A stretch of DNA of 64,000 bases. It comes from Oceanimonas sp. GK1. Lineage in GTDB: Bacteria; Pseudomonadota; Gammaproteobacteria; Enterobacterales; Aeromonadaceae. Location of the stretch: contig NC_016745.1 of the NCBI RefSeq assembly GCF_000243075.1, forward strand, positions 1,319,001 to 1,383,000. Reading direction: 5' to 3'. This document shows positions 1-64,000 of this stretch, in pieces; the first letter of the stretch is position 1, and each line of letters begins with the position of its first letter. The notes under the pieces are model-generated. The model ran no database searches. It worked only from the letters and a program-made list of their open reading frames with translations, and had not been told where the DNA came from. The position numbers were made by a program, and so were the translations under genes.

Positions 1-312
1 GATAAAGCACAGCGGTCGCGCGCCCAGCTCGGCGCGCAGCTCGATCAGGGTGTCAATGGTGTAGGAGGGCGTGGTGCGGTGCAGCTCCCGCTCGTCCACC
101 GTCAGCCCGGGGGTGGCCGCCGCCGCCAGGCGAGTCATGGCCAGGCGGTGACCGGGGGCACTGTCGGGCGTGGCCCGGTGGGGCGGAATATGATTGGGCA
201 GCAGCCGTACTTCACTCAGGCCCAGTTGTTCCTGCGCCTGAATGGCGGTGCGCAGGTGGCCGACATGAATGGGGTCGAAGGTGCCCCCCAGCAATCCGAT
301 GGGTGCAGTCAT
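1..312 (-). CDS. nadD: Nicotinate-nucleotide adenylyltransferase NadD (3' part missing)
   Basis: NadD transfers AMP from ATP to nicotinate mononucleotide in NAD synthesis, in the cytoplasm. The reading frame on the minus strand begins M-T-A-P-I-G-L-L-G-G-T-F-D-P-I-H-V-G-H-L, which contains the GGTFDPIHxGHL nucleotidyltransferase signature. It continues through RLLPNHIPPHR, also typical of NadD. The gene runs off the left edge, so about 104 residues are present, roughly half of a usual 200-220-residue NadD. Its ATG overlaps the holA TGA as ATGA, which implies translational coupling, and the order leuS-lptE-holA-nadD is the standard enterobacterial operon. Identity is secure; only the C-terminal part is absent. 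Confidence 0.95.
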   Translation of the reverse strand, partial: MTAPIGLLGGTFDPIHVGHLRTAIQAQEQLGLSEVRLLPNHIPPHRATPDSAPGHRLAMTRLAAAATPGLTVDERELHRTTPSYTIDTLIELRAELGARPLCFI

Positions 313-1331
313 GGCAATATCATGGGCTTGTTGTCGTCAAGAAACCCCACGCACAGCGCCTGCAGCCAGCGCCAGGCGGCGTCGTCATCAAAGGCCGCCA
401 CGGCGGCGTCGGCGGCGGCCAGCATGCGCGCGAGGGCGGCGAGCTTGGGGGCCCGCAGCCGGTTCAGGGCCGCCTGCATCAGGGGCTGGCGGCTGGACCA
501 CACATGCAATGCGGCGGCGGCCTGGTGAAAGGACTGGCCGCCGGCCAGGGCCGCCTGCAGGGCTTGCAGGGTGGTGAGTTCTTTCGCCAGCAAATGGCAA
601 AGCATGCCCGCTTCCACTCCTTCCTGGCGCAGTTGCAGCAAAATGCGGCAGCCCCGTTTGACCTTGCCCTGCAGCAGCGGATCCAGCAACTGAAAGGGAT
701 TGAAGTGGTAGTGGGGCTGCACCGCCTGCTGCAGGGCCGCCAGGGTCAGCGGCTGGGGCAGGTCGAGCAGGGCGAGCTTTTCTATCTCGCCGGCGGCGGC
801 CAGCAGGTTGCCTTCAAAGGCCAGGGTCAGCCAGTGCAGGGCATCGGGCTCGGCCGAGAGATGATGGCGGCGCAGGCGCTGCTCCAGCCAGCGGGTCAGC
901 TGGCGGGCGTCCGGGGTGAATACCGGCACCACCGGGCCAGCCTCGGCCAGCGCCTTGTACCAGGCGGTTTTCTGCTGTTGTTGGTTGAGGCGGGGGCCGC
1001 TTACCAGCAACAGCAGGTCGGGATGGCACTGGCGCAGCAGTTCCCGCAGCCGGTCGGAGCCGGTGCGGTCGAGCTTGTCGGGCAGGGTCAGTTCGATAAT
1101 CTGCCGACGGCTGAACAGGCTCAGGGTCTGGCTGGCGTCAAAGATGGCGTCCCAGTCCAGGCCGTCGTCGGCGTCGAACTTGTGGCGTTCATCAAAGCCC
1201 TGGGCCCGGGCGGCCCGGCGCAGCTCGTCGAGGGACTCCTGTTTGAGCAGGGGGTCGTCGCCATAAACGAAATAGCAGGGCGCCAGCCCTGCCTGAAGAT
1301 GTTTGCCCAGTTGCTCGGGATACAGACGCAT
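309..1331 (-). CDS. holA: DNA polymerase III subunit delta
   Basis: HolA is the delta subunit of the clamp loader and opens the beta sliding clamp. The 340-residue product has the family length. Its N-terminus (MRLYPEQLGKHLQAGLAPCYFVYGDDPLLKQESLDELR, positions 1-38) matches the delta start, with the GDDPLL motif near residue 25. Its start overlaps the stop of lptE (shared base 1331) and its stop overlaps nadD, so it is an internal gene of the leuS-lptE-holA-nadD operon. The long open frame on the opposite strand over the same bases is a codon-bias shadow. Confidence 0.97.
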   Translation of the reverse strand: MRLYPEQLGKHLQAGLAPCYFVYGDDPLLKQESLDELRRAARAQGFDERHKFDADDGLDWDAIFDASQTLSLFSRRQIIELTLPDKLDRTGSDRLRELLRQCHPDLLLLVSGPRLNQQQQKTAWYKALAEAGPVVPVFTPDARQLTRWLEQRLRRHHLSAEPDALHWLTLAFEGNLLAAAGEIEKLALLDLPQPLTLAALQQAVQPHYHFNPFQLLDPLLQGKVKRGCRILLQLRQEGVEAGMLCHLLAKELTTLQALQAALAGGQSFHQAAAALHVWSSRQPLMQAALNRLRAPKLAALARMLAAADAAVAAFDDDAAWRWLQALCVGFLDDNKPMILP

Positions 1332-1816
1332 CAGAACGACAGACGACTCAGCTGACGCAGGATCTGCTCGGCGGCTTCCTGCTCCATCTGTTCCCGCAGC
1401 TGCTGCTGCTCCCGGCTGGAGGCCAAGGCCTGGGCCGACTTGTCGAGAAAGCTGCGGTTAAAGGCCACATTGAACACCTGACGCGGCTCGTCGGGCATGT
1501 CGAGGGTAAAGCGGGTGCCAAAGCGCATGGCGTATTCCAGGGTATCGCCCCGGGGATTGATCGAGGCGGTGGTATTGGCCTGGCCCAGCGGGGCTATGGT
1601 CAGCACCGGGGTGTCGCCGTCGTTGTCCACCAGCACCACACCGGCGCGCAGCAGGCGGGCCGACACCAGCCGGTAGAACTGGGTCTTGTCGTCACCACTG
1701 AGCACCAGCCGCTGCAACTCGGGGGGCAGGTTGTCGCCGCTTCTGAGCTGAAAGCCGCAACCGGCCAGCACCAGGGTGAGCGACAGCAGCATAATGGCCT
1801 TGATTCGAGTGAGCAT
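1331..1816 (-). CDS. lptE: LPS-assembly lipoprotein LptE
   Basis: LptE is the outer-membrane lipoprotein that plugs the LptD barrel and delivers lipopolysaccharide to the cell surface. A short signal peptide ends in a lipobox, L-V-L-A-G-C, with the acylated Cys near residue 20. The mature protein begins GFQLRSGDNLPPELQRLVLSG, as in LptE/RlpB. About 161 residues is slightly short for the family but complete. I chose the ATG at 1816 over the GTG one codon upstream because GGAG sits five bases before it. It follows leuS on the minus strand and overlaps holA. The leuS-lptE gap contains an inverted repeat. Confidence 0.93.
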   Translation of the reverse strand: MLTRIKAIMLLSLTLVLAGCGFQLRSGDNLPPELQRLVLSGDDKTQFYRLVSARLLRAGVVLVDNDGDTPVLTIAPLGQANTTASINPRGDTLEYAMRFGTRFTLDMPDEPRQVFNVAFNRSFLDKSAQALASSREQQQLREQMEQEAAEQILRQLSRLSF

Positions 1817-1836
1817 CACAACTCCTTGATTCTGCC

Positions 1837-1898
1837 GTGAGGAGTGAAGGGTGAGGAGTGAGGCGTTTGCTCCTCTCTCCTTTCACCTCACTCCTCAC
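1837..1898. repeat. Intergenic inverted repeat, GTGAGGAGTGA type
   Basis: In the leuS-lptE gap, GTGAGGAGTGA (1837-1847) is the exact reverse complement of TCACTCCTCAC (1888-1898). The unit is also partly repeated directly inside the left arm at 1851-1861. The RNA could form a stem of at least 11 base pairs. A related element lies at 30374-30422. No T-run follows, so it looks more like a dispersed repeat than a simple terminator. Confidence 0.7.
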
Positions 1899-1905
1899 CG
1901 TCTGG

Positions 1906-4485
1906 TCAGTTGGCCACGATATTCAGCAGTTTGCCGGGTACGTAGATGACCTTGCGAATGGTCTTGCCATCCAGGTGGCGGGCCACGTTGTCATCGGCCT
2001 TGCCGGCGCTTTCAACCGCGTCCTGGCTGGCATCGGCGGGCACGGTGACTTTGCCCCGCACCTTGCCGTTGACCTGCACTACCACCAGCTTTTCGTCTTC
2101 CACCAGGGCCTCGGCATCCACCACCGGCCAGGCGGCGTGATCGATGTCGGTGTGGCCCAGGGCACGCCACAGCTCAAAGCAGGCATGGGGCACGATGGGA
2201 TGCAGCATCACCACCACGGCCTCCAGCGCTTCCTGCAACAGGGCGCGGTTCTGCTCGTCGCTCATGTCCACCTTGGCCAGGTGGTTCATCAGCTCCATGA
2301 TGGCGGCGATGGCGGTGTTGAAGGTCTGGCGGCGGCCCACGTCGTCGCTCACCTTGGCAATGGTCTTGTGCAGCTCCCGGCGCAGGGTCTTCTGCTCACT
2401 GCTCAGCCCGCTCAGGTTCAGGGCCGGAGCGGCGCCGTGGGACTGGTGCTCGAACACCAGCTTCCACAGCCGCTTGAGGAAGCGCTGGGCGCCTTCCACT
2501 CCGGAGTCGGACCACTCCAGGGTCATGTCGGCGGGAGAGGCGAACATCATGAACAGCCGCACGGTGTCGGCACCGTACTTGTCGACCATGACCTGGGGGT
2601 CGATGCCGTTGTTCTTGGACTTGGACATTTTGGTCATGCCGGTGTGCACCAGCTCGCGGCCGTCCTTGTCGGTGGCCTTGCTGATGCGGCCCTTTTCGTC
2701 CCGCTCCACTGTCACGTCCAGCGGGCTGACCCAGGTGCGGCCGCCCTTGTCGTCAATATGGTAGAAGGCGTCGGCCAGCACCATGCCCTGGCACAGCAGG
2801 CGCTTGAACGGCTCGTCGGACTCCACCAGGCCGGTGTCGCGCAGCAGCTTGTGGAAGAAACGGGCGTAGAGCAGGTGCATGCAGGCGTGCTCGATGCCGC
2901 CGATATACTGATCCACCGGCAGCCAGTAGTTGGCCTTTTCCACGTCCAGCATGCCCTGATCGTAGTCGGGGCTGCAGTAGCGGGCGTAGTACCAGGACGA
3001 CTCCATAAAGGTGTCAAAGGTGTCGGTTTCCCGCAGCGCCGGCTGGCCGTGATAGGTGGTTTTGGCCCACTCGGGATCCGCCTTGATCGGGCTCTGAATG
3101 CCGTCCATCACCACGTCTTCCGGCAGCACCACCGGCAGGGACTCTTCCGGCGCACCGACGACGGAGCCGTCTTCCAGGTTGAGCATGGGAATGGGCGCAC
3201 CCCAGTAACGCTGGCGGCTCACGCCCCAGTCGCGCAGGCGGAAGTTGACGGTGCGCCGGCCCAGGCCTTTTTCTTCCAGGGTTCTGGCGATGGCGTCAAA
3301 GGCCTGCTCGAAGTTCATGCCGTCGAATTCATTGGAGTGGAACAGCAGGCCTTTTTCGGTGAAGGCCTCCTGGCTTACGTCCAGTTCGCTGCCGTCGGCG
3401 GGCTTGATCACCGGCACGATGTCGAGGCCGTATTTGGTAGCGAACTCGTAGTCACGCTGGTCGTGGGCGGGCACCGCCATCACGGCGCCGGAGCCGTAAT
3501 CCATCAGCACGAAGTTGGCGACCCAAATAGGCACCTGCTTGCCGGTGAGCGGGTGCACCGCCATCAGGCCGGTGGCCATGCCCTTTTTCTCCATGGTGGC
3601 CATGTCGGCCTCGGCGACTTTGTTGTGCTTGCAGTCGTCGATAAAGGCGGCAAGTGCAGGGTTGTTTTCGGCGGCCTTGGCGGCCAGCGGATGGCCCGCG
3701 GCAATGCCCACATAGGTCACACCAAACAAAGTGTCGGGGCGGGTGGTGTACACCTCAAAGCCGTCGTCGGCGCCGGCCACATCAAAGCGCAGGGTCACGC
3801 CCTCGCTGCGGCCAATCCAGTTGCGCTGCATGGTTTTCACCTGCTCGGGCCAGCCTTCCAGCTCGTCGATGTCGCGCAGCAGCTCATCGGCGTAGTCGGT
3901 GATTTTGATGAACCACTGGGGAATTTCCTTTTGCTCCACCGGGGTATCACAGCGCCAGCAGCAGCCGTCGTTGACCTGCTCGTTGGCGAGCACGGTTTCG
4001 TCGTTGGGGCACCAGTTGACCGAGGAGGTCTTCTTGTAGACCAGGCCCTTTTCATACAGCTTGGTAAAGAACCATTGCTCCCAGCGGTAGTATTCGGGGG
4101 TGCAGGTGGCCAGCTCTCTGTCCCAGTCGTAACCAAAACCCAGTCGCTTGAGCTGGTTTTTCATGTAGTCGATGTTTTCGTAGGTCCAGGGCGCCGGCGC
4201 GGTTTTGTTGTTGATGGCGGCGTTTTCGGCGGGCAGGCCAAAGGCATCCCAGCCGATGGGTTGCAGCACGTTTTTGCCCTGCAGTCGCTGGTAGCGGGAG
4301 ATGACGTCGCCTATGGTGTAGTTACGGACGTGCCCCATATGTAGCCGACCTGAAGGGTAGGGGAACATGGACAGGCAATAGAACTTGTCTTTGCCGGGCT
4401 GCTCCGTGGCCTTGAAGGTCTGCTGCGTGTCCCAGTGGCGTTGCACCTGGGGCTCGATATTCTGGGGATTGTATTGCTCTTGCAT
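1906..4485 (-). CDS. leuS: Leucyl-tRNA synthetase
   Basis: LeuS charges tRNA-Leu with leucine, in the cytoplasm. It is a class I synthetase: the HIGH-type motif is H-M-G-H in [15 protein letters not shown] near residue 50, and the KMSKS loop appears as [13 protein letters not shown] zinc-binding insert ([10 protein letters not shown]...CCWRCDTPV) and the editing domain lie between them. Starting at ATG 4485 ([18 protein letters not shown]) gives 859 residues, close to the family norm. A start 17 codons upstream is open but adds sequence not typical of LeuS. It is divergent from ybeL and heads the lptE-holA-nadD operon. Confidence 0.98.
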
Positions 4486-4600
4486 TATGACGTCCGGTTC
4501 CGTAAATGAGTGGTAACACCAGCGATAAATCGGCATAGAATACCTTAGGGGGTAGTCAGCAACAATAGCTCACCCCGGGCCTGCCTGAGAGGACAAGACC

Positions 4601-5086
4601 ATGAGCGAACAAGACGACAAACACAGAAAAGGTTACGACGCCTTTGTGGAAGAGTTGCAGCGACAGTGGGAAATGGCAGAGAACACCACCATTCGTGAAG
4701 CGGTGGAAAAGACCCAGGCCTACATGGAGGCCGCGGGGGATCTGACCAAGGACGAGCTGGCGCTGATCGCCGAATACGTGAAGCGGGATCTGGCCGCCTT
4801 CGGTGATGAAAAGGGCGGTTTTCGCGACAGCCTGTTTTACCGCCGGATCAGTGAAACCGTCTGGGGCTGGCTGGCCGGGGTGACCGACAAGAGCCAGCTG
4901 GAATGGCAGGAGCTGGGCGAAGATCTGGCGCACCACGGCGAATACCAGGCCGGTGAAGTGGTGGGCCCGGGCCTGTACGACTGTACCCTCTGTGCCCACC
5001 GCCATGAAGTGACTCATCCGGTGGTGCTGACCACCTGCCTGGAATGCGGCCACCACACCTTTATTCGCCATCCGCTCACGCCCTGA
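4601..5086 (+). CDS. ybeL: Zinc-ribbon protein of the YbeL family (DUF1451)
   Basis: The product is a 161-residue acidic protein with a helical N-terminal two thirds and a C-terminal zinc ribbon: CTLCAHRHEVTHP followed by CLECGHHTF, i.e. two CxxC pairs about 20 residues apart. The family is of unknown biochemical function and sits next to leuS in many gammaproteobacteria, as here, divergently transcribed. A GAGAGGAC ribosome-binding site precedes the ATG. No signal peptide or membrane segment is visible, so it is probably cytoplasmic. Confidence 0.9.
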   Translation: MSEQDDKHRKGYDAFVEELQRQWEMAENTTIREAVEKTQAYMEAAGDLTKDELALIAEYVKRDLAAFGDEKGGFRDSLFYRRISETVWGWLAGVTDKSQLEWQELGEDLAHHGEYQAGEVVGPGLYDCTLCAHRHEVTHPVVLTTCLECGHHTFIRHPLTP

Positions 5087-5427
5087 CCGTGCTGGCATCT
5101 TGTGCGGACATATTTTGCTCCACTAGCGAAAGAATCTGTCGTATTTTCATTTGAAACTTCACCACCGCAATGTTAACGTTTGTGCGTTTTTAATACGCAC
5201 TTTTGTCGGGTTACTCATGGACGATGGCTCGCGTTTGCAAGGCTGCTCTTACTGAACAGTCGGGAATCGGGGAGCCCGTTCCGCAGCATTTCGTATTCGA
5301 CTCCTTCGCTCTTGTCCTACCTGCCCGCTTTTTTGAATTCACAAAGCGTCAATCGTTGTTGGCTAACATCAGCCTGCGTGCATGCGGCCAGACGGATGCT
5401 GGCTCCCGAACATTAAGAGACTGATAC
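5087..5427. other. 341-bp non-coding leader upstream of the secretion locus
   Basis: No credible gene is present; the short open frames here lack ribosome-binding sites. The segment is more AT-rich than its surroundings near 5101-5200. It contains the palindrome GTGCGT-N7-ACGCAC at 5182-5200 followed by TTTT. The palindrome could be an operator or a weak terminator for ybeL. This long leader probably holds the promoter of the five-gene locus, but I cannot assign -35 and -10 boxes confidently. Confidence 0.5.
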
Positions 5428-7008
5428 ATGTTTAAAAAGACCTTGCTTGCCTCCTCACTGGTGCTGGCCATCAGTGGCTGTGCCGTGACCCCGGAAAGGA
5501 TTTCTTCAGAACACATCAACGGCACCGTACAGGCCGATCTGGCCCGGCTGGCCGACGAGCAGGAGCAGGTGCAGGGCAGCATAGGACTGGAGGAAGCCAT
5601 TGCCCGGGCGGTGCGCAACAACCGGGACAGAAAACTGAAGGCACTGGAGTCGGCCATGGAGCAGGGGCAGCTGGAACTGGTCCGCCATGAAATGTTGCCC
5701 AGCCTGGCGGCATCAGCCGGTTATTCTGCCCGCAGCAATTATGCCGCCTCGGCCAGTGTGCCGTTTGACAATGGCCAGCCGGCGCCATTGGGAGACAACC
5801 CTTCCTACTCCATCTCCCAGGACAAGCAGCGTTCCACCTATGATCTGGCCCTGAGCTGGAATGTGCTGGATTTCGGCCTGTCTTATGTGCGTGCCGGACA
5901 ACATGCGGATCGCTACCTGATTGCCCGGGAGCGGGAACGCAAGGTGGCCCACAATATCGTGCAGGAAGTGCGCGGTGCCTACTGGCGGGCGGTGTCGGCC
6001 GAGCGACTGCTGCAGAAAATCGATCCGCTGATCAGCCAGGCCGGCTCCGCCCTTAATGACTCCCGCCGGGTGGAGCTGTTGCAGTTGCGCTCGCCGATGG
6101 AAGCCCTCTATTACCAGCGTGAGCTGCTGGATGTATTGCGGGCCCTGCAGACGCTGAAACAGGATCTGGCCAACGCCAAAACCGAGCTGGCCGCCCTGAT
6201 GGGCCTGAAACCGGGCACTGCATTTGAACTGCAGGATGTCGAGCAGCCGGATTTTGACATACCCGCCCTGACGGTAACGCTGTCGACCATGGAAGAGCTG
6301 GCGCTGACACAGCGCCCCGAGCTGATGGAAACCTATTATCAGCAGCGAATTTCCGCCGCCGACACCCGTGCCGCCCTGCTGAAAATGTTGCCGGGAATCA
6401 GCCTGACCGCCGGCGCCTACCACGACAGCAGTGATTACCTGCTGAACCAGGACTGGACCAGCCTGGGCGCCCAGGTGAGCTGGAACCTGTTTGATGTCTT
6501 CAAGGTGGGCAGTGAACGACGGCTGGCCAACACCCGGGAAGCGATCGCCGAAGAGCAGCGGCTGGCTTCCTCCATGGCGGTATTGACGCAGGTGCACCTG
6601 GCCAATATTCGCTATCAGGAGTCACAAAAGTCCTTTGAACTGGCCGATCGTTATCTGCAGGTGGCCAGCCGCATCAGCGAGCAGACCGCCAATGCCGCCC
6701 GCATGAAGCGAGGCTCGGAGCTGGAGCTGATCCGCGAGTCGCTCAATACCCTGCTGGCCGAGCTGCGCCGGGATGTGGCTTATGCGGATCTGCAAAACAG
6801 CTATGGCCGTATCTTTATGACCATGGGCATGGATTTACTGCCCGAAGACTATGCCCAGGGCAGTGTAAAACAATTGTCTGACACTATTGGTGCCCGTTTT
6901 GAGCGTTGGCAGCGAGGCGAGCTGGCGGAGGCCGGTGTCGAGGCGCCGGCCGGGAACACGACACCGGCTTCGGCCAACAACGATGCCAAACACGCCGAGG
7001 GGGCCTGA
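5428..7008 (+). CDS. TolC-family outer-membrane efflux/secretion lipoprotein
   Basis: The 526-residue product has a lipoprotein signal (MFKKTLLASSLVLAISGC, Cys18) and then two TolC/OEP repeats rich in long amphipathic helices. SIGLEEAIARAVRNNRDRKLKALE near residues 51-75 and the later TMEELALTQRPELMETYYQQRISAADTRAALLKMLPGISLTAG are typical OEP start-of-helix motifs. The family forms trimeric channels that span the outer membrane and periplasm and dock to HlyD/MFP adaptors. It is first in a five-gene run, one base before the adaptor gene. Its neighbours suggest it exports the giant protein encoded downstream rather than small molecules; that is inference. Confidence 0.92.
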   Translation: MFKKTLLASSLVLAISGCAVTPERISSEHINGTVQADLARLADEQEQVQGSIGLEEAIARAVRNNRDRKLKALESAMEQGQLELVRHEMLPSLAASAGYSARSNYAASASVPFDNGQPAPLGDNPSYSISQDKQRSTYDLALSWNVLDFGLSYVRAGQHADRYLIARERERKVAHNIVQEVRGAYWRAVSAERLLQKIDPLISQAGSALNDSRRVELLQLRSPMEALYYQRELLDVLRALQTLKQDLANAKTELAALMGLKPGTAFELQDVEQPDFDIPALTVTLSTMEELALTQRPELMETYYQQRISAADTRAALLKMLPGISLTAGAYHDSSDYLLNQDWTSLGAQVSWNLFDVFKVGSERRLANTREAIAEEQRLASSMAVLTQVHLANIRYQESQKSFELADRYLQVASRISEQTANAARMKRGSELELIRESLNTLLAELRRDVAYADLQNSYGRIFMTMGMDLLPEDYAQGSVKQLSDTIGARFERWQRGELAEAGVEAPAGNTTPASANNDAKHAEGA

Positions 7009-7009
7009 G

Positions 7010-7750
7010 GTGGGCAAGCTGGTTGGTTGCAAGGGGCTGCTGCTGGCGGCCCTGCTGTTGCCGGCGTGGTCCGGCCATGCCGAGGAATACAAGGCGCGGG
7101 CGGTGATCAAGGCGCTGGACAGGGCCGTGCTCTCGGGAGAGCTGGCGGCCCGGGTCAATCAGCTGCCCAAACGCGTGGGGGACAGCTTTCGTGAAGGAGA
7201 GCTGTTGATCGGGCTCGATTGCAGCCTGTATGAAGCCCAGGCCGCCAAGGTGGCCGCCGAAAACAAGGCGGCCAGAGTCAAGCTGGACAACGCCCGCCAG
7301 CTGAACGAACTGCGCTCCATCGGCAGCCTGGATGTGGCCCTGGCCCAGTCGGAATATGCCCAGACCCAGGCCGAACTGCGCATCGCCCGGCTGAACACCG
7401 AACGCTGCAGCATCAAGGCGCCCTATGCCGGCAAGGTGGTGACGGTGCTGGTCAACCGCCATGAAAACATTCGCCAGCAGCAGGAGTTGCTGGAGATAGT
7501 GGCCGATCAACGCCTGGAAGCCGAGGTGGTGGTGCCCGCCACCTGGCTGACCTGGTTACAGCCCGAGCTGCCGCTGACCCTGGCGCTTGATGAAACCGGG
7601 GCCAGGGTCGAGGCAACCCTGGCCGCCATCAGCCCGGCCATTGATCCGGTTAGCCAGACCCTGCTGCTGCGGGCCCGGCTCGCGCAGCCTTCGGGCATGA
7701 TGCCGGGCATGAGTGCCACCGCTTATTTCACCCGTGCCGGCGGCCAATAA
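7010..7750 (+). CDS. HlyD/MFP-type periplasmic adaptor subunit
   Basis: This is a 246-residue adaptor with a Sec-type signal (VGKLVGCKGLLLAALLLPAWSGHA). It has a split barrel-sandwich (lipoyl-like) domain: KRVGDSFREGELLIGLDCSLYEAQ near residue 50 and CSIKAPYAGKVVTVLVNRHENI near residue 135, separated by a short coiled-coil hairpin, then a beta barrel ending GMMPGMSATAYF. The GTG at 7010 is chosen because it follows the upstream TGA by one base and has GAGGGGG in front of it; an in-frame ATG at 6983 is an alternative. It probably bridges the TolC-like channel to an inner-membrane partner. It is short for an RND adaptor and no RND pump or ABC exporter gene lies nearby. Confidence 0.88.
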   Translation: MGKLVGCKGLLLAALLLPAWSGHAEEYKARAVIKALDRAVLSGELAARVNQLPKRVGDSFREGELLIGLDCSLYEAQAAKVAAENKAARVKLDNARQLNELRSIGSLDVALAQSEYAQTQAELRIARLNTERCSIKAPYAGKVVTVLVNRHENIRQQQELLEIVADQRLEAEVVVPATWLTWLQPELPLTLALDETGARVEATLAAISPAIDPVSQTLLLRARLAQPSGMMPGMSATAYFTRAGGQ

Positions 7751-7772
7751 CGCCAGGTTGTTTTTCAAGGAT

Positions 7773-7800
7773 GGGCAGGCCATGAACCTGTCCGTTTTTA
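7773..7800 (+). terminator. Hairpin plus U-rich tract between adaptor and giant gene
   Basis: GGGCAGG (7773-7779) can pair with CCTGTCC (7787-7793) through a CCATGAA loop, with one G-U pair, and GTTTTTA follows. This resembles an intrinsic terminator 20 bases before the start of the giant gene. It could attenuate read-through and set the ratio of channel to substrate, or end the first transcript. Confidence 0.5.
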
Positions 7801-7819
7801 CCCATCAGGGACCGATGCC

Positions 7820-10800
7820 ATGAACACGCCCAATAATGCCAAGCACTTACTCGGATTTCGTCGTAAACCGCTGATCACCGCCCTTGAGCCCCGCATCCTG
7901 CTCGACGGGGCGGCGGTGGCCACCGCCGTGGAGATGGTGACGGATGTCGACCACCAGGATGCGGCCAGCCACAGCACCGCGCCCGAGCAGTCGGTGCACT
8001 TTACCGCCCTGGCGCCAACCCAGGTGAGAGGAGCGGATCCGGCCCTGAACCAGGGCCGCAAGGAAGTGGCCTTTGTCGACACCGGGGTGGAAGACTACCA
8101 GACGCTGGTGGACGGCATTGGCGCCGGCATCGAGGTGCGGTTGCTCGACGCCGGCCAGGATGGGCTGGCGCAGCTGGCGGTATGGGCGCAACAAAATGAG
8201 GGTTACGACGCCATTCACCTGATGAGCCATGGCGATGAAGGTCAGGTGCAACTGGGCAGCCTGACCCTGAATGGCACCGAGGCCGAAAACCGCGCCGGCG
8301 AGCTGGGCATACTGGGCCGAGCCCTGAACCAGGATGGGGATCTGCTGCTGTATGGCTGTGACGTGGCCGGCGGCGAGGGCCAGGCCTTTGTGGAGCGGCT
8401 TGCTGAGCTCACCGGCGCCGACGTGGCGGCCTCGGATGACCTGACCGGCGCCGCCACCCTCGGCGGCGACTGGGAGCTGGAAGTGAACCGGGGCACCATC
8501 GACACGGATGATGACGGCATCTCGGCCGAGGCCATGGCGGCCTTTTCCCATACCCTGGCCGAACCCACGATCAAGAATGACTCAACATGGGTTATGGAGA
8601 CGAACGGTAATGATGCTGTGGGGCAGTCCTTTACCGTTACCGAGAGTGGGCGGCTGACCAAGATTGGTATTGCCCATTCTCTTAACGGCGTTACGCAGCT
8701 ACAAAATACTTCAACCTTGACGATTTACAAGGAGGAAGGTCTAGGCGGTGAAATAGTTCATGAACAGACCGGAATTGATCTTAAAAGCGTCGGTACCGTG
8801 AATGGCGACAATAGTTACACCCTTTATGAGATCGAGATTAACTACAACGGAGTACTTGAAGCGGGGTCGTATACCTTTGAATTCTCCAATCCCGAATCCT
8901 ATAGCCTGGTCATAGCTCAAGGAGGTTATGGCGGTGGGCTGCTTTATTATAACGGGACGCCTTTTTCAGATTTTGATCTTGCCTTCAGTGTCACCATCGA
9001 AACGGCTCCGGCCAATGCCGCGCCGGCCTTTGAATCGTCCCTGGGCGACGGCAGCGAGACTGTTCAGCTGGACGAAAACAGCGCCAACGGCACCACCGTA
9101 TTTGACGTTGATGCCAATAACGGCGATGGCGGTGCCACCGACAGCGGCCTGACCTACAGCATTGTGTCCGGCAATACCGACGGTGACCGGGACGGCAACC
9201 TGCCCTTTAACATTGACGCCACCACCGGGGTGATCACCGTCAACGACACCGCCGATCTGGACTTTGAAGACGGCACCGCCAGCTACACCCTGACGGTGCG
9301 GGCCGATGACGGCGGTGGCAGTAACAATACCGCCGATGCCACCGTTACCATCACCCTGCAGAACAGCGGCACCGGCGATGCCGTCGACTACGAGTCGGTC
9401 AGCAACAACGATGATAGCTTCGTCTCGTCCGGCCAGTCTTTTACCCTCACCGGCAACATGGTGGGGCAGAAACTCACCAACTATGGCTCGAGTATTCCCG
9501 GTGAAAATGGCAACTCCGATGCCTATATGGACTCTGTTTTTAGCCAGGATCGCACCGGTAATATTGGCGGTATCAGTGCCCCGGACGGCTATACCTTTCG
9601 CGCCAATATGTTTGATGTCTGGCCCTCGAGCAACGGCGGCGGTGCCGTCATGGCGGCGGGGCAGTCCATTACCGTCGTGGGCTTGCGTAACGGCCAGCAG
9701 GTGGTCTCGGCCACCGTCACCAGTTTTGCCTATGGCCAGGATCCCATCGCTCAGGGCGGTGCCTGGCAGCGCATTGATCTCACCGGCACCGACTTTTTGA
9801 CCACCGACATCGACACCGTCGAATTTGTCATCGGCGGCTCGATGAATTACCTGGCGGTGGACAACTTTGTTTACGACCACCTGGTGTTGGCCAACGACGC
9901 CCCCGTGCTTGGCAACCTGGATGGCGACGCCGTGGCCTGGCCCGGTGCGGGCAATACCGTGAGCCTGGATGCTGGCAGCGATTTGACCGTGACCGACACC
10001 GAGCTGGGTGCGCTCAACGGCGGCCTAGGCGACTGGTCCGGCGCCAGCCTGACGGTGCAACGTGCGGGCGGCGGCCTGGTGAACGACGTGCTGGGCTTCG
10101 AGACTGCCGGTGCCAGCTTCACTGTCTCCGGCGACGCGCTGCAGTCCGGCGGCCAGACCTTCGCCACCTTTACCAACAGCAATGGCGTGCTCACCGTCAG
10201 TTTCACCGGCAGCGGCACCACTGCCACCACGGCCCTGGTGCAGGAGGTGCTGCAAAGCCTCAACTACCGCAATGACACTCCCTATGGCGATGCCACCCTG
10301 AGCGTTAGTCTGAGTGACGGCACCAGCGCCACCAGCGCCGAGGTCACCGTCGCCAGCGATACCATCTACGTGGATCAGCTGGCCGACGACGGCGATGGCG
10401 ACACCGGCGACGGCTTCTCCCTGCGCGAGGCCGTGGCTCAGTCCGCCAGTCAGGACGGTGCTCAGACCCTGGTGTTCGGCTCAAGCCTGGCCGGCCAGAC
10501 CCTGATCCTGGACTCAAGCCTGGCGCTGAGCGAGAGCCTGACCCTGGATGCCGATGCGGCCCCCGGCCTGATCATCGGCGGCAGCGGCATCACCCTGGTG
10601 TCCGGGGTTAGCCTTTCCATCGGCAACGGCGCGGGCGACGGCCTAACGGTCAACAGCGCCATTGCCGGCGCCGGTGCCCTGGTCAAGACCGGGACCGGCA
10701 CCCTGACCCTGGGCGGCAGCAACGCCTACAGTGGCGGCACGACGGTCGAGGCCGGCACTCTGGCCGGCACCACCACCAGCCTGCAGGGGGACATCACCAA

Positions 10801-13800
10801 CAACGCCACCCTGACATTCGACCAGAGCGCCAACGGTACCTATACCGGCGTTATCGGCGGCAGCGGTGCCCTGGTCAAGGCCGGCGCCGGCACCCTGACC
10901 CTCAGCGGGACCAACGGCTACAGCGGCACCACCACGGTCACGGCGGGTCGCCTGGCCATTACCTCGGATGCCAACCTCGGCAGCGGTGCCCTGACCCTGG
11001 ACGGCGGCACCCTCAGCAACGGCAATGCCACCTTCACCCTCAGTAGGGATATTACCCTGGGGGCCGCGGGGGGCAGCGTCTTCGTCGTCAATGGTGACCT
11101 GACCCTGTCCGGCGTCATTTCCGGCAGCGGCTCGCTGACCAAGCTCGGTGGGCGGACCCTGACGCTGTCGGGCACCAATACCTACGGCGGCACCACTAAC
11201 GTCTCGGCGGGCACCCTGTCGGTGGTGGGCGACGCCAACCTGGGCTCCGGCAGCCTGACGCTGTCGGGCGGCACCCTGGCGGTCACCGCCAACGGCACCA
11301 TTGACAATGCCATCAATCTGGGCGTCGGCGGCGGCACGTTCTCCGCTGACAACATAATTACCCTGTCGGGGGTGATTTCCGGCACCGGCAGCCTGACCAA
11401 GACCGGCGGCTCCTGGCTCAGCCTGTACGGCAACAATAGCTATAGCGGCGACACCCACATCAACAGCGGCGGCGTTGGCGTCTATCACAACAATGCCCTG
11501 GGTGCCACATCCGGCCGCACCACGGTCGCCGATGGCGCGGCGCTGTCGCTGGGGAACAACATCACCCTGGCCGAGGACTTGACCCTCGCCGGCGCCCCCG
11601 GTTTCACCGGCGGAGGGGCACTCAGCTTGAGCGGCAGTGGTGATGCCACCCTCACCGGCGATATCACGCTGTCGGGGGATGCGGGCATTCGGGTGGCGCA
11701 ATCCGGATCCCAATTGACCCTGAGCGGCACCATCAGCGGCGACCATGCCCTGACCACAACGGGTAATGGCACCCTGGAACTGAGCGGCGGCAACAGCTAC
11801 AGCGGCGCCACCACCGTCTCCGCCGGTACTCTGCTGCTCAACGGCAGCCTGAACAACACCAGCGGTGTGACCGTGAATGCGGGCGCCATCCTGGCCGGCG
11901 GCGGCGATGGCGCGAGCACCGGCATCATCAACGGTGGCCTGACCGTCAACGGCACCCTGTCACCGGGCGCCGCGGCGGGGGACACCGCCATACTGGTGGT
12001 AAACGGCAACCTGGCCTTTGGCGCCACCGGCAGCCTGGTGGCGGATATCAAGGGCACCAGCCTGGGGGATGAGTACGATATTCTTTCCGTCCATGGCGGC
12101 GTGACCATCGACTCGGGCGCGACCCTGTCGGTCACCCATGATTACACGCCGGGTAACGGCGACAGTTATCGGCTGATCACCAATGACGGCAGCGACGCCA
12201 TCAGCGGCACTTTCGCCGGCCTGGCGGAAGGGGGTACCCTCAGCGCCGGCGGCAACAGTACCGTATTGACCGCCTATTACGGCGCCACCGACGGCGGCGC
12301 TACCAGTGGCGGCAACGAACTGATGCTGCAGGCGCCGGTGAACGCGCCGCCCGCCTTCGGCAACCTCAACGGCGGCGCCACCTTTGTGGAAGGCGGCAGC
12401 GCCGTGGTGATCGACGGCGATGTGACCGTGTCGGATACGGAGCTGGATGCCCTGGCCGGCGGCAATGGTAATTACGACGGTGCCACCGTCACCCTGTCTC
12501 GTCAGGGAGGCACCAGTGCCGACGATCAGTTCGGCAACGCCGGCCTGCTGGGCGCGCTGACTCAAGGCCAGAGCTTCACCTACAACGGCGTAACCCTGGG
12601 CACGGTCACCACCCTTTCGGACGGCCTGCTCACGCTCACCTTTAACGGCAACGCCACCTCGGCCATGGTCGATGGGGTGCTGCAGTCCCTCACCTATGCC
12701 AACGGAGCCGAGGATCCGCCTGTTTCCGTTACCCTGGACTGGACCTTCAGCGACGGCGCCGCCAACAGCGCCGGCAGCAACCAGACCCTGGTCAACATCA
12801 CGCCGGTTAACGATGCGCCGACCCTGAGCGCCACACCGGCCAACCCCACCTTCACCGAAGGCGGCTCGGCGGTGAACGTCTTCGATACGACCACCTTCAG
12901 CACGGTGGAAGCCGGTCAGAACATTACCGAGGTGACGCTGACGCTCACCAACCTGGCGGACGGCGCCCACGAAAAACTGGTTATCGACGATACCCAGGTG
13001 ACCCTGACCGGCGGCACCAGCGGCACCTCGACCGGCGGCAATGCGGTCGGCTATGCGGTGTCGGTGAGCGGCACCACGGCCACCATTACCCTGACGGGGA
13101 ATCGAGAGGCCGCCATCTGGTCGCTCTATGGCCCTACTGTGGCCTACCTGAACACCAGTGAGGACCCCACCGCCGGCGAGCGGGTGGCGACCATCACCTC
13201 GTTCAAGGACAGCGGTGGTGAGGCCAACGGCGGTGTCGACACGGCGGTGACGGCGGCGAGCTCCACCATCACCCTGGTGGCGGTCAACGATGCGCCGACC
13301 CTGACGGCCACCCCGAAAAACCCCACTTACACCGAGAATGGTGCTGCGGTGACCCTGTTCGACAACGTTAACGCGACGGCGGTGGAAAGCGAGCAGCACC
13401 TGAGCGGCCTGGTGCTGACCGCCAGCAACCTGAGCGACGGCGCGGCAGAGCGGTTCGGGGTCGACGGCAGCAGCATCACCCTGACCGACGGGGTCAGTGG
13501 TACCACCAGCGGCAATGGCCTGAGCTATTCGGTGGCGGTAAGCGGCGGCACTGCGACAGTGACGCTGAGCGGCGGCAATCTGTCGGCCGAGGGGCTGGAA
13601 GCCCTGATCGAGGGCATGACTTACCTTAATAGCAGCGAGGATCCGGGCACGGCCGACCGTGTGGTCACCCTCACCAGCCTGAGCGATGACGGCGGCGTGG
13701 CCGATGGCGGGGTGAACACCGCCTCCCTGTCCCTGGCATCGACGGTCACAGTAGTAGCGGTGAACGACGCCCCGGTGGCGGTGGATGACAGCGCCGCTGC

Positions 13801-16360
13801 GGTGGAAGCGGGCGGCATCGCCAACGGCACCGCGGGCAGCAGCGCCAGTGGCAATGTGCTGAGCGACGACACCGATGTGGATGGCGACGACAGCAAAACC
13901 GTGACCACCATTCGCACTGGTGCTGAGAGCGGCTCCGGCATCGGCGGTACCGTCGGCCAGTCGCTGGCAGGCCGGTACGGCAGCCTGATCCTGAATGCTA
14001 ACGGCAGCTACAGCTATGTGGTGGATGACAATAACGCCGAGGTACAGGCGCTGCGTGTCAGCGGCCAGACCCTGACCGACAGCTTCAGCTATACGGTGAC
14101 CGATACCGGTGGCCTGACCGACAACGCCACCCTGACCATCACCATTGAGGGTAGTAACGACGCCCCGGTGGCAGTGGATGACAGTGCCACTGCGGTGGAA
14201 GCGGGCGGCACCGCCAACGGCACCGCGGGCAGCGATGCCAGCGGCAACGTGTTGAGCAACGACAGCGATGCGGATGGTGCCGCCAATGGTGAGACGCAGA
14301 CCGTCACCGCCATTCGCACCGGTGCCGAGGGTGGTTCCGGCACCAGCGGTACCGTCGGCCAAGTGCTGGCGGGCCAGTACGGCAGCCTGACGCTGAACGC
14401 CGACGGCACCTACAGCTATGTCATCGACGAGAGCAATGCGGCGGTGCAGGCGCTGCGCCAGAGCGGCCAGACCCTGACCGACGTCTTCACCTATACCCTG
14501 AGCGACACCGCCGGCCTGACCGACAGCGCCACCCTGACCATCACCATCGAGGGCAGTAACGACGCCCCGGTGGCGGTGAATGACAGCGCCGCTGCGGTGG
14601 AAGCGGGCGGCATTGCCAACGGCACCGCCGGCAGTGGCGCCAGCGGCAATGTGCTGAGCAACGACACCGATGTGGATGGCGACGACAGCAAAACCGTCAC
14701 CGCCATTCGCACCGGCGCCGAGGGGGGCTCTGGCATCAGCGGTACTGTGGGTACTGTGCTGGCGGGTCAGTACGGCAGCCTGATCCTGAATGCTAACGGC
14801 AACTACAGCTATGTGGTGGATGAAAGCAACGCCGCGGTGCAGGCGCTGCGTGTCAGCGGCCAGACCCTGACCGACAGCTTCAGCTATACGGTGACCGATA
14901 CCGGTGGCCAGAGTGACAGTGCCACCCTGACCATCACCATTGACGGTCGCAACGACGCCCCGGTGGCGGTGAATGACAGCGCCACCGCGGTGGAAGCGGG
15001 CGGCAGCGCCAACGGCACCGCGGGCAGCGAGGCCAGCGGAAACGTACTGAGCAACGACACCGATCTGGACGACGGCGACAGCAAAACCGTCACCGCCATT
15101 CGCACCGGCGCCGAGGACGGCAGCGGTACCGGCGGCACCGTCGGCCAGGCGTTGATCGGCCAGTACGGCCGCCTGACCCTGAATGCGGACGGCAATTACA
15201 GCTATGTGATTGATGAGAACAATACCGAGGTACAGGCGCTGCGCCAGAGCGGCCAGACCCTGACCGAGGTCTTCACCTATACCCTGAGCGACACCGATGG
15301 CCTGACCGACAGCGCCACTCTGACCATCACTATCGACGGTCGCAATGACGCCCCGGTGGCCCAGGGCACTGCCATTGATGAGCAGTGGAATTTTGGGGCG
15401 GATTATCGCCGAGATATTTCCACCCTGTTTACCGATGTGGACAGCGCCGCCAATGGGGAAGCACTCGATTTTGTCATTCAGGGGCTGCCCGAGGGGCTGA
15501 GCTATCACCCCAGCACCGGGGTGATTGTCGGTAAGCCGGTTGAGTCCGGCAAGTTTGTGATTACCCTGACGGCGGTGGACCAGGCCGGCGCCAGTGTGAC
15601 TCGCCACTTCCAGCTGGAGGTGTTGGCTCCCCCGAAGGAAGAGCCGGCGAACCGGCCGGTAAACCGGATTGATATGCCTGCGGTCCGGGTAGAAAAAACG
15701 CCGGTGGTGGTTGAACTGTCTGCCTTGCCCCAGGGGCTGGTGAACCAGGATTCCGGCGAGCCTTCCGGGGCGGGCTTTGTGGCCCCCGTGGGCCCCGGCG
15801 AAAGGGTATTGCTGGCGGAGCCCGGCGCCTTGGTGGTGCAAACCGTGAATGCCGAAGGGCAGACCTCGCTCAGGGCATCGGTGGACGTCAATGTCAACGA
15901 GCAGGGGGAGGTGGTGTTCAGCGAGGGGCAGCAACAGGCCCTGGACGCGGTAGCGCTGAGGGTATCCCGTATCGTTTCCGCTGCCGGCAACGAGCTGGTG
16001 ATCAGCATTGTTGATGGTCAGGGAACACAGGGACAGCGTTACAGTGGCGCCTTGCCCGACGGCACCGAACTGCCAGCCTGGATCAGCGTGGATCCCAAAA
16101 CCGGTCATGTCCGCCTGCTGGCTCCCGCCGACATCCGTGAGCTGACCCTGCAAATTCAGGCCACCGGCAGCGATGGCCAGGTGCGCATCCTGGAAATCCG
16201 GGTAGACGTAGAGGCGCTGCAAGGTGGCCAGCAGGCCGGCACCCCCGAGCCCCTGGCTGCGGCTAGTGGTTTTGTTCCGCTGTCCGAGCAACTGGCCAGC
16301 GAGGTGGACGGAATGGAAAGCTATGGCAGCCGGTTGCTGGGCATCTTGAGCACGGTGTAA
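7820..16360 (+). CDS. Giant LEPR-XLL / DUF4347 / VCBS repeat surface protein
   Basis: The 2846-residue product is the likely export substrate. Domain order: LEPR-XLL motif (LEPRILLDG, residues 22-30) without a classical signal peptide; DUF4347 module (about 82-228) with HLMSHG (His137) and LLLYGCD (Cys180); an unusual AT-rich-encoded domain (about 249-395); a cadherin-like domain (about 398-515); an IYVDQLADDGDGD...FSLREA CSLREA-like motif near 850-880; five autotransporter-associated beta-strand repeats (starting at 952, 1016, 1104, 1190 and 1308); further NDAPTL-type Ig-like units; four VCBS repeats (1982-2508); a putative-Ig domain (about 2509-2610); and a C-terminal region without RTX nonapeptides. 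Such proteins are usually adhesins or matrix proteins; the actual function here is unknown. It is followed by the membrane-fusion genes after three bases. Confidence 0.9.
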   Translation: MNTPNNAKHLLGFRRKPLITALEPRILLDGAAVATAVEMVTDVDHQDAASHSTAPEQSVHFTALAPTQVRGADPALNQGRKEVAFVDTGVEDYQTLVDGIGAGIEVRLLDAGQDGLAQLAVWAQQNEGYDAIHLMSHGDEGQVQLGSLTLNGTEAENRAGELGILGRALNQDGDLLLYGCDVAGGEGQAFVERLAELTGADVAASDDLTGAATLGGDWELEVNRGTIDTDDDGISAEAMAAFSHTLAEPTIKNDSTWVMETNGNDAVGQSFTVTESGRLTKIGIAHSLNGVTQLQNTSTLTIYKEEGLGGEIVHEQTGIDLKSVGTVNGDNSYTLYEIEINYNGVLEAGSYTFEFSNPESYSLVIAQGGYGGGLLYYNGTPFSDFDLAFSVTIETAPANAAPAFESSLGDGSETVQLDENSANGTTVFDVDANNGDGGATDSGLTYSIVSGNTDGDRDGNLPFNIDATTGVITVNDTADLDFEDGTASYTLTVRADDGGGSNNTADATVTITLQNSGTGDAVDYESVSNNDDSFVSSGQSFTLTGNMVGQKLTNYGSSIPGENGNSDAYMDSVFSQDRTGNIGGISAPDGYTFRANMFDVWPSSNGGGAVMAAGQSITVVGLRNGQQVVSATVTSFAYGQDPIAQGGAWQRIDLTGTDFLTTDIDTVEFVIGGSMNYLAVDNFVYDHLVLANDAPVLGNLDGDAVAWPGAGNTVSLDAGSDLTVTDTELGALNGGLGDWSGASLTVQRAGGGLVNDVLGFETAGASFTVSGDALQSGGQTFATFTNSNGVLTVSFTGSGTTATTALVQEVLQSLNYRNDTPYGDATLSVSLSDGTSATSAEVTVASDTIYVDQLADDGDGDTGDGFSLREAVAQSASQDGAQTLVFGSSLAGQTLILDSSLALSESLTLDADAAPGLIIGGSGITLVSGVSLSIGNGAGDGLTVNSAIAGAGALVKTGTGTLTLGGSNAYSGGTTVEAGTLAGTTTSLQGDITNNATLTFDQSANGTYTGVIGGSGALVKAGAGTLTLSGTNGYSGTTTVTAGRLAITSDANLGSGALTLDGGTLSNGNATFTLSRDITLGAAGGSVFVVNGDLTLSGVISGSGSLTKLGGRTLTLSGTNTYGGTTNVSAGTLSVVGDANLGSGSLTLSGGTLAVTANGTIDNAINLGVGGGTFSADNIITLSGVISGTGSLTKTGGSWLSLYGNNSYSGDTHINSGGVGVYHNNALGATSGRTTVADGAALSLGNNITLAEDLTLAGAPGFTGGGALSLSGSGDATLTGDITLSGDAGIRVAQSGSQLTLSGTISGDHALTTTGNGTLELSGGNSYSGATTVSAGTLLLNGSLNNTSGVTVNAGAILAGGGDGASTGIINGGLTVNGTLSPGAAAGDTAILVVNGNLAFGATGSLVADIKGTSLGDEYDILSVHGGVTIDSGATLSVTHDYTPGNGDSYRLITNDGSDAISGTFAGLAEGGTLSAGGNSTVLTAYYGATDGGATSGGNELMLQAPVNAPPAFGNLNGGATFVEGGSAVVIDGDVTVSDTELDALAGGNGNYDGATVTLSRQGGTSADDQFGNAGLLGALTQGQSFTYNGVTLGTVTTLSDGLLTLTFNGNATSAMVDGVLQSLTYANGAEDPPVSVTLDWTFSDGAANSAGSNQTLVNITPVNDAPTLSATPANPTFTEGGSAVNVFDTTTFSTVEAGQNITEVTLTLTNLADGAHEKLVIDDTQVTLTGGTSGTSTGGNAVGYAVSVSGTTATITLTGNREAAIWSLYGPTVAYLNTSEDPTAGERVATITSFKDSGGEANGGVDTAVTAASSTITLVAVNDAPTLTATPKNPTYTENGAAVTLFDNVNATAVESEQHLSGLVLTASNLSDGAAERFGVDGSSITLTDGVSGTTSGNGLSYSVAVSGGTATVTLSGGNLSAEGLEALIEGMTYLNSSEDPGTADRVVTLTSLSDDGGVADGGVNTASLSLASTVTVVAVNDAPVAVDDSAAAVEAGGIANGTAGSSASGNVLSDDTDVDGDDSKTVTTIRTGAESGSGIGGTVGQSLAGRYGSLILNANGSYSYVVDDNNAEVQALRVSGQTLTDSFSYTVTDTGGLTDNATLTITIEGSNDAPVAVDDSATAVEAGGTANGTAGSDASGNVLSNDSDADGAANGETQTVTAIRTGAEGGSGTSGTVGQVLAGQYGSLTLNADGTYSYVIDESNAAVQALRQSGQTLTDVFTYTLSDTAGLTDSATLTITIEGSNDAPVAVNDSAAAVEAGGIANGTAGSGASGNVLSNDTDVDGDDSKTVTAIRTGAEGGSGISGTVGTVLAGQYGSLILNANGNYSYVVDESNAAVQALRVSGQTLTDSFSYTVTDTGGQSDSATLTITIDGRNDAPVAVNDSATAVEAGGSANGTAGSEASGNVLSNDTDLDDGDSKTVTAIRTGAEDGSGTGGTVGQALIGQYGRLTLNADGNYSYVIDENNTEVQALRQSGQTLTEVFTYTLSDTDGLTDSATLTITIDGRNDAPVAQGTAIDEQWNFGADYRRDISTLFTDVDSAANGEALDFVIQGLPEGLSYHPSTGVIVGKPVESGKFVITLTAVDQAGASVTRHFQLEVLAPPKEEPANRPVNRIDMPAVRVEKTPVVVELSALPQGLVNQDSGEPSGAGFVAPVGPGERVLLAEPGALVVQTVNAEGQTSLRASVDVNVNEQGEVVFSEGQQQALDAVALRVSRIVSAAGNELVISIVDGQGTQGQRYSGALPDGTELPAWISVDPKTGHVRLLAPADIRELTLQIQATGSDGQVRILEIRVDVEALQGGQQAGTPEPLAAASGFVPLSEQLASEVDGMESYGSRLLGILSTV
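10673..11930 (+). repeat. Five autotransporter-associated beta-strand repeats (coding)
   Basis: The pattern G-[AS]-L-x-K-x-G-x-G-T-L-T-L-x-G-x-N-x-Y-S-G-x-T-x-V-x-A-G recurs with starts at 10673, 10865, 11129, 11387 and 11741. This beta-helix repeat is best known from type V autotransporter passengers. Here there is no autotransporter barrel at the C-terminus of the protein. Confidence 0.8.
13763..15343 (+). repeat. Four tandem VCBS-type repeats (coding)
   Basis: Units begin N-D-A-P-V-A-V at 13763, 14156, 14558 and 14951, with lengths of 131, 134, 131 and 131 codons. A fifth NDAPVA at 15344 begins a different domain. Units 1 and 3 share a 70-base identical stretch (14045-14114 and 14840-14909). 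Units 2 and 4 resemble each other (RQSGQTLT, FTYTLSDT). Confidence 0.93.
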
Positions 16361-16363
16361 GGA

Positions 16364-17710
16364 ATGGATGTGAATCAACAGGTTGCCGCCCTGATGGGGC
16401 TGGAACAACAATTGCGCAAGGCCGGCAGCCTTGCGCAGCTGTTTTATACCATTGTCAATCAAACGCACCAGTGCGTTGCCTATACCCAGGGCGTGCTGCT
16501 GACCGGCGAGCCCGACCGGCTGCAGGTGATGGCGGCGTCCGATATTCCCACGGTGGACTATACCTCGCCGTTTGTGGCCTGGATTGAGCGACTGGAGCGC
16601 CATCTGTCACGGCAGGAAAGGGCCGGGCAGTTACTGGCTCTGGAATGCGGCCAGGCCCCCGAGGCTTTGCTGTCCGACTGGCAGGAAATGGCGCCGGCGC
16701 ATGTGCTTCGTGTCCCGCTTCGGGCGGCGGCACAGGAAGGGCGATTGCTGGGTGTGTTGCTGTTGTTTCGTTCCGAACCCTGGTCCGAACGGGAGCGGGG
16801 TGTCATGGAGCACCTGGGGGGCACCATGGGCCACGCCCTGTTTGCCCTGCAGCGCAGAACACCATTCCAGCATGTGCTGCGGCGCCTGCGTACCCGCAGA
16901 AACGGGCTGTTGCTGGCACTCCTGTTATTGCTGGTCATGGGGCTGCCGGTACGACTCAGTGCCCTGGCCCCGGTGGAGGTGATTGCCCGGGATCCTCGGG
17001 TGATCAGCGCGCCGCTCAATGGGGCCGTCAGGCATCTTGAGGTGGAGCCCAATCAGCCCATACGGCAAGGCGATCCGCTGGTGCAGTTCGAGGATACCGA
17101 GCTGGCCAGCGAAGTGGACATTGCTCAGCAGGCGCTGCTGGTGGCCCAGGCCGAGCTGAGAACGGTACAGCAAAGCGGTTTTATGGATCCCACGCAAAAA
17201 GCGCGCCTGGCAGAGCTGGAATCAAAAGTCAGGCTTCGGCAGGCCGAGCTTCACCACGCCCGCTCTCGCCTGGATAAAACCATGCTGACGGCGGCCGGCA
17301 GCGGCATTGTGGTGGTGGGGGATCCCAACGAATGGAAGGGAAGGCCGGTCAAAATCGGTGAGCGCATCATGCTGCTGGCCGACCCCGAGGTCATTGAGCT
17401 GGAGCTGATGCTGGCGGTGAAGGATTCGATTGCCCTGAGGCCCGAGGCCGAAGTCCGAGTGTTTCTCGACAGTGACCCCCTGTCCTCCCTGACAGCCAGG
17501 TTGCACCTTGCGGATTACAAGCCCCAGCAGACCCCCGATAACCGCATGGCATATCGGCTGGTGGCGCGGTTGGAGGCCGGGCCGCCGCCGGCGAGCCTGC
17601 CGCGCATCGGCACCCGGGGCACGGCAAAGGTCTATGGCGAGCGGGTCAGCTTGTTTTTTTACCTGTTCCGGCGGCCGATCACCAGCGCCCGTCAGTGGCT
17701 GGGCTGGTAA
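16364..17710 (+). CDS. GAF-like domain fused to a membrane-anchored HlyD-type adaptor
   Basis: The 448-residue product has two parts. Residues 1 to about 165 are a soluble GAF-like region (LEQQLRKAGSLAQLFYTIVNQ...AYTQGVLLTGEPDRLQVMAASD...LLGVLLLFRSEPWSERERGVMEHLGGTMGHAL). A single membrane segment follows near 183-200 (NGLLLALLLLLVMGLPVRL). The periplasmic part then has a barrel-sandwich/hairpin (PVEVIARDPRVISAPLNGAVRHLEVEPNQPIRQGDPLVQFEDTEL) and a coiled coil. The topology implies a cytoplasmic GAF domain coupled to a periplasmic adaptor. It starts three bases after the giant gene and ends three bases before the M50 gene, so the genes are co-transcribed. What the GAF domain senses, or whether it only scaffolds, cannot be read from sequence. 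Confidence 0.85.
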   Translation: MDVNQQVAALMGLEQQLRKAGSLAQLFYTIVNQTHQCVAYTQGVLLTGEPDRLQVMAASDIPTVDYTSPFVAWIERLERHLSRQERAGQLLALECGQAPEALLSDWQEMAPAHVLRVPLRAAAQEGRLLGVLLLFRSEPWSERERGVMEHLGGTMGHALFALQRRTPFQHVLRRLRTRRNGLLLALLLLLVMGLPVRLSALAPVEVIARDPRVISAPLNGAVRHLEVEPNQPIRQGDPLVQFEDTELASEVDIAQQALLVAQAELRTVQQSGFMDPTQKARLAELESKVRLRQAELHHARSRLDKTMLTAAGSGIVVVGDPNEWKGRPVKIGERIMLLADPEVIELELMLAVKDSIALRPEAEVRVFLDSDPLSSLTARLHLADYKPQQTPDNRMAYRLVARLEAGPPPASLPRIGTRGTAKVYGERVSLFFYLFRRPITSARQWLGW

Positions 17711-17713
17711 GTC

Positions 17714-19831
17714 ATGCAGGAAACCACGGTGTTGCCCGCCCTGCGCCAGGATCTGCGTTTGCTGCCGGGGGCCCCCGACGAGAGTGGGGCGCCCCGCTGG
17801 TTGTTATTTGATGCTCTGCGTAACCGGTATTTCACGCTGTCGGCCGAGGCTCTGTATCTGGTCAGGCACTGGCAGGCCGGCCTCGCCGCCGCGCGTTTTT
17901 TATCTCAACTGCAAGCCCGCGGCCACGACTACCAGCCCGAAGAGTTAACGGCCTTTATTGAATTTATGGTGGCCAACCACCTGGTCGAGTCGCGCTCCGT
18001 GGACGACACTGAACGACTCTATCGGCATTACAGCGCCCGGTTGCTCGGCTTTTGGCGTTGGCTGATACACCACTATCTGTTTATTCGATTGCCCCTGTTC
18101 CGGCCGGATCCCTGGCTGGCACGCTGGACGCCCCGGCTGGGCTGGCTGTTTGCCCCTGCCACCCATTACCTGCTGCTCGGGCTCGGCGGTATTGGCCTGA
18201 TACTGGCCATACGTCAGTGGGACACATTCTGGTCCACTTTTTTGCATTTCTTTACGCTGGAAGGGCTGGCGCTGTACGGAGTGACCCTGGCGATGGTGAA
18301 AAGCGCCCATGAGCTGGGGCATGCCTTTGCCGCCAACCGTCTGGGGTGCCGGGTGGCTTCCATGGGGGTGGCTTTGCTGGTGATGTTTCCCGTGCTCTAT
18401 ACCGATACCACCGATGCCTGGCGTCTCAGATCCCGGGCGGCCCGACTGCGGATCGTCACCGCCGGTGTACGCACCGAACTCTATCTTGCCCTGCTGGCCA
18501 CCTTTCTATGGAACCTGCTGCCCGATGGCCCCTTGCGCAGCGCGGCGTTTTTTGTGGCCACTACCAGCTGGGTGACCTCGGTCCTGGTGAATATCAGCCC
18601 GTTTCTGCGTTTTGATGGCTACTATGCTTTTTCCGACTGGCTGGGCATGGAAAACCTGCAATCGCGTGCGTTTGCCTTTGGCCGCTGGCGTCTTCGTCAT
18701 CTGCTGCTGGGGCTGAATGAGCCCCTTCCCGAGCCGCAGCCACGTGGCCGGGTCAGGCTGCTGGTGGCGTATGCCTGGGCAACCTGGGTATATCGGTTTT
18801 TTCTGTTTCTGGGCATTGCCTTGCTGGTCTATCACCTGTTTTTCAAGGTGCTGGGGATCGCCCTGTTTGTCGTGGAAATACTCTGGTTTATTGTACTGCC
18901 CATCTGGAGGGAAATCGGCATGTGGTGGAAAAAGCGGGCTGCGTGTTCACTGAGTGCCGGTCGCCTGCTTGGCTGGGGGCTGGCGGTTGGCATACTGCTG
19001 CTGGGGCTGGTGCCGTTGCCGGTCAGCGTGCCCGTCCCTGCCATTTTACAGGCCCAGAATGAGCAAACCCTGTTTGCCGCCGAGCCGGCGGTGATCGCCG
19101 AGGTGAGTGTACGCCAGGGGGATAGCGTCCGGGCCGGACAACCGCTGTTGCGGCTGGTATCCGAGCAACTGGACTTTGAGCTGCGGCAGGTGGAGGAAGA
19201 GCTGCGGCTGGCGCAGCAGTTGCTGGATCGCAGTGGCAGCTCATCCACAGAAAAAGGCAAGCTGGCCGTCTTCAAGCGGCAACGGCAACGCCTGCAGGAG
19301 CAGCGCAGCGGCTTGCTGGCGCGTCAGGCCCGGCTCACCATTCGAGCGCCCTTTGATGGCCGCATCACACAAATGGCCCAGTGGCACCCCGGAGTGTGGG
19401 TGGGGGCCGATACCGCCCTGCTGGCGGTGACGGATACGGCGCGTCTGCAACTGAAAGGGTATCTGGACGAACGGTACCTTCATTTGATCGGGCCGGGCAG
19501 CAAGGGAGTATTTGTCGCCGATCGCCCCGGCGTGAATGCGCTGCCGGTTGAGGTAAACGAGGTGGATATCGGAGCCATATTCTCGCTGCCCGAGGGAGAG
19601 CTGAGCTCGGAATACGGTGGTCCCATTGCGGTGCGGCGTGTCGAAGAAGGCCTGTTGGTGCCCGAGCAGGGGCGGTATCGTATCTCCATGACGCTGACCG
19701 GTGCCGGTGATGAAGCGGGGAGGAATACCCGCCTGCCCGGCCTGGTCAGGCTGGAAGGGGAGCGGCGCAGCTGGTTATGGCAGCAAGGGCGCAGGGTGAT
19801 GGCGGTCCTGATCCGGGAAAGCGGCTTCTGA
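17714..19831 (+). CDS. PqqD-like / M50 (site-2 protease-like) / HlyD fusion membrane protein
   Basis: The 705-residue product has three modules. Residues 1-95 resemble a PqqD/RRE-type winged helix (RWLLFDALRNRYFTLSAEALYLVRHWQAG...ELTAFIEFMVANHLVES). Next comes a multi-pass M50 core with the zinc motif HELGH (199-203) and a second motif NISPFLRFDGYYAFSDWL, whose Asp301 is the expected third zinc ligand. After two or more further membrane segments there is a periplasmic HlyD-like barrel-sandwich/hairpin (FAAEPAVIAEVSVRQGDSVRAGQPLLRLVSEQ and RLTIRAPFDGRITQM). M50 enzymes cleave within or near membranes. Here the enzyme, or a transporter derived from it, occupies the place an ABC exporter would hold in a type I system. 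It is the last gene of the locus, convergent with lnt. Confidence 0.88.
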   Translation: MQETTVLPALRQDLRLLPGAPDESGAPRWLLFDALRNRYFTLSAEALYLVRHWQAGLAAARFLSQLQARGHDYQPEELTAFIEFMVANHLVESRSVDDTERLYRHYSARLLGFWRWLIHHYLFIRLPLFRPDPWLARWTPRLGWLFAPATHYLLLGLGGIGLILAIRQWDTFWSTFLHFFTLEGLALYGVTLAMVKSAHELGHAFAANRLGCRVASMGVALLVMFPVLYTDTTDAWRLRSRAARLRIVTAGVRTELYLALLATFLWNLLPDGPLRSAAFFVATTSWVTSVLVNISPFLRFDGYYAFSDWLGMENLQSRAFAFGRWRLRHLLLGLNEPLPEPQPRGRVRLLVAYAWATWVYRFFLFLGIALLVYHLFFKVLGIALFVVEILWFIVLPIWREIGMWWKKRAACSLSAGRLLGWGLAVGILLLGLVPLPVSVPVPAILQAQNEQTLFAAEPAVIAEVSVRQGDSVRAGQPLLRLVSEQLDFELRQVEEELRLAQQLLDRSGSSSTEKGKLAVFKRQRQRLQEQRSGLLARQARLTIRAPFDGRITQMAQWHPGVWVGADTALLAVTDTARLQLKGYLDERYLHLIGPGSKGVFVADRPGVNALPVEVNEVDIGAIFSLPEGELSSEYGGPIAVRRVEEGLLVPEQGRYRISMTLTGAGDEAGRNTRLPGLVRLEGERRSWLWQQGRRVMAVLIRESGF

Positions 19832-19869
19832 CTTCATATCTTGTCAGGTAGCCGCGTTGTCCCTTCGGC

Positions 19870-21387
19870 TTACTTGAACAGCTGCCGCTCGGCCATGACC
19901 AGCTGCGCCGCCGGCTGACGGCAACGGGCGGCAATCAGCAGGCTGAGGGCCAGCACCGCCAGCAGCGGCAGGTTGCCAAAGCGGGCATAGGGGGTCAGCC
20001 CGGTCATGCCAATCACCTCGGCGGTCAGTACTCCCTGCTCAAACTGGGGCAGGCTGGCGGCCATACGGCCCTTCTCATCGGTGACCAGGGTCACCCCGTT
20101 GTTGGTGGCGCGGATCATCGGCCGGCCCAGCTCCAGGGCGCGCATGCGGGCGATTTGCTGATGTTGCCAGGGGCCGATGGAGCGGCCAAACCAGGTGTCG
20201 TTCGATACCGTTAGCAGGTAGTCGGTAGTGGGCTTCATGTTGGCCCGCACCAGCCCGGGAAAGGCCACCTCATAACAGATGGCCACGCTCAGATCCTGGC
20301 CAGCGGCGTTAATGTCGGCCTGGCCGGACTCGCCCCGGGAAAAGGATGACATCGGCAGATTGAAAAACGGTGCCAAGGGCCGCAGCCAGTCGCCAAAGGG
20401 CACGAATTCGCCGATGGGCACCAGTTGCTGCTTGTAGTAGCGGTTGTCCTGGCCCGGCTGGTACTGGCCGCTGCCCAGGCCCAGCACGGCGTTGTACACC
20501 TCGCCCTGTCCCGGGCGTGACACCAGGCCGGTGATGAGGGCCTGACCCCGTTCAAACATCAGCTTGTCGACCTGCTCCAGCCAGGGCGCCAGCTGCTGCT
20601 CCGAGGCGGGCAGCGCCGACTCGGGCCAGATCACCACATCGGCATTGAGGGCCGGCCGGGTCAGTGTTAGGTAGCGTTTCAGGCTGAGCTCCAGCTGGCC
20701 CGGAATCCATTTCAGCGACTGCTCGATATTGCCCTGGATCAGCGCTACCCGCAGGGCTTGGGTGGGAGAGACCCATTGCAGTTGCTGGCTGGCCATGCCA
20801 AGGCCCCACAGCACGCAGGCAAAGGCTGCCGCCCGCCAGCGCAGTTCGGCGCCCAGCCAGTACAGGGCGGCGGCGGAAAAGGTCAGCAGCCAGCTGATGC
20901 CCTGCACCCCGAGCATGGGGGCCAGCCCGGCCAGCGGGCCGTCCAGCTGGGAGTAGCCGAACCACAGCCAGGGAAAGCCGGTGAGCATCCAGCCTCGCAG
21001 CCAGTCGGCGCCGATCAGCAACACCGGGAGCACCCACAGCAGCCGCGCCTTGGGCGACGCCACCAGGCGGTGGGCCAGCCACAGCGCCAGGCCGGTATAG
21101 GCGGCGAGATAGGCGGCCAGCAGGGCCACCAGCACAAAGGCCACCGGCAGCGACAGGCCGCCGAACATCGTCATGCTGTTGTGGATCCACCAAAGACCGG
21201 GCAGGTATAACCCTAAGCTCCAGGCAAAGCCGCGGCGGGCAGCCGGGCCGGGGGCACAATGGTGAGTGAAGGCGAACAGCCCGGCCAGCGACACCAGCGC
21301 CAGGGGCCAGAAATCAAAGGGGCTGAAGGCCAGAACGCCAAGGGCCCCGCACAGCAGGGCCCCGAACAATGGCAGCAATTTACGCAC
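19870..21387 (-). CDS. lnt: Apolipoprotein N-acyltransferase
   Basis: Lnt adds the third acyl chain to lipoproteins at the outer face of the inner membrane. The 505-residue product has N-terminal membrane segments (LLPLFGALLCGALGVLAFSPFDFWPLALVSLAGLF) and a C-terminal nitrilase-like domain with VIWPESALP (catalytic Glu), a lysine in RYYKQQLVPIGEFVPF and the cysteine in LSVAICYEVAFP. The stop directly abuts the accessory locus (38-base gap, convergent). The start is one base from the corC stop, so the order corC-lnt is an operon, as in E. coli. Confidence 0.97.
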   Translation of the reverse strand: MRKLLPLFGALLCGALGVLAFSPFDFWPLALVSLAGLFAFTHHCAPGPAARRGFAWSLGLYLPGLWWIHNSMTMFGGLSLPVAFVLVALLAAYLAAYTGLALWLAHRLVASPKARLLWVLPVLLIGADWLRGWMLTGFPWLWFGYSQLDGPLAGLAPMLGVQGISWLLTFSAAALYWLGAELRWRAAAFACVLWGLGMASQQLQWVSPTQALRVALIQGNIEQSLKWIPGQLELSLKRYLTLTRPALNADVVIWPESALPASEQQLAPWLEQVDKLMFERGQALITGLVSRPGQGEVYNAVLGLGSGQYQPGQDNRYYKQQLVPIGEFVPFGDWLRPLAPFFNLPMSSFSRGESGQADINAAGQDLSVAICYEVAFPGLVRANMKPTTDYLLTVSNDTWFGRSIGPWQHQQIARMRALELGRPMIRATNNGVTLVTDEKGRMAASLPQFEQGVLTAEVIGMTGLTPYARFGNLPLLAVLALSLLIAARCRQPAAQLVMAERQLFK

Positions 21388-22269
21388 TTATACCGGCTCC
21401 GACGAGGAGGTTTCCTGATTGTCCGGTATCTTAACCTGTAACTGTAGCAGCCGTCGACGGTCGGCATGGGCCACTTTGAATACGAAGCCGCCCAGCTCTA
21501 CCTGTTCCCCCTTGCCGGGCAGGTGACCAAAGGCATGCATGACCATGCCGCCCACGGTGTCGGCCTCTTCGTCGCTGAAGTCGGTGTTGAAGAAGTCGTT
21601 GAAATCCTCGATGTCGGTGAGGGCGGCCACCGAATAGACCCGTTTGCTGATCTGACGGATTTCGGCGCTTTCCTCGGCGTCGTACTCGTCCTCAATGTCG
21701 CCGACAATCAGTTCGAGAATGTCTTCGATGGTGACCAGGCCCGACACACCGCCGAACTCGTCCACCACTATGGCCATGTGATAGCGCTCTTCGCGGAACT
21801 CCTTGAGCAGCTTGTCGAGGCGCTTGCTCTCGGGCACCACCACCGCCGGGCGCAGCACCTTGTCGATGGAAAAGTCTTCTTCGGTGAGGCCAAAGCCGTA
21901 GGGCAGCAGATCCTTGGCCAGCAGTATGCCCTCGATATGATCCTTGTCTTCGTTGACCACCGGAAAGCGGGAGTGGGTAGACTCGATAATCATCGGCAGG
22001 AAGCTGGATACCGGCTGGGATTTCTCCACGGTGACCATCTGGGAGCGGGGGATCATGATGTCGCGAACCCGCAGTTCGCTGACTTCCAGCACGCCTTCAA
22101 TCATGTCCTTGGTGTCCTGATCGATCAGATCCCGTTCACCCGCGTCCATGATCACTTCAACCAGCTCTTCCCGGTTCTTCGGTTCGCCCTGAAACATCTG
22201 GCCCAGTCGCTCCAGCCAGTTTTTCTTTGCGGACGAACCGTTGTCTGAGTGTGAATTGTCGTCGCTCAC
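21388..22269 (-). CDS. corC: CorC/YbeX-type CBS and transporter-associated domain protein
   Basis: The 293-residue cytoplasmic protein has a short N-terminal linker, two CBS domains ([24 protein letters not shown] and [25 protein letters not shown]) and a C-terminal CorC_HlyC domain. The family is linked to magnesium and cobalt efflux by genetics, and to lnt and ybeY by gene order. It lacks the DUF21 membrane domain of the larger paralogues. The operon runs ybeZ-ybeY-corC-lnt with gaps of three bases or less. Confidence 0.95.
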
Positions 22270-22272
22270 TTG

Positions 22273-22740
22273 TTAACCTTCGTCGTCGTCTTGATAGGGG
22301 TTGTCCATGCCCAGGCCGGCCAGGATCGCAATTTCCCTGGCTTCCATTGCTTCGGCTTCGTCATCCTTAATATGGTCAAAACCGAGCAAATGCAAGCAGC
22401 CATGCACCACCATGTGGGCCCAGTGGGCCTGCAGCGGCTTGTTTTGCTCGGCGGCTTCCCGCTCCACCACCTGGCGGCAGATCACCAGATCGCCCAGCAG
22501 CGGCAGCGCCACGCCGGGGGGGGCCTCGAACGGAAAGGACAGCACATTGGTGGGGTTGTCTTTGCCGCGGTAGTCCCGGTTCAGCGCCTGGCTTTCGGCC
22601 TCGTCCACCAGCCGCACCGTCACTTCGGCCTCATCCCGCTCGCCCTCAAGGGCGGCGGCAAGCCAGCGTTCAACATCCTGCTCGGCGGGCAGGCCGGGCG
22701 CCTCATCACAGGCGAGTTGCAGATCCAGCCACAGGGTCAT
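22273..22740 (-). CDS. ybeY: rRNA maturation endoribonuclease YbeY
   Basis: YbeY is a zinc-dependent RNase involved in 16S rRNA 3'-end maturation and ribosome quality control. The 155-residue product carries the family motif [15 protein letters not shown] (H-x3-H-x5-H) near residue 115, which forms the metal site. The N-terminal part has [16 protein letters not shown], also typical. Its start overlaps the 3' end of ybeZ by four bases, indicating coupled translation. Confidence 0.96.
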
Positions 22741-23780
22741 GCGGGGGATTCTCCCTTGGTCTGAGAGGCGTTTTGCTGGCGCTTCTGGGCGTCTTCAAAG
22801 GCCTCGTAGGCACGCACGATGCGGGCCACCACCGGGTGGCGCACCACGTCTTCGGCCCGAAAGAAATTAAACGACAGGCCTTCCACTCCGCTCAGCACCT
22901 CAATGGCATGACGCAGGCCGGATTTGGCGTTGCGGGGCAGGTCAATCTGGGTGATGTCGCCGGTGATCACCGCCTTGGAATTGAAGCCGATACGGGTGAG
23001 GAACATCTTCATCTGCTCCACCGTGGTGTTCTGGCTTTCATCGAGAATGATAAAGGCGTCGTTCAGGGTGCGGCCGCGCATGTAGGCCAGTGGCGCCACT
23101 TCGATGACGTTGCGCTCAATCAGCTTTTCCACCCGCTCAAAGCCCAGCATTTCAAACAGGGCGTCGTACAGGGGGCGCAGATAGGGGTCGACCTTCTGGC
23201 TCAGATCCCCGGGCAGAAAACCGAGCTTTTCGCCGGCCTCCACCGCCGGGCGGGTCAGCAGAATGCGGCGAATTTCCTGACGCTCCAGGGCATCCACCGC
23301 CGCCGCCACCGCCAGGTAGGTCTTGCCGGTGCCTGCCGGGCCGATGCCAAAGGTGATGTCGTGGCTGAGCATGTGCGCCACATAGTGCGCCTGGTTAGGG
23401 CTGCGCGGCTTGATCAGCCCCCGCTTGGTCTTGATGGTCACTTCCTTGCCGTAGCGGTAGCCGGCATCGTCTTCGTCGTCCTGCTCCAGTACTCTGGCTT
23501 CCTTGATTGCCAGGTGGATCTGTTCCGGCGTGATGTCGGGCACTGGCTGGCCTTTGATCGACTGGGTGTCCACATAGAGACGGGTGAGGATGTCGTTGGC
23601 CACTCGGGCCAGGCGCTCGGGGCCGACAATCTGAAAGTGCTGGTTCTGGTGATTGATTTCCACCCCCAGGCGGCGCTCCAGCTGTTTGATGTTGTCGTCA
23701 AAGGGGCCGCACAGGCTGGCCAGGCGCTGGCCGTCGGCGGGTTGCAGTTCAAGGTCCAGATGAGTGACGTTGGCTGTCAA
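22737..23780 (-). CDS. ybeZ: PhoH-family ATPase YbeZ
   Basis: The 347-residue cytoplasmic protein of the PhoH family has an N-terminal KH-like part and a P-loop ATPase core. Walker A is [12 protein letters not shown] near residue 150 and Walker B is [12 protein letters not shown]. The family works with YbeY in RNA metabolism. The gene lies immediately upstream of ybeY with a four-base overlap. An intergenic inverted repeat separates it from miaB. Confidence 0.96.
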
Positions 23781-23796
23781 GGTAACTCCTGAATAT

Positions 23797-23865
23797 CGGG
23801 AATAAGAGAACAGGGATGGGGGAGGAGGACATCCAGTCCCTGTTCCCTGATCCCCATTCCCTGTT
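23797..23865. repeat. Intergenic inverted repeat, GGGAAT/TCCCT type
   Basis: Between miaB and ybeZ, AACAGGGATGGGG on the plus strand is mirrored by CCCCATTCCCTGTT closer to miaB. They can pair except for one bulged base. Further CCCTGTTCCCTGATCCCC units lie inside the element. TTTTTT follows on the plus strand, while on the minus (transcribed) strand the run is A-rich before the stem. A hairpin in the miaB-ybeZ transcript is likely. Related sequence occurs at 26651-26722. Confidence 0.6.
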
Positions 23866-23867
23866 TT

Positions 23868-25298
23868 TTAAGGGGTGAAGGTGGCCACGCCGGTGTCGTC
23901 GGGCACGCCGTCGGGGCGGCGGGCCAGAATGCTTTGGGGCGACACCTGGCTGCGCAGATCCATCTCGTCCTCGCCGCGCAGGAATTTGCCCCGCAGGCTG
24001 TGGGGCATCACTTCAGTGATCTCCACGTCGGCAAAACCGCCGATAAGATGATGGGGGCCTTCAAAGTTCACCACCCGGTTGTTCTCGGTACGGCCGCGCA
24101 GCTCCATGGGGTTCAGCTTGGACGGGCCTTCCACCAGAATGCGCTGGGTGGAGCCGAGCATCTGCCGGCTGATCAATTGCGCCTGGTGGTTGATGGTGTT
24201 CTGCAGCCGGTACAGCCGTTCCTTTTTCTCTTCCATCGGAATGTCGTCGGGCAGATCGGCGGCCGGGGTGCCCGGGCGCGGGCTGTAGATAAAGCTGAAG
24301 CTCATGTCGAAGCCCACGTCCTCGATGAGTTTCATGGTCTTCTCAAAGTCGTCCGCCTCTTCTCCGGGAAAGCCCACGATAAAGTCGGAGCTGATGGTGA
24401 TGTCGGGGCGGGCGGCACGCAGCCGGCGGATCTTGGACTTGTACTCGAGGGCCGTGTGCGGACGTTTCATCAGGGTGAGAATGCGATCCGATCCGCTCTG
24501 TACCGGCAGGTGCAGGAAGCTGACCACCTCGGGAGTGTCTTTATACACCTCGATGATGTCGTCGGTGAACTCGATGGGATGGCTGGTGGTGTAGCGAATG
24601 CGGTCGATGCCGTCGATGGCGGCCACCAGCCGCAGCAGCTCGGCAAAGGTGCAAATGTCGCCGTCATGGGTCTCACCCCGGTAGGCGTTGACGTTCTGGC
24701 CCAGCAGGTTCACCTCGCGCACGCCCTGCTCGGCGAGCTGGGCGATTTCATAGAGCACGTCGTCCAGCGGGCGGCTCACTTCCTCGCCCCGGGTGTAGGG
24801 CACCACGCAGAAGGAGCAGTATTTGGAGCAGCCTTCCATGATGGAGACAAAGGCGGTGGCGCCTTCGGCTTTCGGCTCGGGCAGGTTGTCGAATTTCTCG
24901 ATCTCGGGGAAAGCCACGTCCACCTGGGCACCGCGGCCTTCCAGCACCGACTTGATCATGGCCGGCAGCCGGTGCAGGGTCTGCGGACCGAACACGATAT
25001 CGACAAAGGGCGCGCGGGAACGAATGGCATCCCCTTCCTGGGACGCCACGCAGCCGCCCACGCCGATCACCAGCTTGGGGTTGGCTTCCTTGAGCGGACG
25101 CCAGCGCCCGAGCTGATGAAAGACCTTCTCCTGGGCCTTCTCGCGAATGGAGCAGGTGTTGAGCAGCAGCACGTCGGCCTGCTCGGCGTCCTCGGTGAGC
25201 TGGTAGCCGTGGCTGGCGTCCAGCAGATCGGCCATCTTGGATGAATCGTATTCGTTCATCTGACAGCCCCAGGTCTTGATATGAAGTTTTTTGCTCAT
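23868..25298 (-). CDS. miaB: tRNA-2-methylthio-N6-dimethylallyladenosine synthase
   Basis: MiaB is a radical-SAM methylthiotransferase that modifies A37 of tRNAs reading UNN codons. The 476-residue product has the UPF0004 domain ([16 protein letters not shown], with Cys residues at [11 protein letters not shown] and GVGGCVASQ for the auxiliary cluster), the radical-SAM motif [11 protein letters not shown] (CxxxCxxC, near residue 157-164) and a C-terminal TRAM domain. It is divergent from ubiF and next to ybeZ, as in E. coli. Confidence 0.98.
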
Positions 25299-25471
25299 GG
25301 CGCTCTTGAATTACTGCAAAGGGTCATGCGTTTTGGACCGGGCATTCTACTCTTTTCTCCCGGTAGTGGCCAGATAATATCCAGCCGCAAAAGGGCCTGG
25401 CGTGGGTAAATTGGCCCCGGCGAAATCAGGGAAATTGGGGTAGAATGGCCGAAAAATCCGGAGGTTGGACA

Positions 25472-26641
25472 ATGCAACAGTGCGATATCGCCATTATCGG
25501 CGGCGGCATGGTGGGCGCCCTGGCGGCGGCCCTGCTGGCGCCGAGTGGGCTCGACATTCAGCTGCTGGAAAGCCGGCAGCCACAGGAATTCTCGCCCACC
25601 GAGCCCCACGACTTGCGCATTTCTTCCATCAGTGCCGCCTCGGTCCGCTTGCTACAGCAGGCGGGGGCCTGGGACGCCATCACGGCCATGCGTGCCTGGC
25701 CCTATCAGCGGCTGGAGGCCAGTGAGTGGCAGGGGTTTGCCACTCGCTTCAGCGCCGCCGAGCTGGATTGCGAGTACCTGGGCTATATGCTGGAGAACCG
25801 GGTGATCCAGCTCGGCCTGTGGCAGGCGCTGGCCCAGTGGCACAACGTCATCCTGCGCTGTCCGAGTGAGCTGGACTCTCTTGAGCAACACGAGCAGGGC
25901 GCCCTGCTGACCCTGAGCGATGGCAGCCAGTTGCAGGCGCGGCTGGTGCTGGCCTGCGATGGTGCCGAATCCCGGCTGCGCCAGCTGGCCGGCATTGGGG
26001 TGACCGCCTGGGATTATGCCCAGCAGTGCATGCTGATCAGCGTGGCAGGGGATGAACTGGAGCAGGACATTACCTGGCAGCAGTTCTGTGCCTCCGGCCC
26101 CCGGGCGCTGTTGCCGCTTGGGCACGGCAAGGGTTCATTGGTGTGGTATGACCGCAAGGCGCGTATCGAACAGCTGGCGGCCATGAGCAACGAGGCCCTG
26201 GCGTTGGAAGTGGCAAGGCAGTTTCCGGCCCGCCTGGGGCCGGTGCGCGTGCTGGGCAAGGGACACTTTGCCCTGCGCCGTCGCCATGCCAACCAGTATG
26301 TAAAGGGCGCTGTGGTGCTGCTGGGCGATGCGGCCCATACCATCAATCCGCTGGCGGGGCAGGGGGTGAACCTGGGCTTCAAGGACGTGGCGGTGCTCAG
26401 CGAACTGATCCATCAGGCGGTGGAACGGGGTGAGGACATTGCCGCGCCCGCGTTGCTCAAGCGCTTTGAATGCCGCCGCCGGCCCGACAACCTGCTGATG
26501 CAGGGCGCCATGGATGTGTTTTACCAGGCCTTCAGCAACGAGGTGGCGCCGCTGAAGCTGCTGCGCAACCTCGGCCTCAAGGTCGCCGAGCACAGCGGCC
26601 CGCTGAAAAAGCAGGTGATGAAATACGCCATGGGGCTGTAA
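25472..26641 (+). CDS. ubiF: FAD-dependent ubiquinone-pathway hydroxylase UbiF
   Basis: This aromatic-ring hydroxylase acts in ubiquinone synthesis, probably hydroxylating 2-octaprenyl-3-methyl-6-methoxybenzoquinol. The product has the dinucleotide-binding motif DIAIIGGGMVGALAAALL at the N-terminus, an ACDGAESRLR motif, and the second FAD motif LLGDAAHTINPLAGQGVNLGFKDV near residue 285. The ATG at 25472 is used because CCGGAGG lies eight bases upstream; the open frame extends nine codons further. Position opposite miaB and beside the tRNA operon is the E. coli arrangement, which favours UbiF over other members of the UbiH/UbiF/UbiI family. Confidence 0.9.
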   Translation: MQQCDIAIIGGGMVGALAAALLAPSGLDIQLLESRQPQEFSPTEPHDLRISSISAASVRLLQQAGAWDAITAMRAWPYQRLEASEWQGFATRFSAAELDCEYLGYMLENRVIQLGLWQALAQWHNVILRCPSELDSLEQHEQGALLTLSDGSQLQARLVLACDGAESRLRQLAGIGVTAWDYAQQCMLISVAGDELEQDITWQQFCASGPRALLPLGHGKGSLVWYDRKARIEQLAAMSNEALALEVARQFPARLGPVRVLGKGHFALRRRHANQYVKGAVVLLGDAAHTINPLAGQGVNLGFKDVAVLSELIHQAVERGEDIAAPALLKRFECRRRPDNLLMQGAMDVFYQAFSNEVAPLKLLRNLGLKVAEHSGPLKKQVMKYAMGL

Positions 26642-26650
26642 CTGCGGAAG

Positions 26651-26722
26651 ATCAGGGAATGGGGAATAGGGACTGGCACGAATCCCTAATCCCTAATCCC
26701 TAATCCCTAATCCCTAATCCCT
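26651..26722. repeat. GGGAAT/TCCCT repeat with six tandem AATCCCT units
   Basis: ATCAGGGAATGGGGAATAGG at 26651-26670 is followed by six perfect tandem copies of AATCCCT (26681-26722). The two parts are of opposite sense (GGGAAT against ATTCCC-like), so a hairpin is possible. The element lies between ubiF and the bidirectional terminator. Confidence 0.9.
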
Positions 26723-26728
26723 GGAAAG

Positions 26729-26758
26729 AAAAAAGCCGACCCAATGGTCGGCTTTTTT
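26729..26758. terminator. Bidirectional terminator between ubiF and the tRNA operon
   Basis: GCCGACC (26735-26741), loop CAAT, GGTCGGC (26746-26752), flanked by six A on the left and six T on the right. It can terminate ubiF on the plus strand and the tRNA operon on the minus strand. Confidence 0.93.
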
Positions 26759-26765
26759 CTTGATA

Positions 26766-26840
26766 TGGCTGGGGTACCAGGATTCGAACCTGGGAATGGC
26801 GAGATCAAAACCCGCTGCCTTACCGCTTGGCGATACCCCA
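26766..26840 (-). tRNA. tRNA-Gln (TTG), copy 1
   Basis: The 75-base minus-strand sequence begins TGGGGTATCGCCAAGC and ends ...GGTACCCCAGCCA, with the anticodon loop TTTTGAT, anticodon TTG, and an encoded CCA end. It is the promoter-distal tRNA of a six-tRNA operon. It is identical by eye to the copies at 27155 and 27351. Confidence 0.97.
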
Positions 26841-26849
26841 ATTTTTTAA

Positions 26850-26934
26850 TGGTGCGGGAGGCGAGACTTGAACTCGCACACCTTGCGGCGCCAGAACCTA
26901 AATCTGGTGCGTCTACCAATTTCGCCACTCCCGC
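26850..26934 (-). tRNA. tRNA-Leu (TAG)
   Basis: The 85-base minus-strand tRNA begins GCGGGAGTGGCGAAATTGG, has anticodon TAG in the loop ATTTAGGT, a long variable arm and an encoded CCA. It corresponds to E. coli leuW in the equivalent operon. Confidence 0.97.
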
Positions 26935-26941
26935 TAAAGAG

Positions 26942-27018
26942 TGGTGGCTATGGCGGGATTCGAACCTGCGACCCCATCATTATGAGTGATGTGCTCTAAC
27001 CAACTGAGCTACATAGCC
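26942..27018 (-). tRNA. tRNA-Met (CAT), elongator, copy 1
   Basis: The 77-base minus-strand tRNA begins GGCTATGTAGCTCAGTTGG, has anticodon CAT in CTCATAATG, a GGTTCGAATCC T-arm and an encoded CCA. The A-U pairs at the acceptor and the sequence match elongator Met, not initiator. Confidence 0.96.
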
Positions 27019-27078
27019 ACATAAAGCATTGAGTCGCCTCAATGTTCAGACCCGTTATATTAACGCGCCTTGGTTAAA

Positions 27079-27138
27079 TGGCTGAAGTTGCAGTTCGTGC
27101 CTGGGCATGAATGCCGAGATCAAAACCCGCGTTGCCTT
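27079..27138 (-). pseudogene. Degenerate tRNA-Gln-like spacer 1
   Basis: The segment aligns with the central part of the neighbouring tRNA-Gln gene. It shares the exact 15-mer GAGATCAAAACCCGC (27116-27130, against 27190-27204 in the intact gene) plus a TGGCTG...CCTGGG...TTGCCTT framework, but the T-arm is scrambled and the acceptor stem has no 5' half. It cannot fold as a tRNA. Confidence 0.55.
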
Positions 27139-27154
27139 CAACATTTCTTGAAAA

Positions 27155-27229
27155 TGGCTGGGGTACCAGGATTCGAACCTGGGAATGGCGAGATCAAAAC
27201 CCGCTGCCTTACCGCTTGGCGATACCCCA
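27155..27229 (-). tRNA. tRNA-Gln (TTG), copy 2
   Basis: 75 bases on the minus strand, the same sequence as the other Gln copies by eye, anticodon TTG, CCA encoded. It is flanked on both sides by degenerate Gln-like spacer sequence. Confidence 0.97.
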
Positions 27230-27274
27230 ACAGCTGCGCCCGTATCTTTTAACACATACCAGCACATTTGAAAA

Positions 27275-27338
27275 TGACCGAAGCTGCAGTCCGTGCCTGG
27301 GCACTGATGCCGGGAGCAAAACCCGTCTTGTCTTCAAC
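27275..27338 (-). pseudogene. Degenerate tRNA-Gln-like spacer 2
   Basis: Homologous to spacer 1 at roughly 80 percent by eye (GCAGTCCGTGCCTGGGCA and TGATGCCGGGAGCAAAAC segments align). It lies at the same distance from its downstream Gln gene. It is more diverged from tRNA-Gln than spacer 1 and is not a functional tRNA. Confidence 0.5.
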
Positions 27339-27350
27339 CTTTTCTGAAAA

Positions 27351-27425
27351 TGGCTGGGGTACCAGGATTCGAACCTGGGAATGGCGAGATCAAAACCCGC
27401 TGCCTTACCGCTTGGCGATACCCCA
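27351..27425 (-). tRNA. tRNA-Gln (TTG), copy 3
   Basis: 75 bases on the minus strand, anticodon TTG, encoded CCA, the same sequence as copies 1 and 2 by eye. It lies four bases after the promoter-proximal Met gene and exactly 196 bases from copy 2. Confidence 0.97.
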
Positions 27426-27429
27426 GCAA

Positions 27430-27506
27430 TGGTGGCTATGGCGGGATTCGAACCTGCGACCCCATCATTATGAGTGATGTGCTCTAACCAACTGAGCTAC
27501 ATAGCC
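27430..27506 (-). tRNA. tRNA-Met (CAT), elongator, copy 2
   Basis: 77 bases on the minus strand with the same sequence as the Met gene at 26942-27018, anticodon CAT, encoded CCA. It is the first tRNA after the promoter. Confidence 0.96.
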
Positions 27507-27544
27507 ACTGCTTGTTGATGACCTTCCGTCACCGAACGGGGCGC

Positions 27545-27573
27545 ATTATGCGTATCCGGACCGACAGCGTCAA
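27545..27573 (-). promoter_or_regulatory. Strong stringent-type promoter of the tRNA operon
   Basis: On the minus strand TTGACG (27573-27568), a 17-base spacer and CATAAT (27550-27545) form a near-consensus sigma-70 promoter. The GC-rich discriminator GCGCCCCG follows at once, a feature of stable-RNA promoters under stringent control. The first tRNA begins about 35 bases further on. Confidence 0.85.
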
Positions 27574-27685
27574 CCGTTTTTCCGTAAAAAGTTGGGCCGC
27601 TTTGGCTGTTTGGCCACAAAATCGGCACGGTGATGAAGGGCTGGTCAGTCAGACCGATTTTTTGTGCAAAAACAACGGGAGAAAC

Positions 27686-27710
27686 AAAAAAGCCGGGAAC
27701 ATGCCCGGCC
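27686..27710 (-). terminator. Terminator downstream of ychF
   Basis: On the minus strand GCCGGG pairs with CCCGGC around a short loop (plus coordinates 27692-27697 and 27704-27709), followed by six T. It lies 25 bases past the ychF stop. Confidence 0.9.
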
Positions 27711-27734
27711 TTTGAAAGAGAGGATGGTGGGGGA

Positions 27735-28826
27735 TCAGACGTTGAACAGGAAGTTCATGACGTCGCCGTCCTTCACGATGTAGTCCTTGCCCTCGGAGCG
27801 CATCTTGCCCGCTTCCTTGGCACCCTGTTCGCCCTTGTAGGTGATGTAGTCGTCAAAGGCGATGGTCTGGGCGCGAATAAAGCCCTTTTCAAAGTCGGTG
27901 TGGATCTTGCCGGCGGCCTGGGGGGCGGTGGCGCCCACGGGAATGGTCCAGGCACGCACTTCCTTCACCCCGGCGGTGAAGTAGGTCTGCAGGTTGAGCA
28001 ACTGGTAACCGGCGCGGATCACCCGGTTCAGGCCCGGCTCTTCCAGACCCATGTCGGCCATGAACTCGGCGGCTTCTTCCGCATCCAGCTCGGCAATTTC
28101 CGACTCCATGGCGGCGCACACCGGTACCACGATGGCGTTTTCGGCGGCGGCAATGGCTTCCACTTCGGCCAGGAAGGGGTTGTCCTCAAAGCCGTCGTCG
28201 TTGACGTTGGCAATGTACATGGTCGGCTTGATGGTGAGGAAGTTCAGGTAGGCGATGGCCTCCTGCTCTTCCTTGGTCAGCTCGACACTGCGCAGCACCT
28301 TGGCTTCTTCCAGCACCGGCAGCAGCTTTTCCAGCACGGTGATTTCGAACTTGGCGTCCTTGTCGCCCCCCTTGGCCTTTTTGGCGTTGCGCTGAATGGC
28401 GCGCTCACAGGTGTCCAGATCCGCCAGCGCCAGCTCGGTGTTGATCACCTCGATGTCGTGCTTGGGAGACACCTTGCCCGCCACGTGGACGATGTTGTCG
28501 TTCTCAAAGCAGCGCACCACGTGACCGATGGCGTCGGTCTCGCGAATGTTGGCCAGGAACTTGTTGCCCAGGCCTTCGCCCTTGGAAGCGCCCGCCACCA
28601 GGCCGGCGATGTCCACGAATTCCATGGTGGTGGGCAGGATGCGCTGGGGCTTGACGATCTCGGCCAGGGCCTGGAGACGCTGATCCGGTACCGGCACCAC
28701 ACCGGTGTTCGGCTCAATGGTGCAGAAGGGGAAGTTGGCGGCTTCGATACCGGCCTTGGTCAGCGCGTTGAACAGGGTGGATTTGCCCACGTTGGGCAGA
28801 CCCACAATACCGCATTTAAAACCCAT
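27735..28826 (-). CDS. ychF: Redox-regulated ATPase YchF
   Basis: YchF/OLA1 is an Obg-family P-loop NTPase that prefers ATP and binds ribosomes. The 363-residue product begins [22 protein letters not shown], containing the Walker A (G-x4-GKS) at residues 8-16. It has the [25 protein letters not shown] switch region, and ends with the TGS domain ([34 protein letters not shown]). It lies downstream of pth with a 17-base gap and ends at an intrinsic terminator. Confidence 0.98.
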
Positions 28827-28843
28827 GATGGTTATCCTGAAAT

Positions 28844-29440
28844 TTACTTGGTGGAATCGGCGTTGAAGGCATGCAGGCGGTTCATTGCCTTGATCATGCC
28901 GTCATTGAATAAAATATCGGTGGCGCGGACGGCTTCGTCCACGGCGGCATCGAGCAATTCCTGCTCGGCTGCCGGGGCCTTGGTCAGCACAAAACCGGCG
29001 ACCCGGGACTTGTCGCCCGGATGGCCAATGCCGAGCCGCAACCGGTAGAAGTCCTTGCTGTTGCCCAGGCTGCTGATGATGTCCTTGAGGCCATTATGGC
29101 CGCCGTGGCCGCCACCCTGTTTGAAGCGGGCGGTGCCCGGCGACAAGTCCAGCTCGTCGTGGGCCACCAGAATGCCTTCGGGGGGGATCTGGTAAAAATT
29201 GGCCATGGCCGCCACCGCCTTGCCCGAACGGTTCATAAAGGTGGCGGGCACCAGCAGGCGCACATCCCGGTTGCCGATGCGCACGCGCCCGGTCCAGCCG
29301 AAAAACTTGCCTTCTTCCTTGAGCTGGGCTCCGTGCAGGCGGGCCAGCTCGGTAACGTACCAGGCGCCGGCGTTGTGGCGGGTATGGGCGTATTCCGGGC
29401 CGGGGTTAGCCAGCCCGACAATGAGTTCGATAGGTTGCAT
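28844..29440 (-). CDS. pth: Peptidyl-tRNA hydrolase
   Basis: Pth cleaves the ester bond of peptidyl-tRNAs released from stalled ribosomes. From ATG 29440 the product is 198 residues, the family length. It begins [29 protein letters not shown], which carries the catalytic-His segment TRHNAG near residue 21. [14 protein letters not shown] and HDELDLSPG follow as expected. The longer open frame adds 35 residues that do not resemble Pth. It forms a pair with ychF. Confidence 0.97.
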
Positions 29441-29639
29441 AGCAAAATCGGCCGTTAAAATGACGCCATATTCTAATGAAGTGCGGCGATAATGGCCACC
29501 GTAAGGGGCGGATTTGCTATGGTGTTCAGCCGGATCCGATTTCAAATTAATTGTTTACAATCTGTGCTATGATCGTTCCTCAAAAACGGGCAAGCCGCTT
29601 CGCGCTGCCCGCCGCATAGCATATTTCACGGAACTCACC

Positions 29640-30368
29640 ATGTTTGAACTCTTGGCTTGGTCCCTGCTGGCCGGCGTGGTCAATGCGCTGGCCGGTGGCG
29701 GTCTGTTCTTTACGCTGCCGGCGCTGCTGGCCGCGGGCATACCCAGTACCGGGGCGGTGGCCACCGCCAACGTGGCATCCTGGCCCGGGTATGTCAGCGC
29801 TTTTTGGGGCATGCGCCGTCGCCTGGGGGGCGGTCCGCTGCTGGCGCTCACGATGATTGGCCTGGCCGGCGGTGGCCTGGGGGCCTTCGCCCTGACCCGG
29901 TTTCATGCCGACCACTTCAACTATCTGGTGCCCTGGCTGCTGCTGGGGGTGAGCCTGCTTTATGGCCGCCAGCTGCTCAGCCGCAGTGGGTTTGAAGGGC
30001 CGCTGGTCATGCGCAACCGGGCCTGGCCGATGTTGCTTGGCGGCAGTTTCTACGGTGGCTTTTTTGGCGGAGGGCTGGGCGTGCTGCTGATGGCGCTGAT
30101 GGGCCAGCTGCGCATGGGCTCCAGCCTGCAGCAGCATGCCGTCAAGCTGTATCTGTCGATGCTGGCCAGTGGCGCCACCATCATCGTCTATTCCCTGTCG
30201 GGGCTGGTGTACTGGCACGAAGCGCTGCTGCTGGCGGTGGGCTATTTACTTGGCGGCAAGCTGGGGGCCCGGGTGCTGGAATGGATTCGCCCCAAACTGC
30301 TGGCCTGGGGTATTGTCGCCTTTGGGGTGGGCCTGAGCGGCTATTACTTTATGCGTTTTTACGGATGA
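29640..30368 (+). CDS. TSUP-family (TauE/SafE) membrane permease
   Basis: The 242-residue integral membrane protein has about seven or eight hydrophobic segments. It has two similar glycine-rich halves: ALAGGGLFFTLPALLAAGIPSTGAVATANVASWPGYVSAFWGMRR near residue 15-60 and SFYGGFFGGGLGVLLMALMGQL near 140. This is the TauE/SafE/TSUP pattern, a family that moves sulfite, sulfoacetate or other organic anions; the substrate here is unknown. The ATG at 29640 fits the membrane start MFELLAWSLLAGVVNAL, and the upstream open frame is not convincing. It is divergent from pth and convergent with prs. Confidence 0.9.
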   Translation: MFELLAWSLLAGVVNALAGGGLFFTLPALLAAGIPSTGAVATANVASWPGYVSAFWGMRRRLGGGPLLALTMIGLAGGGLGAFALTRFHADHFNYLVPWLLLGVSLLYGRQLLSRSGFEGPLVMRNRAWPMLLGGSFYGGFFGGGLGVLLMALMGQLRMGSSLQQHAVKLYLSMLASGATIIVYSLSGLVYWHEALLLAVGYLLGGKLGARVLEWIRPKLLAWGIVAFGVGLSGYYFMRFYG

Positions 30369-30373
30369 CGGCG

Positions 30374-30422
30374 GTGAGGCGTGAGGGGGCTGGAGTGAGG
30401 TGATTTACTCCTCACCCCTCAC
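30374..30422. repeat. Intergenic inverted repeat, GTGAGG type
   Basis: GTGAGGCGTGAGGGG (30374-30388) is nearly the reverse complement of CTCCTCACCCCTCAC (30408-30422), 13 of 15 positions. The internal GGAGTGAGG resembles the element at 1837-1898. It lies just before the prs terminator. Confidence 0.65.
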
Positions 30423-30436
30423 ATTCTACCGCCCAC

Positions 30437-30466
30437 AAAAAAGCCCGCGAATGTCGCGGGCTTTTT
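30437..30466. terminator. Terminator of prs, also usable by the TSUP gene
   Basis: GCCCGCGA (30443-30450), loop ATG, TCGCGGGC (30454-30461), with six A on one side and TTTTT on the other. It terminates both convergent genes. Confidence 0.93.
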
Positions 30467-30482
30467 GCTTCATGTTGCGAAC

Positions 30483-31430
30483 TCAGTGCTCGAACATGGC
30501 GGAGATGGACTCTTCGTTGCTGATGCGACGAATGGCCTCGGCCAGCATGGGGGACAGGGTCAGTTGCTTGACCTTGTCCAGCGCCTGGATTTCTGGGCTC
30601 AGGGGCACGGAGTCGGTGATGATGACTTCATCGATCACGGAATCCTTGATGTTCTGGGCGGCGTTGCCGGAGAACACGGCGTGGGTGGCGTAGGCAAATA
30701 CCCGCTTGGCGCCGCGCTCTTTCAGGGCTTCGGCGGCCTTGCACAGGGTGCCGCCGGTGTCGATCATGTCGTCAACGATCACGCAGTCACGGCCTTCCAC
30801 GTCACCGATCAGGTGCATCACCTGAGACACGTTGGCGCGGGGGCGGCGCTTGTCGATGATGGCGATGTCGGTTTCGTCCAGCAGCTTGGCCACGGCACGG
30901 GCACGCACCACGCCACCGATGTCGGGCGATACCACCACGGCATCCTGCAGCTGTTTGGCTTTCATGTCTTCCAGCAGCACCGGGGTACCGAACACGTTGT
31001 CTACCGGTACGTCAAAGAAGCCCTGAATCTGCTCGGCGTGCAGATCCACGGTCAGCACCCGGTCCACGCCCACGCTGGACAGGAAGTCGGCCACTACCTT
31101 GGCGGTGATCGGCACCCGGGCGGAGCGCACGCGGCGATCCTGGCGAGCATAACCGAAGTAGGGAATGACGGCGGTAATACGACCGGCGGAGGCGCGACGC
31201 AGGGCGTCGACCATGACGATCAGTTCCATCAGGTTGTCGTTGGTGGGCGCGCAGGTGGACTGGATGATGAAGACATCGCCGCCGCGTACATTTTCGTTGA
31301 TTTGCACGCTGATTTCGCCGTCGCTGAAACGGCCGACATCGGCAGCACTCAGTTTAATGAAAAGACGATCGGCGATACGTTGGGCGAGTTCCGGCGTTGC
31401 ATTACCAGCAAACAGCTTCATGTCGGGCAC
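30483..31430 (-). CDS. prs: Ribose-phosphate pyrophosphokinase
   Basis: Prs makes PRPP from ribose 5-phosphate and ATP, feeding purine, pyrimidine, histidine, tryptophan and NAD synthesis. At 315 residues it has the standard length. It begins [24 protein letters not shown]. It carries [21 protein letters not shown] (flexible ATP loop) near residue 95 and the PRPP-binding signature [15 protein letters not shown] near residue 215. A long leader separates it from ispE; in many relatives prs has its own promoter here. Confidence 0.98.
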
Positions 31431-31713
31431 GGTTTAAAACCTCGGGGTTGCTTCGTGGGTGGCGAGACTGGACGGGGCCGTGAACCCGTATCACGAAAAA
31501 CGTTTTCGCTATCCAGCCCGTTTTCGAAATTATTCTGATTCCGGAACACCAGTCAGGCTGTTGAGTGAGAGCACTCAACGGTGAGTCGGCCTGGGCCGTA
31601 TTTTCCTGCCGGCGACCGCCGGCAGCGAACTGACCCTTGGAATAAGGGAGAAAGCGAGCCCACCCCGCTTTCATGCCATCGCTGCCTGGTCTGTCTCGTT
31701 CAATAACGGGTGC
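31431..31713 (-). promoter_or_regulatory. Long prs leader with hairpins and a PurR-like site
   Basis: The 283 bases between ispE and prs contain no credible gene. There are two strong inverted repeats, GTTGAGTG-AGAG-CACTCAAC (31560-31579) and TGCCGGC-GACC-GCCGGCA (31607-31624). There is also CGAAAAACGTTTTCGC (31494-31509), a CG-centred near-palindrome that matches 11 of 16 bases of the PurR consensus by hand alignment. prs is a PurR target in E. coli, so regulation here is plausible but unproven. Confidence 0.45.
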
Positions 31714-32541
31714 TCAAAGGGCGTCCAGTGCCGTCAGCAGCGGCGAGCGGTTGCAGCCTTTGGCAACAAAACCGCGGGCGCCGGCCGGCGCTTTTTTCAG
31801 CGCCTGTTCCGCCGCTTCGCGACGGTCAAAGGTGCCGAAAACACAGGCGCCGGTGCCCGTCATTCGTGACGGCGCATATTCTAGCAACCAGCTCAGAAGT
31901 TTGGCAACCTCGGGGTGTCGCATTTTGACCAGCCCTTCGCAGTCGTTTTGCCAGGGGGAAGACAGCCGTTGTTCCAGGCTCAGCACCGGGCTGTTGCGGG
32001 GCAATGCCGGGTCGTTGAAGATGGCCGGCGTGGCCACTTCCACCCCCGGGTTGAGCACCAGATACCAGGGTTCGGGCGGGCTGGCGGCGGTGAAAATATC
32101 CCCTACGCCCTCGGCAAAGGCGGCGTGGCCATGGATGAACACCGGCACGTCGGCCCCCAACTGCCGGCCGAGATCGGCGAGTTCGTGCTTGGCTAGGCCC
32201 AGCCGCCACAGCCGGTTCAGCCCCACCAGGGTGGTGGCGGCATCGCTGGAGCCCCCGCCAAGACCGCCACCCATGGGCAGGCGCTTGGTAAGATGAATGT
32301 GCGCACCTTGGGGACAGCCAGTATGCGCCTGCAGCAGGCGCGCGGCACGAATAATCAGGTTGTCTTCGAGGGCCACCCCGGGCAAGGGCGGGCTCAGCAT
32401 CAGCTCGGGGGCGGGCGTAAAGGCGAGTTCGTCGCCAAAGTCCACAAACTGAAACAGGGTCTGCAGGTTGTGGTAACCGTCAGGCCGGCGGCCGGTGATG
32501 TACAGAAACAGGTTGAGCTTGGCGGGGGCGGGCAGGCGCAT
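31714..32541 (-). CDS. ispE: 4-diphosphocytidyl-2-C-methyl-D-erythritol kinase
   Basis: IspE is the GHMP kinase that phosphorylates CDP-methylerythritol in the MEP isoprenoid pathway. From ATG 32541 it has 275 residues. It begins [32 protein letters not shown], with the catalytic Lys and Asn in PAKLNL. The GHMP ATP loop is [17 protein letters not shown] near residue 90. The ATG overlaps the lolB TGA (ATGA), while a GTG six codons earlier is less likely. It belongs to the lolB-ispE-prs run. Confidence 0.96.
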
Positions 32542-33119
32542 CACGGATTCAGCTCCCACCGGCTGACGGCCAGCTTCAGGGTGGTGGTGTCGTGGCTGAG
32601 TTCCATGCGGCTGGGCAACCAGAGGCCGTCAATCTGGGTGTAGCCCTGGTAGCTGAGCTGCCAGCCATGAGACTGTACCTGGGCCGGACGACCGTTCTCG
32701 TCCAGGCTCAGGGTATCGGCCTCCCCGGGCAGGCCCTTGATCCAATCGGCCAGTTGTTCCACCGGCAGATCCCAGCCGGTCAGGGTATACACCAGATCCC
32801 GGGCGTTGCCGGCGGTGTGGCGCTGGCCTTCGCTGTCGACCAGTTCAATGCGACCGTTGCGGCGGCTGAGATCAAACACCCGCTTGCCCACCACATTGGT
32901 GAGGTTCAGCCGGTAGTCGTCGCTGTCCTGGCGCCAGAACAGGCTCAGGCTGCCGCGCTCGTCGGGGGTGATGATGCCGAGCTTGGCGGCCAGCTGCCAG
33001 CGCTCCAGCTCGGCCAGCTGTTGTTTCTGGGCCAGCCAGGAGCCCGCCGGGGCTTCCTCGGCCCGGTAGGCACAGCCCGTCACCAGCAACATGGCAAGGC
33101 AGATCAATAAAATACGCAC
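32541..33119 (-). CDS. lolB: Outer-membrane lipoprotein localization protein LolB
   Basis: LolB receives lipoproteins from LolA and inserts them into the outer membrane; it is itself a lipoprotein. The 192-residue product has a signal peptide ending LAMLLVTGC, with Cys16 as the acylation site. It continues with the LolB-type segments [35 protein letters not shown] and [18 protein letters not shown]. It is divergent from hemA, as in E. coli, and its stop overlaps the ispE start. Confidence 0.96.
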
Positions 33120-33174
33120 GGCAAGCTCCCCGGTTCAAAAGGTGGCGGCCAGTATAAGGGCAAGGCCGGTGCCT

Positions 33175-33202
33175 TTTAAAGATTTGGCCTTTCTCGTACA
33201 AT
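33175..33202 (+). promoter_or_regulatory. Candidate hemA promoter
   Basis: TTTAAA (33175-33180) and TACAAT (33197-33202) are separated by 16 bases, about 43 bases upstream of the hemA ATG. The -10 box is good and the -35 box moderate. Confidence 0.4.
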
Positions 33203-33244
33203 AGCCGGCTACTTGAAGAATGTTGTGAGCCGCACCAAACCCTC

Positions 33245-34504
33245 ATGAGCCTGCTGGTACTGGGAATCAATCATAAGACAGCGTCCGTCGCCCTGCGCGA
33301 GCGGGTGGCGTTTGGCCCTGATCTTGCCCCCCGGGCACTGCAGGAGCTGATGAACACGCGTGGCGTGGCCGAAACCGTGATCCTGTCCACCTGCAACCGC
33401 ACCGAGCTTTATTGCAGCCTCAACGAGGACGGCGACGGTGATGTCATACGCCACTGGCTGCAGCGCTTTCACCGGCTGGACGAAGACGAACTCACCGCCT
33501 GCCTGTATCAGCACCAGGGCGAAGAGGCCATTCGGCACCTGATGCGGGTGGCCTGCGGCCTCGACTCCCTGGTGCTGGGCGAGCCGCAGATCCTTGGTCA
33601 GATCAAGCAGGCCTACAGCCAGTCCCATCAGGCCGGCAGCCTCAGGGGGCTGCTGGAGCGGCTGTTTCAGAAGTCCTTTTCCGTGGCCAAGCGGGTGCGC
33701 ACCGAAACCGATATCGGCGCCAGCGCCGTATCCGTGGCCTTTGCCGCGGTCAGCCTGGCCAAGCGCATTTTCTCGGATCTGGGCCGTACCCGGGTCCTGC
33801 TGGTAGGGGCGGGAGAGACCGTCGAACTGGTGGCGCGTCACCTGCGGGAGCAGTCGGTCACCCAGATGATGGTGGCCAACCGTACCCTGGAGCGGGCCCA
33901 GAACCTGGCCCAGGAGTTTGAGGCCGAGGTGATGACCCTGGAGCAGATCCCCGACTTTCTGCCCCGGGCCGACATCGTGATCAGCTCCACCGCCAGCCCC
34001 CTGCCGATCATCGGCAAGGGCATGGTGGAGCGGGCGCTCAAGGCCCGCCGTCACCGCCCCATTCTGCTGGTGGACATCGCCGTGCCCCGGGACATCGAGC
34101 CCGAGGTGGACGAGCTCAACGACGCCTATCTCTACACGGTGGACGATCTGCAGGGCATCATCGAGCAGAACCTGGAGGCCCGCAAACGGGCCGCGGCCCA
34201 GGCCGAGCGGATTATTCTGGAAGAGCGGGACCAGTTTATGGCCTGGTACCGCTCCCTGCGCTCGGTGGACATGATCCGTGACTACCGGGCCCAGGCGGAG
34301 GCGGTGCGCGAGCAGGAGCTGGCCCGGGCGCTGCAGGCCCTGGCCCAGGGCGACGACGCCACCGAGATCATGCAGCAGTTGAGCCGGCGCCTGACCAACA
34401 AGCTCATTCATACCCCCACCCAGGCCCTGAGTCAGGCCGGCAAGGACGGCGATCAGGACATGCTGGCGGTGCTGTCCCGCACCTTGGGCATTGGCCGGCC
34501 CTGA
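33245..34504 (+). CDS. hemA: Glutamyl-tRNA reductase
   Basis: HemA reduces glutamyl-tRNA to glutamate-1-semialdehyde, the first committed step of haem synthesis by the C5 route. The 419-residue product begins [23 protein letters not shown] and has the catalytic cysteine in [11 protein letters not shown] near residue 50. [15 protein letters not shown] follows, and the NADPH motif [17 protein letters not shown] lies near residue 185. It heads the hemA-prfA-prmC-sirB1-kdsA run. Confidence 0.98.
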
Positions 34505-34528
34505 GCCGGCATAACGGCGAGACCCTTG

Positions 34529-35614
34529 ATGAACGAATCCGTACTGAAGAAACTGGAAGGCCTGGAAGAACGCTACCAGGAAGTGCAGGCGCTGCTCGGC
34601 GAGGCCTCTGTCATTAACCATCAGGAGCAGTACCGGGCGCTGACCCGGGAATATGCCCAGCTGGAAGACGTGGTGGCCTGCTTTCAGCGTTACCGCCAGG
34701 CCGAGGCGGATCTGGCCGAAGCCAGAGAGATGCTGGCGGAAGACGATGCCGAGATGAAGGCCATGGCCCGGGACGAGATCGAGGCCGCCGAGGCCGCCAT
34801 CGAGACCCTGAGCCAGGAGCTGCAGATTTTGCTGCTGCCCCGGGATCCCCGGGACGACAACAACTGCTTTCTGGAGATTCGCGCCGGCGCCGGCGGCGAC
34901 GAGGCGGCTATTTTTGCCGGGGATCTGTTTCGCATGTACAGCCGCTATGCCGAAACCCGGCGCTGGCGGGTGGAGATCGTCAGCGCCAGCGAGGGCGAGC
35001 ACGGTGGTTTCAAGGAGATCATCGCCCGCATCGAAGGCGCCGGTGCCTATGGCCAGCTCAAGTTCGAGTCCGGCGGCCACCGGGTGCAGCGGGTGCCGGA
35101 GACCGAATCCCAGGGCCGCATTCACACCTCCGCCTGCACCGTGGCGGTGATGCCCGAGGTGCCCGAGGCCGAGGCGCCGGAGATCAACCCAGCGGATCTG
35201 AAGGTGGACACCTTTCGGGCCTCCGGCGCCGGAGGCCAGCACGTCAACAAAACCGACTCCGCCATTCGCATTACCCACCTGCCCACCGGCATGGTGGTGG
35301 AATGCCAGGACGAGCGCTCCCAGCACAAGAACCGGGCCAAGGCCATGGCGGTACTGGCCTCGCGTCTGGCCCAGGCGGAGCAGGACAAGCGCCATGCCGA
35401 GGAGCAGAGCACCCGGCGCAACCTGCTGGGCAGCGGCGATCGTTCCGATCGCATTCGCACCTACAACTACCCTCAGGGCCGAGTGTCGGATCACCGCATT
35501 AACCTCACCCTGTACCGGCTGAGTGAAGTGCTGGAAGGTCAGCTCGACATGCTGACCCAGCCCATTCTGCAGGAGCACCAGGCCGATCAGCTCGCGGCCC
35601 TGGCGGGACAGTGA
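34529..35614 (+). CDS. prfA: Peptide chain release factor 1
   Basis: RF1 recognises UAA and UAG and triggers peptide release. The 361-residue product has the GGQ motif in [19 protein letters not shown], with GGQ near residue 234, and the stop-codon reading loop [12 protein letters not shown] near residue 184-195, with the P-x-T type anticodon-like element. The ATG at 34529 is preferred to the TTG just before it. Its TGA overlaps the ATG of prmC, the enzyme that methylates its GGQ glutamine. Confidence 0.98.
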
Positions 35615-36456
35615 TGCAACTGAGCGAGCTGCGCGTCCGGCTGCGCGAACAACTTGAAGGGGGCGAGTCGCCGGCGCTGGATGCGGACGTGCTGTTGTGC
35701 CATGTGCTGGGCAGGCCCCGCAGCTTTTTGCTGGCCTGGCCCGAATTCGAGGTGAGCGCGCAGCAAGAGTGCGAGCTGGCGGAGCTGGTTCGCCGTCGCA
35801 AGCGGGGTGAGCCGGTGGCGCACCTCACCGGCCAGCGGGAATTCTGGTCGCTGATGCTGGAGGTGTCCCCGAATACCCTGATCCCCCGGCCCGATACCGA
35901 GGTGCTGGTTGAAAGCGCCCTGGCGCGTCTGCCGGAGCGGCCGGCCCGGGTGGTGGATCTGGGCACTGGCACCGGCGCCATTGCACTCGCCATGAAAAGC
36001 GAGCGCCCCTTTGATGTCGTGCTGGCGGTAGAATTCAACCCCGGCGCCGCCGCCCTGGCACGGCGCAACGCCGCGCGGCTGGGGCTTGCGGTGGAAGTGC
36101 GGGAAGGCAGCTGGCTTGAGCCGCTCACCGGGCTCACCTTTGACATGATCGTCTCCAACCCGCCTTACATCGACGCCGCCGATCCGCACCTGGCGCAAGG
36201 GGACGTGCGTTTTGAGCCGCTGTCCGCCCTGGTGGCCGACGATGCCGGCCTGGCCGATATTCGCCTTATCGCCGGTGAGGCGCCAGCGCACCTGGTGGCC
36301 GGCGGCTGGCTGCTGGTGGAGCACGGCTGGCAGCAGGGCGACGTGGTGCAATCCATTTTTATCGACAACGGTTTTGACAACGTCGCTACCCTGCGCGATT
36401 ACGGCGGGCAGGAGCGGGTGACGCTGGGCCGGTGGCCCGGGAGGAAGCATGCTTGA
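35614..36456 (+). CDS. prmC: Release-factor glutamine N5-methyltransferase
   Basis: PrmC methylates the GGQ glutamine of RF1 and RF2. The 280-residue product has the SAM motif VVDLGTGTGAIALAM near residue 112 and the catalytic NPPY in DMIVSNPPYIDAADPHL near residue 180. An N-terminal helical domain (LREQLEGGESPALDADVLLCHVLGRPRSFLLAWPEFEV) precedes it. The start overlaps the prfA stop and the end overlaps sirB1 by eight bases, which indicates a tightly coupled operon. Confidence 0.97.
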   Translation: MQLSELRVRLREQLEGGESPALDADVLLCHVLGRPRSFLLAWPEFEVSAQQECELAELVRRRKRGEPVAHLTGQREFWSLMLEVSPNTLIPRPDTEVLVESALARLPERPARVVDLGTGTGAIALAMKSERPFDVVLAVEFNPGAAALARRNAARLGLAVEVREGSWLEPLTGLTFDMIVSNPPYIDAADPHLAQGDVRFEPLSALVADDAGLADIRLIAGEAPAHLVAGGWLLVEHGWQQGDVVQSIFIDNGFDNVATLRDYGGQERVTLGRWPGRKHA

Positions 36457-37255
36457 GAGCAATATCAGTGCGCGCTGGCACGGCGAGGAACCCCTCGACC
36501 TGATGACCTTGGCGCTGGACGTGGTGGAAAGCCTGGTTGGCCTTGAGGCCCGGGATCAGGCCGAGCGGGAACTGTTTGCCCTGGAGCGGGCCCTGGCCGA
36601 GGAGCTGGAAGGCATGGTGGCGCCGCTGCACCTGCTGCCCTGCCTGTATGATGGCCTGGGGCTGGCCGGCGACAGCGACACCTTTTTCTCCATCGACAAC
36701 TGCCTGATGAGCCGAGTGCTGGCGCGGCGGCAAGGCATTCCCGTGAGCCTCGGGATCCTGCTGATTCACCTGTGCCGGCGCTTTGGAGTGGAGGCCGAGG
36801 GCATTAATTTCCCCGGCCACTTTCTGGTGCGTATTTGGTCGGAAGAAGAGGGGGCTATCGTCGATCCCTTTACCGGCCAACCGCTGTCCCGCAACGACAT
36901 CGAGCGGCTGCTGCGGGGCGCCCAGGGTAACCTCGCCCGGCTCACACCCCAGCACCTCAAGGGCGCTGAAGACAGCGATATTCTGGCGCGGCTGCTGAAC
37001 GTGACCAAGGCGGCCTTTATCAACGAGCGTCAGTTTGGCAAGGCCCTGGCCTGCAGCGAGCTGCTGCTGCGGCTCAAGCCCGACTGTCCCTTTGAGCGGC
37101 GGGACCGGGGCTTTTTGTATGAGCAACTGGACTGCGGCCGGCTGGCTGCCGACGACTTTGAATTCTTTATTCAGCATCGGCCGGACGATCCCATCGCCGA
37201 CGTGCTGAAAGCCCAGATAGCGGGACTCGACATGAGCCCTAAAATCCTCCACTAA
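36449..37255 (+). CDS. sirB1: SirB1-type transglutaminase-like/TPR protein
   Basis: The 268-residue cytoplasmic protein belongs to the SirB1 (YchA) family, with a transglutaminase-like N-terminal domain and a C-terminal TPR-like region. Recognisable elements are IDNCLMSRVLARRQGIPVSLGILLIHLCRRFGVEAEGINFPGHFLVRI near residues 80-125. The usual catalytic Cys of transglutaminases is not obvious. It is a conserved neighbour of prmC and kdsA, with role unknown. Confidence 0.9.
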   Translation: MLESNISARWHGEEPLDLMTLALDVVESLVGLEARDQAERELFALERALAEELEGMVAPLHLLPCLYDGLGLAGDSDTFFSIDNCLMSRVLARRQGIPVSLGILLIHLCRRFGVEAEGINFPGHFLVRIWSEEEGAIVDPFTGQPLSRNDIERLLRGAQGNLARLTPQHLKGAEDSDILARLLNVTKAAFINERQFGKALACSELLLRLKPDCPFERRDRGFLYEQLDCGRLAADDFEFFIQHRPDDPIADVLKAQIAGLDMSPKILH

Positions 37256-38110
<855 letters not shown>

Positions 38111-38122
38111 TAGCTTCAGTCA

Positions 38123-38159
38123 GCAAAGGCCCGGATATATCCGGGCCTTTGCTTTTTTT
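38123..38159 (+). terminator. Terminator of the hemA-kdsA operon
   Basis: A perfect 30-base palindrome (38123-38152, core GGCCCGGATATATCCGGGCC) is followed by seven T. It sits 12 bases after the kdsA stop. Confidence 0.95.
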
Positions 38160-38182
38160 ACTTCCGTCTTTCTTCGCCTGGA

Positions 38183-38983
38183 TCAGGTGATCTCGGTGGG
38201 CGCATCGGGATCTTCCGACGGCTCGTCCGAACTCATTTTCTGCAGGATCTTGCCCAGCTCCATGGGCAGGGGAAACACCACGATCTTGCTGTTGTCGCTG
38301 CTGATCTCGGTAAGGGTCTGCAAATAACGCAGCTGAATGGCTTCCGGCTGTTGCCCCAGCATGCGGGCCGCTTCCAGCAGTTGCTTCGAGGCTTCTAGCT
38401 CGCCGGTGGCGTGGATCACCTTGGCCCGGCGGGAACGCTCGGCTTCGGCCTGGCGGGCAATGGCTCGAATCATGGATTCGTCCAGATCCACGTGCTTGAT
38501 CTCCACCGCCGTCACCTTGATCCCCCAGTTATCGGTGCTCTGATCCAGTATGCGCTGCAGATCCGCGTTCAGGGTGTCCCTGGCCGAGAGGATCTCGTCC
38601 AGCTCGTGCTGGCCGAGCACGGATCTCATGGTGGTTTGGGCCAGCTGGCTGGTGGCCTCCAGGTAGTTTTCCACGTTGATGATCGCCTTTTGCGGATCCA
38701 GCACGCGAAAATACAGCACGGCGTTGACCCGCACCGTCACGTTGTCTTTCGAGATCAGATCCTGGGAGGGCACATCCATGGTGACTATACGCAGATCCAC
38801 CCGCACCATTTGCTGCACCAGGGGGATCAGAATGATAAAGCCGGGCCCCTTGACCTTGTAAAAACGGCCAAGCAGAAACACCACGCCCCGCTCGTATTCC
38901 CGCAAAATACGGAACATGCTGGCGAACAGCATCACCACCAGGATGACGATCAGCAGCTGAAAATAGAGAAAGTCGATGATCAT
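38183..38983 (-). CDS. Slipin (stomatin/prohibitin family) membrane protein
   Basis: The 266-residue protein has one N-terminal membrane segment ([18 protein letters not shown], residues 9-27) and then the stomatin/SPFH domain ([45 protein letters not shown]). A helical, oligomer-forming tail follows, ending [14 protein letters not shown]. Slipins form membrane microdomain scaffolds and typically pair with NfeD proteases. Here the start overlaps the nfeD stop (ATGA), supporting that pairing. Confidence 0.95.
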
Positions 38984-40320
38984 GCCTGATCCTCCTTGGT
39001 TGGTTCAACATCCAGTACCAGATCCCGCACCGCCACCACGATAACGGGGCGTTGCGCGGCCACGGCGGTGTGACTGTGAGCCTGCCAGCGCTCCCCCTGC
39101 ACCAGCACGGTGCCGTCGGGATCCAGCGCGGTCAGGGTGATGCCTTGCTCGCCCACCATGGCGTCGGCCCCCGACACCGGCGCCGCCCGGCGCTGTTTCA
39201 CAATCAGTCGTACCACCACCAGGATCAGGCTGAGGGAAAACACCGTAAAGGCGGCGATAAAGGGCCAGGCCACGCGAAAGGCCGCGTCGGGGGTGTCGAA
39301 CAGCAGCACCGAGCCCAGCACAAAGGCTACCAGGCCGCCGCCCCCGAGAATGCCGAAACTGGGCGACAGTCCTTCCGCCACCATCAGTGCCAGCCCGAGG
39401 GCCAGCAGCCCCAGCCCCACGGTGTTGAACGGCAGCATCTGCAACGACAACATGGCCAGCAGCAGGCAGATGGCGCCAATGACGCCGGATACCCCAAAGC
39501 CGGGGCTGTAGAACTCCAGCAGCAGACCATATACCCCCACCAGCATCAGTAGATAGGCGATATTGGGATTGCTGATGATAATGATGAACTGCTGGCGCCA
39601 GTCGGGCTGGCGCGGCTCGGCCAGCAGCCCCGCCGTGGCCAGGGTGACGCTGCCGTTGTGAAGGGGGATGCGGCGACCGTCGAGCTGCTGCAGCAGCTCG
39701 GGAATATCCCCGGCCACCAAATCGATGACATTTTGCTCCAGCGCTTCGGTAGCGGTGAGGGTGGCGGCGTCCCGCACCGCCTGCTCGGCCCACTCCACGT
39801 TGCGGCCTCTAAGCTGGGCCAGGCTGCGCAGGTAGGCAATGGCATCGTTGAGGGATTTTCGCTCCATGGCACCACCGCCGGGCGAAGATGGGCCGTTATC
39901 TTGCTGCTCGTCCTGGTCGGTGTCGCCGGGAGCCGGGGTACCGGTGGGCATCATCTGCACCGGGGTGGCGGCGCCGAGGTGGGTGCCCGGGGCCATGGCG
40001 GCGACGTGGCTGGCGTAGAGAATATAGGTACCGGCGGAGGCGGCCCGGGCCCCGCCGGGAGACACGTACACCACCACCGGCACGCTGGACTCGAGCATGG
40101 CGCTGATAATATCGCGAGTGGCACTGTACAGGCCGCCGGGGGTATCCATGGTCAGCAGCACCAGGGCGGGTTGCTCGCTCTGGGCCTGATTGAGCTCGGT
40201 GACCAGGTAATCGGAAATGCCGGGACCGATGGCGCCCTTGATGTCGATCTGCCAGTAGCGCTCCTGAGCCAGTGCCGGTGAACTCAGCAGCAGCGCCAGC
40301 AGCAGCATTCGCCAGTACAT
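38980..40320 (-). CDS. nfeD: NfeD-type membrane-bound ClpP-class serine protease
   Basis: The 446-residue long-form NfeD has a signal peptide ([18 protein letters not shown]) and a ClpP/SppA-like protease domain. The segment [18 protein letters not shown] contributes to the oxyanion loop. Ser95, in [11 protein letters not shown], is the likely nucleophile and Lys155 (AMERKSLND) the likely base. Several membrane segments follow, then a C-terminal OB-fold NfeD domain. Relatives cut stomatin-family C-termini, and the slipin gene is directly downstream. A GGGGAG site supports the first Met. Confidence 0.93.
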
Positions 40321-40383
40321 GTTCCGGCTCCCCGTTGCCTGCCTACCTATGAGCTTAGCGCACGGATGAGAACTGTCTGTTTT

Positions 40384-41088
40384 TTAACCGGTGGTGATCT
40401 GGTTATCCAGCCATTGCCTCAGGTTAGCGGCCATTTGCTCGCGGCTGTAACGATTGCAGGTGCCGCACAGCTCGCCATTGCATACCTTGTAGCGCAGGCA
40501 GCAGTCTTTACGGTGCGGCAGCAACAATTGCCGGTCGGGCCAGTGAAAGTGGGCCCAGTCGATGGCCCCGGCGATGTCGTCGCCAAACAGCGCCATCCAT
40601 TGCCGTGCCGGAGCCTCGAAACGGGCCGGCTCGGGCAGGGCCATGCCGAGCCGGGTCCAGGGGGCGGCCAGGTAAACGGCACTGTTGCTGGCGATGATGC
40701 GGGGCGGCAATTTGTGCTCGCGAAAATACCGGTTGATAAAGTGCACCAGTGCGATCAGTTCAGATGCGGTACCCGGCTTATTGCCCTGTGTAAATCCCTG
40801 CTCTGCGTCGAGGGACAGGTGCTCGGGAGCCAATGACGGCAGCCGGCCATCGCGCAGCCACTGGCAGGCCAAAGGCAGCAACAGCAGGCCACAGAGGCGC
40901 TTGTGCGCGAGGGACAGCGGCACCTTGCCCGGCCCGGGGGCGATCTGAGCCAGCGGATCTGCCAGCCACTGTGCCAATGCTATCGTCCCCTGTCCCCTGG
41001 CCAGTGTCGGCAGTTGCGCACGCAATTCGGTGGCGTCAGGATCCGCCAGGGCAAGGCGATAAAGCTGGTGCAAATGTTGGGCAGACAT
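40384..41088 (-). CDS. FhuF-like (2Fe-2S) siderophore-iron reductase
   Basis: The 234-residue cytoplasmic protein ends in DCCLRYKVCNGELCGTCNR, which fits the FhuF motif CC-x10-C-x2-C that holds an unusual [2Fe-2S] cluster. The N-terminal part has SLAHKRLCGLLLLPLACQWL, as in FhuF. Members release iron from hydroxamate siderophores by reduction. The start is taken at ATG 41088 (MSAQHLHQLYRL), because upstream codons cross a Fur box. A Fur-like site 30 bases upstream indicates iron repression. It complements the receptor and ABC importer at 44605-50533. Confidence 0.85.
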   Translation of the reverse strand: MSAQHLHQLYRLALADPDATELRAQLPTLARGQGTIALAQWLADPLAQIAPGPGKVPLSLAHKRLCGLLLLPLACQWLRDGRLPSLAPEHLSLDAEQGFTQGNKPGTASELIALVHFINRYFREHKLPPRIIASNSAVYLAAPWTRLGMALPEPARFEAPARQWMALFGDDIAGAIDWAHFHWPDRQLLLPHRKDCCLRYKVCNGELCGTCNRYSREQMAANLRQWLDNQITTG

Positions 41089-41117
41089 GAGAGTAACCAC
41101 CAAAAAATAAAGCCAAT

Positions 41118-41136
41118 GATAATTTTTATCGTTATC
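41118..41136. promoter_or_regulatory. Fur box upstream of the fhuF-like gene
   Basis: GATAATTTTTATCGTTATC matches the 19-base Fur consensus GATAATGATAATCATTATC at 15 positions. It lies 30 bases before the fhuF-like start and 32 bases before the divergent GNAT gene, so it may control both. Confidence 0.8.
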
Positions 41137-41167
41137 AAAATAAACGACAGAGTTTATGGGGGAATGG

Positions 41168-41602
41168 ATGAAGATCAGAACCGCAAGCAAGGAAGATCTG
41201 GCCGGGGTATACCGGCTGGAAGGCAACGCCTTTGGCGACCATGGTTATCCGGACTTTTTTCTGCGCCAGGCCTGGGATCTGTGGCCGGGATCCTTGCTGG
41301 TGGCCGAGGAGAAGAGCGAACTGCTGGGTTACGTACTGGCGGGCCGGGGGGAAGCCGCGACCGAGGGCTGGATATTGTCGCTGGCGGTAGCACCAGCAGC
41401 ACGGGGGCAAGGGCTGGGCCGGCAGTTGCTGCGGGCGGCGGTGAACGCCCTTGAGGGGCAGGGCTGCCGGCGCATCAAGCTGACGGTCCTGCCCGACAAC
41501 CCGGCGCTGCACCTTTACCAAAGTCTGGGTTTTGCCGAGGCCGGCCGGGAAGAGGACTATTTCGGCCCCGGTGAACCCCGGCTGCTGATGGTGAAAGCTT
41601 AA
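41168..41602 (+). CDS. GNAT-family N-acetyltransferase
   Basis: The 144-residue product has a complete GNAT fold. Motif A is ILSLAVAPAARGQGLGRQLLRAAVNAL (R-G-x-G-x-G/A acetyl-CoA loop), and the C-terminal LTVLPDNPALHLYQSLGFAEAGREEDYF resembles RimI-type enzymes. The substrate is unknown. The ATG at 41168 has GGGGGAA seven bases upstream; an earlier in-frame ATG at 41156 is less well placed. It is divergent from the fhuF-like gene across a Fur box and convergent with viaA. Confidence 0.85.
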   Translation: MKIRTASKEDLAGVYRLEGNAFGDHGYPDFFLRQAWDLWPGSLLVAEEKSELLGYVLAGRGEAATEGWILSLAVAPAARGQGLGRQLLRAAVNALEGQGCRRIKLTVLPDNPALHLYQSLGFAEAGREEDYFGPGEPRLLMVKA

Positions 41603-43023
41603 GCCCGGGCCGCTTGCTCCAGGCTGCGCCAGTCGCTGAACAGATGCACCGGATCACAGACCTTGCGCATGGCGTGCAGGGCGGTGGCGTAGCCCAGCTG
41701 CAGGCCGAACAGGCGTACTCCCAGGGCCTCCTTGGCGTGCTCTACCTGGGCCTGCAGCTCGCTGGAGACTTCGAACTCGCCATCGCTTACCAGCAGAATG
41801 TCGGCCTGACGCCATTCCTGCTGCTGCAGCCGGGCCAGGGCGGCGTTGAGCGGGGTGCCGGCATCGGTACCCCCACTGAAGGAGCCGCGCAGCAGGTCCA
41901 GCAGCTCGGGCAGGGTCAGGGTTTGATTGTCGAGTACCAACAGCTCGTCGGCGCCGCCAAACAGATAGACCAGGCAGCCTCGTTGCTGTTGTTTGGCCAG
42001 GCGCAGGGCTTCCAGCACCATGGCCTTGGACACCTGCTCGGCCAGGCCGTGCATGGAGGCAGAGGTGTCCAGGCACAGGATAAGGGGTCCCTGCTGGGTG
42101 CCCTTGCCGTCTCCTTCGCCCTTGCCGGCCCGGGGCAGAGGCCAGTCGTTGCCGGCGTCAATGGGCATCACCCCGGCCACGGCGTAGCTGAGCAGGCTTT
42201 GCTCGGCCCGGCGGGCGTGCCACAGCATGTGCAATGACGGGTGTCCCAGCAGGGCCGCTTCCAGTGGCAGCATGCGCGACAGGTTATCGGAGCGGGTAAT
42301 GCCCTGGGTTTCCATGGGAATGCCCGGTAGTCGCCGCTCCCGAGGGCCCTTGTCGCGCGGGCTCATCATTTGCTGCAACTGGCTTAAGCTGGCACTTTGC
42401 TCCGGATCCGGGCGCTGCTGGCCCATGAGTTTGAGCAGTTTCTGCAACTGGCGAATGTCCGCCACCCAGCGGGACAGCCTGATCAGATCAAACCAGGCCC
42501 TGTCCCGCAGGTGGCCGCTGTCCTTGTCGGTGCCGATGGCCGGGGCGATACCGAATTCCTCGGCCACATCATCCAGCGCCTGCCACAGGCTGATGCGCTG
42601 CTGCCACTGCTCCGCCAGCTTGCTGATGGCCCGCCGGGTATGGCGGGCCCGGGCACGGCGCTCGGCCCGCTCGGGCGTGACGCCCTGCTGACACAGCAGG
42701 CCGGCGGTGGCCGGCCAGGACAGCTCCACCTGCTCCAGCACCAGCAATATGTCCTGCACGATGGCCCGGGCCACGTCCGGGGTGTCCTTGCAGTATTCCA
42801 GGGCATTGGCGCGCACCAGCAGCTGGCGAAGGCGCCGCTCGGTGCTGGAATTCAGCCAGTCGCCGGGCGGCGGTAGTCGGCCTTTGTCGAGCTCGCTCAG
42901 CATGGTCAGCACCCGCTTGGCCCGGGGCAACAGACTGCCCAGCGGATGGGTGACCACCAGGCTGAACAGGCTGTCGGGCAGCTCGCTCAGGGGGGCCAGG
43001 CCGGCGGTGTGGGCGGGTGCCAT
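41599..43023 (-). CDS. viaA: VWA-domain protein ViaA
   Basis: The 474-residue ViaA partner of RavA has a helical N-terminal region and a C-terminal von Willebrand A domain with the MIDAS motif D-T-S-A-S (ILCLDTSASMHGLAEQVSKAMVLEAL) near residue 320, then LLVSDGEFEV. The start ATG 43023 follows the ravA stop by one base. RavA-ViaA acts on membrane lipids and iron-sulfur-linked respiratory complexes in E. coli. Here it sits inside an iron-uptake neighbourhood. Confidence 0.93.
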   Translation of the reverse strand: MAPAHTAGLAPLSELPDSLFSLVVTHPLGSLLPRAKRVLTMLSELDKGRLPPPGDWLNSSTERRLRQLLVRANALEYCKDTPDVARAIVQDILLVLEQVELSWPATAGLLCQQGVTPERAERRARARHTRRAISKLAEQWQQRISLWQALDDVAEEFGIAPAIGTDKDSGHLRDRAWFDLIRLSRWVADIRQLQKLLKLMGQQRPDPEQSASLSQLQQMMSPRDKGPRERRLPGIPMETQGITRSDNLSRMLPLEAALLGHPSLHMLWHARRAEQSLLSYAVAGVMPIDAGNDWPLPRAGKGEGDGKGTQQGPLILCLDTSASMHGLAEQVSKAMVLEALRLAKQQQRGCLVYLFGGADELLVLDNQTLTLPELLDLLRGSFSGGTDAGTPLNAALARLQQQEWRQADILLVSDGEFEVSSELQAQVEHAKEALGVRLFGLQLGYATALHAMRKVCDPVHLFSDWRSLEQAARA

Positions 43024-43024
43024 C

Positions 43025-44479
43025 TCAGTCTTCAACCGGCAGTTCGGCAAAGGCCCGGCGCAGGGCTTGCAGCCGCTGATGCTGGCGGCTCAGCTCGGCC
43101 TGCTGCTCTTCAAGCTGACTGCGAGCGCGCTCGCCCAGCTCCGGGCTCAGCCACAGGTGCTGGCGCAGACGCTGGCCCAGACCCTGTTGCTGGGTGTCGA
43201 GCCATTCGAGATAACGGGCCAGCTCATCAATGCGCTCGTCCAGCTGGTGCAGGCGAGAAGCCAGGTGGCTGGCGGGCCAGGCCCTGGGCTGCAGGGCGCT
43301 GGGACGCTGGTAGCTTTCCATCAGTGGCTGGTACTGATCCCGGTTGCCGCCCAGATTGCGAATTTCCTGTTCGGTAAATACCGCATCCGGCAGCCGGGGC
43401 TGACGATAGAGTAGCTGGCCGCTTTCATTGCGCTTTTGCCGCTGGCCTTTGGCTTCGGTGACCGGTTGGCCCTGTTCGTCGAGATAAAGCTGGTAGCCCT
43501 GTTCGTTGAGGGATGGCAGCACCGGATCGGCATCCTGATCCAGCCGCTCCTGCCAGCTGTCTACCATGTCGCTCACCAGTTGCGGGCTGAAGCCCGGATC
43601 GGCGGCAATGTGCTCGTGCAGCCAGTCGGCCAGGCGGCCCTGTTGCTCCGGTTGTTGCCACAGGCAGTGGGGCAGCAGCCAGGCGTCGAGCAGATCAGCT
43701 TCCTGCTGACCGTTGCAACAGGCGGACACCTTGAGCAGTTTGACCACCTTGCGCCAGCGCCGGTCGGAGACCGGAATGTCCTGCTCGGCCAGAAAGCGGC
43801 GCAGGCTGTGCAGCAGGCGAATGAGTGCCGGTGCCAGCGGCAGTTGCTCGGCTTCTTTACGCAGCGTTGCCAGCTCGGCACCGGTCAGTTTCAGCTCGGT
43901 GGCCGGCGCCTGATAGCCCTGGTTCAGGGTGAGCAGGCCGGTAAAGGCGTCGTCGCTGACCGGTGCCACCTGATAACGCAACAGAAAACGGTCGTACAGG
44001 GCGTTGAGCTCGGCCCCTTCCGGCAGCTCGTTGCTGGCGGCAATCACCGACACCAGCGGCACCGGCAGGCGCTGGTTGCCGTTGTCGAACTGACGCTCGT
44101 TCAGCAGGGTGAGCAGGCTGTTGAGAATGGCGCTGTTGGCCTTGAAGATTTCGTCAATAAAGGCGATGGAGGCGTCCGGCAGGTAGCCTTGCGTCTGGCG
44201 CAGGTAACGGTCCTGCTCCAGCGCCTTGATGGAGAGCGGGCCGAACAGTTCTTCCGGCACCGAAAAGCGGGTGAGCAGCCGCTCAAAATAGCTGCCGTCG
44301 GCCATCAGGGTGTGCAGCCGGCGCGACAGCTCGCTCTTGGCGGTGCCGGGTGGGCCCAGCAGCAGCAGGTGCTCGCCGGAAAGGGCTGCCAGCAGGGCCA
44401 GCCGGACCGGGGTTTCCCGCTCCAGCAGCCCCTGCTGTAGGTGTTCGATTAATGCGGCGATGCGGTTTTTTGCGTCCAT
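43025..44479 (-). CDS. ravA: MoxR-family AAA+ ATPase RavA
   Basis: The 484-residue product has a MoxR AAA+ module: Walker A LLLLGPPGTAKSELSRRL near residue 36-52 and Walker B SIAFIDEIFKANSAILNSLLTLLNERQFDNG near residue 108-138, with sensor 1 in VIAASNELPEGAELNALYDRFLLRY. The discontinuous triple-helical and LARA-like C-terminal parts follow. It forms an operon with viaA. No promoter could be assigned in the 125-base gap to the receptor gene. Confidence 0.94.
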   Translation of the reverse strand: MDAKNRIAALIEHLQQGLLERETPVRLALLAALSGEHLLLLGPPGTAKSELSRRLHTLMADGSYFERLLTRFSVPEELFGPLSIKALEQDRYLRQTQGYLPDASIAFIDEIFKANSAILNSLLTLLNERQFDNGNQRLPVPLVSVIAASNELPEGAELNALYDRFLLRYQVAPVSDDAFTGLLTLNQGYQAPATELKLTGAELATLRKEAEQLPLAPALIRLLHSLRRFLAEQDIPVSDRRWRKVVKLLKVSACCNGQQEADLLDAWLLPHCLWQQPEQQGRLADWLHEHIAADPGFSPQLVSDMVDSWQERLDQDADPVLPSLNEQGYQLYLDEQGQPVTEAKGQRQKRNESGQLLYRQPRLPDAVFTEQEIRNLGGNRDQYQPLMESYQRPSALQPRAWPASHLASRLHQLDERIDELARYLEWLDTQQQGLGQRLRQHLWLSPELGERARSQLEEQQAELSRQHQRLQALRRAFAELPVED

Positions 44480-44557
44480 GTGCCAGACCTGTGAGTAATT
44501 TGTATTAAAAGCTTGGCAATATTGTACTTAAAAAGCGATGAGTGACCAGAAGGGATC

Positions 44558-44583
44558 AAAAAAGCCGGCGCAGAGCACCGGCT
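44558..44583 (-). terminator. Terminator downstream of the TonB receptor gene
   Basis: On the minus strand AAGCCGG and CCGGCTT (44564-44568 and 44578-44582 in plus coordinates) bracket a nine-base loop, followed by six T. It is 22 bases past the receptor stop. Confidence 0.88.
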
Positions 44584-44604
44584 TGATGAGCTATCTCACC
44601 TGAC

Positions 44605-46722
44605 TTAGAACTTCCAGTTCACCGACAGCTTGGCGTTACGGGGTTCACCGTAGTAGCCCTGGGGAGAAGTCCAATAGAAGCTGGTCAGATACTTCTCGTC
44701 GGTCAGGTTGTCGATATTGAGGGTGGCGTCAAGCCGAGGGGTAAACTCGTACTTGGCCATCAGCCCGAGCAGGGCGTAGGCATCCTGGCGGGCTACCAGA
44801 CCGCTGCCGTAATCCCGGTAGCTGTCGTCCTGCCATTTGACATTGGCACCCAGTTTCAGCTGTTCCATCATGGGCAATTGATAGGTGGTGGCCAGCTTGG
44901 CGCTCTGACGCGGGGTATAGGTTTTGGTGGTGTTGCCTTCGCTGTCTTCGATATCCACGTAGCTGTAGCCGGCGCTGGCTTCCCAGCCCGGCAGCAGCTC
45001 GCCGGCCAGCTCCAGCTCCACCCCCTGGCTGGAGACACCGTCCATGGCACGGTAGGCGGTCGGGGTGGTGCCTGCGATTGGCTCGGCCAGGTTGCTCTGC
45101 TCGATCCGGAACAGGGCCAGGTTGGCGTAGAGCTTGCCATCGAGCCATTCGCCCTTGACGCCGGTCTCCATGCTGCTGCCCTCGATGGGATCCAGGCGGT
45201 TGCCGTCGATATCCGTGGCTACCTGGGGGGTGAAAATTTCGGTGTAGCTGGCATAGAGCGAGTAGTTCGGGGTCAGGTCGTACACCAGGCCGGCATAGGG
45301 CACCAGCACATTGTCGTGACGGGTGGCCTTGTCTTTGCCATAGCTGGTGCCGTGGCTGTCCCAGTTGGACAGGCGGGCGCCGGCCAGCAGGCTCAGATCG
45401 TCGGTCAGGCTAAAGCGGGTGGCAACGTAAGCGCTTTGCTGTTTGTCGGTCCAGTCGCTGCCGCCGCCGTCGCTGGTGAAGTTGGGTCTGGGATAGCTAC
45501 CGTCCCAGCCATGCAGATCCGGTACCGGGCTGCCCAGGGTATCACCGTACCAGGAGTGATCCCGAGTTTTGGCCATGGACCAACTGGTGCCGGCCACCAG
45601 CTCGTGTTCCCGGCCGGCCAGCTGGAAGGGGCCGCTGGCATAGAGGTCGACCAGATCCTGGCGGGTGCTGAAGTCGTACTGGCTGGGCCAGCTGAACACA
45701 CCGGTGTTGGTCCCGCGTTCCGGAGTACCATAGACGTAGAACAGCTCGGAGTCGGACTCGATTTCCAGATGGGAGTAGGCCGCCTTGGCGGTCCAGCCAT
45801 TGCCCAGCTCCTGGGTCAGTTCCACAAAGCTGCGGTTGTCCTCGTTATTCCAGTAGGCCCAATCGGCGGCACTGCTGTCGGAGCGGCTGTAGTCGGTGCG
45901 GCTGCCGTCGGTATAAAACAGCGGCAGTGAGCCCCACAGTGGGCTGTCGGCGTTGTTTTGCTGATAGCTGTGGCCCAGGGTGAGCAGAGTGCTGTCGGTC
46001 AGATCCACTTCCAGTACCCCGTAGGCCAGGCCCCGTTGCTGCTCGTAGCGATCCAGATAGGAATGCTTGTCCTGGCCGGCCACCACCAGACGGGCGCGTA
46101 CCCGCTCATTGAGCGCGCCGGAAATGTCGCCATCCAGCCGGCGATACTCCCAGGAGCCGATACCGGCCTTGGCCGAGGCCTGGAATTCCTCGGTGGGGCG
46201 CTTGCGCACGAAGTTGACGGTAGCCGCGGGGCTGCCGGCGCCACTCATCAGGCCGTTGGCCCCCTTGAGTACTTCCACCTTGTCGAACAAGGCGGTATCC
46301 AGGTCGCCCATGACATTGCCATAGGTGAGTGGCACGCCGATGCCGTCCACCTGGAAGTTGGTAATGTCAAAGCCACGAGCGGTGAAGTAGGTACGATCGG
46401 TTTCCACCCGCTCAACATTGACGCCGTTGGTATTTTCCAGCACGTCATTGATATCGTTGAGGGCGAAGTCATCCATTTTGGTACGGGTGGTCACCGAGAC
46501 CGTCTGCGGAGTTTCCCGTGGTGACAGATTCAGTTTGGTGGCGGTGCGACTGTTCCGGGTGGTGTAACTGTCGCTGCCTTCGGTGACATCACTTTCTCGC
46601 TCAGCGGTAACGCTGACGGCATCCAGTACCAGGGGATCCTGTTGGGCGAAGGCAGGAGCCAGGGTGCCGGTGGCGAGCAGGGCGGCTATCATTCGGGATA
46701 ATTGTTTCTTTTGAAACGGCAT
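44605..46722 (-). CDS. TonB-dependent siderophore receptor (FhuE-like)
   Basis: The 705-residue outer-membrane receptor has a signal peptide (ending APAFA), an N-terminal plug (ATKLNLSPRETPQTVSVTTRTKMDDFALNDINDVLENTNGVNV, then GFDITNFQVDGIGVPLTYG) and a 22-strand barrel. It ends in F (AKLSVNWKF), as outer-membrane proteins do. The plug segments resemble FhuE/FpvA-type ferric-hydroxamate or mixed siderophore receptors. The adjacent fhuCDB-type genes and the FhuF-like reductase support hydroxamate uptake. No extended signalling domain is present, so it is not a transducing receptor. A Fur-like site lies upstream. Confidence 0.92.
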   Translation of the reverse strand: MPFQKKQLSRMIAALLATGTLAPAFAQQDPLVLDAVSVTAERESDVTEGSDSYTTRNSRTATKLNLSPRETPQTVSVTTRTKMDDFALNDINDVLENTNGVNVERVETDRTYFTARGFDITNFQVDGIGVPLTYGNVMGDLDTALFDKVEVLKGANGLMSGAGSPAATVNFVRKRPTEEFQASAKAGIGSWEYRRLDGDISGALNERVRARLVVAGQDKHSYLDRYEQQRGLAYGVLEVDLTDSTLLTLGHSYQQNNADSPLWGSLPLFYTDGSRTDYSRSDSSAADWAYWNNEDNRSFVELTQELGNGWTAKAAYSHLEIESDSELFYVYGTPERGTNTGVFSWPSQYDFSTRQDLVDLYASGPFQLAGREHELVAGTSWSMAKTRDHSWYGDTLGSPVPDLHGWDGSYPRPNFTSDGGGSDWTDKQQSAYVATRFSLTDDLSLLAGARLSNWDSHGTSYGKDKATRHDNVLVPYAGLVYDLTPNYSLYASYTEIFTPQVATDIDGNRLDPIEGSSMETGVKGEWLDGKLYANLALFRIEQSNLAEPIAGTTPTAYRAMDGVSSQGVELELAGELLPGWEASAGYSYVDIEDSEGNTTKTYTPRQSAKLATTYQLPMMEQLKLGANVKWQDDSYRDYGSGLVARQDAYALLGLMAKYEFTPRLDATLNIDNLTDEKYLTSFYWTSPQGYYGEPRNAKLSVNWKF

Positions 46723-46757
46723 TTCTTTTTTCTCCTGATTAATATAAAGGCAAAAGC

Positions 46758-46775
46758 AAATGATTGTTATTTGTT
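46758..46775 (-). promoter_or_regulatory. Fur-like site upstream of the receptor gene
   Basis: AAATGATTGTTATTTGTT (plus strand) is a partial Fur match (about 12 of 19 by hand). It shares TGATTGTTATTT with the site before fhuC. It lies about 36 bases before the receptor ATG. Confidence 0.5.
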
Positions 46776-46895
46776 ATTTTTCTGGCGGCAGTGTGGAAAT
46801 ATCCCGAGAAGCGGGGCCGACACTGTGCGTTTTATCCCGTTGTTAACCGCCCTGTTCGGACGGGCATTCAGATGGCTTCAATCGGTCAGTCTCTG

Positions 46896-48863
46896 TTACA
46901 CCGTCCGTTTGCGTGCCAGTAAAAAGATGAAGTAGCTGCCGCCCATGATGGAGGCAAGGGTGCCGGCGGGCAGTTGCAGGGGGTAGAGCAGCACCCGTCC
47001 CAGCCAGTCCGACAGCAGCATCAGCGCCATGCCCAGCAGCGAGGCCAGGGCCAGTTGGGCACCGGTTTGGCGCGCACCCAACAGGCTCGCCATGTGGGGA
47101 GCCAGCAGCCCGACAAAGGCCACCGGGCCCATGACTGCCGTGACCAGGGCACAGATCACCGACACCAGCACCAGCAACAGTACCCGGGTGCGTTCCAGCG
47201 CCAGCCCTCGTCCCAGTGCAATGCCGTCACCGATGGACACCAGGGTCAGGCTGCGCCGGCTGGCCAATGCCAGCAGCCATGCCAGGCCGATGCCGGCGCT
47301 CAGCCAGCCGGCCTGACCGGCATCGGCCCGGTAGGTGGAGCCGGCCAGCCAGCCCAGAATGGCGAACACATCGTCATTGCCTTTTGCCAGGGTGAACTGC
47401 AACAGGGCATCGAGAAAGGCGGCCAGGGAGATGCCTACCAGGGCCATCAGTGCCGGCGCGTAGTGATGACGACGGCCCAGCAGCAGCAAGATGAGCAACA
47501 CCGTCATGCTGCCGCCAAAGGCAAGCAGGGAGCCGCCGTCGTGAATGGAGCGGCCACCAAGCAGCACGCCCAGCACCAGTGCCAGGGTGGCACCTGCCGA
47601 CATGCCCATGATGTCGGGGCTGGCGAGGGGGTTGCGGATCAGTCGCTGCAGGATGACGCCGGCCACCGCCAGGCCGGCACCGGCGCAGGCGGCGGTGACC
47701 AGCCGAGGCCAGCGCAACGACCACAGCAGCTCGTTGGGCCAGGCCCAGCGCCAGCCGGTGTTGGTGGGTGCCAGGGTCAGGCTCAGCCCGACCAGCAGCA
47801 GGGTCAGCAGCCCCACGCCGAGCCAGCCGGCGCGGGACACGGCATGGCGTTCGCCGGGCAGGGTGATGGCACTCTGATCCTGGGCCTGCAGACGTTTGCG
47901 CACCAGCCACAGCAGGGCCGGCGCGCCGATCAGGGCGGCCGCGGCCCCGCTGGGCACCAGGTCGGCGGCGTAGCGGCTGAACCCCAGGGCGATGGCGTCG
48001 GTGGCCAGCAGCAGCAGGCCCCCCAGCAGGAATGACAACAGCAGTTCGCCGCGGGCGCTGCGGGCACCGAAAAAGCGGGCCAGGTTGGGGGTGAGCAGGC
48101 CGATAAAGCCGATCAGTCCCACCGCGGTAATGGCCACCGAGCCGAGCCAGAGCGCGGCCAGCAACAAGGCCAACACAACCGGCCACAGGCCGAGTCCGCG
48201 GCCACGGGCGGCATCCTCACCCAGGCGCAGCAGGGTGAGCGGGCGGGGAGCCAGCACGATCAGCAGCAGTGCCAGCGGCAGCAGCCGGGGCAACAGCCAG
48301 AGCACCCAGTGCCAGTCGGTTTGGGTTAGATCGCCGGCGCCCCAGATAAAGAGATTGCGGGTGTACTGATCGTTGAGCAATACCAGTCCCGAGGCCAGGG
48401 CGCCGAGCAGCAGGTTGACCGCCATGCCCGCCAGCACCACCGGCAGTCCGCGAATACCGTGGCGGCCGGCAATCAGCAGTACCAGGGAAGAAGACAGGGC
48501 CGCGCCCAACAGGGCTAGCCAGTGGCCATGAGTGGCCGACAGCGCCGGTGCCCAGATGGCGGCGCACACCAGCGCCAGCCAGGCGCCGGACGAGGCTCCC
48601 AGGGTCATGGGCGATACCAGGTGGTTTTGGGTGACTTGCTGCAGCAGGCTGCCCGCCAGCCCCAGGGCGCCGCCCACCAGCAGCGCCATCACCACCCGGG
48701 GTAGGGCGGTATACAGAAACAGAAAGCGCTCAAAGCTGTCGGGCGCATTTCCCCACAGCAGAGCCCACTGGGCGGAAAGTGTCAGGGTGGGCTCGATCTG
48801 CAGGTGGGCCAGGGCCAGCAAGGGCGCCAGCAGGAGCAGGGGCAGGGGCAGGAGACGGCTCAT
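46896..48863 (-). CDS. fhuB: Fe(3+)-hydroxamate ABC transporter permease FhuB
   Basis: The 655-residue double-length FecCD-type permease has two homologous halves of about ten membrane segments each. The first carries LPRVVMALLVGGALGLAGSLLQQVTQNHLVSPMTLGASSGAWLAL and the second carries WPRLVTAACAGAGLAVAGVILQRLIRNPLASPDIMGMSAGATLAL. The tandem architecture is diagnostic of FhuB. The ATG at 48863 (MSRLLPLPLLLLAPLLALA) overlaps the fhuD stop as ATGA; the longer open frame is a shadow of fhuD. Operon order is fhuC-fhuD-fhuB, then the receptor. Confidence 0.95.
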   Translation of the reverse strand: MSRLLPLPLLLLAPLLALAHLQIEPTLTLSAQWALLWGNAPDSFERFLFLYTALPRVVMALLVGGALGLAGSLLQQVTQNHLVSPMTLGASSGAWLALVCAAIWAPALSATHGHWLALLGAALSSSLVLLIAGRHGIRGLPVVLAGMAVNLLLGALASGLVLLNDQYTRNLFIWGAGDLTQTDWHWVLWLLPRLLPLALLLIVLAPRPLTLLRLGEDAARGRGLGLWPVVLALLLAALWLGSVAITAVGLIGFIGLLTPNLARFFGARSARGELLLSFLLGGLLLLATDAIALGFSRYAADLVPSGAAAALIGAPALLWLVRKRLQAQDQSAITLPGERHAVSRAGWLGVGLLTLLLVGLSLTLAPTNTGWRWAWPNELLWSLRWPRLVTAACAGAGLAVAGVILQRLIRNPLASPDIMGMSAGATLALVLGVLLGGRSIHDGGSLLAFGGSMTVLLILLLLGRRHHYAPALMALVGISLAAFLDALLQFTLAKGNDDVFAILGWLAGSTYRADAGQAGWLSAGIGLAWLLALASRRSLTLVSIGDGIALGRGLALERTRVLLLVLVSVICALVTAVMGPVAFVGLLAPHMASLLGARQTGAQLALASLLGMALMLLSDWLGRVLLYPLQLPAGTLASIMGGSYFIFLLARKRTV

Positions 48864-49762
48864 TCGGGGTCGATGCTCAGCAGGGCGTCGGTCAGGTTCT
48901 CGGCCAGGTAGCCAAGCGACATGATGCCGCCATAGGTCCAGGTGGGGCGTACCGCCGCCACTTGGCCGGCTCGCACCACGGGCAGGGCCCGCCACAGCGG
49001 CGTACCGAACAACTGGTCGGCGCCGGGAAAGGGCTCGATATAGAGCAGTGCCCCCTGGCGCAAGGCACCGAGATCGGTCAGCTTTTTCTGTACCTGACCC
49101 CACTGGCTGGCCGGCTGAGGCAGGGCAGGCGCAATGCCCAGGCGCTCCAGGGCGTATTGCGGCATGCTGTTGTCGCCGTAAACGCGGACATGGCTGCTGT
49201 CCATCAACCGCGTCACCGCCACCGGGGGCAGGTGGTCACCAAAATGCCGGTGCAGGCGCTGGCGAAGCTGCGCGAAAGTGGCATCCAGCTCGGCCAGGCG
49301 CTGCACGGCTTCGGCTTCACGGTGCAGTGCCCTGGCCAGTTGCAGAAAGCCGGCCCGGGCGGCCTCGGCGTTGTTGTGATCGCGGCTGAAGTTTTCAAAA
49401 TGCAGCACGGGAGCAATCTGTTGCAGGCGGGCTACCAGATCCCCCTGCTGATCGCCGGTGATGATGAGATCGGGGTTGAGCTCGGCGATGTTTTCCAGGT
49501 TGGGCTCCTGGCGCAGGCCCACATCCCTGACCTGGTCGGGCAGGGCCGGCTGAGCCACCCACTGGCGGTAGCCGGCGGCATCGGCCACCGCCAGCGGGGT
49601 GACCCCCAGCTCTACCACCTGCTCGGTGGCGGCCCAGTTGAGGGTGATAATGCGTTGCGGCGGCCGGTCGAACTGGTGGCGGCCCAGGCTGTCGGTTACA
49701 TCAACGGCGTGGGCGTGGGCGACGCCGAGCAGGAGCAGCATTAATAGCAGGTTCTTGATCAT
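48860..49762 (-). CDS. fhuD: Iron-siderophore periplasmic binding protein FhuD
   Basis: The 300-residue class III periplasmic binding protein has a signal peptide (MIKNLLLMLLLLGVAHAHA) and the family start VTDSLGRHQFDRPPQRIITLNWAATEQVVELGVTPLAVAD. The long backbone helix and C-terminal lobe (YIEPFPGADQLFGTPLWRALPVVRAGQVAAV) follow. It is placed between fhuC (three-base gap) and fhuB (overlap). Siderophore type cannot be read directly; hydroxamate is inferred from FhuB. Confidence 0.94.
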   Translation of the reverse strand: MIKNLLLMLLLLGVAHAHAVDVTDSLGRHQFDRPPQRIITLNWAATEQVVELGVTPLAVADAAGYRQWVAQPALPDQVRDVGLRQEPNLENIAELNPDLIITGDQQGDLVARLQQIAPVLHFENFSRDHNNAEAARAGFLQLARALHREAEAVQRLAELDATFAQLRQRLHRHFGDHLPPVAVTRLMDSSHVRVYGDNSMPQYALERLGIAPALPQPASQWGQVQKKLTDLGALRQGALLYIEPFPGADQLFGTPLWRALPVVRAGQVAAVRPTWTYGGIMSLGYLAENLTDALLSIDPE

Positions 49763-49765
49763 GGC

Positions 49766-50533
49766 TCAGGCAACAATGGCAATTTTTTCATTCTGCTCGG
49801 GGTGGTCAAGCAGGCGAATGGGAATGTCGTACAGCTCGGACAGCAACTGCTCCGACATCAGCTCGGCGGGCGCCTTGTCGAACAACAGCCGGCCCTGCTT
49901 GAGGGCGATGATGCGATCGGCAAAACGCAATGCCAGGTTGAGATCGTGCAGGATCACGATGACCCCTCGTTGCTGCTCCCGGTTGAGCCGTTTCAGCAGC
50001 AGCAGCAGATCGTGCTGATGGCTCAGATCCAGGGCCGAGGTCGGTTCGTCCAGCAACAGCAGGGGAGATTGCTGGGCCAGCAGCATGGCGACCCAGGCCC
50101 GCTGGCGTTCGCCCCCCGACAGCAGGTCGGCCTGATGATCGGCATAGTGGCCGACCCGCGTGTGGGCCATGGCTTCCTCCACCAGGGCGTGGTCCTGCGC
50201 TTGCCAGCGTCCCAGCATGCCACGCCAGGGGAACCGGCCCAGCCGCACCAGTTCGCGCACGTTGAGTCCGGCCACCTCGGGCAGGCGCTGGGGCAAGAAG
50301 GCGATGCGACGGGCAAACTCCCGCTGTGAGTAATGACCCAGTGGCTGACCGTCTAGGCGCAGTGTTCCCTCATCGGGCGGCATCTGCCGGGCCAGCAGTT
50401 TCATCAGGGTAGACTTGCCCGAGCCGTTGTGGCCGAGAATAACGGTGAAGTCATGCTGCGCCAGGGACAGCCGGTCCAGGCTCAGTATGGTTCTGTGGTC
50501 ACGATGTACGCGGATCTGACGCAGTTCCAGCAT
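49766..50533 (-). CDS. fhuC: Siderophore ABC transporter ATP-binding protein FhuC
   Basis: The 255-residue ABC ATPase has Walker A GHNGSGKST near residue 36, signature LLSGGERQRAWVAMLLAQ, Walker B PLLLLDEPTSALD and the switch His in VIVILHDLNLALRFADRI. The ATG at 50533 (MLELRQIRVHRDHRTIL) is the standard start; upstream codons cross a regulatory site. It is the first gene of the fhuCDB operon and probably iron-repressed. Confidence 0.95.
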   Translation of the reverse strand: MLELRQIRVHRDHRTILSLDRLSLAQHDFTVILGHNGSGKSTLMKLLARQMPPDEGTLRLDGQPLGHYSQREFARRIAFLPQRLPEVAGLNVRELVRLGRFPWRGMLGRWQAQDHALVEEAMAHTRVGHYADHQADLLSGGERQRAWVAMLLAQQSPLLLLDEPTSALDLSHQHDLLLLLKRLNREQQRGVIVILHDLNLALRFADRIIALKQGRLLFDKAPAELMSEQLLSELYDIPIRLLDHPEQNEKIAIVA

Positions 50534-50573
50534 GATGGCGTGCAGAGATAGTGAAGTGGGATGCACATGATAG

Positions 50574-50592
50574 TGAGAGTGATTGTTATTTT
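50574..50592 (-). promoter_or_regulatory. Fur-like site upstream of fhuC
   Basis: GAGAGTGATTGTTATTTTG on the plus strand contains TGATTGTTATTT (50580-50591), identical to the core before the receptor gene. It is 41 bases upstream of the fhuC ATG and on the far side is about 100 bases from gmhA. Confidence 0.5.
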
Positions 50593-50691
50593 GCAAGAGA
50601 TTGTTACCGCCAAGGTACCGGACTCCTTCGGCTTTCCGCCTTGGGTGACTTGTGCCAAAATGCGCTTTTACCGCAAGCAAGAGGCCATTCC

Positions 50692-51273
50692 ATGTATCAG
50701 AGTCTGATCCGCAGCGAGCTGAACGAAGCCGCCGAGGTGCTGAGCCGCTTTCTGGCCGATGACGCCAACATTGCCGCCATTGAACGGGCCGCCAAGCTGC
50801 TGGCCGACCGCTTCAAGGCCGGCGGCAAGGTGCTGTCTTGCGGCAACGGCGGATCTCACTGTGACGCCATGCACTTTGCCGAGGAGCTGACCGGCCGCTA
50901 CCGGGAAAACCGTCCGGGTTACCCGGCCATCGCCATTTCCGATCCCAGCCACCTTTCCTGCGTCTCCAACGATTTTGGCTACGAGTTCGTGTTTTCCCGC
51001 TACCTGGAAGCGGTGGGCCGGGAAGGGGACGTGCTGCTGGGGCTGTCCACCAGCGGCAACTCGGCCAATATTCTCAAGGCCATTGAGGTGGCCAAGGCCC
51101 GCGGCATCAGCACCATTGCGCTCACCGGCAAGGACGGCGGCAAAATGGCGGGGCTGGCGGACGTGGAAATTCGCGTGCCGCACTTTGGCTACGCCGATCG
51201 CATTCAGGAAGTGCACATCAAGATCATTCACATTCTGATCCAGCTGGTCGAAAAGGAAATGGAGCAAGAGTAA
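50692..51273 (+). CDS. gmhA: Sedoheptulose-7-phosphate (phosphoheptose) isomerase
   Basis: GmhA converts sedoheptulose 7-phosphate to D-glycero-D-manno-heptose 7-phosphate for the LPS inner core. The 193-residue product has the SIS domain with [42 protein letters not shown] near residue 44-85. [18 protein letters not shown] and the C-terminal helix [16 protein letters not shown] follow. The start at 50692 ([17 protein letters not shown]) fits the family. It is five bases before yafJ, the E. coli order. Confidence 0.97.
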
Positions 51274-51278
51274 CCCCC

Positions 51279-52064
51279 ATGTGTGAATTGCTAGGGATGA
51301 GCGCCAATGTCCCCACCGATATTTGTTTCAGCTTTACCGGCCTGATGCAGCGGGGCGGCCGCACCGGTCCGCACAAGGATGGCTGGGGTATCGTGTTCTA
51401 CGAGGGCAAGGGGCTGCGCACCTTCAAGGATCCCCAGCCCTCCAGCCAGTCGCGCATTGCCCAGCTGGTGCAGGAATACCCCATCAAGAGCTGCGCCGTG
51501 GTCAGCCATATTCGCCAGGCCAACCGGGGGGGCATTGCCCTGGAAAACACCCATCCCTTTACCCGGGAGCTGTGGGGCCGCTACTGGACCTTTGCCCATA
51601 ACGGTCAGCTCAGCGGCTACAAAAAACTCAAGACCGGCCGCCACAAACCGGTGGGCGACACCGACAGCGAGCTGGCCTTTTGCTGGTTGCTGCATGAGCT
51701 GGAGCAAAAATACCCGCGCAAGCCCGGCAACATGGTGGCCATGTTCCGTTACGTGGCCCGGCTGTGCGATCAGCTGCGCGCCCTGGGGGTGTTCAACATG
51801 CTGCTCTCCGACGGCGAATACCTGATGACCTACTGCACCAACAACCTGCACTGGATCACCCGCCGTGCGCCCTTTGGCCCGGCCCGGCTGATCGATGAAG
51901 ACGTGGAGATCGACTTTCAGCAGGAAACCACCCCCAACGACATCGTCACCGTGATCGCCACCCAGCCGCTCACCAATAACGAGCAGTGGCATAAAATGCA
52001 GCCCGGCGAATACAGTTTGTTCTGGCTGGGCGAGCAGGTCGCCGGCAACGGCACCACAGCGTAA
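51279..52064 (+). CDS. yafJ: Class II glutamine amidotransferase YafJ
   Basis: The 261-residue N-terminal-nucleophile amidotransferase-like protein begins M-C-E-L-L-G-M, so Cys2 becomes the nucleophile after Met removal. RTGPHKDGWGIVFYEGKG and WTFAHNGQLSGYKKL supply the glutamine site. It is a stand-alone GATase II (YafJ/DUF4172-like group) whose acceptor is not established. It is tightly linked to gmhA. Confidence 0.93.
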   Translation: MCELLGMSANVPTDICFSFTGLMQRGGRTGPHKDGWGIVFYEGKGLRTFKDPQPSSQSRIAQLVQEYPIKSCAVVSHIRQANRGGIALENTHPFTRELWGRYWTFAHNGQLSGYKKLKTGRHKPVGDTDSELAFCWLLHELEQKYPRKPGNMVAMFRYVARLCDQLRALGVFNMLLSDGEYLMTYCTNNLHWITRRAPFGPARLIDEDVEIDFQQETTPNDIVTVIATQPLTNNEQWHKMQPGEYSLFWLGEQVAGNGTTA

Positions 52065-52111
52065 TACTTATTTGGCTAAGCTTTGTGCAGAGATTCTGCA
52101 CGAGGCTGGCC

Positions 52112-54511
52112 ATGACTGTATCTCCCCTTGAACCCCAGCGGCTTTATCGCGCCTGCGATGAGGCCCTGTTTACCTTCAGCACCACCGACGAACTCACCGA
52201 CAGCGGCGCCCTGGTAGGCCAGGAGCAGTTGCTGGAGGCGCTGTCGTTCGGCACCGGCATTCGCCGCCAGGGCTTCAATATCTACATGATGGCGCCGGAA
52301 AACTGCAACCGGCACACGCTGATCCGGCGTTTTCTCGGTGGTCGCGCCGAAACCGAGCCGGTACCGGCGGACTTGTGCTACGTCCACGGCTTTGAGGAAG
52401 CGAGACAGCCTGAGCTGCTGGTGCTGCCGGCGGGCGTGGGCCGGCGCTTTCGGGCCAGCCTGGAAAAACTGGTGGAAGAGCTGCTGTTGTCGATTCCGGC
52501 GATTTTTGAAACCGAGGAATACCACAACCGGCTGGACGAGCTGAACCAGCAACTGGCCGAGCGCCAGACCGCGGCCATGAGCGAAGTCAAGGCCCTGGCG
52601 GAGGCCGAGGGCGTGGTGCTGATCAGTACCCCCACCGGCTTTACCCTGGCGCCGAAGAAGGACGGCGAGGTAATCGACGCCAAGCGCTTTCGCCAGTTGC
52701 CCGAGGCGGAGCGCGCGGCCATGGAGCAGGCCATCGAGCGGGTGGAAGTGCGGCTGCAGGAGGTGTTGCAGCAGTTTCCCCAGTGGAAGCGGGACACTCA
52801 GCTGCATATTCAGTGGCTGAACGAAGAGATGGTGATGTTTGCCGGCGGCAATCTGATCGACGAGCTGCGCAAGGAATACGCCGGTTGCGAGCCGGCGGTT
52901 CGTCATCTGGAAGCCATTCAGCAGGACTTGTCCGGCAACGTCAACCTGCTGCTGGCCCATATGCGGGAAGGGGAGCTGCCGGCCCAGCTGCTTACCCGCT
53001 ACCGGCTCAACCTGCTGGTGGACAATGCCGACACGAAAGGAGCGCCGGTGATCTACGAAGACTGGCCCAACCTGGCCCGTTTGCTGGGCCGGGTAGAGCA
53101 CCATGTGGAGCAGGGGGCACTGATTACCGACTTTACCCTGATCCGGCCCGGGGCCCTGCACAAGGCCAACGGCGGCTACCTGATCCTCGACGTGCAGCGG
53201 CTGCTGCAGCAGCCCATGGTGTGGGAAGTGCTCAAGCGGGCGCTCTATGCCCAGGAGATCCGCATCGAATCCCTGGAGCGTTTCTACAGCCTGGCCAGCA
53301 CCGTCAGCCTGGAGCCGGAGCCGGTGCCCCTGGAGCTGAAGGTGATCCTGATCGGCGACCGAAGGCTGTATTACCTGCTGGCCGCCTACGATCCGGACTT
53401 CGGCAAGCTGTTCAAGGTGCAGGCCGACTACAACGACGATATTGAAGTGAACAAGGAAAACCTGCAGCGCTACGCCCGCTTTATCGGCTGGCTGGCGCGC
53501 CAGCAGGATCTGCGTCCACTCACCCGGTGCGGCGTGGCCCGCATGATCGAATACGCCGGCCGGCTGGCGGACGATCAGCAGCGGTTGTCGGCGCTGACCG
53601 AGGAGCTGACCGACGTGCTGCAGGAGGCCAACTACCTGACCGAGAGCGACAGCCAGGCCCACATCGATGGTCATGCCGTGGAGCGGGCGCTGAGTGCCGG
53701 ACGGCGGCGGGCCGCCCGCATTCACCGGCAGATGGAAGAATCGATACTGCGGGGCAGCAAGCTCATCGACACCGAGGGCAGCGTGGTGGGCCAGGTCAAT
53801 GGCCTGACGGTGCTGGATCTGGGCAACTACCGCTTTGGCCAGCCGGCGCGCATTACCGCCACCGCCCGGCTGGGCAGCGGCTCGGTACTCGATATCGAGC
53901 GCGAGGTGAAATTAAGCGGTGCCGTGCATGCCAAGGCCATGCTGATTTTATCCCGGTTTCTCAGCCATCGTTACGCCGCCGAAGGGCCCATGCCGGTGTC
54001 CGCCAGCCTGGCCTTTGAGCAGTCTTACGGCATGATCGAGGGCGACAGCGCCTCCATCGCCGAATGCTGCGCCCTGATCTCCGCCATGGGCGAAGTGCCG
54101 CTCAATCAGGCGCTGGCAGTGACTGGCTCCATCAACCAGTTTGGCCGGGTGCAGCCCATTGGCGGCGTTAACGAAAAAATCGAAGGCTTTTTCGAGGTAT
54201 GCCAGGCCCGGGGTCTGGTGCCCGGCCAGGGAGTAATCATTCCCGCCGCCAATACCGATAACCTGATGCTGGGCCGGGAAGTGCGCCAGGCAGTGGCCGA
54301 AGGAGCGTTTCGAGTGTATGCGGTATCCAAGCTGGACGAGGCGCTGGCGCTGCTCACCGGCATGGCGGTGGGCGAGGCCGACGAGCAGGGCGATTACCCC
54401 CTGAACTCGGTCAACGGCCGGGTACAGCAGCGCCTTAAACGGCTGGCTGAGGTCCAGCGCAAGCTGCATCAGCACGATGACGACAACGGCGCCGAGGAGA
54501 AAACACCATGA
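52112..54511 (+). CDS. Lon-family (LonH/YcbZ-type) protease with degenerate P-loop
   Basis: The 799-residue product combines an AAA-like region and a C-terminal Lon (S16) protease domain. The Ser-Lys dyad is intact: Ser646 in EGDSASIAE and Lys689 in PIGGVNEKIEGF, 43 residues apart, as in E. coli Lon. Upstream, the expected GPxGxGK loop is replaced by MMAPENCNRHTLIRRFL (residues 59-75), with no Gly-Lys-Ser/Thr. GALHKANGGYLILDVQRLLQ is the usual Walker B region of this group. The ATG at 52112 has ACGAGG upstream. The function of this Lon branch is poorly defined. It is coupled to the next gene by overlap. Confidence 0.88.
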   Translation: MTVSPLEPQRLYRACDEALFTFSTTDELTDSGALVGQEQLLEALSFGTGIRRQGFNIYMMAPENCNRHTLIRRFLGGRAETEPVPADLCYVHGFEEARQPELLVLPAGVGRRFRASLEKLVEELLLSIPAIFETEEYHNRLDELNQQLAERQTAAMSEVKALAEAEGVVLISTPTGFTLAPKKDGEVIDAKRFRQLPEAERAAMEQAIERVEVRLQEVLQQFPQWKRDTQLHIQWLNEEMVMFAGGNLIDELRKEYAGCEPAVRHLEAIQQDLSGNVNLLLAHMREGELPAQLLTRYRLNLLVDNADTKGAPVIYEDWPNLARLLGRVEHHVEQGALITDFTLIRPGALHKANGGYLILDVQRLLQQPMVWEVLKRALYAQEIRIESLERFYSLASTVSLEPEPVPLELKVILIGDRRLYYLLAAYDPDFGKLFKVQADYNDDIEVNKENLQRYARFIGWLARQQDLRPLTRCGVARMIEYAGRLADDQQRLSALTEELTDVLQEANYLTESDSQAHIDGHAVERALSAGRRRAARIHRQMEESILRGSKLIDTEGSVVGQVNGLTVLDLGNYRFGQPARITATARLGSGSVLDIEREVKLSGAVHAKAMLILSRFLSHRYAAEGPMPVSASLAFEQSYGMIEGDSASIAECCALISAMGEVPLNQALAVTGSINQFGRVQPIGGVNEKIEGFFEVCQARGLVPGQGVIIPAANTDNLMLGREVRQAVAEGAFRVYAVSKLDEALALLTGMAVGEADEQGDYPLNSVNGRVQQRLKRLAEVQRKLHQHDDDNGAEEKTP

Positions 54512-55278
54512 TGCAACGCCTGGTCTGGTACCTGGAGCTCAGCGCACCGGAGCTGGAGCAACTGGAAGCGATGGTGGACTTTGCCGCCGGCCAGGGCGCG
54601 AGTCTGCGTATCGTGTTTGTGGAAGATGAAGTGCTGTTGCGCTGTGGCGAACTGCCCTGCAGCCGGGAGGTGAGCCTGCTCACCGGGCGGGTCCGGCCGC
54701 TCAGCACCGAGCAGCTGGCCCGGCAACTGCGCCGGCGGCGGGAGCGGGCCGAGCAGCAACTGGCGGCGCTGGCGCGGCAACGGGCGTTGGAGTGGAGCCG
54801 GGAAGTGGCCCGGGGCCGGCGTGAGCAGCTGTTGAGCACCTCGGCGGGCGATGACATGGCGGTGCTGATGCTGGCCGAAGGCGAGCCGTTGCCGGCCTGG
54901 CTCGGCGGATTAACAAGGCCCATCCTGCTACTGGGAGCACGTTTTCACCCGCTGAACCAGGTGCTGGTGGCGCTGGATAACGTGAACGACAGCGAGTTGC
55001 TGGCTCAGGGACAGGCTCTGGCGGAGCGGGGCGGCTGGCCGCTGTGGATACTGGTGCCGGCGGCGCACAGGGAGGTGCTGGCTCCCGTGCTGGTGCAACA
55101 GGGACTGAGCGAGGCGGTGCTGCCGCTGCGCCAGTGGTCGCTGGCAGCCTGGTTGACCGCCGGCACCGACAGGGCCAGCCTGCTGCTGGCGCGGGCCAAC
55201 AGTCCGGCACTGGCGGGCGCCACCAGCACTGGCATCAACGCCATGCTGGTGTTACCGGCCAGTCAGTCATCGCCATAA
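54508..55278 (+). CDS. Conserved hypothetical protein coupled to the Lon-like gene
   Basis: I do not recognise this 256-residue protein with certainty. It is Leu- and Arg-rich and has no signal peptide or clear membrane segment. It has a coiled, Arg-rich middle (QLARQLRRRRERAEQQLAALARQRALEWSREVARGRREQL, about 70-110) and two alpha/beta stretches (RPILLLGARFHPLNQVLVALDNVNDSELLAQGQALAERGGWPLWILVPA) reminiscent of universal-stress-protein folds. Its ATG overlaps the stop of the Lon-like gene by four bases, suggesting translational coupling and perhaps a shared task. A terminator follows. Confidence 0.7.
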   Translation: MMQRLVWYLELSAPELEQLEAMVDFAAGQGASLRIVFVEDEVLLRCGELPCSREVSLLTGRVRPLSTEQLARQLRRRRERAEQQLAALARQRALEWSREVARGRREQLLSTSAGDDMAVLMLAEGEPLPAWLGGLTRPILLLGARFHPLNQVLVALDNVNDSELLAQGQALAERGGWPLWILVPAAHREVLAPVLVQQGLSEAVLPLRQWSLAAWLTAGTDRASLLLARANSPALAGATSTGINAMLVLPASQSSP

Positions 55279-55285
55279 ACCATAA

Positions 55286-55309
55286 AAAAGGATGCTTGCG
55301 CATCCTTTT
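55286..55309. terminator. Bidirectional terminator between the hypothetical gene and purN
   Basis: AAAAGGATGC (55286-55295), loop TTGC, GCATCCTTTT (55300-55309): a ten-base perfect stem that serves both convergent genes. Confidence 0.92.
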
Positions 55310-55327
55310 ATCCGAGTAACGAGCGAC

Positions 55328-55966
55328 TCAGTCGCCGGCGTGGCCTTCGGGAGGCAGGAGCTGGCCGTCGAGCCAGGCCCGACCGTCTTTCATGGTCAGC
55401 CGGCCGGCGCAGAACCAGCGCACCGCCAGCGGGTAGATGGCGTGCTCCTGTACCTGCACTCGGGCCGCCACGGCGGCGGCGTCGTCTTCCGCGAATACCG
55501 GCACCCGGGCCTGCAAAATCACCGGGCCGCCATCCAGCTCCTCGGTCACGAAGTGCACACTACAGCCGTGCTCGTCGTCGCCGGCGTCAATGGCCCGCTG
55601 GTGGGTGTTCAGGCCCTGGTATTTCGGCAGCAGGGAAGGGTGAATGTTGAGCATTCGCCCTGCATAGTGACGCACGAAGTCTGGCGTCAGAATGCGCATA
55701 AAACCGGCCAGTACCACCAGATCCGGCTGGTAGCCTTCCATCAGTGTCAACAGGGCGGCGTCGTAGCTTTCCCGGTCGGCAAAGTCCCTGCCCGGCAGTA
55801 CCTCGGTGGCGACATTGGCCCGCCGTGCCCGCTCCAGGCCGTAGGCATCGGCCTTGTTGCTGATCACCGCCACCACCTCGCCGCCGAGGCGGCCTTCGGC
55901 CGCCTGATCCAGCAGGGTCTGCAGGTTGCTACCGTTGCCGGAGATCAGCACCAAGATGCGTTTCAT
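55328..55966 (-). CDS. purN: Phosphoribosylglycinamide formyltransferase
   Basis: PurN formylates GAR using 10-formyl-tetrahydrofolate in purine synthesis. The 212-residue product begins [21 protein letters not shown], with the phosphate loop SGNGSN. It has [33 protein letters not shown], with the catalytic N-x-H in NIHPSLLP and the following [21 protein letters not shown], including the catalytic Asp region. It overlaps purM by four bases. Confidence 0.97.
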
Positions 55967-57000
55967 TTTATCTCGACCTGCTCGGCGCCCTCGGCGGCCT
56001 GCTCGATGTGACCGATGACCCAGGCGTTTTCGCCGGCGTCCTGCAGGAATTTAACGGCGGCGTCGGCCTGGTCGGCGGGCAGGGCGATAACCATGCCCAC
56101 GCCACAGTTGAAGGTGCGGTACATTTCGCGGGTTTCCACGTTGCCGGCCTGCTGCAACCAGGTGAAGACTTCCGGCCACTGCCAGCTGGCGCCGTCGATC
56201 ACCGCCTTGGCACCCTGGGGCAGCACGCGGGGAATGTTTTCCCAGAAACCGCCGCCGGTGATGTGGCTCAGGGCGTGAATGTCGAACTGCTTGATCAGGG
56301 CAAGGGCCGGCTTCACGTAGATGCGGGTGGGCGCCATCAGGGCGTCGGCCAGAGTGGCGTTGCCCAGAGGCTGGTTCAGGTCGGCCTGGCTCACTTCCAG
56401 GATCTTGCGGATCAGCGAGTAGCCGTTGGAGTGGGGGCCGCTGGACCCCAAGGCGATCAGGGCGTCGCCGGCAGCCACTTTGGAACCGTCGATAATGCCG
56501 CTTTTCTCAACCACACCCACACAAAAGCCTGCCAGATCGTAGTCGCCGGCTTCGTACATGCCGGGCATTTCCGCGGTTTCACCGCCGATCAGGGCGCAGC
56601 CGCTCAGCTCACAGCCTTCACCAATGCCGGTCACCACGTCGGCGGCGGTGTCTACGTCGAGCTTGCCGGTGGCGTAGTAGTCAAGAAAGAACAGCGGCTC
56701 GGCACCCTGCACGATCAGGTCGTTGACGCACATGGCCACCAGATCGATGCCCACGCCCTGATGACGCTGAAGGTCGATGGCCAGGCGCAGCTTGGTGCCC
56801 ACGCCGTCGGTACCGGCCACCAGTACCGGCTCCTTGTAGCCGGTGGGCAGCTGGCACAGGGCGCCAAAGCCCCCGAGGCCGCCCATGACTTCCGGGCGCT
56901 GAGTGCGGCGGCTGACGCCCTTAATGCGTTCAACCAGGGCGTTGCCGGCGTCGATGTCGACACCGGCGTCTTTGTAGCTCAGGGGTTTGTTCTGCGTCAC
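55963..57000 (-). CDS. purM: Phosphoribosylformylglycinamidine cyclo-ligase
   Basis: PurM (AIR synthetase) closes the imidazole ring in purine synthesis. The 345-residue product begins with [20 protein letters not shown]. It has the ATP-binding [11 protein letters not shown] near residue 68 and the [24 protein letters not shown] motif near residue 140. It is the first gene of purMN. It is divergent from upp, an arrangement that matches E. coli. I found no convincing PurR site in the 293-base gap. Confidence 0.98.
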
Positions 57001-57293
57001 GTGTTATTACCTTGTCATTGGTGTTAAGCCCGCCCGGCGCTCTTTGGCTCCGTTGCCGGCCTGAGGGTAAGCGTTTCGCCGGCTATTCTAATTTAATGCG
57101 TGGATCAGTGCCACTGGCAGCGGTAGTCAGAAAGGGGAGTTTGCCGGCGTGAAACGGACCCGAGTCATGAGTCGCTCCGGCACCGGCGAGCTTTTGCTAA
57201 AATTAGTGCTGAAACGCTGCCGCCGTACGCTATTTTATGCTAGAGTTCCGCGGTTTTTTGTGTCCGTTATTCAGTGCGTCGGGAGAAGTGTCG
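57001..57293. other. purM-upp divergent control region
   Basis: 293 bases without a credible gene. The upp-proximal end is AT-rich (TGCTAAAATTAG at about 57195 and ATTTTATGCTAGAG near 57231-57244, the latter a possible -10 region), consistent with a promoter. No consensus -35 and no clear PurR operator were seen. Confidence 0.4.
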
Positions 57294-57920
57294 ATGAAAG
57301 TCGTTGAGGTCAAGCACCCTTTGGTAAAACACAAGCTGGGTCTGATGCGGGAAGCCGACATCAGCACCAAACGCTTTCGTGAACTGGCGAAGGAAGTCGG
57401 CAGCCTGCTGACCTACGAAGCCACTGCCGATTTTGAAACCGAAAAAACCACCATCGACGGTTGGACCGGCCCCACCGAAGTCGACAAGCTCAAGGGCAAG
57501 AAGGTCACCGTGGTGCCCATTCTGCGTGCCGGCCTGGGCATGATGGACGGCGTGCTGGAGCACATGCCCAGCGCCCGGGTGAGCGTGGTGGGTGTGTACC
57601 GGGACGAGGAAACCCTGCAGCCGGTGTGCTACTTCAGCAAGCTGGTCAGTCATATCGACGAGCGCCTGGCGCTGATCGTCGATCCCATGCTGGCCACCGG
57701 CGGCTCCATGATCGCCACCATCGATCTGCTCAAGCAGCACGGCTGCACCAATTTCAAGGTGATTGTGCTGGTGGCGGCCCCCGAGGGCATCAAGGCGCTG
57801 GAAGCGGCCCACCCGGATGTGGAGCTGTACTGCGCCTCGGTGGATGAGCGGCTCGACGAGCACGGCTATATCATTCCCGGGCTGGGCGATGCCGGCGACA
57901 AGATTTTTGGTACCAAGTAA
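57294..57920 (+). CDS. upp: Uracil phosphoribosyltransferase
   Basis: Upp makes UMP from uracil and PRPP in pyrimidine salvage. The 208-residue product begins [24 protein letters not shown], the family start. It has [19 protein letters not shown] near residue 76 and the PRPP loop [21 protein letters not shown] near residue 128. A GGGAGAAG site precedes the ATG at 57294. A terminator and then uraA follow, so transport and salvage of uracil are adjacent. Confidence 0.98.
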
Positions 57921-57928
57921 GGAATGTC

Positions 57929-57953
57929 AAAACCGGCGCAGGCCGGTTTTTTT
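57929..57953 (+). terminator. Terminator or attenuator between upp and uraA
   Basis: AAAACCGGC (57929-57937), loop GCAG, GCCGGTTTT (57942-57950) and more T. It lies nine bases after the upp stop and 24 bases before the uraA ATG, so it may limit uraA expression from the upp promoter. Confidence 0.85.
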
Positions 57954-57976
57954 CTGTTTTGTTGAGGTGTTAGTCG

Positions 57977-59245
57977 ATGAATTCCGCTGAACGCACCCAG
58001 GAGCTGGCCCCCGGCCAGCCGGCGGTGAACACTCCCCTGCGCCAGGCCCTGGCCGGCTCCCAGATGCTGTTTGTGGCCTTTGGCGCCCTGGTGCTGATGC
58101 CGCTGATCACCGGCCTGGATCCGAATGTGGCGCTGTTCACCGCCGGTCTCGGCACCCTGGTGTTCCAGCTGTGTACCAGGCGTCAGATCCCCATCTTTCT
58201 GGCATCGTCCTTTGCCTTTATTGCGCCCATTCTGTACGGCGTGCAGACCTGGGGCATTCCCGCCACCATGAGCGGCCTGATGGCGGCGGGCCTGATGTAT
58301 GTGCTGCTCAGCCAGCTGGTGCGCTGGCGCGGTACCGCCCTGCTGACCCGGCTGTTGCCGCCGGTGGTGGTGGGCCCGGTGATCATGGTCATTGGCCTTG
58401 GCCTGGCGCCCATGGCGGTGAACATGGCCATCGGCAAAAGCGGCGACGGCGGTACCGTGCTGGTCGCGCATAATACCGCCCTGTGGCTGTCGCTGGCGTC
58501 GCTCATTACCACCCTGCTGGTGTCCACCCTGGCCAGGGGCGTGTTCCGGCTGGTGCCCATTACCGCCGGCATTGCCGTGGGCTACGGCATGGCCCTGGCC
58601 ATGGGGGTGGTGGACTTCACTCCGGTGCGGGAAGCGCCCTGGTTCTCCCAGCCCAACTTTGTGGCGCCGGAATGGCACTGGCAGGCGGTGCTGTTCATGA
58701 TACCGGTGGCCATCGCCCCGGCCATTGAACACATCGGCGACGTGCTGGCCATTGGCTCGGTGACCGGCAAGGATTACCTGAAAAAACCCGGCCTGCACCG
58801 CACCCTGCTGGGGGATGGCCTGGCCACCGGCGCCGCGTCGCTGTTTGGGGGGCCGCCCAACACCACCTATTCCGAGGTGACCGGCGCCGTGATGCTGACC
58901 AAGAACTTCAATCCGGTGATCATGACCTGGGCCGCCGGCTTTGCCATCGCCCTGGCCTTTGTAGGCAAGTTCGGCGCCCTGATGCTGAGCATTCCGGTGC
59001 CGGTGATGGGCGGCATCATGATTTTGCTGTTCGGCTCCATCGCGACCGTGGGGCTCAACAGCCTGATCAAGCATCAGGTGGACTTGTCCCAGGCCCGCAA
59101 CCTGTGCATCGTGGCGGTGATCCTGGTGTTCGGCATCGGCGGCATGGCCTTTGGCATCGGCGATTTCAGCCTGCAGGGCATCAGCCTGTGCGGCATTGTC
59201 GGCATTCTGCTGAACCTGGTGTTGCCCAAAGAGCGACCCCATTGA
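57977..59245 (+). CDS. uraA: Uracil permease UraA
   Basis: The 422-residue inner-membrane proton symporter of the NCS2 family has about 14 membrane segments. Recognisable parts are QMLFVAFGALVLMPLITGLDPNVALFTAGLGTLVFQL near the N-terminus, the substrate-site segment with PVAIAPAIEHIGDVLAIG (the conserved Glu near residue 250), and GGPPNTTYSEVTGAVMLTKNFNP. The position after upp supports uracil as the substrate. Confidence 0.96.
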   Translation: MNSAERTQELAPGQPAVNTPLRQALAGSQMLFVAFGALVLMPLITGLDPNVALFTAGLGTLVFQLCTRRQIPIFLASSFAFIAPILYGVQTWGIPATMSGLMAAGLMYVLLSQLVRWRGTALLTRLLPPVVVGPVIMVIGLGLAPMAVNMAIGKSGDGGTVLVAHNTALWLSLASLITTLLVSTLARGVFRLVPITAGIAVGYGMALAMGVVDFTPVREAPWFSQPNFVAPEWHWQAVLFMIPVAIAPAIEHIGDVLAIGSVTGKDYLKKPGLHRTLLGDGLATGAASLFGGPPNTTYSEVTGAVMLTKNFNPVIMTWAAGFAIALAFVGKFGALMLSIPVPVMGGIMILLFGSIATVGLNSLIKHQVDLSQARNLCIVAVILVFGIGGMAFGIGDFSLQGISLCGIVGILLNLVLPKERPH

Positions 59246-59286
59246 TTCTGGCATGAGTCCCGGTCAGTGGTTATCATGAGCGTCCG

Positions 59287-60276
59287 ATGTTCGACAATGG
59301 CCCTGTGATGCTGAAACAATTGCTGCTGTCGCTGATGCTGCTGGGTTTTGCCGGCGTTTCGGCCGCCTCGGTGTTTGAGGTACAGCTCGACACCGCTCCC
59401 TACAGCCGGACCCAGGCCCGGGCGCAGGCGGTGGATCTGCTGCTGGCCCGCCTTACCGGCGAGCCGGGGGAAGGATCCTGGGTGCGCGACGAAATTCTGA
59501 ACAACTGGTCCCGCTACCGCAAGGCCGAACCCGCCGGCGGTGGCTACCGGGTTGAATTTGAGCCGGCCGAGTTGTTGCCCCTGCTGGAAAGCGCCGGCCT
59601 GACTGCCTGGACCGCTCAGCGCCCCACGCTGCTGGTATGGCAAGTGAACGGCGAACGTGCCCGTGACGGAGCCGACCGCGGCTGGCGTCAGGCGTCGGCC
59701 CGTTATGGCATTCCCCTGCTGTGGCCGCTGTGGGATCTGCAGGAGCATATGCAGGTAGACAAGGGCAGTGTGCTGGCTGGTGAGGGGCTGGCGGAGGCCA
59801 GCCGTCGCTACGGCGCCGGCACCTGGCTGGCGGTGCAGCAGCAGGGGGGCCGGCTGGCCTGGCGGCTGTTCAGCAAAGGCCATGAGCAAGCCCTCACTCA
59901 GGGCGAGGCCGATACCCCGGCCGACCTGCTGGCGGCGGTGAATGCCTATTGGGTGAACCAGCCTCGGCAGGGGGCCGCGTCGCTGCCGGCCAATACGGCT
60001 CCGGCCGAGGCGCTGAGTGCGGGGGCCGATGCCCCGGGCGAGCTGAGCATAGTGGTCAGCGGCCTGACACGCTTCGCCGACATGGTCCGGCTGGAGCAAC
60101 GGCTGGGCCGGCTGGACGGGGTCAAGGGGGTGCAGTTGCTCGACAGTGCCGGTGATCAGGCCCGTTTTCGGCTGATGCTGTCGTCACCGGCCGCGGCGGT
60201 GACCGCCGCGCTGCCCGCCGCCGGACTGACACGTCAGGGTGAGCGTCGTTACCGGTTAACGGAGGCTGGCCGGTGA
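59287..60276 (+). CDS. DUF2066 secreted/periplasmic protein
   Basis: The 329-residue protein has an N-terminal signal (MLKQLLLSLMLLGFAGVSAAS; the in-frame ATG at 59308 may be the real start). It has the DUF2066 pattern SVFEVQLDTAPYSRTQARAQAVDLLLARLTGEPG, followed by LLESAGLTAWTAQRPTLLVWQVNGERARDGADRGWRQASARYGIPLLWPLWDLQEHMQV. Function is unknown. Members are conserved next to hda in gammaproteobacteria, and here the stop overlaps the hda GTG. Confidence 0.85.
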   Translation: MFDNGPVMLKQLLLSLMLLGFAGVSAASVFEVQLDTAPYSRTQARAQAVDLLLARLTGEPGEGSWVRDEILNNWSRYRKAEPAGGGYRVEFEPAELLPLLESAGLTAWTAQRPTLLVWQVNGERARDGADRGWRQASARYGIPLLWPLWDLQEHMQVDKGSVLAGEGLAEASRRYGAGTWLAVQQQGGRLAWRLFSKGHEQALTQGEADTPADLLAAVNAYWVNQPRQGAASLPANTAPAEALSAGADAPGELSIVVSGLTRFADMVRLEQRLGRLDGVKGVQLLDSAGDQARFRLMLSSPAAAVTAALPAAGLTRQGERRYRLTEAGR

Positions 60277-60995
60277 GCCGGGATGGCGATGACGAGCAGC
60301 AACCGGCCCAGCTGGCGCTGGCGGTGCAGTTGCCCGATGATGAAACCTTTGCCAGTTTTTATCCGGGAGACAACGCCCAGCTGATCACCGCGCTCAAAAA
60401 TGCCTCCCTGGGGCAGGGCGACGATGTCATCTACCTCTGGGGCCAGCCCGGCTCGGGCCGCTCCCACCTGCTGCATGCCACCTGTGCCGAGGTCAATGCC
60501 AGCGGCGAGGCGGCCACCTGCCTGCCCCTGCACGCTTACCGGCGCATGTCCCCCCGGCTGCTGGACGGCATGGAATTATTGCCCCTGGTCTGCCTCGACA
60601 ACCTGGACGCCATTGCCGGGGTGGAGGAATGGGAGCGGGCGGTGTTCAACTTCTTTAATCGCCGGCGGGAGCGGGCGGCGGGAACCCTGGTGATCAGTGC
60701 CTCGGCGCCGTCCCGCAACCTGGGGCTGGGGCTGCCGGATCTGGCCTCACGGCTGGACTGGGGGGTGGCCTACCAGCTGAAAACCCTGGATGACGAAGGC
60801 AAGCTCAGCGCCCTGCAGCTCAGGGCCGAGCTGCGCGGCTTCAAGCTGCCTACCGACGTGGGCCGGTTGTTGCTGAGCCGTCTGTCCCGGGACATGAGCA
60901 CCCTGCTGGCGGCGCTGGATCTGCTCGACAATGCCTCTTTCCAGGCACGGCGCAAACTGAGCCTGCCCTTTACCCGGGAAATACTGGGGCTGTAA
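60273..60995 (+). CDS. hda: DnaA regulatory inactivator Hda
   Basis: Hda binds the DNA-loaded beta clamp and stimulates ATP hydrolysis by DnaA after initiation. The 240-residue AAA+ product has the clamp-binding region near the N-terminus (QLALAVQLPDDETFASFYPGDN). A P-loop variant, LWGQPGSGRSHLLHATCAE, lies near residue 55, and PLVCLDNLDAIAGVEEWE follows as Walker B. The GTG start overlaps the DUF2066 stop. The TAA lies in the loop of a 12-base hairpin. Confidence 0.95.
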   Translation: MSRDGDDEQQPAQLALAVQLPDDETFASFYPGDNAQLITALKNASLGQGDDVIYLWGQPGSGRSHLLHATCAEVNASGEAATCLPLHAYRRMSPRLLDGMELLPLVCLDNLDAIAGVEEWERAVFNFFNRRRERAAGTLVISASAPSRNLGLGLPDLASRLDWGVAYQLKTLDDEGKLSALQLRAELRGFKLPTDVGRLLLSRLSRDMSTLLAALDLLDNASFQARRKLSLPFTREILGL

Positions 60996-61010
60996 AACCA
61001 GCCCCAGTAT
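60981..61010. terminator. Hairpin spanning the hda stop codon
   Basis: ATACTGGGGCTG (60981-60992) and CAGCCCCAGTAT (60999-61010) form a perfect 12-base stem with loop TAAAAC, which contains the hda TAA. A TCCTTTTTC tract follows after eight bases on the plus strand. It separates the two convergent genes. Confidence 0.75.
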
Positions 61011-61013
61011 CCA

Positions 61014-61391
61014 TTAATCCTTTTTCTTCTTGCGAATGCTCAGGCCCAGCTCGCGGCCGCGCAGCTTGGCGTAGTAGCTGTTGCCGATAAACATGGTGGT
61101 GGCCAGCAGCAGCTCCACCAGTGCCAGCCAGCGCTCGCCCTCATCCACCCACAGCAGGGTGAGGGAATGCAGAAAGTAGGGCATGATCAAAAACACCGCC
61201 CAGGCGTGGGTGTAGGGATTGCCCCTGAGCATGCCGGGCATGGGAATAAACAGCCAGGGCAGCCACATCGTCAGCATAAAGCCGGCGCCCAGCTCGGGAT
61301 GGGGGGACAGCACACCGTGCCAGAGCGCCACCCAGGCAATCAATCCCAGGTAGCCGGTTAGCGCCAGTTTGCGGGCGAGGGCGGTGGTCAT
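61014..61391 (-). CDS. DUF2069 small membrane protein
   Basis: The 125-residue protein has four predicted membrane segments (for example ALTGYLGLIAWVALWHGVL and AVFLIMPYFLHSLTLLWV) and a basic tail (RKKKKD). It belongs to the DUF2069 family of unknown function, conserved beside hda and the ArsC-like gene. The ATG at 61391 overlaps the stop of the upstream gene (ATGA). Confidence 0.88.
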   Translation of the reverse strand: MTTALARKLALTGYLGLIAWVALWHGVLSPHPELGAGFMLTMWLPWLFIPMPGMLRGNPYTHAWAVFLIMPYFLHSLTLLWVDEGERWLALVELLLATTMFIGNSYYAKLRGRELGLSIRKKKKD

Positions 61392-61738
61392 GCCAGAATA
61401 TCCAGTACCTGCTCGGGCGGGCGGCCCAGGGCGGCCTTGCCGTTGCACACCACTATGGGACGCTCGATCAGTTTGGGATGCGCCACCATGGCGGCGATCA
61501 GCGCTTCCTCGTCGGTGACCTTCGCCAGCTCAAGGGCCTTGTACTCGTCTTCCTTGGTCCGCATCAGCTGCCGGGCCGAGGCCATGCCCAGCTGGGCCAG
61601 CAGGGTTTTTATTTGCGCTGCATCAGGGGGGGTGTCCAGATATTTGATAATCTCGGGCTCAAGACCCCGTTGTTCGAGCAGGGCCAGGGTTTCCCGGCTT
61701 TTGGAGCAGCGGGGATTATGGTAGATAAACAGATTCAT
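61388..61738 (-). CDS. yfgD: ArsC-family (YfgD) arsenate-reductase-like protein
   Basis: The 116-residue thioredoxin-fold protein of the glutaredoxin-dependent ArsC family begins MNLFIYHNPRCSKSRETLALL, with the active cysteine in PRCSKS. A later LIERPIVVCNGKAALGRPPEQVL carries the RP motif typical of ArsC. Its position by hda and bepA equals E. coli yfgD, a chromosomal homologue whose arsenate role is not certain. No ars operon is present. Confidence 0.92.
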   Translation of the reverse strand: MNLFIYHNPRCSKSRETLALLEQRGLEPEIIKYLDTPPDAAQIKTLLAQLGMASARQLMRTKEDEYKALELAKVTDEEALIAAMVAHPKLIERPIVVCNGKAALGRPPEQVLDILA

Positions 61739-61788
61739 GATTCACTCCTGTGGCGTGGCTGCGGGCATTGTATAGAAGGGGAGCCGGA

Positions 61789-62238
61789 ATGGGCAAACTT
61801 CAGGTCTGGTTTTTGACCGCGCTGCTGTTGCTGGCGGGGTGCCGTGAGGCGGCCACCCTGTCCCTGGCCGACGGTAGCCAGCAACGGCTGCAGGATTACC
61901 GGGGCGAGTGGCTGGTGGTGAACTATTTTGCCGAGTGGTGCGCGCCCTGCCTGCGCGAGCTGCCGCTACTGAACGAGCTGGGTGAGGCCGCCGGGCCGGC
62001 GGTGCTGGCGGTGAGTTTTGATGCCATGCCGGCCCAGGCGTTACAGGCGCTGCAACAACGACTGGCGATCACGGTGCCGGTGGTGGCCAGCCTGGAGGGG
62101 CCCTGGCCCTTTGAGCTGCCCCGCGTGTTGCCCACGACGTTTGTGCTCGATCCCGACGGCAAGCTGGCCGAGCGTCATCAGGGCGAGCTCAAGGCCGAGG
62201 ATATTGCGCGCTGGCAGGATACTTACTGGAAGGATTAG
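61789..62238 (+). CDS. TlpA-like thioredoxin-fold lipoprotein
   Basis: The 149-residue product has a lipoprotein signal (MGKLQVWFLTALLLLAGC, Cys18) and a TlpA/ResA-like domain. The redox motif is WCAPC in VVNYFAEWCAPCLRELPLLNELG, and the cis-proline region is RVLPTTFVLDPDGKL. It probably acts in the periplasm on disulfides or cytochrome maturation; the partner is unknown. The ATG at 61789 has AAGGGGAGC upstream. It is convergent with bepA, with a short TCCCT-rich gap. Confidence 0.88.
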   Translation: MGKLQVWFLTALLLLAGCREAATLSLADGSQQRLQDYRGEWLVVNYFAEWCAPCLRELPLLNELGEAAGPAVLAVSFDAMPAQALQALQQRLAITVPVVASLEGPWPFELPRVLPTTFVLDPDGKLAERHQGELKAEDIARWQDTYWKD

Positions 62239-62269
62239 AGGGCTCGTAGCTACTCCCTCTTCCCTGAAG

Positions 62270-63706
62270 TTAGTTCCTCAGCGCGTCCCATTCCTGCTGC
62301 TGCTGGCGCAGCTGCTCCAGCCGGGCGCCGAGGCGGGCCCGTTGCATGGCATCCTGTGACAGGGTGGCAGCCAGTTCCATTTGCTGCACGGCCACGTCAA
62401 AGCGGCCTTCCAGGGCGGCCAGCTCGGCCTGGGCCCGGCGAAAGGCGGACTCGTCCCCCAGTGGGCGCAGGGCCTGGGCCAGCAGCTCCCACACCAGGGC
62501 ATTGTCGCCGTAGCGGCGGGCGTGGTCGTCGAGCAGGGTGGCGGCGTCCTGGTGGCGTCCGGCCTGCAGCAGGGTATCGGCCAGGTTGATCATCACCACC
62601 CGGTTGTCGGGCAGGCGCCGGTGAGCCCCTTCCAGCCGGGAGATGGCGGCATCATGACGGCCTTCGGCATTGTCGAGATCGGTCAGGGCGTCAAGCACGA
62701 ACAGGTTGTTGCCATGCCCCCTGGCCACCTGTTCCAGCAGCGGCCGGGCGGCCTCGGGCTGGTTGATGGCCATCAGCGCCAGTGCCTGACCATAGCGGGC
62801 GGCGTCCGGCAGCCAGCCGTCGTTGCCGGCGGCGGCCTGCTCAAAGTATTTGTGCAGCTCCTGGGTGCCCGCCTGCTGCAGCCGCACCATGATGCGGGCC
62901 TTGGCCAGCTGAAAGTTCAGGGATGGCGCCAGCGGACGCACCGCATATTCCGCTGCCCGGGTGCGGGCCTCGGCGATGCGGCTGGCGGGCAGGGGATGAG
63001 TCAGCAGCATCTGGGGCGGAGTGCTGGCAAACTGGTACTTGTCGGACAGCTTCTGAAAGAAACTGGCCATGGCGTTGGGATCGAAACCGGCGTTGTGCAG
63101 CAGGCGCAGGCCCAACCGGTCGGCCTCGAATTCGTTGTCCCGGGTATAGTTGATGGCCGATTGCATGCGCAGCCCCAGGGTGGTCTGCAGTGCCGCCATG
63201 CCCGCCTGGGGATTGACCACCGCCAGGGCCACCGAGCCCACCAGGCCGGCAATGGTCAGGGGGGTGCTGCGCGACTGGGACTCCAGATAACGGGCAATAT
63301 GACGCTGGGTGACGTGGGTGATTTCGTGGGCCATGACCGAGGCCAGCTCGCTTTCGTTGTCTGCGTACAGGAACAGGCCGGTATGCAACTGCACCACGCC
63401 GCCGAGAAAGGCGCTGGCGTTGATGCTGTCGTCCCTGATCAACAGAAAGCGAAACGGAAAGCGCACCGAGTCGGCCTGGGACAACAGTTGCAGCCCCAGA
63501 TCGCTGATGTACTCGTTGAGCACGGGATCGTCCACCACCGGCTGGTTGGCCCGGGCAAAGCGGCTGAAGGCCTCGCCAAAGCGCACTTCGCGCTCCACCG
63601 ACATGGCACTGACCCCGGCGGTGCCGATATCGGGCAGGCTGTTGTCGGCCAGTGCGGGCAGGGCCAGGGTAAGGGCCAGGATCAGGGGCGCGGTGCTTAA
63701 CTTCAT
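62270..63706 (-). CDS. bepA: Beta-barrel assembly-enhancing metalloprotease BepA
   Basis: BepA is a periplasmic M48 protease and chaperone that helps assemble LptD and removes misfolded outer-membrane proteins. The product is 478 residues from ATG 63706, with signal peptide MKLSTAPLILALTLALPALA. The zinc motif is HEITH in ASVMAHEITHVTQRHIARYLES near residue 135, with a downstream NEFEADRLGLRLL providing the Glu ligand. A TPR region rich in QPEAARPLLEQVARG-type repeats follows. The order with yfgD and hda is as in E. coli. Confidence 0.95.
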   Translation of the reverse strand: MKLSTAPLILALTLALPALADNSLPDIGTAGVSAMSVEREVRFGEAFSRFARANQPVVDDPVLNEYISDLGLQLLSQADSVRFPFRFLLIRDDSINASAFLGGVVQLHTGLFLYADNESELASVMAHEITHVTQRHIARYLESQSRSTPLTIAGLVGSVALAVVNPQAGMAALQTTLGLRMQSAINYTRDNEFEADRLGLRLLHNAGFDPNAMASFFQKLSDKYQFASTPPQMLLTHPLPASRIAEARTRAAEYAVRPLAPSLNFQLAKARIMVRLQQAGTQELHKYFEQAAAGNDGWLPDAARYGQALALMAINQPEAARPLLEQVARGHGNNLFVLDALTDLDNAEGRHDAAISRLEGAHRRLPDNRVVMINLADTLLQAGRHQDAATLLDDHARRYGDNALVWELLAQALRPLGDESAFRRAQAELAALEGRFDVAVQQMELAATLSQDAMQRARLGARLEQLRQQQQEWDALRN

Positions 63707-63822
63707 GGATAAACCTTTTGCCGGTGCATAACGGGCAGAATAACCGTCCGTATCGGGTGGAACAAGCATTGTTTGCGGACCGCAGGCGGGGGATAATGCT
63801 TTCTTTTTTCAGGAACTGAGCC

Positions 63823-64000
63823 ATGGATCTGCTGGATGCCAGTGCCCTGCGCTGCCCCCTGCCGCTGCTGGAGCTCAAGCTCTGGCTGAAGTCGGCCGAC
63901 AGCGGGCGGCGGCTCAGGCTGGTGCTGGCCGACCCGGGTTCGCGCCAGGACATTCCCGCCTATCTCGAGCGCATCGGGCAAGGGGTTGAGGTGGTGAAGG
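63823..64000 (+). CDS. TusA/SirA-family sulfurtransferase-like protein (3' end cut)
   Basis: The first 59 residues are present before the window ends. The start MDLLDASALRCPLPLLELKLWLK contains the C-P-x-P signature of TusA/SirA/YedF proteins, with the active Cys at residue 11. A GGAACTG stretch lies upstream. It is divergent from bepA. Which member of the family this is cannot be decided without the rest. Confidence 0.85.
   Translation, partial: MDLLDASALRCPLPLLELKLWLKSADSGRRLRLVLADPGSRQDIPAYLERIGQGVEVVK

Follow-up and report, generated by a model that had tools for sequence, protein, structure and literature searches.

A SecA-less variant of the M50-HlyD locus as a candidate ABC-free export machine for a giant LEPR-XLL protein in Oceanimonas sp. 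GK1

The inner-membrane part of type I secretion systems is normally an ATP-driven ABC transporter. Not all type I substrates have RTX repeats. Other systems use a second SecA (SecA2, accessory Sec) for special substrates, or M50 proteases that act in RiPP pathways (daptide HExxH, YydH/LiaK). An ABC-less, SecA-bearing locus was described in 2015 by Kamneva, Poudel and Ward (PMC4452313). In the parts of that paper drawn on here, SecA is proposed to be the ATPase and the M50 protein the pore, the role of the locus is termed completely unknown, and no substrate, N-terminal motif or SecA-less form is named. The route by which LEPR giants leave the cell is undescribed in the literature that we found (CC-licensed papers only).

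We analyzed a window of 64,000 nucleotides from Oceanimonas sp. GK1 (contig NC_016745.1). It contains five genes on the same strand, in the order TolC-like lipoprotein, HlyD, LEPR-XLL giant, GAF-HlyD and M50-HlyD, with intergenic gaps of 1, 69, 3 and 3 bases. The genes and the features within them are as follows.

5428..7008, + strand: TolC/OEP-type outer-membrane lipoprotein, 526 aa (Pfam OEP, 8.6e-40)
7010..7750, + strand: periplasmic HlyD-type adaptor, 246 aa (HlyD_3, 2.1e-19; RND_mfp above cut-off)
7820..16360, + strand: giant LEPR-XLL protein, 2846 aa (DUF4347, cadherin/VCBS and PATR repeats; one Cys)
7883..7924, + strand: leader motif LEPRILLDGAAVAT, giant residues 22-35 (giants of relatives begin with a similar stretch bearing this pattern)
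8066..8557, + strand: DUF4347 domain, giant residues 83-246 (Pfam, 2e-54)
16277..16357, + strand: C-terminal PLSEQL...YGSRLLGIL stretch of the giant (resembles the ends of many window-branch giants)
16364..17710, + strand: GAF-HlyD adaptor, 448 aa (GAF at about 1-166 and a MacA-like adaptor at 174-439; probably a single membrane helix)
17714..19831, + strand: M50-HlyD membrane protein, 705 aa (N-terminal beta3-alpha3 domain, M50 helices, MacA-like adaptor 414-689)
17714..18043, + strand: N-terminal domain of M50-HlyD (three strands, then helices)
18308..18322, + strand: HELGH zinc motif of the M50 domain (HExxH kept in 29/30 aligned rows)
18590..18625, + strand: NISPFLRFDGYY, second metal-ligand motif of M50 (D301 invariant in alignment A2)

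Domain profile searches found no type I ABC exporter among the five genes. The gene order, shared strand, gaps and absence of a local ABC exporter are all as reported in the preliminary description of this DNA. At the N-terminus of the TolC-like protein a hydrophobic stretch closes with a lipobox-like SGC, and the HlyD-type adaptor, which starts with GTG at 7010, has a signal-peptide-like N-terminus. An Rfam search of window positions 4000-22000 gave no match, and a promoter scan gave 1 match (shuffle average, 3.5).

The block resembles type I secretion (HlyBD-TolC, LapBCE) in having a TolC partner, an HlyD-type adaptor and a giant repeat protein as neighbor. It differs in lacking an ABC exporter, in having three adaptors, two of them fused to GAF or M50, and in a candidate substrate with an N-terminal motif and no RTX-type repeats (0 matches to a simple pattern). 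With the 2015 locus, as far as the portions of that paper used here describe it, the five-gene set shares M50-HlyD, GAF-HlyD and HlyD, sometimes OEP, and the lack of an ABC transporter. Unlike that locus, the window branch has no secondary SecA_DEAD protein and has TolC and the LEPR giant in the run. We call the window set a SecA-less variant of a known, uncharacterized locus. The "distinct export machine" of the preliminary description is only partly new, because an ABC-less, SecA-bearing sister with M50 as a possible pore had been published (PMC4452313, seen in part); what stands is that the M50-HlyD/GAF-HlyD pair is conserved and goes with LEPR giants, not with type I ABC exporters. Three points are new to the extent of our literature searches: that the giant is the likely substrate, that the variant of an N-terminal motif tracks the branch, and that whole copies lie on plasmids.

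Our favored reading, to which we give a probability of roughly 0.55, is that the five genes form a dedicated ABC-free machine for export and surface display of the giant, and that this machine is a SecA-less branch of an M50-HlyD/GAF-HlyD family.

The set occurs widely. GAF-HlyD adjoined M50-HlyD in 78 of 80 named loci, and the GAF-HlyD alignment matched the GAF-HlyD of a sister-branch locus (L062) with an hhalign probability of 99.2. The set was less regular in a class sample of 35 M50 stretches, many ending at contig ends: 26 had GAF-HlyD and 9 had TolC. M50-HlyD was present in 18 of 20 genomes with strong LEPR matches, compared with a baseline of 41/274. LEPR giants adjoin the machine in Pseudomonas, Nitrospira, Halomonas, Pelagibacteraceae and others, and also on an E. 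coli plasmid and a Kosakonia plasmid; whole copies of the set are on Enterobacteriaceae and Azospirillum plasmids. Azospirillum brasilense has the locus in L169. LEPR giants are also frequent in Planctomycetota. Frames of at least 90 aa from the 80 named loci were clustered, and 12 clusters occurred in at least 5 loci. These were read as adaptors, giants, TolC, shadow frames, Pseudomonas-specific neighbors and ABC-like frames (one cluster, 17 loci), with some clusters left unassigned. No cluster was recognized among these frames as a hidden ATPase common to window-branch loci.

The giant is likely the substrate of the five-gene machine, and is probably an adhesive protein. Its N-terminus reaches the curated cut-off of the LEPR-XLL model NF012209 (17 bits; scores of 17 and 22.8 bits). 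The N-terminal motif has two variants, D-[GA]-A and S-A-D, and the variant tracks the machine branch. The C-terminal pattern was written after seeing the ends of the giants. One LEPR giant, from a Vibrio, carries RTX and serralysin domains at its C-terminus (PMC10868602, seen in part), and two LEPR genomes (G213 and G076) had no M50-HlyD match, so LEPR is not exclusive to the M50-HlyD machine.

Both hallmarks of M50/site-2 proteases, HExxH and a distal DG motif, are present in M50-HlyD, and H199, E200 and H203 are invariant in alignment A2 (32 sequences). The active-site residues are intact; proteolysis of the giant is putative. The NCBIfam model daptide_HExxH matched residues 38-395 at 1.5e-38, its 133 bits falling short of the cut-off of 300. 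Unlike the RiPP proteases, the window M50 is fused to an adaptor domain and is encoded next to a giant protein instead of a peptide. The N-terminal domain possibly resembles RiPP recognition elements, on weak matches: TfuB1 (E 0.03) and TbiB1 (E 0.17) ranked below glycoside-hydrolase matches (E 0.025), and PqqD was matched by 1 of 32 members (E 0.12, weak). The absence of a PqqD/RRE chain from the fold-match list carries no weight as evidence.

The preliminary description had found the energy source not evident, and this can now be sharpened. The sister branch has, in addition, a truncated motor resembling SecA, which was seen only in genomes with M50-HlyD (16/16 and 34/34). Its Walker-type motifs are intact, and almost nothing in it matches housekeeping SecA beyond about residue 700. 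It is like SecA2 in being a second SecA, and unlike SecA2 systems in being shortened past that point and in having adaptors next to its gene. One SecA-like gene named in PMC4452313 is MexAM1_META1p2400 of Methylobacterium extorquens AM1. This ATPase fills the motor place in the sister branch. In contrast, no SecA-like gene was in view in 27 window-side tree rows (stored flanks only for named and plasmid rows), and any motor assigned to the window branch is therefore conjectural. No other motor was seen among some scanned neighbors in three loci with no SecA-like gene in view (L062, L065 and L074). A search for an accessory SecA in the window's own genome (G000) found none: one SecA was above cut-off (C1:955904, open frame of 978 aa), and a second match was below it.

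These observations might also indicate that no SecA takes part in the window branch and that M50-HlyD itself forms the channel through the inner membrane, powered by proton motive force or by folding of the chain outside. The SecA counts in the window-side rows and in the own genome fit this, as do the predicted helices that make M50-HlyD polytopic and the earlier pore proposal (PMC4452313, in part). We consider it unlikely. The predicted M50 part matches RseP, and an ATPase whose Walker-type motifs are intact persists in the sister branch. To our knowledge, proteins of the S2P fold are proteases, not conduits.

Less likely still is that a type I ABC exporter encoded elsewhere moves the giant and the five-gene set merely assists or processes. 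The own genome does encode an ABC exporter of the Lap type (LssB, 985 bits), together with an HlyD-type adaptor, and in principle this exporter might handle the giant; it adjoins LapD and LapG-like genes, and LapD/LapG-associated exporters have their own kind of substrate. The RTX/serralysin domains of the Vibrio giant also fit an exporter elsewhere; the window giant has no RTX-type repeat. ABC-like frames occurred in 18 of the 80 named loci (23 frames). Of these, 22 were small (133-378 aa; 26-85 bits to the type I query), and the other, in L133, was a type I-like cut piece (229 bits) about 9 kb upstream of M50-HlyD, with unrelated genes between. In the class stretches, 5 of 35 had ABC-like frames, L050 among them; a domain scan of the one adjoining the M50 gene in L048 showed a two-domain ABC protein, and none of the 25 families listed (of 39) was a membrane domain. 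Across genomes, type I ABC exporters do not track M50-HlyD and occur at baseline: LssB was above cut-off in 7/41 M50-HlyD genomes and 44/233 others (p = 1). In five M50-HlyD genomes all matches to the type I model were MsbA-like; the whole set was in view only in one of these, G053 (sister branch), and in another, G153, it was cut inside the M50 gene. Given these five, the refuting condition named in the preliminary description, a dedicated ABC exporter in every such strain, is not borne out in this sample, although the own genome has its Lap-type exporter.

The least probable alternative is that the ordinary Sec pathway, acting on an unusual signal, takes the giant to the periplasm, while the TolC/HlyD/M50 set serves to export or mature another product, for example a peptide. 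The N-terminus of the giant comes close in hydrophobicity to the TolC signal of the same locus (1.93 and 2.06), so an ordinary Sec signal is conceivable, and among NCBIfam models the M50 protein best matches the sub-cut-off daptide maturation protease. Against this, the giant gene sits between adaptor genes in a single run, LEPR and M50-HlyD genomes coincide, the leader variant follows the machine branch, and no recurrent small gene was seen among frames of at least 90 aa in the 80 named loci.

Returning to the dedicated ABC-free machine, we infer export, and its direction, as follows. The N-terminal LEPR...LDGAA leader would bring the giant to M50-HlyD, perhaps via the cytosolic N-terminal domain. 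The giant would then cross the inner membrane as an unfolded chain with its N-terminus leading, and the drive would come from a SecA-type motor: the dedicated SecA-like ATPase in the sister branch and, as the most likely source in the window branch, housekeeping SecA/SecYEG. The M50 zinc site may cut the leader or a membrane-bound stub of the giant. The three adaptors would dock on the TolC partner and guide the chain outward, and the conserved C-terminus of the giant might act last, in release or retention. More tentatively, and with more doubt than belief, such systems could be a separate class of secretion system for giant proteins, in which a LEPR leader is recognized and cut by an M50-HlyD gate feeding an HlyD/GAF-HlyD/TolC conduit, with a SecA-type motor (dedicated and truncated, or the cell's own), leader variants matched to branches, and a plasmid-mobile five-gene set.

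The orphan locus of 2015 now has a likely substrate, two leader variants matched to its branches and a plasmid-borne form of five genes, which make it a system that can be tested by deletion. If our reading is true, an adaptor-TolC conduit would be able to work with a SecA-type motor and without an ABC exporter.

The five genes lie on one strand at the positions given in the preliminary description, with gaps of 1, 69, 3 and 3 bases (taking GTG 7010 as the HlyD start).

5428-19831, + strand: five-gene block, with domains in gene order
first gene: TolC-like lipoprotein (OEP)
second gene: HlyD adaptor (HlyD)
third gene: LEPR-XLL giant (DUF4347, then cadherin, VCBS and PATR repeats)
fourth gene: GAF-HlyD (HlyD)
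fifth gene: M50-HlyD (Peptidase_M50 and HlyD)
46896-49103, - strand: double-length FecCD permease (two FecCD stretches in one protein), adjoining a TonB-dependent receptor gene

The giant has 2846 residues and one Cys, and a simple pattern found no RTX-type repeat in it. The block is flanked on the opposite strand by an adjoining 180-aa frame without a Pfam match and then leuS (recognised by sequence); lnt is the neighbour at the other side. The source genome (3.53 Mb, completeness 99.99%; window G000:C1:1319001-1383000) is nearly complete. We consider it quite likely that the five-gene set exports the giant, and likely, with a probability of roughly 0.7, that no ABC exporter takes part.

We found that LEPR giants and M50-HlyD occur together, as the preliminary description had expected. 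The LEPR-8K model (NF012209) was searched in the same 274 class-sample genomes as M50-HlyD. With an E limit of 0.0015, chosen after viewing the match list, 20 genomes matched and 18 of them had M50-HlyD, against a baseline of 41/274 (Fisher p 5e-15). The exceptions were G213, which has a 7373-aa open frame with the LEPR match and also encodes type I exporters, and G076, whose LEPR frame is cut by a contig end. At the curated cut-off, M50-HlyD was present in 22 of 33 matching genomes; 8 of the 11 matches without it were in frames shorter than 500 aa. A strict leader motif, composed after seeing examples, was found within the first 120 residues of 38/74 giant-like frames with an uncut start, compared to 1/666 other frames, with some starts wrongly placed at high G+C by the simple gene caller. 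The sole other frame (L097, 1396 aa) is a giant slightly below the composition threshold. In the window's kind the leader reads roughly [LIM]x[AS]LE[PQS]R[ILMV][ML][FL]D[GA]AxxAT.

The set is widespread. Relatives of M50-HlyD were found in 41/274 sampled genomes of the class (E up to 1e-10) and 90/398 of the phylum (E up to 1e-40). Among the best 80 named loci of 566 relatives, a sample biased to close relatives (Pseudomonas, Azospirillum, Rhizobium, Nitrospira, Pelagibacteraceae, Aliarcobacter, Paraburkholderia and others), 78 had GAF-HlyD close to M50-HlyD in the same orientation, 68 had HlyD and 50 had TolC, as judged from stored flanks, some of them truncated. Across the class sample's 35 M50 stretches, distant relatives and short contigs among them, 26 showed GAF-HlyD or its large form, 9 showed TolC and 16 a SecA-like gene. 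HExxH was retained in 29/30 aligned M50-HlyD rows (split and cut frames left out). The exception, an M50-HlyD-like protein (L071 8701-11187, genome G025), lacks HExxH but retains the distal DG motif. Cleavage of the leader by M50 is an even bet. The machine also turns up in records (L078, L079, L093-L095, L102) that bear the name Pelagibacteraceae, a group with very small genomes; the giants visible there reach 2,640 residues. In Pseudomonas loci (L106 14927-15577, L124 12982-13575) small genes that we take to be phage-tail-collar-like, and in a Kosakonia locus (L170 16134-18241) genes annotated as tail fibre, sit between the machine and the giant or next to them.

Plasmids also carry the set. 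M50-HlyD relatives were on 55/72,556 plasmid records (Escherichia 18, Azospirillum 13, Citrobacter 8, and others). NZ_CP104683.1 has all five genes in a row: TolC, HlyD, GAF-HlyD, M50-HlyD and a giant of 4457 aa that carries LESRQLFDGAA close to the N-terminus. Gene order was the same on one Kosakonia and one Azospirillum plasmid, and the Kosakonia giant has the leader LEPRMLFDGAIAAT. Citrobacter and Hafnia plasmids had an M50-HlyD match (only the M50 match was examined). Complete E. coli genomes seldom carry the adaptor part (24/5426; at least 80% of the query in 22). The full set in L168 (9778-16073) and L171 (NZ_CP104683.1) is on an IncF-type E. coli plasmid, flanked by IS1 and IS5-like insertion sequences.

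Export by a type I ABC exporter is an alternative to ABC-free export. The preliminary description had coupled the LEPR link to absence of an ABC exporter. Against this, the window's own genome encodes a complete LssB-type exporter (985 bits) together with HlyD, LapD and a protease resembling LapG. These Lap-type genes (L039, G000:C1 2770000-2789900; the protease is of the C93 type) have an O-antigen-ligase-like gene adjoining. A type I-like ABC fragment was also found ~9 kb from M50-HlyD in 1 of the best 80 named loci of 566 relatives. According to the part of PMC10868602 available, a Vibrio LEPR giant has RTX and serralysin domains, so LEPR may also meet type I export; the available part of PMC3482391 held nothing on export of LEPR giants. 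Type I exporters were not associated with M50-HlyD. With scoring confined to the top first-look candidates of each genome (up to 21 and 4), model TIGR03375 exceeded its cut-off in 7/41 M50-HlyD genomes vs 44/233 others (51/274 in all; p = 1.0), and a looser limit gave 14/41 vs 67/233 (p = 0.58). Five genomes with M50-HlyD (G053, G052, G153, G194 and G216; completeness 97-100%) had no TIGR03375 match reaching a type I cut-off. Their 8 matches at E up to 1e-60 comprised 5 over the MsbA cut-off and 3 that were best with MsbA, below its cut-off. G053, a finished genome of the sister branch, has the whole set. In G153 a window-type run of TolC, HlyD and GAF-HlyD breaks off within the M50 gene, G194 has M50-HlyD with GAF-HlyD and TolC not found nearby, and the M50 copies of G052 and G216 are cut. 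Our confidence in the ABC-free reading was lowered slightly because few exporter-free genomes show the whole set.

In the sister branch the probable motor is next to the set. A SecA-bearing locus was described in five phyla in 2015 (PMC4452313); the part of that paper available remarks on the absence of an ABC transporter, proposes SecA as ATPase and M50 as pore, and calls the role of the locus "completely unknown". That part held no LEPR, giant substrate or SecA-less branch, and the main text has no words beginning LEPR, giant or M50 (the paper writes Peptidase_M50). We found that the SecA-like protein has intact Walker A, DEAD-type and NBD2 motifs and has lost nearly all match to housekeeping SecA beyond approximately residue 700. 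In L056:10830-12785 and its relatives it ends after the second nucleotide-binding domain. At 290 bits or more it was found at 17 places in 16 class-sample genomes, all 16 with M50-HlyD (p 3e-15), and 16/17 places adjoin M50-HlyD; G060 has a more distant SecA-like gene, likewise beside M50-HlyD. The phylum sample (E up to 1e-86) had it in 34/398 genomes, 34/34 among the 90 with M50-HlyD (p 4e-25, though several genomes share a genus and G107 is common to both samples). There, 30/42 places lay no more than 5 kb downstream of an M50-HlyD gene on the list; scoring covered the two best M50 candidates per genome, which bears on the other 12.

The two branches separated in a tree built from 44 M50-HlyD proteins. 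One side (support 96/95) comprised all 14 rows that have a SecA-like gene as neighbour plus 3 that do not, and none of the 27 rows opposite had such a neighbour in view. Among those 3, L063 (genome G081) has its SecA-like gene on another contig. The leader differed likewise. In a first motif set, whose pattern admitted D or S only and in which many named rows were outside the tree, yet close relatives of the window protein, D followed the [FLYV] residue in 38/40 rows, all from window's-kind loci; the other two (L063, L074), both on the SecA side, had S. With a wider pattern, all 18 resolved rows from 11 SecA-bearing genomes had S (SAD; one SAE, one SAS); 2 rows of G107 gave no resolved residue. 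In genomes lacking the SecA-like gene the residue was D for G119, G224, G116 and G177, and for a 99-aa G120 frame that is probably noise; it was S for G052, G190 and G094, A for G206, and not resolved for G213. In the tree, G177 branches at the foot of the window's side, G190 and G206 group with the SecA side, and G052 and G094 have no place. The association of leader variant with branch (Fisher p 5e-15) is overstated, because the rows are not independent: a first-set row and one of the 18 are a single protein, and many of the Pseudomonas rows are nearly identical. At the C-terminus, an [LFIV]-x-x-Q-[LIVF] stretch, devised after inspecting the ends, was found in 36/51 window's-side giant-like frames (a few of the 36 look accidental, such as L105 and the second L152 frame), compared to 1/10 on the SecA side and 49/644 other frames. 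No weight should be put on a p value for this contrast, given how the pattern was devised and the accidental matches.

No accessory SecA was found in the window's genome; its one SecA over the cut-off is the housekeeping SecA. That a SecA-type motor powers export in the window's branch is a guess, to which we give a little less than even odds. Taken as a whole and in outline, the proposed mechanism is somewhat favored.
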